Of a stretch of DNA of 64,000 nt, positions 1 through 64,000 are shown piece by piece. Source of the DNA: Beroe forskalii (Eukaryota > Ctenophora > Nuda > Beroida > Beroidae). The notes beneath the pieces are model-generated. The model saw only the letters and a list, made by a program, of their open reading frames with translations, was not told the origin of the DNA and did no database searches. A program made the position numbers and the translations under genes. Positions within the stretch are counted from its first letter, which is position 1. The number at the start of each line of letters is the position of its first letter. The stretch is from assembly GCA_011033025.1 (NCBI GenBank), contig WFMF01000045.1:372001-436000 (forward strand), read 5' to 3'.

Positions 1-76
1 ATTTAAATAGGAATCAGTCTGAATCATTTTCATAATGTTATCAGTAACCACTTATGATGTCTTAAATTTTCAAGGA
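1..76 (+). other. Sequence upstream of the semaphorin start codon
   Basis: This is AT-rich sequence directly before the ATG at 77. It may be 5' UTR or the end of an upstream intron. No TATA box or other clear promoter element is visible. The true promoter and any 5' non-coding exon probably lie outside the window. Confidence 0.4.
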
Positions 77-164
77 ATGGGTTCCATCATATGGTTATTA
101 CTAATACTTTGCTGTGGTTGTGTCAATGGACTGCAAAGAAGGTGGTTGCAACTTAAGGACTATG
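77..164 (+). CDS. Semaphorin exon 1: start and signal peptide
   Basis: The exon starts MGSIIWLLLILCCGCVNG, a short N-region followed by a hydrophobic core and small residues, which is a typical secretory signal peptide. It continues LQRRWLQLKDY. The donor at 165 is GTAAGT and the exon ends in phase 1. The ATG at 77 is chosen because the signal peptide begins there. Confidence 0.85.
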
Positions 165-3100
165 GTAAGTAAACTAATTCACTGATAAATTAATTTGTTG
201 ACTAAAGTTAATATTCACCATCAATCATTGATTCTTGATATTGCATTGTCACTTCATATTGAGCTTAAATCTCAAAAACATCACATCTCCCACAAAAATC
301 ATCCTGTTACAATTATTTCAGATATTCTGCACATATTCCAATTAACTTCTAAGTTATACGTTTTCAAGTTATTGGCCTAGTGCAATTGGTAACAAGAGGC
401 TTTTTGCTATTGTTCAAATAACCCAAAGTCACTACATGAGCCCAACAAATATTGATTGTTTTCAAAAGAAAATCACCATATATTTTTTCTTCAGATTGTC
501 AAGGGTGCAACCAGTACTATGATGAAGATGCAATGTTCATGTCAATGCTGTTTGTGTCTTCTAACAACATTATTTTGGGAGGCAGGTAAGTACCTACATT
601 GGTAGCATAACACAGCCCATTGCACATACCATTACCCAGCAGAATGCCTTGGGGTGACTTGTTCAGATTTTATATTTCAGAAGCACTTGTAATCTAATAA
701 TCCAACAATGTTTGACCATAATTTTAAAATCAATTGTCAGAAGCTTTGAAATTGTTTAGGTAAGACTTGAGTAATGTTTGGATAAGCTGACTTAAAATTT
801 GCACAAAATTATTAACTCAACATTTTATTTATTCAATTTAAGTTCAACAGGGCTGTCTTTTCAGCCATCCATCCAAGATGATTCAGTTCCAACTTCTATA
901 TTATGAGTAAATAGTATATTTATCCTAGTTACAGTTACTAAATTGGTGCAACACTCATTGAGTTAATTAAATTCTACAAGTCGAAGTAATAAACTAATAA
1001 GTGTGGGATACGTGAGTTTCGAATTGTGTCTGGTACCTCTCATGAAACTCCAAGAACAGACATTATTTTCCTTAAATCACCATGAATGGCTTCGTCATAT
1101 GCACATTTAGCATCCATGGCATTTGAAATGCAATGAAGGTACGACGCAGGCCAGGGTTTATCAATGGAGTACCTGACTCGGAAATTTGTAAGAGCTGATA
1201 ACAGAACATGTTTATGTAATAATCCTGAAACAGCTCAGTCTGTATCTTTGATCTAATAATTCTATTTACCAAAACCTGTGATATTTCACACCTACAATTA
1301 TTTTCTAATCTCAGTGTCCCTTTCTCGGAGCACTCTCATTGGCTGGGGTAATATGTCATGTGCATCCAATGGAATTGCATTAAAGCTTTACGTTCCTGTT
1401 AGATCACTGGTTCTCAAATGTAGGGTGACTCATTTTATTCACCATTAATAAAGTAATAATTGACACAAATGTTTCAAATGACGCCCATGAAAAATAATAA
1501 TAACTTAATTGCCATTCTTCTTTTGAAAATTAAATTTCTTACATCCCTGGAAATTCACCCTAACAGCTTAACAGCCATCAGTCGTAATATATGCCTCCTA
1601 ATATAGGGTGAACGTGAACATTTGCACAAAAGTGTATTAACAACAATTAATAAATTGGTGTATATTTTGGAACTTAGGAACCACAAATTGAAACACATCG
1701 AACTAAATCTTTACTAATAGTTTCATGGGTATAAATAACCAATCGTCAGAAGACGAACTTAGGAACCAGAAAGTTAGTATACCATTGTAAATTTATTGTA
1801 ACATGATTTGGTTCACGAGATCACCACTCGGATGTTCAATGCTCGGATGTTCAATGCTATGTTTCACTTCTCAATGAATATACTCGACAATCAACACAGC
1901 ACACCATTATCAGGACATTGTGCTAAAATATATCAAAAAGAAATCGTAGGTGTACACAAACAGTTTGTATACAAATAAGTTGTAACAATTTGAAGATTTC
2001 CAAATTTAAGAGTACGTTTTTTCTACCATTTTATCATATTTCCTGTTACACTGTAGACTGAAGTTAATTTATAACTGGACTATAGTTACTGCATGGTAGT
2101 TATGATGATAATATCATGGTTATGAAGATATCTTATTATTATTAATTATCATAATAATATGATAATGATGGTTAAAACCACGATTACCACTCCCCAGGAA
2201 CACGATCTACTCGGTCGACATGGTTACCGACTCCTATACTTCATTCCATGATGATTACGTGAGTTTGCAACCCTCTTTTCCCTGTTTCCCTCCTAGCATG
2301 GCATTTAATTTGTTGTTAAATAGGATAGATATAGGATGGATATAAGGATGAATTGGATTTCTTCACCTGTAATCTTCATGTGTGTCGCGTGAAATATAAT
2401 ATTATATTATACTGTGTATTATTATGATTTTTAGGATCAATCTTTAGAAAATATGTACTGAATGGCATTGTAGGTTGCTGGACATACGATACTAATCAAA
2501 TCACGCTTATCAACTCGCCCGTAAAGGGGGTGCGAGTTCAAAGGTGTTAAGACGTAATTGCCTTCAATTACCCGCTACCTTGTTATCTCAGATGTACTTT
2601 GTAATCCGGGGAGAGGTGTAAAATTTTGATTGGGTGTCACACGATAACTTGTTACCGAGTGTACCAGACTGTGGGCCTTGTTTGGATTACCGTAATTATT
2701 TTCATGAAATATCAGTTAAATTCCCACCGCTCACTCACTCGTGGCTATTAGGATGTGCTGAAAAATCTAAATTTGATTAAAAAACAGCTGAGTAAACATG
2801 AAATTCAAATTCCGGACATAAAAAGTTAAAAGCGTGCTGATAATAATCGCAAATTAAACGCTCCCGGCTAACTAGAATTTGTAAACTACAAGTGAGTGTT
2901 TGATATCATATCCTTATCTGGGCAACAAATCATCGTATATCAGTTACTTAGTTATCAATGATGCGGAACTTAAAGAATTCACTGTATCCGTCCGCTGTGT
3001 GACGTCACTACTTGCGGCAATCGCTGGTTGCAACTTGCAAGTACCCGGAACTGCTATACCTCAAGTTACTCTAAAAATATACGTATTTTCCTAGATAGTG

Positions 3101-6100
3101 GTTTACTGCTCATTAAATGATTATAGTCATTTTGAAATTGAGCAAGCTTTGCTTGAATCGCATATATTTTAATGCTCGTATAGCGCAGAAAATACAAGGG
3201 TGGGGCAATTTTATCAAGATAGCAAGAAATTTTATGCGTGTTACGGCTTCGAACCTTCCCACAGTTCGAATCATTTTGATCTAACACAGAAATCAGAACA
3301 TAAAATGTACATTCATTGACTTATAGTTTGAGTTACGGGCACTAAAATGTGGACATCTAATCATTCCAATTTTGTTTAAGGGAACTTACGATCACTGATT
3401 GAAAGTACATCTACAGTCGGCGTAGTAGCTTAGAAGCTTATCCATAGATCCCTTTGATTAAAGCCAATCATCACACGAGATAACCGTCAACTCGTTCACT
3501 GATTGGTATATGTCACGAAAATTTCGGCATCTTGTTAATAATATGGGTTTTGGATAAGCCAATACACCGCCGATTTCACTAATCTGGGAATATCTTGTAG
3601 CACGTTCTAACTCCGCAATCATTTCAGAACACTTTGAAGACGAACACTGAGAGTTGCATCAACGAGGGGCGACAGGAGGTAACCTTATAATTTCTGTTAT
3701 TACACTTCAGTCAATTATATTGCACATTTTAGCCGATCTTTTCGAGGAGCTGTCTTACTGAACCAGTTGTTCTTTTCTCTGGTTATTCTGTGCTATCTGT
3801 CGTTTGATGGGCAAATGAATATTACTTCCCTTGATTGAAAAATATGTCATTTAACTCTCACTTTTAATCCATTGATTGGAACTGCATCACGTCATCCTAG
3901 TAAGCTTGTACCGTTGCTGGATCATGAAAATATAAAACCCCTCTATATGCTTTCCAACGCCAAATGTTCCTATTCATAACATCAATATTCTACCAATGTG
4001 TCAGTCAAAATTTTTAATGAAAATCACATGTTCTCTCAATAACAAATTTAAGTTTTTGTAAGATGGTACCGGCTCCGTTACCAGAAGCCCAGTATCCACA
4101 GTATGCCTGGTATCCCAGTATGCCTGGTATGCCTGATTGCGTGTGTATCCCGTGTGTGTGTTGTCACTACTCAAGTAATCTCATTAACCAGTGATCACGT
4201 GGTCCCATTCTGTGGGTCACGTGCCGTACACCCTCTTGCTATCTCGAGCAATATCATCAACAATCCATCATGAACAAGCCTTTTATCATAAACACCCCAC
4301 CACTGCTGGATGCTCTGTAGTGTGGATGCGCCGTCAGAGCCTTCACTGCACGCTATATAAAGTAACTATATTACTTATTATGATCGTATAATGTTCAGAG
4401 TTAGAGTATGTGTGTGTGTGAGTGAGTTTCATATGATCTGTATGACACTTATCAGAACAAAACATGATGAACTATCTAATATGCCTCTCTATCGACATAT
4501 CGTTAGAGAGTTCAACTCTCCTGGCATATCACAATACTCTCATTAATCAGCCGACATGCCCACTGGGAGCGCTCTATTCTCCGACTAATTGTACTGCCTC
4601 CATTATATTATATATCGTCATCACATGTCCCTGTTACAATTCACAAGGCTTCACGAGGCTCCCACTGGACCTGGTTTATATATCACAAGTTTTATGAATT
4701 ATACTAACACAAGACATGCTGCATAACGGTGTATATATCAATGTAATTTAGTAGATTAAAAACTATAAAATTGTCAGGTCGTATGCCCCAGGGTTCGTTT
4801 TTACGGGAAATTCAAATTAATTAGTGACTGCCGGTGACACTGATGATAACTGGTACCGGCCCCTGAACAAGCGACCAGCAAGCAACAGCCCCAATGTATC
4901 CCTCGTCTTAGGTTTTCCTCATGGTTTTCTATCAGCGAAATTTCCCATTATGTCAGGGGCATGTAAAAGACTTGAACACGTTTGGAGGGCAGCCCTCAGA
5001 ACTAACAGGATTTTAACTTACATTCTAAACAAAAAAATGTCTACTGAAACAAGTATAAAATCCAGTATCAGTATGAATTTTGGGGGCAGCAGCCCCAAGT
5101 ATAAAATCAGTACGTTTTCAAGATTAAATTTTCACTCAGACTCTCAACTGAAATTCTGAATAATTTCAAAGTATTTAGCCCGTTTTTAAAATGAAGAATT
5201 TCCACATAGATGAAAATGAAATCCAGTAAGCTGGGGTCTGGGGCGGCAGCCTGTGGACGTTTTTGACCGAATAGAATTGTCATCTCAATAGGATTTTAAC
5301 TCGTATTTCAGTCTAATTTCAAAGCATTTGCTTGGCCTGTAGTCCGTATTTGAAATGAAAAATGTTTACAGAGATGATAATGAAATCCAGTAGGCAGGGG
5401 TCTGGGGGCGGCAGCCCCCAGAAGCTGGACGTTCTTAACCTAATAGAATTGTCATCTCAATAAGATTTTAACACTTATTTAAGTCTAATTCCAAAGTATT
5501 TGACCCTTATTTATGATGAAAAATGTCTGGCGTCTGCAGATATGAGAATTAGTGAGCAGGGGTCTGGGGCAGCAGCCCCCAGAAGCCAGACAGTTTGGCC
5601 TGTCCGTATTTGAAATGGAATATGTCTGTACAGATATCCTCAAAGCATGTTTTCAATTTTCATCTCAATAGGATTTTAGTTCTAATGTAAGTTTCATTTC
5701 AAAGTATTTGGCCCTTGTTAATGATGAAAAATGTCGGCAGAGATGAAAATCAAATGTAGTGGGGCAGCAGCCCCCAGAAGCCAGGCATTTAGAACAATAA
5801 ACTGAATTGTAGCCTCGATAGGATTTTTACTTTAATGTACTTGTAGACAAAAATTGCACAATTGAATTTTGCACATGTTCTAATATGGAAGTAATGATGG
5901 GATGACGATTTAAATCATCTAGGAAGTACTCTTCTAATAATACGCTTCAATAACTTCACACGTGCATTAGTTAGGTAGCTACTGTATGCATTTTACTGTG
6001 ATTATTTCTCAGAATGCAACTTAGTGTAAATTTTCTGGCAATTTTTTTAAATATGGTAATATTTTTTGGCAATTTCACAAAATCCTCCCAGTATCAAAAA

Positions 6101-9100
6101 AATTCCTCCCATTGATTATGATAATCGTAGTAGATTTATCTCAAATCAATGATAAATTTGGTGCTGTGACTTGTGAGAAGGTCGTATTTGAGTAATTAAC
6201 TGACTATTACTGTGACTTCTGAGAAATTCACGTTAACTCTCACTCCTAAATCTTATTGTTAGCTACTTTCTAGACACCTTCATTTAACTACTTAAGTGAC
6301 TTGCTACCTATAGTAATTGTCCAAGACACCTATATCCCGTGACACTTGAGACCCCTGGATTTCCAGATTGCACTTCTCATTCTTTAACATTCCTCTCTTT
6401 TCAATTACACTTCTCATTCACTAACACATTTATCTTTTCAGAGTGACTGTCAGAACTTCTACAAAGTCCTGCTCATGTTGTCAGACCAGCCCGAGACTGT
6501 GATCATGGCTTGTGGGACCTGGGGCTTTGCTCCCAAGTGCGATGTCCGAAGCGTAAGTACAGATCGGGCATTACTTCGATTTCTCGAATGAGTATAAAAT
6601 AAAATAAATCTGTCTTTAAAGATGAACCGCTTACGGTCATTATGTCAACTTCCATGCCACTTCAATACCACTTGTTTTGACGGGTCTTTGAAAAGGAGGA
6701 TATATAACAGGTCTGTGTTTTTACACTTCTGGAGGCACTGGTGCCGCCGTGTCTGCTGAAGTTGGCGTATAATATCAACAGTTGCCGTGTTAATTGCCCC
6801 AGCCATTACCTCAGTTAGTTCTCGCACGGTCTCTAATGGACAGACGTTTGCCGGCCAGCTGTAGTGGCGGTGCCATTATATCCCTCACTTCTCAGGGTCA
6901 AATATTTGACGTTTACAGTTGGTTTTTCATCGCCAAATAAACTTAATTAAGGCTCGGGTTGGCCGCCTAATCAGGTCTTTGGAAATGCGGGTTGAACTGT
7001 TCTTTATACGACTTCGTGATAAAATAAAGTACCTACTTTGATAGATTTACATTGTAACCAAGACGTACCTTGTAAACACAGCAACAAGCAGGCTGGTGTA
7101 ACAGGTCATGGATTACCCAACATTTGCTTGCCTTGTTGAGGGGATTCAGTGACTGATTGACTGCTAATTGCCCCTTATTATAGAGTATTACTACCCGTAG
7201 CCATGCAGCATAAAAACCAGTGCAGCTTCGTCAAAAATTAGGGAAATTAACCTACTTTACACCTCCAAATGACACGATTATCATTCGATGCCTTGTAGCA
7301 GGTGTCACCGTGCAAATTTCATCATGTTTTGTATTCGGGGTGTTTGGGTAGACCACGAAATATCAAGTCTCTTTCAAATCCAGCTCTACACTTCTAGATA
7401 TTGTAGGTACGGTTAGACTTGCTTAATAGGAGTAATTGCTGAAAACAACTTATCATCATTCAATAATATCATCGCAAATGAGAGAAGGACTTGTAAGATG
7501 AGTGATTAAGGGAGTCTTTAAATTGAGGCATATCTTAAAAATATAAGACTTCAACTCTGGCTTCATTTTTAAAAGAGCAACCTTGAAATTTGAAAAAGTA
7601 GGGCGTTGCGTTTCTCTGTTTTCAACAGCCTGGTGATCATGAGTCATGACGTTGTGATGATTGGGGAGCTTTCATTTCCCCTCAAGTCAGTAGTGATCTA
7701 TGATATCAAACTTCGAATATTGCGGTCTCATCTTAGATAATAAGCTAGATCTGGTAAAGTGGTGACCTGTTATTTGAAATGAAGATAAAAGGCTATTTAT
7801 TGATGTTTTTGGAACTGACTCTGCAGTAAGTTATGAATGAAATCGGCTTTTCAATCTTCAATTGCACGTGATTGCACGAATGTAGCCTGTGTTATATGGT
7901 GATTCTATTGAGGTCCTTTTTCATCATTGGTTATTATTTCATATCTTGTGACATATTTGGTCTACGTCAGACGATGAACTTTGCCCCATAACAATTTAGG
8001 TGGACATTTAATTGAGTAAGTAGCACCTATATTATTAAATTTTTCACCTGATAATTGCATCAAACAACACATCATATGACATGTATTGATATCATTGGTA
8101 TGATGCGGTAGGTGCGCCTACTAATGATGAGACTATGTCCTACTGCATGATCTAGTAGTAGTGGTACACTAATGTCCGGTCAGACACAGGTGCTATGGAA
8201 CAGGGAGTCGGAAGGGTTGGAGAATGAGTTGCGAAAGAGGGGGTTTGAAAAGAACAGGACAGAGTGGGTAGTAAGCTGGTTGGAGCTTTGGAGGAAGAAC
8301 TTGGCGAAAGAGTTGGTTTGAAGAGACGTTGGTAGAGAGTGGGGAGTAAGAGGGTCGGAGTTGAAGTGGTATACTGAAGAGGGATAGAAAAGGAGGAATA
8401 GTGGGAGGTGCTAGAGACATGGTACTCCTTGTTTCTATATCATGTCTATCAGTCTATGATCTGTCTAGTGTCTAGTCCTTAGAGTACTAGTGTTCTGTGT
8501 TTTGATCCATGTTTTTAGAACTCCGTCTCCAGGCGTATTTCAGTAAAACATGATCTGTGGCAAATGATGGATTTTAGCAAATGATGTACATTACAAACCT
8601 GCACGTGTGATGTTTGGCGTATATGCGGGCTGCTGCTGCGGGCTGCTGCTGTCCCGAACACCACTACCTACCTCCTGCCACTACTACTAAACACCTGCAC
8701 TACACCTAGAGGAGGAGTGCGATCTGAATACCGAGCACGCCCTTTTGGTTTGATCTGTTGTATTTGTTACTCTCCCAAGTCATGTGCCAATATTATGTTG
8801 GGATGTATCTAGCTTTCTTTCTCTTGGTGTTCGAAAACCGCTTAGGGGGCTAAGGAGTTTCCGAGGAGGATGATCGAACTATTTAGAACATGATTGGAGT
8901 AACGTCGATTTAATTGTATTTATGAGGTGTAATCTGATGATACAAGTTCTGATAATGATCTCTGGTTATAAGCTGCGGACTGTGGTTGCTATTATAGAGA
9001 TCTATATGGGTGTTTGGGGAAGACTCAGGTTCTGAGAAGTGAATTCTTGGAACATTTCCAACAACGCAGTCCCAAGCATATAAAACCCAGACGCCCCAAC

Positions 9101-12100
9101 CAATTTCCTGAAAATTATAGTACACATAATATTATAACTGAAACCCCATTTCGAACCTTGTTCCAAATTACGTGTGTGTACACACGCGTACACAGTTCTG
9201 AAATCTTGCTTCTCCAAATTGATGCGCAGAACATGTTCTGACCAAGGAGGACAAAGTAAGATTGTTTGTTTTGAAAATTACTCTCAATTAAAAAGCAATA
9301 AATTTTACACGTTCCTAACACGCATCAATTCATAGTACGAGGAGGGGGGACCTTTGTCGCCCTCCTCCGCGCTCTGTGATCTGCTAAGAGGAGGGGAAGT
9401 CTGATTTTATGTACGTCATCAGACGTAGGGAGGTTCAAAAATCACTTTTTCCTCAAATATTCTGAATTACGAAACACTGTATATGAGTTGCTCCTGCACC
9501 TCCTGACTTTCAAAAATTGTATTTTTGTATTTTTTGGTCTTGGAATTTGTGGAGCTATTGCAATGGTTCGATGGATAAATGGGCTCCTTCCTGGTCAGCA
9601 GTGGATGAGTTTTTCAATGGATGAATTTAATTGGGGTGGTGATTGAAAAATTGTTCAAGTTTTTCAAAAGAAATGCTGTAATCCTTATCTTCAAACGCAA
9701 CTTCCAGCATGCTGCTAAGTGTGTAATATTTGTACATACATTAATCAAGATGTACCTAGCCCGATCCATCATTAGCTAGTAATGTGTACGCACAACATTA
9801 TTATCATTGTTATTGTTGTAGTCCAATCAATAGCCTCTCTTGTCATGATACTAGACTTTCAACTGGCAACCCAATTAGAGTACACATAAAACTAAAATAA
9901 CAGATCCTGTCATTGTACTACTACATGATACTGTCTCAAAGTTCACTAATCAGGTAATTACTGCCCCATTACTGGTGTATAGGCTACACAGCCTGATGTT
10001 ATTTGAAGAATATTAGACCTGTATTGAATTATGATTACAGATTAGCTGTGTGTATATATTATGTAAGTTAGATTCAGGAAAAAGGAACTGTGTACTGTAT
10101 ACCAGATTCCGGTGTTGCATTCCATCACGTTCCTGTGAGAAGAGAGAGGAGGTTACATAACGTAACATTACACGACTCAGGAATGTGTGTACACTCTCTT
10201 GGTACACGTGTGCCAGGATGACATCACTAAGTGTAATGTTGCTGTTCAATGCACGCGCAGCCAAAACAAACATTGAGGCAGAAAGTCTCAATGCTCGTTC
10301 AGAACACAAAACACAGGTTACATAGTACACCTCAAGACCTTAGAAGTTCCGAGAAGTTCAGCTTTGGCTAAACGCAGGCAGCAATCAGCTGCCTACTGGG
10401 CTACTTGGCTGCCAGAAAATCGTTATGATACCATGATAGCAGGTAGGAATAAGGACTAACAATACCAGAGCTGCGCAGGACCAAAGTGGAACAGTTGACT
10501 GGGCCTTTCTGCCTTGCAGCCTTGGTATACCTAACTGATATATTTTCTTTGTCAAAAACGGATCCAATAGACGTTCTGAATGATGGAAATTACATTTTCA
10601 CTAGAACGCGTCTTCAATTAATCAATGTTTTCATCGGCTTCAAATTTGAATATTCCCTCATAAATTCTTGAAGACTCATGTCGGCATACACATACCACGC
10701 CTTCAAAGTGAAAGACGCTTAATAATTGCAAGACAGTGTTTCAAGAGGCCATTTAAGATTAGTGTACAATTTGGCGGAATTTAGTCACGAATTCACAACT
10801 TGAACCATACAATTAAATAGAATTTGGTCAGATGCTGGGAGATGCTGGTTAGAACCTACAGTGCTTTCTGGAACTTCAGATCAATGGTAATGGAATTATC
10901 AGAAATCTAACAGTCCTAGGTATACAGGTATTGGGCATCTCGTTAAATTATAAAATGTGCCATCTGAAGTGTGGTACTTGTTACAGTTGGTACACGTGTA
11001 GTAGTTCAGCTTGACGAAGGTAATCGTTGTAAATATCCCGCATAAGTACTCTATACTGATAATCTTGTGAAGTAAGGAAGTGTGACAAGAAGCCATGTTA
11101 GTGTGACACAACCCAACCCCAGCTTACCAATTGCCGTTTAGTAGATCTGACATTGGAGTAATTCATCAAAAGATAGTGTATTACTTTGTCAAAAGATCCC
11201 AGGCATATTATTTCCACTTCAAGTTAATATAAATCACGTAGAAGCAAAAGGAAGTTCCCAACAAGAATGAAATAATGAAATAGTTAATTATAAATGTCAT
11301 CGTATGAGGCATAAATCGAACTCCAATTAGGTTTAATACGGCCCGGCCCATCTGAACTTACTAAGAATTCCCCATCATGAATTGTGAAATATATTATCAA
11401 CTTAATGACACTGCTAAAAGAACTCGGACTAAAATATGATATAATATTTCGTCAGATTACTGTAGCTGAAGTGGCTCCATTTCTCATATATCATTTGACA
11501 GATCGCTCTGATGAAGCACTCTCCCTGAGTATAAATGTAATATATCTCACATCCAGGACACCCCCCTCCTTTGAGAGAATAATCGACTTCAGAAAGGTGA
11601 CAAATTGCATCCCGGGTAGGTACTACTTTGATTTGAACTCACACAGCTCGATTCGGGATGAACTGATAAAGAATATATTAATTACTTGGAGTATCGCTAT
11701 GAAACACATTATTATATTTGAGCGTGGAGATCTTAGAGCTACAATATTACACCTTACGTCATTACTTTTACATTTCTTTCCAATCCTTCATCTCGATTTC
11801 GACTAAGAAAGTAAGAAATGTCAATGAGTTCTGGTCAGCGCAGGCAAATTCAACTGTCTTCTAGAACTGAAAAATTAAATTCTGGGTTTTGACCCTTTTT
11901 CCAGCATAACTTTGGCTTATCAAAAACAGATGGTTATTAAAAGTTATCACTGGTCCTTGAGGTTTAAGATATGTCCAATGTCAACTGTGACAAAGTGACA
12001 GATGTCGCTATAGATCATTACTACAATGTAAGTATGTGAAACACTCTCACAAAGCCCATAATCCGCCCATGACAAGTTACACCTGTGGGCTTGTTACTAA

Positions 12101-15100
12101 CAAGCCCACAGTCTCAGGTTGTGAAAAAAGATAGAGCTTCAAAGTGAGCGCGAGCCATTAACTTAGTGACTAATTATATGGCGCTTATCTGCCCATTCTT
12201 AGCGCGCTCACATTGCAGGTTTTGTTAAACTTCTTATCCTCTACTAGTGCTGAGTCATGATACCCAGCTGATCTATATCAACAGCAGCTGCTGTGATACA
12301 CTGTAGAATCGTGTAAAACACAGGAAAATACCAGCACAATGTCCCTATAATGAGAGGCATCCTTTCAATGGTCCTTTGTTTTACAACGAGTTGTAGAGTT
12401 GTAGTATGTCTGGATTGCTGTCGCAAGGGGAATGACCTGTCATTCCTTTATTCTTTTTAATGTGTTGGACGAGAGCCGGAGGGGGGAGACAAAAGGGCCA
12501 TTGTCTCTGGCGTATTGCAAAGAATCTGCGGACTACAGTTTTAACAAATATACTATGGGAGAAAACCTCGTAAATTACACCACAGTTTTACTGTGTCAGT
12601 GAAACAGTGGGCGATGACTGATGTCACAAAGGGCATAATTATTTAATAATTATTCTAATAACTAAACGCAATAAGCACTGTCAGTGTCATACCCTTTGAA
12701 GTGTTCGCACCTCTTTTCTGTTTCTTTTGAAACTGTTAAAACCAGCTAATTCCACAAATAAAACAGTGGTGTTACATCGTACAAACACCATTTATTTTTC
12801 TAACACTCTCCAAACAACGTTAATTCCCACAGTCTTGGCACAAATAATTGCGCGGAAATTTGAAAACTTTAATAAGTATCAGTTCATCAGTGAACCTTAG
12901 GCTTTGTGGTTTAATAATTTCCATTTTCTCAGTCTAAATTTTATATCGTGGAAATTTATAATTGCTTTTAATAATGCGCTAACTTCTGACATAAAAGTTT
13001 TCCTGTGTCGGCAATGAAAAGCGTTGTAAAAGAAAAGAGGAGGACTAGACGGTTTATTATTTGAACTCTGTGAACGTAATTTATCTCTATATTACATGGA
13101 ACGTTCCTTCACCTTATTCGGCCTTATTGTGTTCTCACAAAAACTTAAGGGCAAAAAGTGCGATATGAGCTGGCTAATTTTTGAGGTTCTTTTGAAAGAA
13201 AAAATATATAATTGTCCAAACATTCAATTAAACCGAGTTTGTGAATAGGGTGCCATTCAATTGACGAGGCGCACACTTTGGGACCCATCATTGTATAAAG
13301 TGCTGGCACAGTGTACAGTTTAAGAGTTTACACGTCATAATTCATCATATCTGAGGCTTAGTGGATCCTGTATTCATGTAAGACCCACTGGTTCGGACTG
13401 TGCCATTTCATGTTGAGGAACCTAAAGAGGAACCAACCGATTACCATGCGTGTATAATATTATTCAAATTGTGTCGTATATTTATCATGTCTTTAGGACT
13501 GTCTCCTTCGAATCCTAAGAGAGCCTCCTCTCAGTACCAATTAGTGACGCTGTTAACTTTACTAGTACTTACTACTTATAATAATGATATTATTATTATG
13601 CGCTGCACACTATAGATTACATTGAACATTATTCAGTGCCCTGTCTTATCATCATTCTCGTTAGAGAGGTACTCTATATAACTACATTTTGATAAAATAC
13701 AGTACTCAACTATATTTATAGTCACGTGACGACTAATGAGTCTACCATGTATGAAATGAGGAGTTCATGCGACAACATCGAGCCATCTTAGGCTGCTTTA
13801 ACCGATTATAATATAGGTATATTTAAATAGGACACATCCATCAGAAAATAAACATCGCTCTTTGTCATTGACAACAACTGGGCCGCAAACGGTTTCCCTA
13901 AATAAAACATCAGAAAATACCGTTTGAAGATCTGATAATATCTTGGCCGCGCAATTTGTGTTGTTAGTCCTGTTTAAAGTGTGGACAATGAACTCCTGTC
14001 TTTTAAGAAGTGTTCTTTCGTGCTATTAGTTCCATACGATGCTGATTGCCGATAACAACGACCACAACCTATTTAAAATCTCTTTGAGATATTCAGAGAA
14101 AACATGCGATCATATCCCAATCATGATCATTGGCCTGCACGGGGCAATCAAATCAACTCCACCATCACTCCTTCGAAAGACACATGATTGGAGCTACTTT
14201 GCTACTATTTAGCTATAATAATGGGAGTGTGCTTTATTGAAGTGGGTAAGTGACGGCACGAAACACGGACGAATAGTGACGCCGTCATAATCAGGTGTTC
14301 AGTAGGATGGGTTGGTGACGTTTTACTGTGTAATGTGTATGGTGTGCAGGACCCGAACATATCACAGGAGTAACCAATCCAATCAAGGTGGATCACACTC
14401 ACGAGCCCTTCACTCACACTTCAATATCTCTACTCGACAATACACCAGTGGTATTACATAGTACACCCTGTCAGAGAGGTGCTTAATCGCATTACTATAC
14501 TCCTCCTCCGGCAGATATATATTACATTAACGTTAGTGCTACTACTACTACTAATAGCACTACTCATGGACTGTATGTGTCAGGGGACACTACATTCTTC
14601 TAGTGTGGCGGTGTCATGGTAACGGGTGTCATGGTAACCCTAAACGGCGTGTATGTTGACCGTTAAACCGTCCGTTACACAGACTTTACACACGGTTTTT
14701 CGTTTTACATGCAAGTTACACGCGTGTTAGTGTAAAATTCAACCGAGGCTAACGGGTTCTTTTTGAACTCCATTTCACCTGCTGTATTATATCTGTTCCC
14801 ATCTGCCTTGTTTGTCCTTATACGGGTAAAGTGGTAAGATAGGATGACCAGACATGTGCTCGTCAAGGGACATATTTTCCAGAAAAAATGTTGTGAAAAA
14901 CTCCAATTAAACTGATATGCTGATATGTTGCGGTGTGTTTAAGAATGTCTGTGAGACAAATAGTTTCACGGTTGCTTGGAGCGAGACGACGTGATTTCAT
15001 TGGCTGCGAGCAAATTATGCACTCTTTTGTGCACACAGATATAGTCAAAAGCACCTCAGGCTGCATTTCATTGACACTGCGGTCAAGTATATTGTAATAC

Positions 15101-18100
15101 GTGAAGTGACAACATGAACAGTATACATGAAATGTACACTCGTGTGTATTTTCAGAGTTTGTAGTACTATTTAGTGCGTGTTGCAACAACATTGATGTAC
15201 AATTGCATATACACAACCTATACATTCGGATGTATGAGTGTATACACATTTTGAGTGTTTCAGTGTATAACCAGGTATTATGATATTATTTTGCTGGTCA
15301 CCTGAGTGTGTCACACGGTACACAGCCTTACATTCATGCACATAGTGAGATCTACTGATTAATCAAGAGATCTCACTTAAACTACTGTTCTCTTTAATTA
15401 ATTTAGACCTCCCCTCTCACTCACACAGTGTCTCTCACTACAGTATGTAACACATCCAATGAATATAATATTTTAATCTATGAACTACAGTACAGAAGTG
15501 CTGTAGTCCGATCAGTCCATATCTCAGGGTTAGTAAAGGGCAACATAATATGAACCATTATATGTGCATTCATATGCATCGTGCATTCATATACTACGTA
15601 AATATGCAAGATCAATTAATATGTATTTATGTAAAATCATTCCAGTAAAACTTGCTTAAAAGTATTATATGAATTTTAACTAGCTATGTTGTGTACGGCA
15701 AACCTAAGGGGAGGCATAGTTTATATATGCTTGTTGAGCCTTGCAAGGTGCTACAGATCATCATAATTGGGCCCTGCGGTTTTGCGCGCGGAGATAGAAA
15801 GAACGCCGGTTAAACCTCCGTTCTCCTGCTCGTGATACTTAGCTGGTGTGATATGGACTTAATGAGTTTACATATTATATAGAATGCATATTATGTAATT
15901 AATTTGCTGGAAAAGGTGGGTAAATCCCCCTCAGTGGATATTGTGGAGAGTGTCCCTTGGGAGTTTGGAAGATGCTTGAGACCCTCTTGAGGAATGGGGA
16001 CCCTTTGATGCTATAGTCGTCTTGAAAGAAACATATCTTCCAAGGTCACATGAGATACACGGCACACGCTGTAGGTATTGCGGAACAGATTCTCAGTCGG
16101 TCAATCTTTGGAGGAGCGATATTTAGACCCCCAGAAAAGCGAAAAAGCCCTCCTAAATGCTTTAAAAATGCCACGTCCTAAAATAGCATTGCCCGGTAGT
16201 TGCCTGTACTGCAGTCTAGCGAGCGAGACACGCACTGAAGCTATATACCAATCTATCCGGCGGTGTTCGTATACAAGTTACAAATTGGTGTCCGTTTAAA
16301 TAAATTGGTGGAGCTCGTGCCGATCATGCACAAGATGTACGGTTATTGAGTCTGCCGCGTACATTTCATACACAGATCCCAATCACCTAAGTACTGAGTA
16401 CAGACGTGGAAATTGTGTTGCAGGTTTAATTCCCTGGCATGAAATTCTCCTGATATGTGGCTGGATAAAATGACTATGATATGCAGGAGAGGGCCATATA
16501 AAACGTTTAGATGTGTAGGTAGGTGTTCAAGGTGCATTATTCGTGCATTGATTGTCATGTCACTAAGTTTAGTACATTGAACAGGCTAATTCCTCCTGAG
16601 TGTTACAGGCTGATAACTACTTTCAAGGCAAAGAAGTTGCTTTCATTGTGCTAAATCACTGAAAATCTGTCATTAAATCAACAACACCAGTATTGACTGC
16701 AATATAATCCACCGTAATAGTAATAGTATGGTTAAATAGCATCCCATTTGAAGATTGAATGATAGACTTTAAAAATAAATTACAGAAGTGTCACTTGGGC
16801 ACCCTCTCTAGATGTTGCAAATAAACAGATCCATGGTAGGTGTATTAGAGTACAAAGGAACCCCGTGACACACTTGACACAGTTTGACAGGTTGTCCCAA
16901 ATATTTAATTAATTCTATACCCCTTGAAGTGTACTCGATTAAACTGCTGAACTCCATGGGTGCCCTCTAGGTGAGAGACTCTAGTTCTACACCTACTTTG
17001 GGGGGAGTGGAAATTAATTGTTGCAATCCTATTATTACATTGTCCAGGGAATTAATACTGCGGGAGAATGAATTAAAAGTTCAAGAGAGAGTGTAGGTAT
17101 TATTCTGAGCTGAAAGGGACTTTTGGAGCAACTGAAGAGCTTGACTCAGACTGGATTAGTTTCAGCTGAGCCGAATAATAATATTATATGCTGTACAACC
17201 CGCCATTTATTCCTCTGAACAGGATAACCACATTGGTCACAGAGACGGGAGGGATTTTCTCCCCTTCGTGTGGCTTAGGAGACAGTCATCAGAGCTCCAA
17301 GTGGTTTTGTAGTTGACTCTCCTGCCGGATTGCGCTGGTGTAAGACACGTTTAAAATTATAATATGAGAAAGTCTGTAGCTTATGAATATAATCTAACTT
17401 GGTAATTTTGTGCTGAGTTATGTACACGCAAATGAGTAGGTCTTAGGAGGGTAAGAAGGGGAGGGATAGTTCAGGGATTCATTCGTCATTCAGAAGTAAT
17501 GAGTTCTTCATTAACCCCAGATTGTATATTTCAGGTTGACGCACTGGATTTTAGCGAAAGGGATCATGTCAGAAATGGGAACGGGTTCTGTCCAGCTAGC
17601 CCTCACGAGTCTACCTCCTACTTGAAACTCAGTGGAGGTATGTTCCAACCTCCAACTTCAATGGTTCAAATATCAAGTGAATGCATCATTTACAACAATC
17701 ATCTCGTATACATTATCGAGCTTAAATTTGATGATTTTAGAATGATGATTAAAGATTTTTCTTGTTTCTGTAGTACCTTTGAAACCTTTTAGAACTTGTG
17801 GAGGGCGAAGTTACCCAACATTCTGCATCACTTTTCACCCAACATTCAGCATCACTACTGACCTGTTTATCGGAGACCGCAACCTTCAACCCAAGCTATC
17901 TGAGGCCATTACTCCATTATTTGCCGGGCTATTAGTTGTAATTTGTACCACTTACAACGCATTGTTTGACACATGTTTAGTAATGACAGGAGCTGCAGTA
18001 TGTTGTGAGGGGTGCGATTGTTACCCCTCACATTATGCTACTCAGGACCCCGACACAATGCCCCATTACTTGGTTTACTGGTTTAGAGTGCTGCAGGACC

Positions 18101-21100
18101 CCGTTACATTCCGATATTACCATATTACAATGCCCATGTCATGAAACAATTGGTCTAAGGGGTTAAAGTTCGAACATAACAATGGGGATGTGAGATGATG
18201 GAGAGATCAATGACTTCGTGTGGATAATTCGAGTAGGCATAATTATTCAAAAAATTGGTCAGTTATATTATCTCAATACTACGGTGTTATTATGGATCTG
18301 GCAGAATAATTCAAAACATTGTGTAGCATTGAGATCTCAGAACACTAGTAGTTACTAGTTGTACAAAGCACAGATTCTACTTAACACAGAGCATCTCTTG
18401 TAATTGCTAAAGATTTTAACCTTTGATCATTCTACTACAATCTCTCTCCAACTCTTTCTAAACCTTATCATGTGTTGACCATTGTCCATTTCCTCCTTTT
18501 CTGTCCCTCTCTCTTTATCTAGATTCATTGCACTGATTGCGCTCAATATCCTGGACCTGTGTTGGTGATGAAGACTCATTAATTCATGTGTACCATGGTC
18601 CTACTTCACCCGCAATATATAAACGGTGATCTGATCACGTGACACGTGGTGATCTGATCACGTGACATGTCAGCTGAGCTCTGATTGGTCGGAGGCTGGA
18701 GCAGTGCTGCTCAGTTAGCGTTCCTCATCTCTTATACATTAGATCACGATGATAAGTTGCAATAATGAGGGCTACTGACCTCTCTCACCGGTTCCAAGAG
18801 TCGACATGTCATTGTAACTATCTCCCTCTCTTCCTCTCCTGCTGCTACAACTATATGACTCACTTGATGAAGAGAACGCAGATGTATGTGATGTCATTAT
18901 CAGGGTTTAAAATGGTGTATAGCTACCATCAGACCTCACATATCCAAACATTTACCATGTTTACTCTTACTCATTCTGTCTGAATTCGTTAACGTTTAAT
19001 GACTCCGCGATAATGAATATACAATGACTTTTGCCCCCGTATTACAAAGGCTCTGCATAACATTGCACCCTCCATTAGGAGTCATTATCTGCCTGATGGT
19101 TCCTGTCAAATGTTTCACGCCGAATGGCACCGCCTGCTCCCCTCTGTTATGCTAATCGTGTGTCGGGATGATCTTTGTTAGGGTTAAGTGGGGGCAAGCA
19201 TTGTGCTGAACGATGCTGGCGACTTCCCAAATCATCATGTGACTTCTTACGGCACATCATTTCACACAACATAAATGTCCATTACTGTCGCCACTGGTGT
19301 CCCAAGGAATTTTATTGATGAATGGATAGAAAAGTGTGTTGTAAACAACTGGTTATGACTTTGTGGTCTGTGGATTGTGAGATGCAGGTTGTGATCCATG
19401 AGCTGTGAGCTGCAGCAGCGTAGCAACAGACCTCCCCTTGTCTCCAAGGCGGCATGTGTTTTGAGGAGGAGGAAACAGGATGGTTTGTTATCCTCAAACA
19501 TCATGTGGGATATAGAACTACCGACATTGCAAGATTCAGTGGGCTCCTGTCCTGACGGATGTTTCGGGTTTCTATTGATACCAGGAAATTAGCAGGACAA
19601 AGTAGGTAATTAGGAGATAGGAACAAATCACAGATGCTTGGCCAAGTAGGAACACTACCGGTAATTGGTATGATGTGTGCTGTTATGTGATTAGGAAGGG
19701 ACTGAGAGGTCTCCCTCACTCTAATGTTTCAAGTCCTTGTTCGGGACCTCCGGGGCCCTCACACACAAGGATATCAGACCCTCTTCCTGCTTGCACCGCA
19801 CTCAAATAGTGAGCAGTTAATAGTGATGTCATTGCCATGGTTTAGAATGTTGAGTTGATGACGTTGTACCGCCCATGGGTCGCTTGCGAGGTCTGTTCCT
19901 CTCAAAGACCCTGCCGCCACCCCCTCAGACAGGAATCTGAAAGACATGATCCGGCTAATTGAACTGATCCGGCTACTTTTTCCGGATACATGCGTGTGTG
20001 TATGTGTGTGTGTGTGTGCCAGGAGCCCTCCGGTGTATAGTGGAGTGTGTTTTTAAAGTGGGAATTACAGCACAGCTTTTTTAAACTATCAGGAAGAGAT
20101 TATTTCATCATGGTGACGAATTTTCGATGATCTGATTGGATAGGGAGTCCCAATCAGGAGCCGGGGCATATTGAGGAATATTTGCATATTTACTATTTTC
20201 TTACATAACCTAATAATGCCTGGTTCGGCAAAACCAAGAATTTCAAATTCGTCTCTCTAGGCAAACACGAAGAATAGTGATAGGAGGATGAAATTGATTT
20301 GACGGAAGCTATAATCATGGTGAATGGTGATTTTAATTTTCAATCTCCATTTCCACCCGGAAAGAAAGTATTTGATTAACTAATATAAACTATAATTCTT
20401 CAGCATTATCGGTATCCAAAAGTAAAATATTTAACCAATCACAATTACAAGCGATTACAGTATCACCCGAACTAAACCAAGGTATTCAAATATTTAGATA
20501 TCTTGGCATTTTAATCAATGATATATTTCATTGTGATTAGCATAGCATTCAATAACACATTTTGACTGTTGATAGCACGAAATATTTATTATCCAAAAAC
20601 CGAGTGATCCAACACAGTATGTAATAAATTATACCTCTTGTTATTCAAATATACACCTGATTTTCGAGAATAATTCGTATATATTTGAATGAATAAAACC
20701 CTCGGATGATATTATGTTGTAGTGGAGTAGTACAATACCCCTAATTGGCATTATTTTATTAGCACTATGGCTTCACCTGGCGTAGCATTGGTACCCCGAA
20801 CGTTTTGAACGGTTTAGCGATTACGTAGATTAATTTAACTTACGTCTTACGTGATGTAAAATTGCTAACTACTTTTAATATCAAATAACTCTGGTCCTAT
20901 TTTAATGCCTCGAGTTGATTATGAATACTCAATGCACTATCCACATAACTATCTCCAAACCTTATACAACGAATTACAGCCAGAATCAGAATTAATGATC
21001 ACTATTTTGATTACCATAGCAATCGTACTTTGTCGATAAGGTTTCAGAAACCATTTAAAAGAGATAATACGTATTATTTACCGCGTGGCCGGATATAGCG

Positions 21101-24100
21101 GTTAAGTAAGATGTGTTATTTTTGAGTTTTTTTCATACTTATGATATTATTTTCACACTTTTGATATTATTTTCACACTTTCGGTATTATTTTCATAGTT
21201 TTTGGTATCATTTTCATAGTTTTTGGTATTATTTTCATAGTTTTTGGTATTATTTTCATAGTGTTTGATATTATTTTCATAGTTTTTCTATTATTTTCAC
21301 AGTATTCAATATTATATTCACACTTCTTGTCAAGAGTTCCTAAAGGAACCCCGAGACGGAGCCTCACATCAAAGCTTTGATAAACAAGTCGTATTGCTCA
21401 CCACGTAAAGGCTACCGTCTAAAGACAAAAGTTATACTTATATGCTGAGAGTGAAGAAAATGTTTTCTTGCGTTTGAAAAACTTAGAAATAAATATATAA
21501 CTCCCAACAGCGAAGTAACAAATTGTTTTTCAACTCGGGCTGCGCCCTCGATGAAAACAAATCATTATTCAACTCAGGTTTTTCTTCGCTCGAGGCATAA
21601 ATTATGTTACTTCACTGTTGCTCGTTATGTAACTCTATATTATTCACCATGTGGTGGGGTTATACCGGTTGAATAAAAACGTATTATTTTGAGTTTTTTG
21701 TCGTATTACTCCACCCTTTTGGTATTATTGCCCACTTTTACCATGTTATTCCACTCTTACATCGTGTTATTTGCCATTTTTATGATGTTATTCAACACTT
21801 GAGCCAAATAAGTGATACGACAGAACGTCCTTTTCCGCTGGGAGAGCTGGCACACTGCTACCTTGACTGATCAGTAAATAATTTCTCTACACCAAAAAAG
21901 TGATACTAGAGAACGTCCTTTTCTGCTGTGAACTGTGCAGAATGCTAAAAATCTCGGCCTTTTAAAGGGTCAAAGCTTTGTACTTTTTTACACTTGGTGA
22001 ATAATATCGTTACACAACTCATAAGTATGAAGTAACAGCATGTTTTCAACTCGGGCTGCGCCCTCGATGAAAACAAATCATTATTCAACTCAGCCTTCGG
22101 CTTCGGTGAATAATGCGATTTATGCAACTCGCTTCGCTCGTGGCATAAATCATGTTACTTCACACTTATTCGTTGAGTAACTCTATAATATCCAATTTAT
22201 GCAGCTCAAACAGAACAAAATTCCGCCAAATCAAACAGATATGTTCAAGGTTTTTACTCGAAAAATTCAGTCAAAGCCGATTTTTTTTGCGGATCATATT
22301 GACATAATATTCTGACATTCCGAAGGAACAATTTTAGTTCTCAATCTAAGATGTTTTGTTCCACTTCAATCTCTGAGCTGAGATCAAAGTACATTCCACG
22401 ATGCTGTTCGTCTGCCATTATGCTAATTATTGAGACACAGTGCACGTTATGTCACATAACAATAACACACTGATTTACCTACCACTACTGGTAGCATATC
22501 ATGATAATATTCTGTTTGTGGTTCTGCCAGCATATAGCCAGCATATCATCTCACACGTAATACAAGGCAGTTGCTAGTTACGTCATTGTCAAGGTTTATC
22601 GTGGTAAGTTGTTGACACCTCTCAGCGTATCATAATATATTTATCTAGATCTCAGAGATAGTAGACGCTAGACAGCTGGTGCAGTGCATATCGCAAGCTG
22701 TGTATCTTGGCAAGCTACTCAAATAATTAACAGCACTTCACTCTAACTGCGAGCATGCCACATAATATCCTGTCACTCCAGAGACATTAGGGACATTGGA
22801 ACATGCCTTTCGTACACTAATCTGTGGTCTAAATTTATAGACTGTATAGACCGTATTGACCACAGATTTTTGTACAATGCTTCACAGAAAGTTTGTGCAG
22901 TTTATTAAAATTCCGAAGGCGAAAACTGCATCTCTGACCTCCGACCACCTCAAAGCTCACTTTTTGATTTCTCGTCCTCGAGGATCCTATTTTCCCATGA
23001 GGCCTCTGCTGAACTGCTCCTGATCCCACTTCTACCTATTTCAATCTTCTCTTTGCCTATCCAGATATCGAGTTTTAGGGTTTTGATTTCCCTCATTTCA
23101 ACCCAAGATATTGGGTTTGCGGGTTGCTAACTCCCCCAATTCCTCAAGACATCGGGTTTGCGGGTTTTTAACTCCCCTCACTTCCTCCAGATATTGGATT
23201 TGCGGGTTTCTAACTCCCCCACTTCCTCCAGATATCGGGTTTGCGGGTTTCTAACTCCCTCATTTCCTCCAGATATCGGGTTTGCGGGTTTCTAACTCTC
23301 CTCACTCCCTCCAGATATCGGGTTTGCGGGTTTCTAACTCCCCTCACTTCCTCCAGATATCGGGTTTGCGGGTTTCTAACTCCCCCACTTCCTCCAGATA
23401 TCGGGTTTGCGGGTTTCTAACTCCCCTCACTTCCTCCAGATATCGGGTTTGCGGGTTTATAACTCCCCCTCACTTCCTCCAGATATCGGGTTTGCGGGTA
23501 CATGTACGGACGCGTGTACGAGTGACGCAATCACGCGTTTCAACCTGCAGCTGGGCTCGCTGGCTGCTACGAGCTACACCTTCGACACGAAGGACATGCT
23601 CAGTGACCCGGTGTTCGTCTACTCTTTCGAGGAAGGGGAACATGTGTACTTCGTATTCAGGGAAACTGCCTCAGAGATGGCTACCGAGGTGAGGGATAGG
23701 CGGGGGAATGTTTCAAATATAAACTTGTGTTTTTGTTTTGAATGAGATAAGTCAAAAGATATAAACTTGTGTTTTGTTTTTAAATGGATGTTAAGTGTAA
23801 ACGTGTTTCGTTTTAACGGTTTACATTGGGATTTATATCGATTCCTGACACCTTAACAAAAGTGCATTGAATCTGCACGGGGTAATTTGATCCAAAAATT
23901 AGCATGCGCCCATTGCCCCAGAGTACCAGAATCTCGTTTTTTGGTGGCACTTTCTCCTAAATGAATTGTACATTTTAACGTACGCGGATACGATAATATA
24001 CTAATGCCTAAATTTATATATATTTTGACTTTTATAATGATATGTTACACAAGGAATTGCCCTGATAAAACACAGTAACAACAGCTGCCGGGCAATTGAC

Positions 24101-27100
24101 ACCAATCCTGCTCACACCCACCTGCCTTATCGTGATAAGCAGTTAGCAGAGCCTTGTGATATTATGGGTCGTGTGTGTATGAATATACTGGTATGTTTTA
24201 ACAAACTTTATAACATCGTGTTCCACAATCCACACACACGTCGCGTCGTATAGTAATGATAATATGTATTTAATTATATTCCCGCATGCACTATACTAAA
24301 CACGCGTAATGATGCCGGTCGTGACAATGATAAGGGGGTGTTTTGTGAGATAATGATTGTAATATAATGATCGGAGAAGGAGGTGTATAAGGTGTGACAT
24401 GTTTTACATAAAGCTGCCGTTAGCGCCACTGGTGTAATATATTTACTGGTACTTCTATTATTATTATCGTCGTTATCGACAGGTGTTCTGTTAGTTACCA
24501 TTAGGCGCTCATTACGAAGTGACGTTTCACCTGGTGCATGTGTACTTCCTATTGACCGTATTACATGTAAACAACATAATCTAAACAACATTTTAAATAG
24601 CAACCTCTTTACCTCTCAGAAGATTGATGAAAATTGAATTTAGACATTTGAACTCTCAACTCTTATCAATAGATGAAAGTAGATTATCTTTTGATGAAAT
24701 TGTTAATGCCGATCAATACCAAATCAAACGAACCAATTCTGACAATTTTGACATTTTGTTCAACTTCCATGATTCCATTTCTAATACTTTTTGACACTTT
24801 TAAATACTTGAATTTATATTTTTGATACTTTTTAATAACCCTTGTATTTCCCCACAGAAAATCTTCTCGCGTATCGGACGGATTTGTAAGAACGACGTGG
24901 GGAGTAGCAGCAGTTTCATGGCTAACTACTTCCTCTCCTTCTTCAAAGCGAGGTTCTACTGCACCAGCTCCCAGGCAGGACAACAGCCCTTCGATCACGA
25001 CGAAATACATGAGTAGAGGAGATATCTGTTTATTTCTCTGCTGAAATATTTGTGTTTTGTTGTTGCGATCTTTGGTGAACTGGAACACGAAATTATATTA
25101 CTCTCGTGAGTCAGGCTTTTGTCCGATCATTGCTTCAGGTACCTTCGTGTTCACTTTTTATAAATTTCATACACAACTGTTTACACGATATACATACAAT
25201 ACACTTGTACATTGTATCGTGAACGCGATGTACAATGTAAACATCACCCTAGTCTGAGATTCTTCAAGATCTGATATATTTCCGTGTGTCTGTAATTATT
25301 TGGTGGCGGGCTGCATGTCGAATGGCACATGAGAAAGGGCGGGTGTTGGTGGCCGTCCCATTACCCGGCTGAGTAGGAAGCAAGCAGGAAGTACATCCCG
25401 CGCACACGGGGGTAGCCAGCTCTACGTCAACAATTCACTACTCTCAGCAGTCATAATGACGTCATATGTCATCTGCCAAGCACGCATGCGCCATAATGCG
25501 AATAATATACAGCGCGCCGAAACGCACATATTTCCCTTTAACAAATGATAACACACATATCGTGTGTATGTTTACAACCTGTGTGATATGTCTCAGACTC
25601 GGTGGAGGGAGGCCTAGTGTAGAGCCTGTGTCTCCCACGATACGTGTTGTCTCTCCCATGACTCATGTTTTACACATGTCTACTAACTCCTGCTTTTCAC
25701 ATACCCCTTGACCGTGTGACTAGTAGTGTGGGAAAACCAGGCGGTTAAAGTGATGGAATAACCATGCCGTAGCCCGTAGAATGGCGAGTGTATAACTCCA
25801 AACAGTCTGTTTCCAAGCCCAGGACGGTATGAAGCGATGGTGTGTACGTATATTCTTATATTGGTGTGAGTATGTGACGAATAAATTACAGAGGGGTCTT
25901 CTGTTTTAAAAGAGACAGCATATTATGGGAACAATAGGGTCGCCAGTGAGGCGAGGTGAAATCATTGCCAAGTGAGACAAGGAGAAGGAGATAGAGCCTC
26001 TGTTTACTATCGTGTGGGGCGATACTCCATCCTAATCATATAGAAACGTAGCTCTAGACTGGCTACGTAGGTATTTGTGTGAGTTAGTACGTGTGTATCT
26101 TACACAAATATATCTACGTAGCGTGTACGTGTGTATCTCTGTGTGTACGTCTTTGTATATAGAGTGACGTGCGTCCTGAGTGACGTGTACTAAAGTCTCA
26201 ATATAATTCCTAGAGACAATGCCTACACACACCATGTGTACACGCGCCCCAGTATCGGATTATATATGCCTTTGTTTCTCGTAATCATAGGTCTCAGTAC
26301 CAGTTGTTTAGGAATGATACAGAGGGCTACCAGGAAACAATGGCCCGGAACGGGGTACCTATTATCTAGTGGGTTACCAACGTTTAGTCATCGCGACCAT
26401 TGTTGAGAGGATTACATTACGTAGCTTAGAAGTATGAAAATAATGGCGTGTTTACAATATACAGTTTAGTGGAATGTATGCTGTGCGGAATGTGCATTCT
26501 TTGTAATAATCTGATTGCGCTGAGTGTACGCGTGTTTAATCGCAATCCTGATAGCCTTACTGAGATAATGTTACTGATAAGAACTATCATTAAAAGTTAT
26601 TCTTGTGAACGATATTACTTTGCAATAGACTGGGATCAGATCAATAAAATTCTGTAAGTGAATGTAATTTCAATGATATCTAGATATTGATACAATATTT
26701 CCTTGTGTTTACCTAAACCTGAACTTCAGATGGTGCTACATACAGAGACGGAGTGTTGTATGCAACATTCAGTGGACCTAAGTGAGTGTTTAGAACCGCA
26801 TATCAGCGCACATATTCTCATTTCTTATTAAACTTTTAAAATCTTGATTTAAAATACCAACATTTCATGTCATGAAAATTGTTTTAAATTTCACCGATAT
26901 AATATAAGAATTTTAAAACATGCCTTTACATTTCGCTTCTTTCCAGGAACTTACAAACAGGCTCCATTGTGTGCTCCTATCCTATTGCCACGATTAACGA
27001 TGCTTTTGACGGCCCTTATCTGACGTACGATGAAGATATGCGGGAGTGGAATACGCTGCCAAACAACAAATATAACGTGAGGACTTCTTACTTAAATCAT

Positions 27101-30100
27101 GACGATGTTTAGAGTTACTCTGTTCAGAATACGCCATGCACACTGCACAGCTTTGTTATTGGTTTGGTATTTTGTGTTTTAAAAGCAAACTCATGACCGA
27201 GAACTGACGATTTTCCTGAAGTATTCTGAAATTCCAAGTTCCCAAAGTTTTGGGCAAACTTGCAAAACCGTGTCAAACAAACCTCACGTTCCTGCTTACA
27301 GCTGTCATCAGCTAGAGACCTTCAGCTAGAAACATGGCCTTAGAATTGTATGAAGTTAGCTTGCAAACTGGAAAGTGTTGCTGGTTATGTTATCTTAGTC
27401 ATGCCATAATATTGATATGTTGTTGAAATTTAATTGCCTGTACAGTCACACTCATAAACTTGGATGAGTTTGAAACAAAAATCTTAAGATCTTACATCTA
27501 AACCGCCATGTATAAAACACAGCTGATTACAAAGTTGTGTTTAGACTAGCTTTGAAACTGACGGTGTTTTGCAGTGTAACCGAAAGAAGGACGACAAGGA
27601 AGCTATCAAGTGGTACCTAATGGCTGGCAGCATTAAGAACATCTCACCTCTCTTCAACACCCAGTCAACGGAAAGGTACGGGTTTTTACATTTTCTTTTT
27701 GAAGTCTCCTCGGTATCTGATGATATTAGCCTGAAATTTAACTTCTATTTTGGTCTGAATGAGCAGGTGAATATACGGATTCTAATTGAGTATGACGCTT
27801 TAAGTCAGAGTGGTTAACATGTAGTAGAAGTCTGTCAACCTGTCAACAACAAGTTTTCCGAGCTTACTTTCGGCATCGACTCGTTTCACAGCTCTCAAAT
27901 CAATGCTATTAGTAAGATATTGGAAAAGGATCCATATTGAAAAACTTTCTACTAACATTACAAGATAACAGGTTAAGTAAATTCCTTGTAAAGTCTCAAC
28001 TGTTGAGCTGTTGGTTCTCCTGGGATCTGGCAGTGAAAATGATAATGTAACAGATAATAATTCAACATTCCACATGAATCAAAGACCGTTACCTATCTCA
28101 GTCCCTTTTATTGCCTGCTTTTGAAAATGTTGAGCCCATGCTCTAGAAAATATATATGTAACGATCTCTGAATATAATATCACTGATGACTCTATATAGT
28201 GTGGGAGGGTCAGGCCGGTCCTGTTAGTGAAATGTGCGCCCTTTACCGGAGGGGGTACCTAGCATCTACCACCCTTAAAATATATCGGAGATGTACTGTT
28301 AATTACATAATGTATCATACATCATGTTCAGAACCTCCTTTCCCTCTTCTTCGGTAGGGAGAGAGAGAGAGTAAAAGTGAAAATAGTGAAAATGTAGCGT
28401 GTCCAGGACCTGATAATGCATGATATTGCGTGTGAAGAAGAGCAACTGCCGGCCATTATATGTCCGCTATTAAAGCCACACGAGAGGTGTGAGCCAAGGT
28501 GAAGTATCTTGAGAGAGTGAGATGAGAGGGGGGTTGAGAATTAAGTGGTTTTCATATATATTATCTACATATCTTATGGTACAATGCGTAATACTATCAT
28601 GAGAGCGTGAATCTGTTTGTTTTCTCTTTGGCCCAAGGTTTCATGACTCCTGACCTTGTTTAATGACTCGTGACCTTGGAGACTTGGAGGCAAAGTCAAA
28701 AACTTAAAACCAGTCATCTGAAGCGTCAAGCGACTTTATTCCTTTAAATCAAACATGAACATATTTGGATAACATCTACCAGGCTAAGGATTGCATTCGC
28801 CATTTGGTCCCGGCTAAATATTGGAGCGGGGAAGAAGCATTTTAAAATCAAATATCCGCCAGACGTACGCATTATATTCAATACTAATGAAGTTAACTTT
28901 CACTGAATTCCTTACAAGTACATACATCCAACAAAAACCTCCCTTTTAAACTTTTATTTGCGTTTTCCGGTTCTGATCATGTTCCAGATCGCTAAAATCC
29001 CATAAAATCCCAGAATACCGTTTCGTTGGATTTCCAAGCAGTCAAGCATCTCCTCGTGACCGCACCCTGGTATCAACAGATAATACAGAACCGTGTTTTC
29101 ATATTAAATGAGTGAAAAATAATCATGACATATTGTCAATTCATATATTTGATATTTCACTATGGTGCTGTGACGGATGATGAAAGTGATTCACTACTCG
29201 TACTTAACTGCATATATTCCTCTGATATTGGTAAATCCAATTAAATCATTAGGAACTCCAGATCATCATCTCGCTAGACAGGCACTTGTCATGAGAAAAA
29301 CAGGATTATTATTATCATACCGACCTAATTGATTCCTAATGACTTTCTGAGCATATTACGAAATAGACAAGCCTTTTTCTCGTATATACCTACCTATCAG
29401 AAGTTGACCAGGAGCTCCTTCACGAAACATTTAGGAAGGCATTAGGATTTCCTAACTGAAAGTTAGGAACCCTTAATTAGATTTGATGTTCACGAAACTC
29501 CACTTAGGAACACTATTTTCTATTTTAGGAATTCCTAACTCGGTCTAGAAATGTGTTTAGGAATTCTTAATTTTGTCGCTCCTAAGTCCGCGTGAGACCT
29601 CACGATAATTGCGTGATTCCTAAAATGGTGTTCCTAGGAAGTATTAGTTCCCGTTTCCCCAAATTATATCGCTCCTAACTTTTTCCTAAGTGCTTCCTAA
29701 GTCGTCAAAAGTTAGGAGAACTAAAATGGTGTCCTAACTCCAAATTCCTAAATTTTCGGTGTCAATTTCACGCTGTGGCTGGGAGAATAATCTAATTCAT
29801 AGCTGAAAGAGAGGTAATTCTTACGGGAAGATGGTACTTCCAATTACCCCATGGGTACAGAAACGTTGCCCTCCGACCCTCGTAGTTGATGGCATGATCT
29901 GTAATTTCTAAACCATTCGTTAGCCAATATAATAAGAATTTAGGGAGATTTAAGATCAAGCTGACTAATTGGAGGAATTAGGAAAACACAGCAATAAATC
30001 AAGGAAGTCATATTAGGATAGTTAAGACTCCAATTGTTTTTACTTGTTAAACATAGAGAAGTGATGATTTGTTGATTTCAATCTGAATCAGGTGTTTCCT

Positions 30101-33100
30101 GCCCGAGGATTTGATGGTATTTTCAAATCCTTAAGTTCTGTGCAGCTGTTTTTAAACGTTGGTATCTCGTGCTTTTTCACTTCAAGAATTTGTTTTTAGG
30201 ACAAACCCCTCAGCCTTGATTATCTACAGTTTGCAATGCTCCACTCCTCTAATTCAATAACACCGAAGCAGCGGTAATACAATAGAAACGGGACACTCTG
30301 ATTGGCTTGTGTTTTTTTTTAGGAGTATCAACACGTGATCAGATAATTGCGTGATCAGAATTCCTAACTGCAGTTTCGTGAACAACACCTCCACTAAGAA
30401 TCTCAAATAGATTTAGGAAAATAAATTTCGTGAACCCTTCCTAATTTGTTTCCTAAGCGTTTTCCTTAGTTACTTTCCTAAATGTATTCCTAAACTGCAC
30501 TTAGGAATTTCTTTCGTGAAGGAGCTCCAGACACAAAACCCTCGTCTTTCCCTACAACTCAACCTAATGAGATAATGTTATGACAATCAGTAAAACGCAG
30601 TGATAATGACTATATTGATGTGACTACACCCCTGATGTCAAGCATCAGACTACCTGCTTGCCATAATATCCGCATACCCAGCCCAGGACACATGTTATCA
30701 TGAGACTATAATGGACACAGCATTATTGGTAGTACCTAATATACCAGGCTATAAGATATCGAGATAAGTCAAGATAGTCGAGGTCTACGTTCTGTGTGAA
30801 GTTTATATGAAACAAGTGGCGCTTATTTCTGCATCACCTTAATGTGATTGCCTGAAATCATGAATTCGACAATTCGACATCCCAGTCCCAAAAATTTTCG
30901 CTGCCTTAATTAATGCCTTAACATTATTTTCTTCAATTTCTTATATTTTGATGCCCCACTATTTGTATTGTCTGTAAATTATCAAGTCATATCTCGTCGT
31001 ATCTTCACTTTACAAGATGATGATATTAAGTCCTCCCTCCCCAGATTGACCTCCATCACATCGGACACGTTTGAGTACCAGGGGGAGGATATCATGGTCC
31101 TCTACGCAGCTTCAGGTATGTTTTTATAAACTCCATTATCTCTGAAGTTACGATATAAACAATGTTTTTATAGTGATTTAACATATCATAATATTGACGT
31201 CACCCACTTTTTCCGTGACATCATCACTTCTTATGTTCTGTTGGTATGGAGAAACTTGAGCTTTTTGTTTAAAATATTTCTTAACGGTTTGATGTATTTA
31301 CTTATTTAGATATATCATTGTGAAGAAATTCACAAGTTCTAGATTCTAGAAACCCGCCCTTCTACTCTTCTTTTAACGATAATTTCAAGATCACATTTGT
31401 ATATTTCCTATGAATCAAGCCCAAGCATTTTAATTTATTGAGATAACTGGTCTTTAGGAGTATTCCAAATCTGGCGTAACTAAGGAAAAGCTGAGTTCCA
31501 TGCCAAGTTCCGCCTATAAAAACTATAAGTAAACCACCCGGTACTACTAATTACCGAGCTACTTAATTACTTATTACCTCTCGTGTTCTCGTAGTAGCAT
31601 GTAAAACCTTACTAGAACATCACAATGTAAGACCTGTTAGAGTGGTACTGGTAATTGCATGGTTGTTATGGACTAATTAAAGGACCAGCTTCAAGGGTGA
31701 TCGTATACATCGCACCCTTGCCAATGAAGAATGAAGAACATCACTCAATTCCATGTATAACAAGAATTGCGCCCACACGCAATTCTTGTTCAGTCCTAGA
31801 TGTAGTTGTGGGCGCTAGATTTATCTCCCCGGAGCTTGAAGAGTTGGGGGACACCTGAAGCTCTAATGAATTTGTGAAGTCACGCTAAAATTGCTGTAAT
31901 CTATCTTGATTCACGGCCCCAAATTTCAACTTAGACGTACTAACAGCGAAATTTTTCATGTGATCAATCATCAACTTCTAATCAATGAAGTTTAAATTTG
32001 TGTTCGTGCGCGCGCATACTAACACGTGCCCCAAGGCGAATCAGGTGGCACGTGGCAAATAATTGCGCGCGCGAGAGTTCCCGCCGAATCACAGAACTCC
32101 TTCTAAAACTCTGCGCGGCTCTTTCATTTACGATAACTCCATTTTGTTACGAGTAACATTCTCTTTGACGTTGATTTGCACTTTTGATAATGATTCATCC
32201 TGCCTCCTTTTCATAAGATTCCTTGAGGGCGTAAATCATCATGAATTAAATATTTTTCTTAGCGATGAGGTATGTTAAACTTGCAAATTTGAACGGACAG
32301 TGCCAATAAAGTGGACTTTCGATCTTTTGATAGGAAAACTACACGTCAATTCATTCATAGGTTGAGCGAGGCATTGACAATGGAAGAAGAGCCGGGACCG
32401 TCAAATACTGAACAGTTACCTGCACTAAATCCATGTTGTGATGGTGATGAGTCAGAGAAATGCAAGCACAAATCCTGGCGCGAAGCCTCTTCTCGTTACA
32501 GAAACAATATTGATGACGTGGATGAGGCATTAGATAAGGCGAAAATACGTAGTGCAAAGTGGAGAAGCAGCAAGTCCGAGGAGGAAAAGGAGAAAGTGAG
32601 TAAGTGAGGGAGAAGATCAGAGAGTCGAAGGCAAGAAGAATACGACAGGAATCAAAAAATTCCCGCTTCTGGTGGTTGTTGAAGAGGAAGGACAAACGAC
32701 GGGTCGGATTCTGCATTCTTGCGTTCGGCTGGGAGATTGATCGTGCAAGAGGCTCAGGTTTTAGTCGATACAACGAATATCACAGACTTGAGGGTGAAGA
32801 AACTATTTTGCGATCAGATAGAAGAAATGGTCCAAATTAAATATGAGTTCAAGGAAGAATTCAAAAAATTTTATGATATGGTATCGGCGATAAAAAAATC
32901 ATTCTATCAAGTTGGATGAAATCCCTAAAAGTTTTGAAAACTATTTTAAAGATCGCCAGATAACGTTGACAAGTAATTTTGTTAGAAAATACATAGAATG
33001 TGAAAGTGATTCAATACTGTTTTAGCAATAAAAAAAAACTTAATTTAATAATAAAAAGACTTAAATTTCAATCGATCTCGAAATTCATTATATAAACTAT

Positions 33101-36100
33101 AAATTCCAAAATCCAACAAAATTAATTTCGTGGTGACCAGAGGATTGAACTGGAATATCTGAAAGCTAGCTCCAGCGCACGCAGCACATGATGCCACTAC
33201 ACCAAGCTAAACCGACGCGAGTGATATTATAAAGGAGCAATTGGTTGATGCGTATGACGAATTACCCCCACATTATGACAAATTACCCCCACATTATGAC
33301 GAATTACCCCCACATTATGACGAATTACCCCCACTTTCATTTTCCGGGCACTTTTCAGATTTAACAGTACGGATAAAGGTAGTATACACAAATTCTCTCA
33401 TAATCCTCCAAACCACATCCATTACTAACCCTCTTCAATGCCTTTTTGTAAGACAAAAAGGCGATTGGGGAGGGAAAAAATCTTGTTAAGACGACTTATA
33501 GTAGCGTGCTATAAAGTAATAAAGTATTGAAATTCTAACAATATCTTTCAAAACGTGGCTACTTAATAGTTTGATTAAGTGCTCGAAGTGAAAACATTTG
33601 ATCAAGAAGCTGAACAATTAATTACATTCCGTCTCTGAAGTAATTGTTTCTCAGTATTCAAAGTTAATTAATTAGTTAATTCTAATTGGGGTAGTTAAGG
33701 CTCACTAGAAGCTCGGAGTTAGGTGATGTGAGTTCCCCGGAATTCCATTGTTTGTCTAAGATCTTAAGATCGAATTAGCTGCTCACCTCTGGATCACAAA
33801 GGCACCCCACCACATCTGAAAAGTAGTTCTGTGGGTCTGTGAGGAGGCGAGCTTTGTCGCTTTGTTTCTAACTTATCAACTTCTTCCCAACGAAGTTCTC
33901 CGAATTCCACACAAAAGGTTGAGATAGTGACGTCAATGTCAGGGTTTTGAATAGTGAATTGGTGACATAAAACAGCCTGTTCTCCGTGGTGTGTTTAACA
34001 GATCCACATTCCAAGAGTTGCACATTGCTCAACACCATGATATAAGATCGATGAGGTTTGAAAACATGGTTTGAGTACCTACTAAGTCATGCCGTTGCTC
34101 ATGCTACTTGGTAATGTCCTCATTCCATTCATATTACTACAACTAAAGAATTCCAATTTCAAATTGTCAAAGAAGTATCATTCATAAGATTTTCTTTTTA
34201 GCTACAGAGTATGACGCAAATTTTACAATGAGCCATTTTACATCTTTTTAAACATTTCAAACCTTTAAACTCGAAAGTAATGTCAAAAGTGTAACACACA
34301 TTTCCAATGGTAACCAGATGTTTCAGTATATGACGATAATAACCATTTTAACTGTTTTCCACTCGGCACTGTTTCCCGCTTTAATATGCCCACACAAGAA
34401 AATGACGTCATTAACATAGCTTAACATAGTAAGTTTAGGACGTTGGATTGTCTATTTTTTGTGCGGGGTTAGTCCGCACACTCAAGTCTCAAGTCATCAT
34501 TCAAGCAGCTGATTATTGGTTACCACCGACTTAATCATACTAATTCACTGGAATATTGAAAATATAAACACTACTACTACTATGGTCCCCTTTAGTCTTG
34601 ACTCCGTGTTACGTAACAGTGGCTTTTACTTCAGATCGGAGTTTTTGAGCTTCAATCGAAGGTACTTATGTCATTTGTAAACTAAAAACTTACCAATGTA
34701 ACTGAAAAACCTTGAAAATTAAGCAACCATATTCCATAATTGCCATATTGAGTCTTTGTTGAGACCGTGGACTAATAATTTGAAATGTTTTAAATCTGTT
34801 ACACGTGACATGTCACGTGACGAATGTATCACGTGTTGCAGTTTCACAATGTAACTTCTTGTGGTAACTTGTAACTCTCCCACAATATTGTGCTTAGAAT
34901 GGGACGCGCACTGGCGGCATAACACACCATTGAGAATGGCAGTACTAAATAGGAGTTTATTAAAACATTAAAATAGGAGTAATAATAGCAATTTAGATTA
35001 TCATCATCTGGAAGCTGGACACGGTTTAGTGGACAATAATTGCAATTAAAGCGCTGTTTATCATATTATACGGGTCATTATAATATTGTTCTGACAGCAG
35101 TTTAACCACATGTTCTCTGGGTGATGGTCCGTGTATGTGTGTTCGTTTGTCTGTACGGTGTTGCAAGTGTTATTATGTCGGGCGTCGGCGCAGCCTAATC
35201 CTCGACATCAGCCCAAGTGCAGCCGAGTCTCAGCGCCACCGAGTCTGTCTTAATCCTAATCGCCTCCTTATCCAAACCTCCTGCCTATTTTTACCGTGTT
35301 CTCCCTGGTTAATGTGGCATCATGTTTGGTGTCATGGGTACCACTTCCCCTTCCACCTTCCAGATACGGTCCCCTTTGAGATATGGTACCCACACAAGCA
35401 TCTCTAATGATTGTCACGTGACGAATGTATCACGTGTTGCAGTTTCACAATGTAACTTCTTGTGGTAACTTGTAACTCTCCCACAATATTGTGCTTAGAA
35501 TGGGACGCGCACTGGCGGCATAACACACCATTGAGAATGGCAGTACTAAATAGGAGTTTATTAAAACATTAAAATAGGAGTAATAATAGCAATTTAGATT
35601 ATCATCATCTGGAAGCTGGACACGGTTTAGCGGACAATAATTGCAATTAAAGCGCTGTTTATCATATTATACGGGTCATTATAACTTTATAATATTGTTC
35701 TGACAGCAGTTTAACCACATGTTCTCTGGGTGATGGTCCGTGTATGTGTGTTCGTTTGTCTGTACGGTGTTGCAAGTGTTATTATGTCGGGCGTCGGCGC
35801 AGCCTAATCCTCGACATCAGCCCAAGTGCAGCCGAGTCTCAGCGCCACCGAGTCTGTCTTAATCCTAATCGCCTCCTTATCCAAACCTCCTGCCTATTTT
35901 TACCGTGTTCTCCCTGGTTAATGTGGCATCATGTTTGGTGTCATGGGTACCACTTCCCCTTCCACCTTCCAGATACGGTCCCCTTTGAGATATGGTACCC
36001 ACACAAGCATCTCTAATGGTCCAGAGCAAGCCGGGTGGTAGAATGAGTGGTATTGGTAGATCTGTAGAAGTGCCGGCTATTACCCGAGACTATCTGTCTC

Positions 36101-38437
36101 CAGAGATGGTACCAACACTCCAATACCAGTCCGTATTACACTCGTTTATCATCTGGAATGACTATACGGTGTAGCTTCATCAGAATAATGCATGATTTGC
36201 TTAAAAGTTTATATTCGACTGGTGTATAGTAGGTATGAAAATATGTAGGCCATCCATACTGCATGTACAATGTACAATGATTGTATTTGTCTATCTTTAC
36301 ATGTTTGTATTGTTGTTTATTGTTTTATGACTTTTTTAAGTATTTTTCAAGTCATGGTCATTGTCCTTATTATTTGTAATATATCCATTATCCATTGTCA
36401 CTTACAGATGATATCACACAGCGCCATATTGGTACATGTCTCATAAAACCTTTTGAATCCTAGGAAAGTACTCACCACCCATCAACAGTTGTAAACCATC
36501 ATGTGGACGTGTTCAGAAATAACTGCTGTGAAATTCCAAAAATTATTTTCCAAAATGTGACAAATTTTACAAAAATGGCTGCCAATCTTGAAACTTTCAC
36601 TCAAGAGGTCTGAAAATCTGATACATGGTCAATTATGATCTATTTATCACCATCTTATTTGTTTTGATCCTAAATTATTGTTGAAAGGCCAATTATGATA
36701 CCAAAATCACAGTAGTATCAGTTCTTGGCCCTGGACTGAAAAACTTGGTCTTATCCTCTTGTTGGAGTTCCTGAACATACTCTTGCACCTATTGTGAGTG
36801 CATTGATGAAATATGGTCGGAAAATCACAAGCAAATGGTCAAGTTATAATACAAAAGTCACATGGAAGCTATTATTCCTGCTATTGTGATAAAATGGCTA
36901 TAATACCGGAACCTTAAGCTTTGGCATCCTAATATTTTCAGAAAATATTCAAAATTGATAGGTTTTATGGTTTCACTGGACAAAAATTGATTTGCGGCCA
37001 TGGATGATACAAATGTCACACATCGAAAAATTTTCATCAAATTTTAGTGTGACAGCAATATTCGTGTTGATTGGAGTTGAAATACCATCATTTGAACGAA
37101 ATTTACTTAAAATAGTCGAACCTAATGAAACCAGTGGCTAGAATTGATTTTTAGCTGCATTTGATACGAATATCACAGTGTCAAAGTTAAAAAAGTGCTA
37201 CCTTGGCCATCGAATTTGTATACCACAGAAATAGTGTGATAAATGTATCATTAGCTAACCTAAGGACTGCAATCGAGTGTCAGACAATATGTTTAGTTCC
37301 AAATAGGCTATAGGAACATCAAAACATTTGGAAATGATACAAATATCACACTTTCAAAATTGAACTCTTTGACTGCAAAACGGTGATTTTTGTATCACTT
37401 TTGACCCAGCAGTGGATTTTGCAGTTTATACTATCTATTCAATGTTTATTTTAGATGCACCAAAAGTTCCCAAGTTCTTAGGACCTTTGTGATACACAAA
37501 ATCACATAAAGATTACTTTTATAGCATATTTTAGCCAAGATTTTAGATTTGTGACCTTTGTATCAATTTTTGATTGAAAAAGATATCCACATTACTCAAA
37601 TATGTTTAAAAGTAGTCAAATATTTCCATTAGACCAAGAAAGTGCTCGAAAAATAGATTTAAGATACCTAAATCACATGCTGAAATTCGGTAAATTTCAA
37701 AACAAAAACTGTGACTATTGTATCATCTTTAACCACAGACCAAAAATTTCGATTGGTATGGGTATATAATTTGGGTCACTCCATCCTCCTTAATTTTCAG
37801 ACAATTTCATTGATTGGTTAAACTTCTATGGCATGTAGTATCAATCCTAGAAATGTTTTTTTGTGATTTCTGTATCATTTCACTTTAAAGAATCATATCT
37901 CAGGATCTGATTGAGATAAAATATTCGTGATTTCAGGATCATGAAATATAAAGTTTCATCCTACATAAAAACTTTCCTTCCACCAATTTATTCTTCATCT
38001 TAGGCCTTTAAAACGCACAGAACCAAAAAAAGAATTTCACAGCAGTTATTTTTGAACGTGTCCATCTCTAAAATTCTCTTAAAGAATTATTAAGAACTCT
38101 AGAACTTAGTACTTTTGTAACTTTAGGAGAGACACGATATAGTTCTAAAATAGTTCTAAAAGAATTAAGAACTCAAGAACTCCAAAATTCCATAAGAATT
38201 ATTAAGAACTCTAGAATTTGGGACCTCAGCAAGGATACAATATATAGCTGTAGGTTATGGTGGCGGTAAACCACGTAACCACCATCTTATAAACCGGGAA
38301 ACCACCTTGCCATCCTGCTAGTGCTCAGTACAAATCATTATTATTACATGTTGAGATGGGAATGCTTCTCAGGGGCAGTAATAATGCAGGATTCTCTGGG
38401 ATTCTCTGGAATATGCACCATATACCTGACTGTTCCA

Positions 38438-38468
<31 letters not shown>

Positions 38469-41400
38469 TTAGCCTATAATAGGGATAATAAATTATCGTT
38501 TTATCCGGCTATCCTCTTATCCTCAACTCCCCCCACCTCTTCCATCACGAAATCATTCTTATCAAGTTATCATATTAAATTGACAACATCTTTCTGTTCT
38601 TACACGGACATCTTGATCCTCTTTAATTAGTAATGAAATTACAGCTTATTCCTAGCCTTGGTATTATGTTAAATATGCTCATAGCTCATTCTACTTCAAT
38701 CCAGATCTTGTTAGCACTGTGCTGAACATTGAATGGTTTATCTAGCTGATAGTGACTGCTTCACTGTTAGGAGCAGATATTCAGAGTGGCAAATACTCGG
38801 CAATATTATTATAGATTACCATAAAACAGTCCTGAGTGTCTATATCCCATTGTCCCACGGCTACCCTGTCAATTTCTAGACTCCACAAGATATAGTAATC
38901 TATAGATAGTTAATGGGAATCTCTGCCACGAGTCAGCGAGGAATCTTTCTAGGGAAGTAGGGATAAGGGAAATCGGCACTCATAGCTGCGGATGCTGACA
39001 AAGTCCATATGGTATTTTAATAGATTCCTTCTTTAAACTTTTAAACTCCGACTTTCAGACCGACTTCCAATCATCTAGAATTGTCAAAATCTTGAACATG
39101 ATTATTTCTACCAATTGGCAGCAGCAGTCAGCACAGTGTTAAGTGTAACTCGTTTTTGTAATGCCCTATGAGTACATTCGTATATTGAAAGCAACAATGG
39201 GGTAGGCTTCGAGAGTGCAACACTTCTTTCTTTTATTCGCAGTATTTGAACAATTCTAACGATTTCCAGTAAATATTTCTGTTACAAAGACACATATTAT
39301 TTACTATCGGTGTACCATATGACCATCAGCAAACAACCGCCCCAATGTCGCTCTTCAACAATGTTGATTCAATCGACATATGTTGCGAAGATTAGCACGA
39401 CCTCCCCTGGTTGTAGATTATCAAAGAAACACGCGGGTGTCATGGAGCTCCCACTTTCATCACAAATTCCATGTTTCTCTTTCGGACATATGGCTAATCA
39501 CTAATCAGCGGGGGCAATGGTCACGAGACTCCACTGATAGGTGGCAATCCCGCCGATTAAACATGTGTCAGTGTGTCAATCATTGCACACCTTCTGTTAC
39601 TCTGTGAAGTAATCCCGGGTTAATTGGTTCTACTGGCAGCTGTTTCAGGGCCTGTTCCTTTACGTGGAATTCACGCCCATGTCCTCACTAACCATGCCCT
39701 CATCACCAGTCGTAATATCATGTGTCATGGTGGCCCATGGACTATGGAATTCAATTTATGCTGTTGATTAAATGGAGTTACAAGGCTGGAAATGGTGCAC
39801 TGACGGACGGTTGGTTATGATTAATGACGTTATCATCAGATAGTTTTGTGTGATTATCTGATTATGGATTGATGACATCAGCTCGCATTTTTAGCTTTTT
39901 ATGTACCGTGACTTTCACTCTGCATTTTACGTAGTCCTACGTAACAAAGGGTGTTACACTTCACAATGTCTTCACATAACCCTTTTCTCCTTCTTTTCAC
40001 GGAAGCATTCCTGCAATAATGTTGTGTGATATAATGTGGACAGAGAGCTGCAAATTAGCTGGAAATTAGCCTGAGATTAGAGCAACTTGCGTTTCCTCCA
40101 AGGCACTCCCTCTATGTAATTGTAATGAATATGGACGTTCATCCTGGTTCGAGAGCTCATGTCATAACTTGAAGTTTTACCACATGTTGGAAATGATCAT
40201 ATAGGTACTGCAACTACCAGAGGCGTTCTGATTTGTATTGGATACAGTATGAATACACCTCTCTTTCCATAACAATATAAGATGCCTATTAGGCAGACAA
40301 AAGGTCTCCCTCGCGTTATCACGGGGTTTTACCAGTCTATTTATGCTGTATAGTTACAGGTAAAGGTCCCCCCTCCATTTAGACGGGTATTTACCCCTGC
40401 CTTCACCTGTTTATATGTGGTGTATTAGGAGTGAGTCTGTGACACATGGGATGCAGTTCCACGTCACTCATTCGTCATGTTAACCTCTGATAATGACGTA
40501 GTTCTCATCCGGCTACACTGGTGTGTGTGCGACCTCTCTCCTTCAGATATATCAGTGCTCCTTCATGAAACACATCGCTGCGATGACCCCCTCACACAGA
40601 GAAGTAGTCAGGGGTATAGAGCTTGCCTGTCACGTGATCAGACTTAATTTATTATATAATTTAATAAATAATAGTAGAGTTACTATCGCTGCTGTCACAC
40701 TCTCATACATGCCTGATGTAGGACCTGTGAAATGTCTCTCTTACCTCCCCACTGACAGAGGTTTATTGTATTATTATCATTACATTAAAGATGGTGTGTT
40801 ACGGGGGGAGAGAGGATCCCATTATTTATTTAATGTCACATTGCAACCCTCCGTAGACACGGGTGTCTAGGAGTCTGTCTCTCTTACTGAACGGTGTGTC
40901 CTTCTGAGCTGCCCTAGCCACTTAACTATCAGCATCCCCCCGAATAAATATCATTCTACCAAATTTCTAGATTGCCATGGGTTCCAGGCGCATTGAAGCA
41001 CAGAAGATTAGATGGATTAGAACAACAATTTCTGAGACTTCATTAAGAAGATTACTAGATTATTGATGCCCGGGCACTAAACAGTGAACATAATTCTACC
41101 TTGTAGGCACTGCTCAACTTCACAAGTACACACCGCCTGATCTTATCCCTTATATGCCAAGTGTTAGGACATTTTTCTTGATATGCTTTAGTTATCCGTT
41201 CACACCAAGTTGAGAATTAGAAATAAATAACGATTAAATAGTGAGCTGAAAATGCCCAAATATATCTGTATCATGTTACCGCCACTTAACTTGTCCCATC
41301 TTCTGTATCTTCTAAAGTACTCGGTGTGGCAGAAACACCCGAGAGAGAGAGACTCGAGAACACAAATCTAATCACTGCGAGGGCATCATCCACCACCAAA

Positions 41401-44400
41401 TTGCTGTTGAAAGTTGGAGTAAACTCCTCACTTTATTTAGGTATCATATCAAAGAAAAGGAGGAGAAAACGGTGATCATTGTCATGATATCAAATACACA
41501 CACTGCACTCCATCTCCGAGTCTTATTGGATTATGACATGTTTTAGTAGTGTGACATTCCACTACATACAAAATACTCTGTAGCTCTGGAGAGGGGACTG
41601 ATGGGTTGGTGTATCCCTTGATTTGATTACCAAGTTGATAGCACGGTGTGTGAGTGTGTGTAGCTGAGTAGGTGTACAAAGTATACGGCTCTAGGTGTAA
41701 ATACCCACCAGTTTTATCTAGAGTGGAAAAGAAGAGAATGGAAAGGTTTTTCAATTTACTTGGGCTTTGTTTTTGTGTAAATCTAATTACTTCCCTGTTT
41801 CAGATGTGGGAAAAGTCCACCGCATAGCCTTCATGCGTGATCAAGACAGCACAGTGCACCATACATCCTACAAAGTGGTTAGTAATCATTGTTTCTTTCA
41901 CTGAAAATTCTTCCTGCATACAATTCATAATTTGTATCGATTTTAAATTTAAATTGTATACACTGTACAATGTAATTTCTCCATTAATCCATTTTTCGTA
42001 GATATATTTTTTCATCTATACGTTTCGAACGTTTCATTGAAGATTATCTCACCAAAAACTTTGGTTAAATTTCCTGTAGGAATTTCATCCTTGATCTCAG
42101 GACCACAATATCTTAATCTCATAGCGAGACATCACGTGACTTGAGTGTATAATCCCACGTGACATGTTTCTTGCCTCTTAATATTGTATTCCCCTTCCCT
42201 TATTGCTTATTGCAATGACATACCAACATCTTATCTCCCCACTGTATTACTGTACAGTGTACAGTGATATTTACAAGTATTGCACAGTGGATGTGTTTAG
42301 GGGATGTGTTTCGCTCGATATCTGAGGGCGCATGACTTATCGCAATGGTTTCTTTCACCTTCCCATTTCGCTCGTATCATATGTAACATGTATTCCAGTT
42401 AAGTAACATAGCACGGCACGGTCATGTCCGCTCCCTCTCATCCATTTAAATATTAACCCTCATAATGTATTATACTATGACATTGGAAGATAGAGAACTT
42501 TCAGCGACAGTGATACACCGTGTAGATTATGATATTAGAGTATTATACCAGTTATGTTGTAGAATACAGAGTCTGAACTCTGGAGAGAAGGAGAGAACGG
42601 TCTGGCAGATTAAAGCAGATTTTAGTGTTCCACCATCTCCATCTTCTTCTTCCCAACTAGAGAGTTGTTACAAAGACTTGATTTAGATTAAATCCTCTCC
42701 GTAAGACGGCGGGTTTTAATGTATTTTACTGGCTAATTTGGAGATTAAAGGAAATTTCTCAAAGACTTGGAACCTGCCTAGTTTATAATACGTCGTAATG
42801 GGAGGGTTGCAGGTTCCAAGTCAACTATTATAAGATTCGTGCGTGCAACTGCGCACTATTGCTACTTTAGACTCTTTAGTCACGGACTAACACGCCCACA
42901 CGGGTTTTACTGAGTAACCCCCAACACTGAGTTGTAGAATAGTCGTCAGTGTGATGAACACGGATAGTTACGCCCAACACATTATGTCTTTGTCCCCAAT
43001 TTACTAACATTTCCCCACTTTTCCAGGGAGATGGGCCGGTTCAGCAAGTCTCGTTTGGGGAGGGTCACGTCTACGCACTGGGGTCTAACTGGCTGACCAG
43101 TGTACCTACAAAACAGGAGTGTTCTGCACCAAGCTGCGGGTGAGTGTCTTGTGAGGGTGTTTATTTCCTTGTACTTCAATGATTGAAATCCTGGAAATGA
43201 TGATTATTTGATTTTCCAAAGCTTGGGATCCCAAGATCTCTCGTAACATTAGTTTGTGAGAACTTCTACTCCAAGCTTTACACGCACATCGTCTTGATGA
43301 CAGGAGGTTTTCTCCTCCTGATAGAAAGTCTGACAAGCACTAAGTAAAGTTCTGGCTTGCTGGTCACGTGACGGAAATTTTCAGTGGCTACCAAATCTCG
43401 CACGTACACACATACGTTCACGTCTGTCGTCAATTAGGCCTTTTCAATCGTATTTCACCTGTCCGCTCAACTCTTGAAATCTAACGCATTTTTGAGGTTT
43501 TCGTATCATTGCCAATACGAATTACTGGGTTTGCGGTCCACTGGTATTATTTGGATGTTTGCTGAGAGTTTAGACCTCAGTGATACAATGTAAACAGGAT
43601 CTTAATTCCCGGAAACAGGATATAGGTTACACACAGAGTCACAATCAGTGCTTGATTCTATCTTACATACAGTCACAAAGTGCTTGAATCTATCGATTAA
43701 TAAATAATTACCCGGCCCGTAAATCGATTATATCATGAATAATACGTTTATCATGACTGCACAGCGCACATACTTATGTGCTGTAATCAGGGCTTTGTCC
43801 TGAGAGCCACACAATACCGCACCCAAACAGTAAGTATTCCTGAGCACGTGCAAGTTGGAGCTTACAACGATGACGTCATTAGGGAGCTCTAACTACAGTG
43901 AGTTGATGACGTTGAACTGCCTATGTCATGGGACTGGGTTTCTGTATGCGAGACCTATGATAACAAGATCTCTGAAATATATTCTGTACTTAATACTGCT
44001 TATTTAATTCCCTAATTACAGCTTGGTTCTGTACCCAGCTTAAATAGGCAGTACACGATGTCATCAACTTACTTCATCGCACTATGATAGTGACAACATG
44101 TAGTAACCGCCTGTTTCTTGCGGGGACACGTTAAGTACGAGACATCCCCCTCTAATGATGTGATGATCCCTAGCGATTATCTACTCGATTATCTAATTAT
44201 CTTAGATCTGATTATATTCTGAAAACAGACTCTATCATCACCCCACTGTCACCCTGCAGCTAACTTTCAGGGGGTGTCTAGGAGGTAGCACCTTACAATG
44301 ATATAGGTGCACGTAGTAGGTGATTTCATTATCTGGTGGCGAGATGACACCACCAATGATGACATCACTGTTTTTAAAACACGCGATGTGTGGTGATGAC

Positions 44401-47400
44401 TCGCACCACCATGGTATTGCCATGTCACAGTTGCAATTTAGATGTGTGTATGTTTTTGAGTTTTATCTTCATTTCACCTACAGAAGTGCTGTGCTTTATG
44501 ATCAATCCATATCCCTACGTTTTATAAGTATGGATGAAGCATATCAGTAACGATGCCCCTCTGGGGTTTCAATCAATAACGTGTCACGTGTGCAGTGTCA
44601 TGGCGTCTGACATGTGATACACCTGCTCAAGAGAGTGAGATTACGCTTTAAAACTGCAATCCGTACACCATTGCGTGTGACGTCATGGTGATGATGGTAT
44701 GTGCCGAATTGGTGACGTAAGCGGGCCTATAAAGTCTTAAAGTTCGTGTCTCTGGCGCTTGTTAAACTCATGTTTATATTCAGATCGATTACGAGACACC
44801 TTGGTGAGAAACACGCAAGGAGCTGACCATTGTTATTCTATGTTAATTATTATCATCATTATTCTGCATAATGTCATTACGGCGCGGTGCTCTATTGATT
44901 TACCGCTACGCATGAGTGTCTCGGAGTGTATGATAATAATACGTCTCTTGTTGTAATAATACGATCTGTGATTGGTTGTGTAAGAGGGAAGTAAAAGTCC
45001 TGAAACCGCTTACTTAGTAGTTCGACTTGGACCAGAGTTATTCGGGATCATTGAATCAGCCGCTGAGTACATTTTCAAAGATTCAAAGAGAGGTATAATA
45101 GATTGATAGAATTTTTGGAACTTTGGAATGGTGAAATCAAGCCGCAATATTCGTGGTGGTCCATGGACATTGCAGAAAAAAGCCGCAATATTCCCCTGTT
45201 TTAAAGGGTTTTGGTTTGTAAAATGTACGGAATAATTAATATTGAACCACGTACTTGAATAGCGATATCTCTGTGTGTGTGAGCTTTTTGATCAGTAAAC
45301 TAAATGCATACTTACTTAGTCCTTCCAAAAGTCCTATCACATCATATAATTGGTAAATTATGTGCACAGTGCATAGTAGGAAAGTATCAATGGACTGATG
45401 ATCACCATTGGAAACTCTGCTAATTTCTATGAGTACAATCGATAGGGGATGCACACCAGTAACGCTGCATGTACGTGTAAATATTTGTGTGTATGTGTGT
45501 AACGTGTATGTTTGTGTAACTTGTAATGGGGCATAGCTTAGAAGTCCGTAAGCCACTTTGGCCAAACCAAAAAGCACACAGAAACGTTTGATTGAATTTC
45601 CAGATGTTGGTGCAATATGTTCCTGTATTTGGTTCATGGCTGGTCACCTACAATGTTTATGTAATAAGCACTGTTTACACTAAGAAATGGAGGCTGGCGC
45701 GTGTCTGTGTGTGTATCTATATGTGTCTGTATGTCTGTCTGTATGTGCCTGTCTGTATGTCTGTCTGTATGTGCCTGTCTGTATGTGTCTTACTGTATGT
45801 CTGTCTGTAGTGTGTCTGTATGTGTCTGTCTGTATGTGCCTGTCTGTATGTGCCTGCTTGTATGTGTCTTCCTGTATGTCTGTCTGTAGTGTGTCTGTGT
45901 GTGTCTGTATGTGTGTATGTGTTTCTGTATGTGTGCGCTGTACCCTGCATCCTCTGCCTACTTTACATTCCACCATACGATGACCTATAATTGGTCATCT
46001 GTAAACTGAATATTGATGCAGTAACTTGAAATGAGCCTAGCGCACTGTAATTGGCACGGACAACACTTATCTGACTCGTACGGTAAACACATAACATCAT
46101 ATTATCATCATAGAGCTAACCAGACATAAATAAATACATGGTAAACATATTATCATCAATATTTAGATAAAACAATTTAACAATTACATACACATTTTAA
46201 AATAGTACACATACTGAAATACCAGCTTTTTCCGTGTACTCTCTATCGATTTGAGCATTGGAATAGTATCGGAAGGATTGTGAAATGAATGTATTACCTT
46301 GAGGAGTCGTAAGGTCAATTATCGAGTGTGACTTGGTTTGCCAAATGCCACCCTACCACATACCGTACATTGGTGGTACACCATGGTTTATACCTAATAC
46401 CTGATAGGGGATATATCAGGATGTGTATACTGTATATATGTACATTGCTCAGGCACAGAATGTACACTCAGTTTTTTTTATAAGAAACTGTCTATAAGAA
46501 ACTTAGCCTAGGATTTCCGAAAATTTAAGAAACTTAGCCTAGAATTTCGGAAAAATTAAGAAACTTCACTGATTTACAATTAAGAAATTAAGAAACTTCT
46601 AGCCTAGAATTTTGAAATTTGTGTATAAAATCCTATTGCAACTGAAATTCTTTTAACCCCCATTTTTTGATTGTGAACATTCCGAAACTAATCTAGGACT
46701 TCTATTGAACTTCTATTACAGTATTACACTGGATATGTGATAATTGATCATAATATAGAATAGAAATTTAGAAAATGAATCTTTCATGATTTTTCGGTTT
46801 AAAGTAACGCCAGATACTAAAGCACAAAACAGAAATTTAGAAATTGTTTTTGCGACAGGACACTATTACAGTTCCATATCTATTTCCAAAAGTTCCAAGC
46901 ATTATAGGATTTAGATATTATTATCTAAATTTCAAAATTTCAAACTTTTTTGAAGAACATTTGATGAAGATCCCTGAACATTATTGTATACAGCTGCACA
47001 AATCTTTTAAGATAGATACATGCTTAAAAGTGTATAATTTAACTGAAAATATCAGAAGGTTCGATTCTAATCCTCGACTACAGTCTACACAGTAGGTTCC
47101 TATGTTGGAAATTTCGTAGACATTTTTCGTACAGTATGTCGGTATGTAGAATTAAGAAACTGATTAAGAAACTTTTAGGCTCAAAATCGTGAAAAAATAA
47201 GAAACTTGTAGCCTAGGATTTCAATAAGTTTCTTATAAAAAAAACTGAGTGTATTGCATTGTCTGAAAAAGAGGTAGTCTGGTTCCATTCAAAATTATTC
47301 TGATGCTTGTCAATAACTGGAACACGTTCAATGTAAGTCAAGCTATATGAGGCAAAACAAAGCTTTAAACCTTCTTTGCCCCCTGTTTCAACAACACAAT

Positions 47401-50400
47401 AACAATATGTAGATGATGTTAAAGCGTAAAGGCTCGTTTAGTGCACAGAAAACCAATATTTCCTTACTATTGTTGCACTCAAAGACCCCTCTCTAATCTT
47501 CTAATTGTCCACGGTCGTTATCAAAGAATATCAGCTCAACATGTGCTCACCTTGTAACTGTTTCATTTCAAGTCTCGCTCCAAAGGTTTCCAGACAATTG
47601 GTCGATGCCGGCCTTTGTACTCTGAAATTTACTACATCAATAGAAAGAACTTGCCCTCTTATCTAATACCATGTTGGCCACTTCACAAAACCGATAAATT
47701 TTAATCTGCTGTATGTAACGCGCGAAGTTTCATTAATTTCCTGTCAGCGTTGACTTTGACAGTAAAGCCGCGCGCGCGCGCGATCGATTCAGCACTGTAC
47801 TTACTCCGATCCCGCGCTTTTAATTTAATCCATTAATCCAATCGCCGGTTAGGAATTGATTGGAATCCAATCATCGTGTATTGATTAGAATCCCATCATT
47901 GTGTATTGATAGGAATCCAATTACCGCGTTTTGATTGGAATCTCATCATCGTGTATTGATCGGAATTTAATCATCGTTTATTGAATGGAATCCAATCACC
48001 GCGCATTGATTGAAATCCAATCAGCGTGTATTGATTGGAATCCAATCATCGTGTATTAATTGGAATCCAATCATCGTGTATTGATTGGAATCCAATCATC
48101 GTGTATTGATTGGAGTTCAATCATCATGTATACATTGGAATCCAATCATCGTGTACTGATTGAAATCCAATCATCGCGTATTGATTGGAATCCAATCATA
48201 CCATATCGATTGGAATCCAATCATCGTATATTGATTGGAATCCAATCATTGTGTATTGATTGGAATCCAATCATCGTTTATTGATTGGAATCCAATCATC
48301 ACTCATTGATTGGAATCCAATCACCAATCTTTGATTGGAATCCAATCATAGCATATCGATCAGGGTCCAATCAATGACCCTCGCTCTATTCGGATTCAAT
48401 CAATGCACATTGACTGGAATTGATATAAACGTTTATCGTTATATTTTAGATCTTATCCGCAACTTGTTTCAGTGAGTGTGTCAAAGCCCACTTCCCGCAT
48501 TGTGGTTGGTGCTACGACGTCAAGTTGGGTCAGTGGTCGTGCTCTACCAAGGCAGATTGTCCGCTCAAGAATTGGGATGCCCCCACTGTCACATGCCCTG
48601 TCCTGCCGACGTTAGTTTGCAGTGAACTATATTTTGTTAAAACTCGCTAGATAATGAGAAAATTTCTTCCTGTTCATAGTGCTCCATGAATTTTAGTCTT
48701 CCCCTCATCTCATTCACCTTAAACTCGGTGTTATCTTATCAACCTGTTCGCAGGTTCAGCAAGACCCCTGAGAACAAGACCCTGCAGGAGGGGGAGACTG
48801 CCCAGTTCCAGTGCACCTCACACGACGCCCAGGTGGTGTGGACTAAGGACGGGGCGCGGCTGCCCTCCGGCCGGGCAGGGGCGCTGCCCCATGGCATCAT
48901 CTACATTCCTGAGGTCAAGCTGGACGATGTCGGGTATTACGAGTGCTCTGTCAACAACACCTCGGGAGTCGTAACGGAGAGAGCTTATCTTCACGTCCAA
49001 GGTGGGTGCTGGGAACTATGACACTATGGTCTGGGTGCGTTAAGGTTTAGTTGTGTACAGTGATTACTGTTATTGGAGGTCATTCTTACTCTCTTCATTC
49101 ATTGTATATTTTATAACAGCTGTAGTTATGTGATCCTCAAAGCAAGTTTTCCAAATGTTTGATGCTTTTCAGTTCCTGTCAAGTTCAGAAGACAGCCATC
49201 CAATATTTCTGTCTCGAACGGATACCAGGATCTTGTGTTGGATTGCGTTGCAGAGGGCTACCCTTCTCCAGAAATATGGTGCGTTAAATTTTCTAATTCT
49301 AGTGTACCTATAATATCAATGCCATCTGCTCATCTGTTAATCGTTTCAACTCCCACGAACTGTCTGCCGGTGTTCCTTTAGAACCCAGACTGGGCCTGTA
49401 ACAATCATCCTCCCCTCTCGTGTCCCGTCTCCATCCACCTTCAGCCCTTCATCCATTCACCAGCTTTACTTCCCCTTCCTAGGTCAGAATATTACCTATC
49501 CTAACCCTCCCACTTAGATCTCCCCGTTTAGAAGTAGTAGTAACCCACCCACTGACATCCCTTCTTCCAGGTGGGAGCGCACTAACGGAGACCTGCCGGA
49601 CGGCAGTCAGCAGCTGTCGGACGGAGCGCTCCGGATAATACGCGTCCGGAAGGGGGACGAGGGCGGCTACACCTGCTTCGCTAAGAACGTCATTGGGGGA
49701 ACTATCAAGAGCAACACCGCTTATGTCACTCTGACCGGTAAGTTATTTGGGTGATCGACTCACTGAACCTCACATTATCTAGCTCTTGGACTTTTTGATA
49801 TGGAGGATTTTTTTGGATTGACAAAGCTAAATTAAAATTCCTGAAGCCTCACTTTTGCTTCAGAAAACTCAGATCCGTACAGCCCAGCTGCAGATGAGTC
49901 TTCCTATGACTCCCCCATTTCGATCACCGTCCTAACTATCGGCATTGTCATATCTGCTGTGGTGTGCTTCGTCATAGGACTTACCGTTCACATGGTCTAC
50001 CGGCGCAGAAAACAAAAGAGGGTGAGTCGTCTTTTTATAGGTTCTATCCTTGGTCAGTGTTTGTTTCATTCAGTTCCTAGCAATTTTGTTTATTTCTGTT
50101 ATCTCTAATATAATTTCGCAACCTCTGTAATATCATAATTATGTACGTCGTAACGTCTTTTGTCCTTTTGTAGACACATCTTGAAGCTTGCACGTGCAGT
50201 ATGGATATATGCGCGCGCGTTGCTATGGTTACCTACTGCGCGCGCGTTCATTTGTGTTTAATGCTGTTTTGAATACGTTGCTGCGTAACTTTTGATGTGA
50301 TTGGAATTTTTTGATGCGGTAAAAAGTATTGAGTTGATTTGAATTTTGCGAACGAGGTGCTGCGTAGCAGCGCCGAGTGAGTTAACTATAACAGGCCCAA

Positions 50401-52114
50401 CGGGCCTGCTAGTCTTATATATAATTTCGTAAGAGCACGTGAATAATGTATGTCTGTGCGGGCGCACAGTTTAAATTTGAGCTTGCCAAGAAAATATCAA
50501 GAGAAACGAAGGCTAAGCTGGGCTAAGTCGTGCCGTTGCTATGGAAACCAATTTTTGCACGTGCAGATTATGATCAGTTCTATGCAAGTGCTTTCTATTA
50601 CGCTACGACTGTTTAATGCTGTGCTGTAGCTTTTTGAGATTTTTTGACGTTTCCTTAACTTCAAATTCAAAATCTCAAGATGGAGAAAGGACAACTTGAA
50701 TAACGGAGGATATTGCCGAATGCAGTTGGATTGCTTTCAGAGTGGCAGAGGTTGGTCGATAATCAAAGTTTAGTCGGTGAAAACAGTAGTAACTGCAGTT
50801 GTGAAATTAACCATTAAGGTTACAAGGTGTGCATAATTCAATCGAGTCGAATGTAGGTGTAGCAGATTTCGAAGACAGTACTTCCTGGCCTGCGAACAAA
50901 ACAAATTATCCAATGTCAGTGTCAGTATGAGAATCAGTTGCCAGAATTAACATCATCTTGCAATCAAAACGGAACGCTGGAACAAAACGCACATGGTTTA
51001 GCACGTCTAGGACTATAACCGACGAATTCGATCTATTTTCCACTCTGCTCCTTCATAATTTTTTTTGAATATTTGATTTTTGCGTATAACTTTTGACCAA
51101 ATTGGAATTTTTTGATGCAGTAAAAAGTATCCAATCAATTCGAATGACAGTGTTTAAAACTTGCGAACGAGGTGCTGCGTAGCAGCGCCGAGTGAGCTGT
51201 GTGTTTGCAGGCCCAACGGGCCTGCTAGTAACTCATAATATGAGAGGAGGTGCAAAACCAGGTTCAATCCTCTTATCCCCTCCTTCACCATTTTAAATGT
51301 GTTGGTCATTCACCGATCATATTTTCAGGATTACATCGACAGCCCCACTCATGGCAACAGTCTGGGTCAGTACGCCCCCTTCGTGGGAAGTTGTTCCCAC
51401 CGTGGAGACGAAACTGGGTACTTGCGCCCCACCCCGAGTTGGAATGGGGGGCACCCCACCTGGGAATCCTACCACCACCCGAGCCATGGGGCCTTCACAC
51501 CGGACACGGGCCTGACGTACCTGATGGGGGAGGAGGAGGCGCCCCCCGCCTACTGCGACACCTACCCCCGCCCCTCCGACAGCGCTGACTACGCCGAGAT
51601 CAGGACCTTCCCTCTGCGACCCCCGCCCATGTCGCCCCCGGTCCTCCCCCTCAATGTGCCCCCTCTGAGGGTCTCCCCACTCGGGAGAGCCGCCCCTCTC
51701 CACTCAGCAGCCCCCCTCTCCCCGCCTGTCATCCCCCTCACTGCCGCACACACCTCGCTACCCCTCAACAGAGACTTCATGCCTGGCAGCACTGCGGTCT
51801 TCCCGCACTGCAGTCTTCAGACACAGCCACATATCACGCAGCCACATATCACGCAGCCACATATCACGCAGCCACATATCACGCAGCCACATATCACGCA
51901 GCCACATGTCACACAGCCACATATCTCACAGCCACATATCTCACAGCCTCATATCACGCAGCCACGTGACCCACACGCGTCAGCGCGTGACCTCAGCGCT
52001 GTGTCACATGACCGCATTTCACCCAATCCCGTTGATCAACACACCCAGCAAAGACTTCAGAATGGACTTGTCAGTGACTATAGCACTAAGTTGCAAGTTT
52101 CTAGTAACATTTGA
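77..52114 (+). CDS. Transmembrane semaphorin (sema-PSI-Ig-Ig-TM), 20 coding exons
   Basis: Semaphorins are cell-surface or secreted guidance ligands that bind plexins through the sema beta-propeller. Exons: 77-164, 495-585, 2198-2258, 3628-3678, 6442-6552, 17535-17637, 23483-23688, 24858-25012, 26746-26781, 26947-27076, 27575-27675, 31045-31115, 41804-41877, 43027-43139, 48473-48610, 48754-49001, 49173-49278, 49571-49737, 49864-50021 and 51329-52114. All use AG/GT boundaries, phases match at every junction, and the sum is 2994 bases (997 residues). Family landmarks appear in order: DCQNF, ACGTWGFAPKC, GFCPASP, FAGTCTD, VYFVFRE, RICKNDVG, FLSFFKARFYC, GSIVCSY, DAFDGPY, RLTSI, the CGWC of a PSI domain, two Ig domains and a membrane helix. 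The sema domain (about 410 residues) is shorter than the usual 450-500. The second Ig makes assignment to a known class unsafe. The weakest junction is exon 8 to exon 9. Confidence 0.93.
165..494 (+). other. Intron 1
   Basis: AT-rich intron of 330 bases. Its acceptor lies in TTTTTTCTTCAG. I see nothing else in it; a 61-codon open frame at 195-380 has no recognisable features. Confidence 0.8.
495..585 (+). CDS. Semaphorin exon 2: first sema strand
   Basis: The exon joins in phase 1, completing an Asp codon. It encodes CQGCNQYYDEDAMF followed by FVSSNNIILGGR. The hydrophobic strand ending in GGR is the first blade strand of a sema propeller, equivalent to the common VGA/GAR motif. The donor is GTAAGT and the end phase is 2. 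Confidence 0.88.
586..2197 (+). other. Intron 2
   Basis: A 1.6 kb AT-rich intron. The only notable structure is near the 3' end (about 2095-2170): ATGATAATATCAT-type short inverted repeats and AT-rich near-palindromes just before the acceptor. No coding sequence or recognisable element was seen elsewhere. Confidence 0.75.
2198..2258 (+). CDS. Semaphorin exon 3
   Basis: A 61-base exon after the acceptor CTCCCCAG, before the donor GTGAGT. With the split Arg codon it reads NTIYSVDMVTDSYTSFHDDY. Joined to exon 2 this gives GGRNTIYSVD, a close match to the semaphorin GARNxLYxLD motif. The end phase is 0. It is too short to be found by ORF length; phase and motif support it. Confidence 0.88.
2259..3627 (+). 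other. Intron 3
   Basis: A 1.4 kb AT-rich intron. It contains two short open frames on opposite strands (2900-3094 and 3066-3287) with no family features. No repeat or RNA gene was recognised. Confidence 0.75.
3628..3678 (+). CDS. Semaphorin exon 4 (51-base microexon)
   Basis: This 17-codon exon reads NTLKTNTESCINEGRQE between an ATTTCAG acceptor and a GTAACC donor, in phase 0 at both ends. The TESC(x)nG pattern directly before SDCQNF of exon 5 matches the first conserved cysteine of the sema domain, about ten residues before the C-x-N-F/Y motif. The weak donor is the main doubt. Confidence 0.8.
3679..6441 (+). other. Intron 4
   Basis: A 2.8 kb intron. It contains a short TG-rich stretch near 4408-4430 and a degenerate tandem repeat at about 4960-5860 (listed separately). 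The open frame at 4824-5159 runs into this repeat and has no family features. The rest is unremarkable AT-rich sequence. Confidence 0.75.
4960..5860 (+). repeat. Degenerate tandem repeat of about 145-190 bp with G/C hairpins
   Basis: About five diverged units each carry a segment resembling ATAGAATTGTCATCTCAATA, a stretch resembling TCAAAGTATTTGGCCC, and a G/C hairpin such as GGGGGCGGCAGCCCCC. Hairpin cores lie near 5089, 5233, 5399, 5568 and 5760. Spacing varies from about 144 to 192 bases. The units are not coding. Confidence 0.8.
6442..6552 (+). CDS. Semaphorin exon 5: DCQNF and ACGTWGF motifs
   Basis: This 37-codon exon, phase 0 at both ends, reads SDCQNFYKVLLML, then VIMACGTWGFAPKCDVRS. 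It contains two strong semaphorin signatures: the C-Q-N-F/Y-x-K-V-L strand, and the ACGTxxFxPxC strand whose cysteines form conserved disulfides. It identifies the family on its own. Confidence 0.95.
6553..17534 (+). other. Intron 5 (about 11 kb)
   Basis: The largest intron in the model. It holds a perfect 13 bp hairpin at 12083-12111, a pair of GTGAGCGCG / CGCGCTCAC inverted words near 12145-12213, and purine-rich sequence near 8190-8420. The longest open frames (11384-11806 and 14863-15249, minus strand) show no domain and look like chance. No missing semaphorin segment is expected here because exons 5 and 6 are contiguous in the family alignment. Confidence 0.7.
12083..12111. repeat. Perfect 13 bp inverted repeat (hairpin)
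   Basis: CTGTGGGCTTGTT, a 3-base loop, then its exact reverse complement. It is followed by a looser inverted pair, GTGAGCGCG near 12145 and CGCGCTCAC near 12203, suggesting a small foldback element. Confidence 0.75.
17535..17637 (+). CDS. Semaphorin exon 6: GFCPASP motif
   Basis: Encodes VDALDFSERDHVRNGNGFCP, then ASPHESTSYLKLSG. It follows the TTTCAG acceptor and ends in phase 1 before GTATGT. GxGxCPxxP followed by a short hydrophobic strand is the conserved semaphorin GRGxCPYDP region. The next residues complete at exon 7 as SGDIGFAGT. Confidence 0.92.
21135..21325 (+). repeat. AT-rich minisatellite, about 22 bp unit
   Basis: About eight imperfect copies of a unit resembling TATTATTTTCATAGTTTTTG. 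Variation is mostly substitution of the CATAG core by CACAC. The repeated minus-strand peptide it generates is a by-product of the repeat, not a gene. Confidence 0.85.
21500..22190. repeat. Duplicated foldback repeat (two copies)
   Basis: Two related segments, about 21512-21660 and 22028-22190. Each begins with GAAGTAACA, contains CAACTCGGGCTGCGCCCTCG, and ends near ATGTTACTTCAC, so each has inverted ends. Between them, GAACGTCCTTTTC occurs twice (near 21826 and 21911). The structure suggests a small inverted-repeat element that was duplicated. Confidence 0.7.
23064..23482 (+). repeat. Minisatellite of exon-7 splice acceptor copies, 41-42 bp unit
   Basis: About ten tandem copies precede exon 7. 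Each has a pyrimidine stretch, an AG, and then ATATCGGGTTTGCGGGT or a close variant, which are the first bases of exon 7. The copies nearest the exon are almost identical; the most upstream are diverged. Each copy then runs into TAA in the reading frame exon 7 would use. The real exon 7 starts in the last unit. Confidence 0.9.
23483..23688 (+). CDS. Semaphorin exon 7: FAGTCTD and VYFVFRE motifs
   Basis: The exon completes an Asp codon and reads IGFAGTCTDACTSDAITRF, then LSDPVFVYSFEEGEHVYFVF and RETASEMATE. This matches the conserved semaphorin Y/F-A-G-T-x-x-D, D-P-x-F-V and VYFFFRE strands. It starts inside the last unit of the upstream minisatellite, so its first 17 or so bases are the repeat sequence. 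The donor is GTGAGG, phase 0. Confidence 0.93.
23689..24857 (+). other. Intron 7
   Basis: A 1.2 kb AT-rich intron with no element recognised. The acceptor is TTTCCCCACAG. A minus-strand open frame at 24274-24603 is not supported by any motif. Confidence 0.75.
24858..25012 (+). CDS. Semaphorin exon 8: RICKNDVG and KARFYC motifs
   Basis: Encodes KIFSRIGRICKNDVG, then SFMANYFLSFFKARFYC, then SSQAGQQPFDHDEIHE. These are the family's RVxRVCKNDxGG, WTxFLKARLxC and FxEIQ motifs. The frame hits TAG directly after HE, so the exon must end before it. The only GT that fits is 25013 (GTAGAG, a weak donor), giving phase 2. Confidence 0.9.
25013..26745 (+). other. Intron 8
   Basis: A 1.7 kb intron with GT/AC-rich stretches near 26070-26200. 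No element was recognised. A further microexon could be hidden here, because the loop between exons 8 and 9 is shorter than usual for the family. Confidence 0.65.
26746..26781 (+). CDS. Semaphorin exon 9 (36-base microexon)
   Basis: Encodes DGVLYATFSGP between two split codons. This matches the family strand around VLYGVF. The start at 26746 (acceptor TACATACAG) is the one whose phase fits exon 8. The better-looking acceptor ending at 26729 would add GATYR but needs a phase-1 upstream donor that is not seen. The donor is GTGAGT. Confidence 0.7.
   Translation, partial: RRSVVCNIQWT
26947..27076 (+). CDS. Semaphorin exon 10: GSIVCSY and DAFDGPY motifs
   Basis: Encodes NLQTGSIVCSYPIATINDAF, then DGPYLTYDEDMREW and NTLPNNKYN. 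This matches the family GSAVCxY, DI, F-x-G-P-Y and W motifs in order. A short 165-base intron precedes it. The donor is GTGAGG and the phase is 0. Confidence 0.93.
27077..27574 (+). other. Intron 10
   Basis: A 498-base intron. Nothing notable was seen. Confidence 0.8.
27575..27675 (+). CDS. Semaphorin exon 11
   Basis: Encodes CNRKKDDKEAIKWYLM, then AGSIKNISPLFNTQSTE. The Cys at the start is the conserved cysteine after the family P-x-P-G-x-C turn. NIS is a possible N-glycosylation site. The acceptor is TTTTGCAG, the donor GTACGG and the end phase 2. Confidence 0.87.
27676..31044 (+). other. Intron 11 (3.4 kb)
   Basis: The intron holds a GA microsatellite near 28359-28372 and the 29411-30528 inverted-repeat element (listed separately). 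The remainder is AT-rich without recognisable features. Confidence 0.75.
29411..30528. mobile_element. Inverted-repeat element of 1.1 kb (non-autonomous transposon)
   Basis: The ends are exact 17 bp inverted repeats, GGAGCTCCTTCACGAAA and TTTCGTGAAGGAGCTCC. Both subterminal regions are packed with TTAGGAA / TTCCTAA and TTCGTGAA / TTCACGAA words in both orientations. There is no transposase-like open frame, so the element is non-autonomous. I could not define a target-site duplication, and the terminal GGAGCTCC is itself a palindrome, so the superfamily is unknown. Confidence 0.8.
31045..31115 (+). CDS. Semaphorin exon 12: RLTSI and VLYAAS strands
   Basis: With split codons it reads RLTSITSDTFEYQGEDIMVL, then YAASD at the exon 13 junction. 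This matches the family strand RLTxI followed by xxVLFxGTDxG. The acceptor is CCTCCCCAG, the donor GTATGT and the end phase 1. Confidence 0.9.
31759..31790. repeat. Perfect 13 bp inverted repeat (hairpin)
   Basis: AACAAGAATTGCG, a 6-base loop, then CGCAATTCTTGTT. It is isolated in the intron and its origin is unknown. Confidence 0.8.
32311..32919 (+). pseudogene. Coding-like charged/coiled-coil fragments, possible decayed ORF
   Basis: Two plus-strand fragments look coding-like. The first, 32311-32607, is rich in Glu, Lys, Arg and Ser and includes MEEEPGPSNTEQLP near its start. The second, about 32719-32919 in another frame, is a probable helix with VLVDTTNITDLRVKKLF, then EFKEEFKKFYDMVSAIKK. 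Stops separate them and no family is recognised. They could be a degraded transposon ORF1 or retropseudogene, and an A-rich stretch follows at about 33031-33058. Chance is not excluded. Confidence 0.3.
33129..33216 (-). other. tRNA-like sequence (SINE head or tRNA pseudogene)
   Basis: On the minus strand, TAGCTTGGTGTAGTGG resembles a polymerase III A box and AGTTCAATCC resembles a B box, at normal spacing. The 3' side ends GGTCACCACG. The acceptor arms do not pair, so this is not an intact tRNA. A tRNA-derived SINE or relic fits best. Confidence 0.5.
33253..33336 (+). repeat. 21 bp minisatellite, four copies
   Basis: Four nearly perfect copies of a unit starting TATGACGAATTACCCCCACA. One copy differs by a single base. 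The unit is a multiple of three and so stays open, which explains the repeated peptide in this stretch; nothing else suggests coding. Confidence 0.9.
34811..35411 (+). repeat. Tandem duplication, copy 1 (about 0.6 kb)
   Basis: The unit runs from TGTCACGTGACGAATG to CACAAGCATCTCTAATG and is followed immediately by a second, almost identical copy. It contains a 90-codon open frame at 35135-35407 with no recognisable features. Confidence 0.95.
35412..36018 (+). repeat. Tandem duplication, copy 2
   Basis: Differs from copy 1 by only one substitution (near 35631) and an 8-base insertion (near 35685) that I could detect. Such low divergence in non-coding DNA implies a recent event or an assembly duplication. 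Confidence 0.95.
36504..38063. mobile_element. Inverted-repeat element of 1.56 kb with internal GATACAAA/ATCAC modules
   Basis: The ends are about 34 bp imperfect inverted repeats sharing AAATAACTGCTGTGAAATTC inside a TGGAC..GTTCA terminus. The interior has many short words such as GATACAAATATCACA and their reverse complements (TTTGTATCA), spaced roughly 50-150 bases apart. There is no transposase-like frame. It is probably a non-autonomous DNA transposon; the superfamily is not clear. Confidence 0.75.
38437..38468. repeat. CT microsatellite
   Basis: A run of CT dinucleotides in intron 12. Confidence 0.95.
41804..41877 (+). CDS. Semaphorin exon 13: DVGKVHRI strand
   Basis: Completes an Asp codon and reads VGKVHRIAFMRDQDSTVHHT, then SYKV. 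YAASDVGKVHRI across the junction matches the family FxGTDxGxVxKV motif. The donor is GTTAGT at 41878. An alternative GT three bases upstream would remove one Val and keep the frame. Confidence 0.9.
41878..43026 (+). other. Intron 13
   Basis: A 1.1 kb AT-rich intron with two CACGTGA motifs near 42133-42163. No element was recognised. The open frame at 42465-42686 has no recognisable features. Confidence 0.75.
43027..43139 (+). CDS. Semaphorin exon 14: last sema strand and start of PSI
   Basis: Encodes GDGPVQQVSFGEGHVYALGS, then NWLTSVPTKQECSAPSCG. LYxGSxxxVxxVPxxxC is the family's closing sema strand, and C-x4-C is the first cysteine pair of the PSI domain. The donor is GTGAGT and the end phase 2. 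Confidence 0.92.
45690..45935. repeat. TGTCTGTATG-type minisatellite
   Basis: Irregular copies of TGTCTGTATG with TGTGCC variants. It generates long cysteine- or threonine/histidine-rich open frames on both strands, which are repeat artefacts. Confidence 0.95.
46465..47251. mobile_element. TA-flanked MITE, 787 bp (Tc1/mariner-like)
   Basis: The terminal inverted repeats begin CACTCAGTTTTTTTTATAAG and extend about 26 bp. The base pairs directly outside are TA on both sides, the target duplication of Tc1/mariner elements. Inside, AAGAAACTTAGCCTAG-like words repeat near both ends in inverted orientation. An 83-codon open frame at 46844-47095 has no transposase motif, so the element is non-autonomous. 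Confidence 0.85.
47856..48424. repeat. 25 bp array with a palindromic core, about 23 copies
   Basis: The consensus unit is TTGATTGGAATCCAATCATC plus about five variable bases. Its core GATTGGAATCCAATC is a perfect 15-base palindrome containing both ATTGG and CCAAT. The tail bases vary more than the core. The array ends shortly before the acceptor of exon 15. Confidence 0.92.
48473..48610 (+). CDS. Semaphorin exon 15: PSI domain
   Basis: Encodes ECVKAHFPHCGWCYDVKLGQ, then WSCSTKADCPLKNWDAP and TVTCPVLP. With exon 14 the pattern is C-x4-C-x2-C-x6-C-x2-C followed by further cysteines, which is the plexin-semaphorin-integrin (PSI) knot. The donor is GTTAGT and the phase 2. Confidence 0.93.
48754..49001 (+). 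CDS. Semaphorin exon 16: first Ig-like domain
   Basis: One exon encodes a complete Ig domain: KTLQEGETAQFQC (B-strand Cys), VVWTKDG (core Trp), IPEVKLDDVGYYEC (D-x-G-Y-Y-x-C), then a G strand ending AYLHVQ. NKT and NNTS are possible N-glycosylation sites. It is GC-rich compared with the flanking introns. It lies after a 143-base intron; phase 2 in, phase 1 out. Confidence 0.95.
49173..49278 (+). CDS. Semaphorin exon 17: second Ig-like domain, first half
   Basis: Encodes VPVKFRRQPSNISVSNG, then LVLDCVAEGYPSPEIW with the split codon. LxCxAxGxPxPxIxW is the I-set Ig B-C region. It ends in phase 2 before GTGCGT, inside the C strand. Confidence 0.94.
49571..49737 (+). CDS. Semaphorin exon 18: second Ig-like domain, second half
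   Basis: Encodes WERTNGDLPDGSQQLSDGAL, then RIIRVRKGDEGGYTCFAKN and an end strand SNTAYVTLT. D-E-G-x-Y-x-C with A-x-N completes the I-set Ig domain begun in exon 17. The donor is GTAAGT, phase 1. Splitting this Ig over two exons while the first Ig is a single exon suggests they are not a recent duplication of each other. Confidence 0.94.
49864..50021 (+). CDS. Semaphorin exon 19: stalk and membrane helix
   Basis: A short acidic stalk (ENSDPYSPAADESSYDSP) is followed by a hydrophobic helix starting ISITVLTIGIVISAVVCFVI and then the stop-transfer RRRKQKR. This predicts a type I membrane protein. The donor is GTGAGT, phase 0. Confidence 0.93.
50102..50412 (+). mobile_element. Helitron-like non-autonomous element, copy 1 (311 bp)
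   Basis: Starts TCTCTAATATAATTTCGC after an A. It ends with the hairpin AGGCCCAACGGGCCT, then CTAG, followed by T. A 5' TC, a 3' hairpin plus CTRR and insertion between A and T are Helitron hallmarks. It also has the near-3' block GCGAACGAGGTGCTGCGTAG shared with copy 2. No Rep/helicase coding. Confidence 0.75.
50413..51228 (+). mobile_element. Helitron-like non-autonomous element, copy 2 (816 bp)
   Basis: Starts TCTTATATATAATTTCG directly at the end of copy 1. It ends with the same hairpin AGGCCCAACGGGCCT and CTAG, then T. The last 130 or so bases match copy 1; the interior is longer. A head-to-tail pair with no gap is consistent with the tandem arrays known for Helitrons. Confidence 0.75.
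51329..52114 (+). CDS. Semaphorin exon 20: cytoplasmic tail and stop
   Basis: A 261-residue GC-rich tail beginning DYIDSPTHGNSLGQYAPF. It has a proline-rich centre (RPPPMSPPVLPLNVPP), tyrosines in short acidic settings (APPAYCDTY, SADYAEI), nine QPHIT-type repeats and a final YSTKLQVSSNI before TGA. I recognise no folded domain. Proline-rich tails in transmembrane semaphorins are thought to bind SH3-type adaptors; that role here is inference. Confidence 0.9.
   Translation, partial: DYIDSPTHGNSLGQYAPFVGSCSHRGDETGYLRPTPSWNGGHPTWESYHHPSHGAFTPDTGLTYLMGEEEAPPAYCDTYPRPSDSADYAEIRTFPLRPPPMSPPVLPLNVPPLRVSPLGRAAPLHSAAPLSPPVIPLTAAHTSLPLNRDFMPGSTAVFPHCSLQTQPHITQPHITQPHITQPHITQPHITQPHVTQPHISQPHISQPHITQPRDPHASARDLSAVSHDRISPNPVDQHTQQRLQNGLVSDYSTKLQVSSNI
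51827..51961 (+). repeat. In-frame 15 bp coding minisatellite (nine copies)
   Basis: Nine copies of a CCACATATCACGCAG-like unit encode PHITQ with two PHISQ and one PHVTQ variants. The unit is a multiple of three, so copy number can change without breaking the frame. Confidence 0.95.
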
Positions 52115-52310
52115 GACGTTTGGCTGCTTTTTAACCCATTTTTAACAAGCATTACAAATTTTATCGTTGGACTTTCGTTATATATACTATAACTAATAAT
52201 CATTAGATTCAAACTCAAAGTTTACCTATGTTCACTTAAGAACTTCGACACTTTATTATATAGTGCGACACTTTATTGAGTGCACACATGTTTAAATGTG
52301 CACCAATAAA
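52115..52310 (+). other. Semaphorin 3' UTR
   Basis: AT-rich sequence between the stop codon and the first good polyadenylation signal at 52305. Confidence 0.6.
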
Positions 52311-52313
52311 GTG
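52269..52313 (+). terminator. Polyadenylation signal AATAAA within a stem-loop
   Basis: AATAAA is at 52305-52310. CACTTTATTG..TGCAC..AT on the left pairs with ATGTGCACCAATAAAGTG on the right, with small bulges and a short AT loop. The signal therefore lies in the 3' arm of a long imperfect hairpin. T-rich and GT-containing sequence follows. Confidence 0.6.
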
Positions 52314-52319
52314 ATTTAG

Positions 52320-53440
52320 TTCTAAAGTGTACTGAGGATCCTCATTTTACACATGAGGTATTAACAATCAGACTGAAAAAAGCATATTATTTATTTCTAA
52401 ATTATTGAAATTAAATTCTTATGTTGCCTTGGGATCAATGATTAAGACCTTTTCTAAAACTTGGCTTTTCTAAAAACTTAGGAAGTAGTAATTCTGACAA
52501 AATTGGAGTGCAAAATCTGTAATACCGGTGCTTATGGCTGTAATATACTCGTTTAAATTATTTTGTTAATGTTGCTAATTATGTGCTTTTGTGGTAATGT
52601 GGGAGTACATCCCGACAATTATACTTTCTTCGGTTTTAAGAAGATTCCAAACTTGCGAGTAATTACGTTTTATGAGAATAAACCTAGCTGTTTTGATCAT
52701 ATAAATATAATTATGTGGAATATTGATTTCGAAAATTACGCTTATAAAATTTAATTGACCAACGATTTCATAATTTCATTGAATTTGCGGCATTCTTTGA
52801 GAAAATTTTTCCTATATCTTGCATAATTAAAATTTGACATACGATTGAAATCAATTCAACTCTTAACCTGATGTTTGCCAACAGTTGAATTTAGTTTTTA
52901 ACCTATTTCAGTTTAAAAACTTTTATCCGACGTCGTCAGACGTGTCTATCATATTTAATTTCAAGGCATATAATTCAATTATCAAAAACTTGAAGTTCAT
53001 ATTCAATTTCATTGCTATACTTTTTGATACAATGACAATATAAAAGTGAATTGTATTCGTAGAAGACAGAACTTTTGATGGCGAATTTCTTCAATCACAG
53101 ACGTATGAAAGCTGTATAACTATTTTTAAAAGTATTTATGTCAGGACATTCAAATCATGTCCCCTATTCTTAGTTGCTAGTAGGTCTTCCAATTTTCATT
53201 TAATGAGTTGATCATTGATGCAGTGAAATAGTTGAAATACTGCATTTAAATAAAATTAACTTGACTTTTACTATATTATCAATTACGTTGCTTTGTCATG
53301 ATTGGAATTCAATTATGGTTGACTTGTAAATATACTGGTATTTTATAATTTTGTTAAATCCTTCAACTGTTGCTTTGTAATTGTACTTCGACTTGGCAGG
53401 TAAATATTTGTAATTTTGTCCATCTTTAAGTATGTATGTC
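52320..53440. other. Intergenic AT-rich sequence
   Basis: About 1.1 kb of AT-rich DNA with no gene, RNA or element recognised. The 63-codon frame at 52563-52754 has no features. Confidence 0.75.
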
Positions 53441-53469
53441 AATAGAAGGGGGGGACAGTCAAAGTGTCA

Positions 53470-54180
53470 TACCGCCAGGTCATATGCCATTTTGTCCATG
53501 GCGATAATATTCAATGGTGCACCCTATCGCCGTGGTACCAATGCCATGTTCCCCATTGACAATCGCCATTGGATATCACCATTTCAAGTGTAGCGCTCTC
53601 GCTTCCAATGGATAAAAAGTCGAATGGCTGAAATCACCAATAGCGCCGTGGTACCAATGGCGATTAAAAAATGTCCAATGGTGATGGTGCCATTCCAATA
53701 ACGACAATGGTTAATAGCATTTAATGGTGCCATTAGTACCATCTAATGGCGCAACATTTTCGGCATTTTACTATCGCCGGACCCCATTGGCATCATTCAA
53801 ATGGCATCAATGGTGGATTGGTTCACCATTGGAAACCATGGCACCAAATGCCATTGGCTCTAATGGCCATTAAAATAACAATGGTATTGGCACCAATGGT
53901 CGCAAATGGTGCCATTTCAACAATGGTGCCAAGCGATACTAAAAAATAAGGCAACATTGTGGTAAATCATTGCGCGTGTAACCAATGGTGAAAATATGGT
54001 GGCATCATTTAAATGATGCCATTAGTGCCAATGGCACCATTAAAAAATGCCGGTGCCATTAATCAATAATAAGGAGCCGGTGCTCAATGGTGCCATTAAA
54101 AAATAACGACAATGGTGCTGTGGCCACTAATCAAATGGAATGGTGCCAGTATAATCAAATGGAGTAGGTAGAGAGCCGGG
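53470..54180. repeat. Degenerate CCATTGG / GGTGCCATT-rich block
   Basis: Dense, irregular copies of ATGGTGCCATT, GTACCAATGGCG and related words in both orientations, many of them palindromic. The words match the 20 bp satellite beyond 60.4 kb. Near 54060-54190 the block mixes with words from the 52 bp satellite (GAGCCGG). Confidence 0.8.
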
Positions 54181-57100
54181 CCCACAGGCCGAGAGTCGTA
54201 TTTTGCGGCATTGCAAGCTTACCTAATCAAATGGAAGGCAAAATAAGGCTCCCACTGGCATAATCAAATGGCGTAATGGTGCCATTGGTTCTAATCAAAA
54301 ATATACCATTGCCATTCTGCAACAAGCAAATCAAATGGTTTAGCAGAGCCAGGCACATGGTACTCGCATTAAGCATAATCAAATGCGGTAAAAAGAGCTG
54401 GGTGCTCACGAGCAGCAAGCATAATTAAATGGACTAGACAGGCCGGGTACACAGATTCTCCTGCAATTAAGCATAATCCAAATGGGGTAGATAGGCCGGG
54501 CCCATGTTAAGCATAATCAATGGGAGCCTCATTTTGTTATAATCAAATGGGGTAGATAGAGCCGGGCCCACAGAGTCACCTGCAGCAAGCAAAATCAAAT
54601 GGATTAGATAGAGCCGGGCACACAGAGTCTCCTGCAGCAAGCATAATCAAATGGAGTAGATCGTAGCCGGGCACATTATCGCGCCTGCAGCAAGCATAAT
54701 CAAATGGAGTTGATAGAGCCGGGAGTCACCTGCAGCAAGCAATAATCAAAATGGACCAGATAAAGCCGGGCACACAGGAGTCTCCTGCAGCAAGCATAAT
54801 CCAAATGCGGTAGATAGGCCGGGCACACAGGGTCACAGCAAAGCATAATCAAATGGATTAGATAGAGCCGGTGCTCACAGATTGTGGCAAAAATCAAATG
54901 GGGTAGATAGAGCCGGGCACAGAGTCACCTGCAGCAAGCAAAATCAAATGGTAAAGAGAGCTGGGTCAGAAGGGAGCAAGCAAAATCAAATGGGGTAGAT
55001 AGAGCCGGGCACACAGAGTCTCCTGCAGCAAGCATAATCAAATGGGATAGAGGCCGGGCACACAGAGTCACCTGCAGCCATAATCAAATGGGGTAGATAG
55101 AGGCCGGGCCCACAGAGTCACCTGCAGCAAGCATAATCAAAATGGATTAGATAGAGCCGGGCACACAGAGTCTCCTGCAGCAAGCATAATCAAATGGGTA
55201 GATGGGCCGGGCACACAGAGTCTCCTGCAACAAGCATAATCAAATGAGGTAGATAGAGCCGGGCACACAGAGTCCTGCAGCAAGCATAATCAAATGGGGT
55301 AGATACTAGATAGGGCCAACACAGACACCTGCAACAAGCAAAATCAAATGGAGTAGACAGAGCCGGGCACACAGAGTCCTGCAGCAAGCATAATCAAATG
55401 GGGTAAATAGAGCTGGGTCCGAAGAGTCTGAAGCAGCAAGCATAATTAAATGGACTAGACAGAGCCGGGCACACAGATTCTCCTGCAGCATTAAGCATAA
55501 TCAAATGGGGTTCATAGAGTCGGGCACACAGAGTCACCTGCAGCAAGCATAATCAAATGAGGTAGATAGAGCCGGGCCCACAGAGTCACCTGCAGCAAGC
55601 ATAATCAAATGGATTAGATAGAGCCGGGCACACAGAGTCTCCTGCAGCAAGCATAATCAAATGGAGTAGATAGAGCCGGGCCCACAGAGTCACTTGCAGA
55701 AAGCATAATAAAATGGGGTAGATAGAGCCGGGCCCACAGAGTCTCCTGCAGCAAGCATAATCAAATGGATTAGATAGAGCCGGGCCAACAGGAGTCTCCT
55801 GCAGCAAGCATAATCAAATGGAGTAGATAGAGCCTTCACCAAAAGTCTCCTGCAGCAAGCATAATCAAATGGATGCCGGGTAGATAGGCCGGGCAAGCAT
55901 AATCAAATGCGGAGCCTCCAAGCAAGCATAAGCCAGTAGATGAGCCGGGACACAGGTCTCCTGCAGCAAGCATAATCAAATGGGGTAGATAGAGCCGGGC
56001 ACACAGGTCACCTGTACAAGCATAATCAAATCTGCCTTTAAGCCAATTTAGTCCTGCAGCAAGCATAATCAAAACAGTCAATACGCGAAAATTGTGAAGG
56101 TTTTATCACCTGCAGCAAGTCTATAATCAATTTAATGACATAATTTGGAGTCACAACAGTTTCCTGCAGCAAGCAAAATCAAATTTTTGGCTGAAGATAG
56201 AGCCTCTAACATCAATCTAGGTTGCAGCAAGCATAATCAAATTAAAATAAATAGGCAGATAGAGCCGGTTTTACACCTTCTCCTGCAGCAAGCATAATCA
56301 AATGGAGTTGATAAGCCGGGCCACAAGTCTCCTGCAGCAAGCATAATCAAATGGGGTAGATAGAGCCTGGGGCCCCTCTAACATCCAATCAAAGCATAAT
56401 GTAAATGGATTAAAACAGCCAGCCCTGCAGCAAGCATAATCAATGAGGTTTATACCTTCCGATTGGTTCTAGAATAATTTAGTGACATAATTGGATCACA
56501 ACAGCTCCTGCAGCAAGCATAATCAAATGGAGTAGATTTTGCCGGCCACACAGAGTCACCTGCAGCAAGCATAATCAAATGGAGTTAGATAGAGCCGATT
56601 AAAAGAGTCTCCCAGCAAGCATAATCACATGGAGTAGATAGGCCGGGCCCACAGAGTCACCTGCCAGCAAGCATAATCAAATGGAGTAGATAATTGGATC
56701 ACACAGAATCCCTGCAGCAAGCAAAAATCAAATGGTTCAGATAGAGTGAATCTGTCTCTAAGATCAATTTGGTTAATGTAGCAGAGATTAAAAAACAGGG
56801 TCCAGCCATAATCAAAGGGTGTAAATAGAGACATCTAAGATTGTTTGCAAGGATCAATCAAAATGGCAAGTAGATAGATCAGAACAGAGTCTCCTGCAGG
56901 CATAATCAAATGGGGTAGATTTTGTGCCTGGAGTATGCCTCTGGATCAATCATAATCAATGTTTAATTTGATTAACAATCCTTTCTTGCCAAAACGTTTC
57001 AGGTATCATAGAGATTATTTATCATGCAGCAAGCATAATCAAAAGATAGAGCCGGGGTCAGATTTTCCTGCAGCAAGCATAATCAAATGGCTTTTCCCTC

Positions 57101-59890
57101 ACCTCATAGAGCCGCCCATCTCATCACGAATCACCTGCACCCAGCAACCATAATCAAATGGGGTAGATAGAGCCCCTCACCATACTTCCCCAACCTAATA
57201 AATGGTTAATCCCTCACAGAGTCTTCCCTGCACCAACCATAATCAAATTAGTAGATAGAGGCCGGGCCCTCAGTCCTTGCAGCAAGCATAATCAAATTAA
57301 TTAATAGAGCCGGGCTCACTTTAGCATAATTAAATGGAGTTAAAGTCCCCCCTTAGATTCCCTCAGCCCATAATCGGCCATCACACCATCTTGATCTTCC
57401 CTCTACTTCACTTCCCTTTGCCTCACTACCGGCTTAGGGCCCTCACCTTGCAGATCACAAGCATAATCAAATGGGTATGTTTGAGCCCCCAACACATGCA
57501 TCCTGCACAAGTTAAAAATTGATTTACCAATAACGTTGTTATTTATGGATTAGATAGAGCCGGGCACACAGAGTCTCCTGCAGCAAGCATAATCAAATGG
57601 ATTAGATAGAGCCGGGCCCACAGAGTCTCCTGCAGCAAGCATAATCAAATGGAGTAGATAGAGCCGGGCACACAGATTCTCCTGCAGCAAGCATAATCAA
57701 ATGGAGTTAGATAGAGCCGGGCCCACAGAGTCTCCTGCAGCAAGCATAATCACATGGAGTAGATAGAGCCGGGCCACACAGAGTCTCCTGCAGCAAGCAT
57801 AATCAAATGGATTAGATAGAGCCGGGCACACAGAGTCTCCTGCAGCAAGCATAATCAAATGGATTAGATAGAGCCGGGCCCACAGAGTCACCTGCAGCAA
57901 GCATAATCAAATGGGGTAGATAGAGCCGGGCCCACAGAGTCACCTGCAGCAAGCAAAATCAAATGGATTAGATAGAGCCGGGCACACAGAGTCTCCTGCA
58001 GCAAGCATAATCACATGGAGTTGATAGAGCCGGGCACACAGAGTCACCTGCAGCAAGCATAATCAAATGGAGTAGACAGAGCCGGGCACACAGAGTCCTG
58101 CAGCAAGCATAATCAAATGGGGTAGATACTAGATAGAGCCGGGCACACAGAGCCACCTGCAACAAGCAAAATCAAATGGAGTAGACAGAGCCGGGCACAC
58201 AGAGTCCTGCAGCAAGCATAATCAAATGGAGTAAATAGAGCTGGGTCCACGAAGAGTCTCCTGGCAGCAAGCATAATTAAATGGACTAGACAGAGCCGGG
58301 CACACAGATTCTCCTGCAGCATTAAGCATAATCAAATGGGGTAGATAGAGCCGGGCACACAGAGTCCTGCAGCAAGCATAATTAAATGGGGTAGATAGAG
58401 CCGGGCACACAGAGTCACCTGCAGCAAGCATATTCAAATGGATTAGATAGAGCCGGGCACACAGAGTCTCCTGCAGCAAGCATAATCACATGGAGTTGAT
58501 AGAGCCGGGCCCACAGAGTCACCTGCAGCAAGCATAATCAAATGGAGTAGATAGAGCCGGGCCCACAGAGTCACTTGCAGAAAGCATAATAAAATGGGGT
58601 AGATAGAGCCGGGCCCACAGAGTCTCCTGCAGCAAGCATAATCAAATGGATTAGATAGAGCCGGGCCAACAGAATCTCCTGCAGCAAGCATTATCAAATG
58701 GAGTAGATAGAGCCGGGCACACAGAGTCACCTGCAGCAAGCAAAATCAAATGGAGTAGATAGAGCCGGGCCCACAGAGTCACCTGCAGCAAGCATAATCA
58801 AATGGGGCAGATAGAGCCGGGCACACAGAGTTTCCTGCAGCAAGCATAATCACATGGAGTAGATAGAGCCGGGCACACAGAGTCTCCTGCAGCAAGCATA
58901 ATCAAATGGAGTAGATAGAGCCGGGCCCACAGAGTCACCTGCAGCAAGCATAATCAAATGGGGTAGATAGAGCCGGGTCCACAGATTCTCCTGCAGCAAG
59001 CATATTCAAATGGAGTAAATAGAGCCGGGCCCACAGAGTCACCTGCAGCAAGCATAATCAAATGGGGTAGATAGAGCCGGGCCCACAGAATCTCCTACAG
59101 CAAGCATAATCAATTGGGGTAGATAGAGCCGGGCCCACAGAGTCACAAGCAGCAAGCATAATCAAATGGAGTAGATAGAGCCGGGCACACAGAGTCACCT
59201 GCAGCAAGCATAATCGAATGGAGTAGATAGAGCCGGGTGCACAGATTCTCCTGCAGCAAGCATAATCAAATGGAGTAGATAGAGCCGGGCCCACAGAATC
59301 TCCTGCAGCAAGCATAATCAACTGGGGTAGATAGAGCCGGGCCCACAGAGTCACAAGCAGCAAGCATAATCAAATGGAGTAGATAGAGCCGGGCACACAG
59401 AGTCACCTGCAGCAAGCATAATCAAATGGAGTAGATAGAGCCGGGTGCACAGAGTCTCCTGCAGCAAGCATATAATAAAATGGAGTAGATATAGCCGGGC
59501 CCACAGAGTCACTTGCAGCAAGCATAATCAAATGGGGTTGATAGAGCCGGGCCCACAGAGTCGCTTGCAGCAAGCATAATCAAATGGAGTAGATAGAGCC
59601 GGGCACACAGAGTCTCCTGGAGCAAGCATAATCAAATGGGGTAGATAGAGCCGGGCCCACAGATTCTCCTGCAGCAAGCATAATCACATGGAGTTGATAG
59701 AGCCGGGCACACAGAGTCAACTACAGCAAGCATAATCAAATGGAGCAGATAGAGCCGGGCACACAGAGTCTCCTGCAGCAAGCATAATCAAATGGGGTAG
59801 ATAGAGCCGGGCCAACAGAGTCTCCTGCAGCAAGCATATAATAAAATGGAGTAGATATAGCCGGGCCCACAGAGTCACATCTCACAAGCA
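54180..59890. repeat. 52 bp satellite array, about 100 copies
   Basis: The unit contains GCAAGCATAATCAAATGG, GTAGATAGAGCCGGGC and CACAGAGTCTCCTGCA, in that order, total 52 bases (measured 58861 to 58913). Copies from 57540 to 59880 are regular. Those at 54180-55200 and especially 55830-57540 are disrupted. Minus-strand open frames are repeat artefacts, since 52 is not a multiple of three and the frame rotates. Nothing suggests coding or CRISPR. Confidence 0.95.
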
Positions 59891-60340
59891 AATATCAATT
59901 AGCATAATCAAAACGGTGAGAAAAGTAGAAAGAGCCGATGGCCACACAAAACAAATAATTTAATGAAGTAATGAGTAGCAACGAACTGCGTAAAAACATC
60001 AACTGTTTATGGAAAGCCGGACACATTCCTCACTCTAGTGCTCAGCAGATAGTTTAGTCCATATATGGGTATCACCTGACAATTATTTCAAGGAACGCCT
60101 GTTAAACCTGACCTACGTCATCGTTTTATCCAACGCGATTTGGAGGATCTCAAAATATGGTCATCTCTGCTAGAGTGACTCTCAACCTAGAGCGCGGCGT
60201 ACGACGCGCGCACTCAAACAATTAATGCCCAAATATGGTTGAATCACTTAATAGGGGCGTAAAATATGCGCCCCGAGCTGAGGAGAGAATCTTGCCATTG
60301 TTGCGTGGCCCTGTTTGTGACTTTTCTGTGGTAACTATGG
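59891..60340. other. Spacer between the two satellites
   Basis: Mostly unique sequence after a short decayed tail of the 52 bp satellite (up to about 59945). It includes a GC-rich patch (GCGGCGTACGACGCGCGC near 60194). No gene seen. Confidence 0.7.
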
Positions 60341-61410
60341 TACCAATGGCGTCATTTAAATGACCCGAACTATTCCATTGGTGCCATTGGCACGCAATTG
60401 GTGCCATTTAAATGGCGCCGTTGGTACCATAGATGCCATTGTTGCCTTAATGGCACCATTGTTGCCTTAATGGCACCATTGTTGCCTTAATGGCACCATT
60501 GTTGCCTTAATGGCACCATTGTTGCCTTAATGGCACCATTGTTGCCTTAATGGCACCATTGTTGCCTTAATGGCACCATTGTTGCCTTAATGGCACCATT
60601 GTTGCCTTAATGGCACCATTGTTGCCTTAATGGCACCATTGTTGCCTTAATGGCACCATTGTTGCCTTAATGGCACCATTGTTGCCTTAATGGCACCATT
60701 GTTGCCTTAATGGCACCATTGTTGCCTTAATGGCACCATTGTTGCCTTAATGGCACCATTGTTGCCTTAAAGGCACCATTGTTGCCTTAATGGCACCATT
60801 GTTGCCAGGTTGCCTTAATGGCACCATTGTTGCCTTAATGGCACCATTTTTGCCTAAATGGCACCATTGTTGCCTTAATGGCACCATTGTTGCCTTAATG
60901 GCACCATTGTTGCCTTAATGGCACCATTGTTGCCTTAATGGCACCATTGTTGCCTTAATGGCACCATTGTTGCCTTAATGGCACCATTGTTGCCTTAATG
61001 GCACCATTGTTGCCTTAATGGCACCATTGTTGCCTTAATGGCACCATTGTTGCCTTAATGGCACCATTGTTGCCTTAATGGCACCATTGTTGCCTTAATG
61101 GCACCATTGTTGCCTTAATGGCACCATTGTTGCCTTAATGGCACCATTGTTGCCTTAATGGCACCATTGTTGCCTTAATGGCACCATTGTTGCCTTAATG
61201 GCACCATTGTTGCCTTAATGGCACCATTGTTGCCTTAATGGCACCATTGTTGCTTTAATGGCACCATTGTTGCCTTGATGGCACCATTGTTGCCTTAATG
61301 GCACAATTGTTTCCTTAATGGCACCATTGCTGCCTTAATGGCATCATTGTTTCCAATGGCTCAATTGTTGCCAGTGGCACCATTGTTGCCAATGGCACCA
61401 TTGTGGCCAT
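60340..61410. repeat. 20 bp satellite TTGCCTTAATGGCACCATTG, about 45 copies
   Basis: From about 60435 to 61340 the 20 bp unit is repeated nearly perfectly, with only rare substitutions and one short irregularity near 60806. Both edges decay into palindromic words such as GGTGCCATTTAAATGGCGCC. Confidence 0.97.
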
Positions 61411-61470
61411 TGTCCGGCATTGCCTGACCCCCTCGCGCGCCTGACGCCCTGACCCCCTCGCGCGCGCGCC

Positions 61471-61571
61471 GTCCTAAGCCCGCATAGGTGTGCGTACGCG
61501 CACCGCGCTACCCTACGCGCTTCTGAGGAAGCGCGCCGCGCAACGCAGACAGGGATATACGTGTTTAGCAA
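61471..61571 (-). repeat. GC-rich foldback arm, inverted copy
   Basis: The reverse complement contains TATATCCCTGTCTGCGTTGC, then CACACCTATGCGGGCTTAGG. It matches the forward copies at 61789-61863 and 62150-62240. Confidence 0.8.
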
Positions 61572-61734
61572 GCGCGCGCCACGACTTTAAAATAAATTTT
61601 AAATTTTAAATAATGCGGGTCTGACGACGTCAGACAACAAATCTAAACGTCAATTTTTCTGTATCCTAAACTTCCCCTAACCAGGGGTGTCGCGAAACAA
61701 GGCGTAAAACAAGGCGTAAAACTAGGGATCTGGT

Positions 61735-61925
61735 TAGAGCAAATCCTAAACCTAGCCATAGCCGTAACCAAAACCCTAACCTTAATCCTTGCTAAACACG
61801 TATATCCCTGTCTGCGTTGCGCGCGGCGCGTACACACACCTAGCCTATGCGGGCTTAGGAACCTTAATCCTAACCCTAACCCTAACAAATGCTGACTCTA
61901 ATCCTGACCCTAACCCTAGTCTTTA
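61735..61925. repeat. Degenerate telomere-like CCCTAA repeats
   Basis: Short runs of CCCTAA and near variants (CCTTAATCC, CTAACC), for example three tandem copies near 61871-61888. CCCTAA/TTAGGG is the common animal telomere repeat. Here the runs are short, diverged and followed by other repeats, so this is interstitial or subtelomeric, not a chromosome end. Confidence 0.7.
61789..61863 (+). repeat. GC-rich foldback arm, forward copy 1
   Basis: Contains TATATCCCTGTCTGCGTTGC and CTATGCGGGCTTAGG. It pairs with the inverted copy at 61471-61571 across about 217 bases. Confidence 0.8.
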
Positions 61926-62149
61926 AAGCGCTAGGTGCGCTTTCCCCTAACCAGGGGCGTCGCGCCGCGCACTCCGTGCGCGTAACCAGGGTCCTGGTTA
62001 GGGCAAGGTGCGCTTAATAATGAAAGCTCCCGTTTATATGGGAGACTGACCCGTATATCCATTGCCAGACGTTGCCTGCCCCATATTTTTTCAACTCTGC
62101 GAGTCGGGGCGCGCGCTTCGCGCGCGAGGGGCGAGGCAACGCCTGGCAA

Positions 62150-62240
62150 TATATCCATGTCTGCGTTGCGCGGCGCGCTTCCTGATCAGGGAAGCGCGCG
62201 GTGCGTACACACACCTAATACCTATGCGGGCTTGGGAAGC
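62150..62240 (+). repeat. GC-rich foldback arm, forward copy 2
   Basis: Contains ATATCCATGTCTGCGTTGCG, GTACACACACCTA and CTATGCGGGCTTGGG. It abuts the reverse transcriptase fragment that follows. Confidence 0.75.
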
Positions 62241-62284
62241 CATTTTTAAGCCATTGCACAGGCCACAGCTCAGCTATTTTTACC

Positions 62285-62395
62285 AGATAAAACTAGTGGA
62301 TGCTGAAAATGCATTCAACTCTTTAAACTGGATGGTAGCCTTACATGATATGAAATACACCTGCCCAAGCTTTTTCAGATATTTACTTGCCTAAT
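62285..62395 (+). pseudogene. Retrotransposon reverse transcriptase, fragment 1 (motif A)
   Basis: The frame reads LVDAENAFNSLN, then MVALHDMKYTCPSF. D-A-x-N-A-F-N-S-L-N is a reverse transcriptase motif A with its catalytic Asp (codon at 62299), of the kind seen in retroelements of aquatic invertebrates. It stops at a TAA near 62393, where an insertion begins. It is not functional. Confidence 0.8.
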
Positions 62396-63614
62396 ATCTA
62401 AATAAGCATAAAAGTGACTGTTTTACTGATAACTCGGTTGATAACTTTTGGAATGTTTCACAGTCAATCATAGATAAGATTGAAGGAAACCCTAATTTCA
62501 TGAGTTGAAAGGAAAAGTTTAATAGTTATTTGCTGGAGAATCCTTTCGTAGCTCCACATGAATGTGAGGCATTACTAATTTATTGTGGGTACCTCGACAT
62601 AAGGGTGCTTAATACAGTGATATAATATGGTGAAATTAGTTTGAATATTTGAGTTGATGCTCTGTCAAAAATTTTCTACAATTCTAGCAAAGAAGAAAGG
62701 AATAAATATCAGCAAAACCAAAGAATCAGCTTAAGTTATTATTTTTTTGTTATGTTCAATTTGCCCTGCATACTAATTAATCTGTTCTTATTTTTATATC
62801 AGGATTTTAGTAATCTAGAATTCCAGTTGTTGTATTGTTTTTATATCTTCAGGTAAACGTTTTTTAAATTTTCATCACATATTTCTCATTAGCATGTTTT
62901 TACCTTTGTTAGCATTTCCTGTTGCTATCTTATAATAGGTTTCAAAGCATTAACTAGCATTATGTTATCTGTAAATCAGCTTTTAATTTATTTTTATTTG
63001 TAAATTGCATTTATTAATGTATTGTATATTGTGAAAGCAACAAATGTGGGTGCCTAGACCTAAGGGTACTTTAAATTATTGACAAAATTTTCTTGAGATT
63101 GGGTTGAATATTCGAGTTGATATCATGTCAAAAATGTTATATTATATTATATTATATTACAATTCTACAAAGGAAGGGGATAAACATTTTCTCACATTGA
63201 GTGGATCATTTTATTTGTTGTTATATCCCTTTTCTTTCATTTTTAAAATCATTCACTGTGAGGGAACCTTTTTGCCATTCTTAATCTTCATATCATAATA
63301 TCATATTAATGTAGAACTTTACTGGCTATGTTTTAATTTCTTCCTTATGTGTAATATATATGGACCTTATTTTTATATTTTCATAATTTACTTTAATTTC
63401 TTCTTTGTAGAACAAATACAGTCATCTTTGTAGTCTTTAATTTATTCTAATTAACTTTAAATTATTTTTATTGAATTTAAATGTCAGCGTTTTTAAGTCT
63501 TACTATGAGTACCTTGTAGGGGTACATAACTGACTGATATAGTGTGTTGAGGATTTGGAAATTGAGCTGTGTTGCCGCAAGGCAAAATTTTTTATCTTTA
63601 TCTTTATCTTTATC
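62396..63614 (+). mobile_element. Insertion nested in the reverse transcriptase, ending in TTTATC repeats
   Basis: About 1.2 kb of AT-rich sequence separates the two reverse transcriptase fragments. It ends with four tandem copies of about TCTTTA after GCCGCAAGGC, resembling the 3' end of a non-LTR retrotransposon or SINE. Two related blocks, near 62585-62700 and 63045-63185, lie inside. No intact coding region is seen. Confidence 0.6.
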
Positions 63615-64000
63615 ACCTATCAACAGCCTTCTGACTTGTTTATAGGCAACAAGAAGAATCAATATCATCACAAGAAGGTACTACTCAGGGTGACACTAGT
63701 GCAATGAGGATGTATGCTGATGGTCTAATGCCCATCATTGAAGGTCTCAAGTAAAGACCTCAAGAAGATGGTGGACGAGCCTCCAGAATGATGGTCCAAT
63801 ATATGGCTATCATCCAAAACCCAGCAAAACATGGTTAATTGTGAAACCAGAGTTCTACAGTGTAGCCATGGAACTATTCCCAGACATAAATGTCACACAA
63901 GAAGGTCATAGGTACCTAGGATCTTATATTGGATCCAAAAATGGGAAAGCAGAATTTGTGAAAAATGAGATCAAGGAATGGACCAAAGATGTTACTGGGC
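63615..64000 (+). pseudogene. Retrotransposon reverse transcriptase, fragment 2 (motif B, no YADD)
   Basis: Frame-shifting pieces read TYQQPSDLF, then SSQEGTTQGDTSAM (motif B) and GLMPIIEGLK, a stop, then WWTSLQNDGPIYGYHPKPSK, TWLIVKP and HRYLGSYIGSKNGKAEFVKN, running off the window. The catalytic YxDD box expected between GLK and the WW segment is missing. At least two frame changes and one stop are present, so it is dead. The family was not assigned. Confidence 0.85.

Follow-up and report, generated by a model that had tools for sequence, protein, structure and literature searches.

Minisatellites that repeat an exon boundary have been described in amphioxus, where they are termed mirages. 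They occur in Adh3, in the globin genes BflGb6 and BflGb9, in TnC and in PGBD5, at both 5' and 3' boundaries, with units ranging from 10-72 bp in Adh3 up to 150-160 bp in BflGb6 (PMC3087553, PMC3902484). In the accessible portions of these reports, 6 units in one haplotype are set against 3 in another, and splicing is reported or inferred to be undisturbed. For human genes of segmental duplications, the available text of a further study describes internal tandem repeats with units of about 30 bp, some of them at exon-intron boundaries (PMC2812944). An RdRp gene of potato, according to the accessible part of its description, gained an intron by tandem genomic duplication (PMC4974935). No mirage under that name was found outside the cephalochordates in a literature search that covered few subscription papers.

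The array analyzed here lies in a ctenophore genome, a host unlike amphioxus. It was found in a stretch of 64,000 bases (bases 372001-436000 of C525, hereafter the window) from a 216 Mb assembly, in which the locus was matched once. Like the amphioxus mirages, as far as the available text describes them, it is built of minisatellite-like tandem units lying across an intron-exon boundary, many units keeping the AG or GT. Correct splicing of the mirages has RT-PCR support, whereas for exon 7 the splice sites are predicted from sequence. With the human boundary repeats, in the portion of that report at hand, it shares minisatellite expansion at boundaries; the human repeats, however, are tied to novel introns and to alternative transcripts with RNA support, whereas the exon 7 decoys read into stop codons (PMC2812944). 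The resemblance to the potato gene appears to lie in a tandem duplication carrying splice signals (PMC4974935), but the window locus shows no new intron or exon.

The exon 7 acceptor and its array

Exon 6 (17535..17637, forward strand, as are all features of this gene) reads to a single terminal G (phase 1), followed by a donor GT at 17638. Intron 6 (17638..23482) is 5845 nt long. Exon 7 (23483..23688) comprises 206 nt, from DIGFAGTCTDACTSDAITRF to VYFVFRETASEMATE, passes from phase 1 to phase 0 and has its donor GT at 23689; its predicted splice junctions were placed by homology. The coding stretch of the next exon (24870..24977, RIGRICKNDVGSSSSFMANYFLSFFKARFYCTSSQA) reads RIGRICKNDVG..., a peptide that we take to resemble the semaphorin motif RVARVCKND.

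The joined peptide of exons 6 and 7 matched Semaphorin-1A (6qp9; E 3.5e-6) and Semaphorin-6D (E 1.2e-4) in phmmer searches, with both alignments spanning the junction and FAGTCTDA of the peptide aligned against YSGTVADF of Semaphorin-1A. A Pfam search with the same peptide gave no Sema match, its sole match being to an unrelated family (E 0.15), and a downstream exon fell slightly below the Sema cut-off (23.1 vs 23.7 bits). The semaphorin identity therefore rests on phmmer, on relatives within the same genome and on this sub-threshold downstream match. In one such relative, a paralogue on C270 (locus L033), the corresponding acceptor reads TGTTCCAG/ATTCTACAG/TGGGGTTCAGTGCTACGTGC, with two candidate AGs 9 bases apart, both in the same phase and at most three codons from the boundary in the window. 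No array was found at this acceptor (coverage 0). Both the homology to semaphorins and the paralogue acceptor, which sits at the matching position and has no array, support the last copy of the array as the true acceptor, with the exon starting at 23483. The earlier note had likewise placed the real exon start in the last unit, and both the phmmer alignment across the 6/7 junction and the C270 paralogue agree.

Tandem Repeats Finder reported a repeat at 23060-23499 with period 42, 10.5 copies, 89% matches and a score of 671. Within it, the exon-boundary minisatellite (23065..23482) consists of 10 decoy units of 41-43 bp, whose first bases lie at 23065, 23108, 23149, 23191, 23232, 23273, 23315, 23357, 23398 and 23440. 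The acceptor-to-acceptor spacings, from the decoys to the true exon, are 43, 41, 42, 41, 41, 42, 42, 41, 42 and 43. Each unit begins with the first 16-17 nt of exon 7, degenerate in the outermost units, and continues through a TTTCTAAC-like motif and a C/T tract to the AG of the next unit, giving about 16-17 exon bases and 25-27 intron bases. In a typical unit, ATATCGGGTTTGCGGG-TTTCTAAC-TCCCCTCACTTCCTCCAG, the exon 7 start is thus followed by a branch-point-like motif, a pyrimidine tract and AG; we presume that the TTTCTAAC-like motif corresponds to the metazoan branch-point consensus. The last unit (23440..23482) carries the branch-point-like TTTATAAC, the tract and, at 23481-23482, the AG of the putative true acceptor. 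All ten decoys keep the AG, and 6 of the 10 units are identical to the true exon over 17 bases from its first base.

The consensus unit matched 9 times between 23001 and 23500 at no fewer than 30 of 42 bases, and none of 500 base shuffles contained any match. Edits to the consensus, from the unit farthest from the exon to the nearest, number 12, 5, 2, 3, 2, 2, 0, 1, 0 and 2; divergence falls with proximity to the exon (Spearman -0.78, p 0.007, n=10), a trend driven by the outermost units. These results uphold two statements of the earlier note: that the units are copies of the intron 6/exon 7 boundary, and that the copies nearest the exon are the most alike. Its count of about ten units also stands, but the spacing of 41-42 bp that it gave is widened to 41-43.

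A search of the 216 Mb assembly for the unit pattern gave 12 hits, 9 of them in the exon 7 array and the other 3 with 3 mismatches each, compared with 2 hits for a reversed control pattern; no further array of this unit was found. The RNA of the array does not fold better than shuffled sequences (z +1.59; 99 of 100 shuffles were equally or more stable), and no known RNA family reached its gathering score in 22500-24200.

Arrays of at least 3 copies occupy 7,752 of the 64,000 bases of the window. Large ones with a 52-bp unit and a 20-bp unit (about 48 copies) lie at 54539-59876 and 60436-61408, and an in-frame repeat of 15 bp (51824-51965, about 9.5 copies, TQPHI units) lies in an open frame at 51239-52114, downstream of an Ig exon. 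Identically translated open frames at 35084-35407 and 35693-36016, 609 bp apart, represent a local duplication. A further open frame (62050-62394) contains VDAENAFNSLN, presumably a reverse-transcriptase-like motif.

Frames, strength and variation of the decoys

Because exon 6 contributes a lone terminal G to the split codon, nine of the ten decoys, if joined to it, would read D-I-G-F-A-G-x-stop, where x is C, F or L and the stop is a TAA within the CTAAC-like motif; the outermost would read D-I-E-F and then TAG. The stop falls within 8 codons in every case. The earlier note had described all decoys as ending in DIGFAGx and TAA, which is correct for nine and not for the outermost, and its claim that use of a decoy would truncate the protein is borne out by all ten. 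Early stops were also found in the arrays at other loci described below: in 29 of 30 C270 units (3 of the 30 lack the AG), 14 of 14 C780 units and 4 of 4 C242 units. In the myosin array, 5 of 7 units (1 of the 7 lacks the AG) stop before the real exon and the rest are frameshifts; in the C160 array 16 of 16 stop, with the phase assumed. None of the decoys examined in the window, C270, C780, C242, myosin and C160 arrays yields an in-frame extended protein. Since the early stops arise with differing sequences and in differing frames, unconstrained decoys suffice to account for them and selection is unnecessary.

Acceptors were scored with a matrix of our own, in the window for the true site and the nine inner decoys. 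The real acceptor scored 10.5, the seven nearest decoys 10.2-10.7 and the next two 3.9 and 5.1. The best donor in the consensus unit reaches 1.9 bits, compared with 10.0 for the donor of exon 7.

With the five acceptor arrays pooled, decoy AG bases departed from consensus at 4 of 152 positions and other bases at 146 of 4254 (p 0.82); neither preservation nor loss of decoy AGs is detectable. Exon-derived parts of the units carry fewer changes than intron-derived ones (61 of 2415 vs 85 of 1839 bases, pooled, p 0.0002). The C780 array is the only one in which this difference is significant by itself (1 of 448 vs 11 of 280, p 0.0002). The window (p 0.50), C270 (0.23) and C160 (0.10) arrays lean nonsignificantly in the same direction, and the myosin array is reversed (6 of 63 exon-derived vs 7 of 182 intron-derived bases changed, p 0.10). 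Under strict neutrality, no such deficit of changes in the exon-derived parts would be expected; one possible cause is conversion from the real exon, which is under constraint.

Arrays at other exon boundaries

Arrays of the same design but with unrelated units were found at exon boundaries in two further semaphorin genes, at PSI-domain exons of C160 and in one myosin gene. The C270 paralogue, found through relatives of exon 7, has ATTTCAG/ACTGGCTGAACAGGCCCACGTTTGTCTACTCG as its next acceptor. The C270 acceptor array (L026 1-1516 and L033 1775-3114) has a 50-bp unit, with about 31 copies in L026, and fills approximately 1.55-1.59 kb (about 90%) of an intron of 1.75 kb. This intron has no counterpart at this place in the window gene and is a candidate case of a minisatellite enlarging or creating an intron. 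Two further places on C270 (L026 2245-2830 and L009 3-113) carry repeats of about 37-38 bp in which ATTATCGCACGAGGCGAAGCCGAGTGCAATAATT-like inverted sequence is abundant; these may represent a small inverted-repeat element.

The second semaphorin acceptor array, at an exon that starts with VVSRIARVCKDDTG and lies near Sema matches, was seen on C780 (L005 321-1130) and C242 (L004 2260-2529), with a 54-bp unit in 15 and 5 copies, respectively. Identity between the two sequences is 96.8% across 495 bases that surround the exon and 85% across 1566 flank bases, which suggests alleles or recent duplicates. On the minus strand of C160, an acceptor array with an 88-bp unit (about 18 copies, extending beyond the locus) lies at the PSI exon start VVYSCQKVQDCSTCKGLDPTFQC (L077 1582-3129), and a donor array with a 35-bp unit (about 10 copies) lies 16 kb away at a PSI exon end (L076 1157-1506). 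The PSI matches are weak, yet above cut-off (24.4 and 25.8 vs 23.1 bits); we would guess that both exons belong to one plexin-like gene. The C225 myosin array (L083, reverse complement 7256-7516) has a 34-bp unit in about 8 copies, each unit holding CTAACC, TTTCAG and the first exon bases; its exon, FNSFEQLCINLTNEK, matches myosin at 94.1 bits. In 3 of these other 4 acceptor arrays the real acceptor scores weakly with our matrix (5.1, 3.0 and 5.5 bits). An array at 8806-9665 of the L083 reverse complement was rejected as a mirage: it abuts the acceptor with 16-bp units that have no AG. At L055, a short 17-bp array lies shortly upstream of an acceptor and its units likewise have no AG.

The frequency of such arrays at boundaries was surveyed over 55 exon hits (Sema, exon 7 relatives, PSI and myosin), which overlap and come partly from the same genes. 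Boundaries were inferred automatically, giving 53 acceptors; the procedure erred at L026, where it chose a decoy lying 50 bp upstream of the real acceptor. Arrays covered 5 of the 53 acceptors, one being that of the window and one merely abutting an AG-less array, and 1 of 55 donors. These counts do not include the C780/C242 array, which lies at neighboring exons. At these loci 17,612 of 148,841 bases lie in arrays of 3 or more copies. Thirty kinase loci (18 minus, 12 plus, read by strand), mostly single-exon matches in one long frame, had none of 30 acceptors and none of 27 donors in arrays, with 4,536 of 112,930 bases in arrays; two-copy or short arrays were noted near the kinase frames of L045, L046, L050, L059 and L062. 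Combined, 5 of 83 acceptors are array-covered, or 3 of 82 when the index case is dropped and the abutting array disregarded, vs 8.5% of bases in arrays. The rate at boundaries is thus of the same order as the base coverage, and in these small and non-independent numbers there is no sign that boundaries attract arrays.

Origin and possible roles of the exon 7 array

We consider it quite likely that the exon 7 array is a mirage: a minisatellite of neutral character that arose when a segment spanning the intron 6/exon 7 boundary was duplicated in tandem. Its units span the boundary with both intron and exon sequence, homology and the paralogue point to the terminal copy as the authentic boundary, and the AG is retained throughout. 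The array is probably a by-product of short-repeat growth rather than a switch. The earlier note had suggested that it might titrate splicing or act as a poison-exon switch, a proposal left without support by the poor donor, the absence of detectable AG conservation, the array-free paralogue and the unrelated arrays of the same design. Poison exons, which act through AS-NMD, are separate exons, conserved among species or paralogues, each having an acceptor, a donor and an early stop. The decoys are like them in that their use would bring an early stop; the array, however, includes no separate donor-bearing exon, the best donor in a unit being far weaker than that of exon 7, and in the one paralogue seen the corresponding acceptor, being array-free, gives no sign of conservation. 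On both grounds a poison exon was rejected. Short tandem acceptors of the NAGNAG type, in which AGs 3-12 nt apart share a branch point and tract, were rejected as well, since the AGs here are spaced 41-43 nt apart and nearly every unit has a branch-point-like motif and tract of its own.

A regulated switch was also considered: decoys could be used in some tissues or stages, with the truncated, NMD-sensitive transcripts setting the dose of semaphorin. The AG and early stop present in all ten decoys and the equal strength of the real and nearby decoy acceptors favor such a switch, as does the available text of a study linking minisatellites of C. elegans to splicing decisions (PMC4039745). We nevertheless judge it improbable: the paralogue acceptor has no array, unrelated units sit at unrelated genes, decoy AGs have changed about as often as other bases, no good donor is present for a cassette exon, and arrays of different sequence on C270, C780, C242 and C160 also produce early stops. 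A still less probable role is that of a landing strip for branch-point and pyrimidine-tract factors, which would aid exon definition after a long intron. Most units do carry the requisite branch-point-like and pyrimidine module, but a donor-side array also exists (C160), the real acceptor is weak in most of the other acceptor arrays, and the paralogue acceptor does without one. That the assembly has expanded or mis-joined a single acceptor we regard as barely credible, given that the units are distinguished by point changes and single-base indels, with divergence rising outward, and that several independent arrays share the design.

If the array is a mirage, its history may be inferred as follows. 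A tandem duplication over the intron 6/exon 7 boundary would have created a second complete acceptor, and slippage or unequal exchange would then have multiplied the units. Because the duplicated segment holds the branch-point-like motif, tract, AG and exon start, every round would yield another complete-looking acceptor. The copy touching exon 7 would remain under selection, and the array would be tolerated because this last copy still joins the full exon 7. With an upstream intron of 5.8 kb, exon definition may favor the acceptor closest to the exon 7 donor; a decoy used now and then would lead to a stop and presumably, if nonsense-mediated decay is assumed, to loss of the transcript. In human data, as given in the accessible text, long flanking introns tend to favor pairing of the splice sites that are nearest to each other on either side of the exon; for 3' sites under exon definition, the upstream preference is significantly reduced and not reversed (PMC9225289). 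The latter result counts against an easy choice of the last copy.

Table-5-like mitochondrial codes are used by most invertebrate bilaterians and by amphioxus. C1134 (L081; 13,339 bases) of the same assembly is mitochondrial, with a highly divergent COX1 that contains four in-frame TGA codons, read as tryptophan. Its AGA codons are best read as Arg, at positions that we take to be conserved (PRxNNxSFW and DRNxxTSFF), which fits table 4 and not table-5-like codes. The mitochondrial contig by itself thus makes a ctenophore host likely and does not resemble that of amphioxus. Ctenophore mitochondria are thought to use table 4, in the part of the report available (PMC6991124), and their genomes are described, in similarly partial text, as small and fast, that of Beroe cucumis having 10,487 bp. 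In another ctenophore, the accessible text reports a TRF repeat share of 13% of the genome and elevated indel heterozygosity in introns (PMC8527503); this repeat load and heterozygosity are compatible with high minisatellite turnover.

The array, of a kind already known from the amphioxus mirages, is notable for its lineage, for the similar arrays in other genes of this genome and as a competition experiment by nature: some ten to thirty near-identical acceptors in a row constitute a natural assay of splice-site competition. Since the correct acceptor is not singled out by its local signal, RNA reads would test the use of the exon-proximal copy, as under exon definition, against that of upstream copies. 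It is conceivable, though we think it unlikely, that boundary minisatellites occur widely in this non-bilaterian genome and act as evolvable splicing rheostats that seed boundary shifts and intron growth. If so, the number of decoy acceptors or donors would determine what fraction of transcripts is lost to premature stops, and changes in copy number would tune the dose. Boundary arrays call for caution by gene annotators and offer fresh intermediates for studies of intron evolution. Their presence in semaphorin, PSI-domain and myosin genes suggests that high minisatellite turnover may generally give rise to mirages, which would then be no peculiarity of amphioxus.
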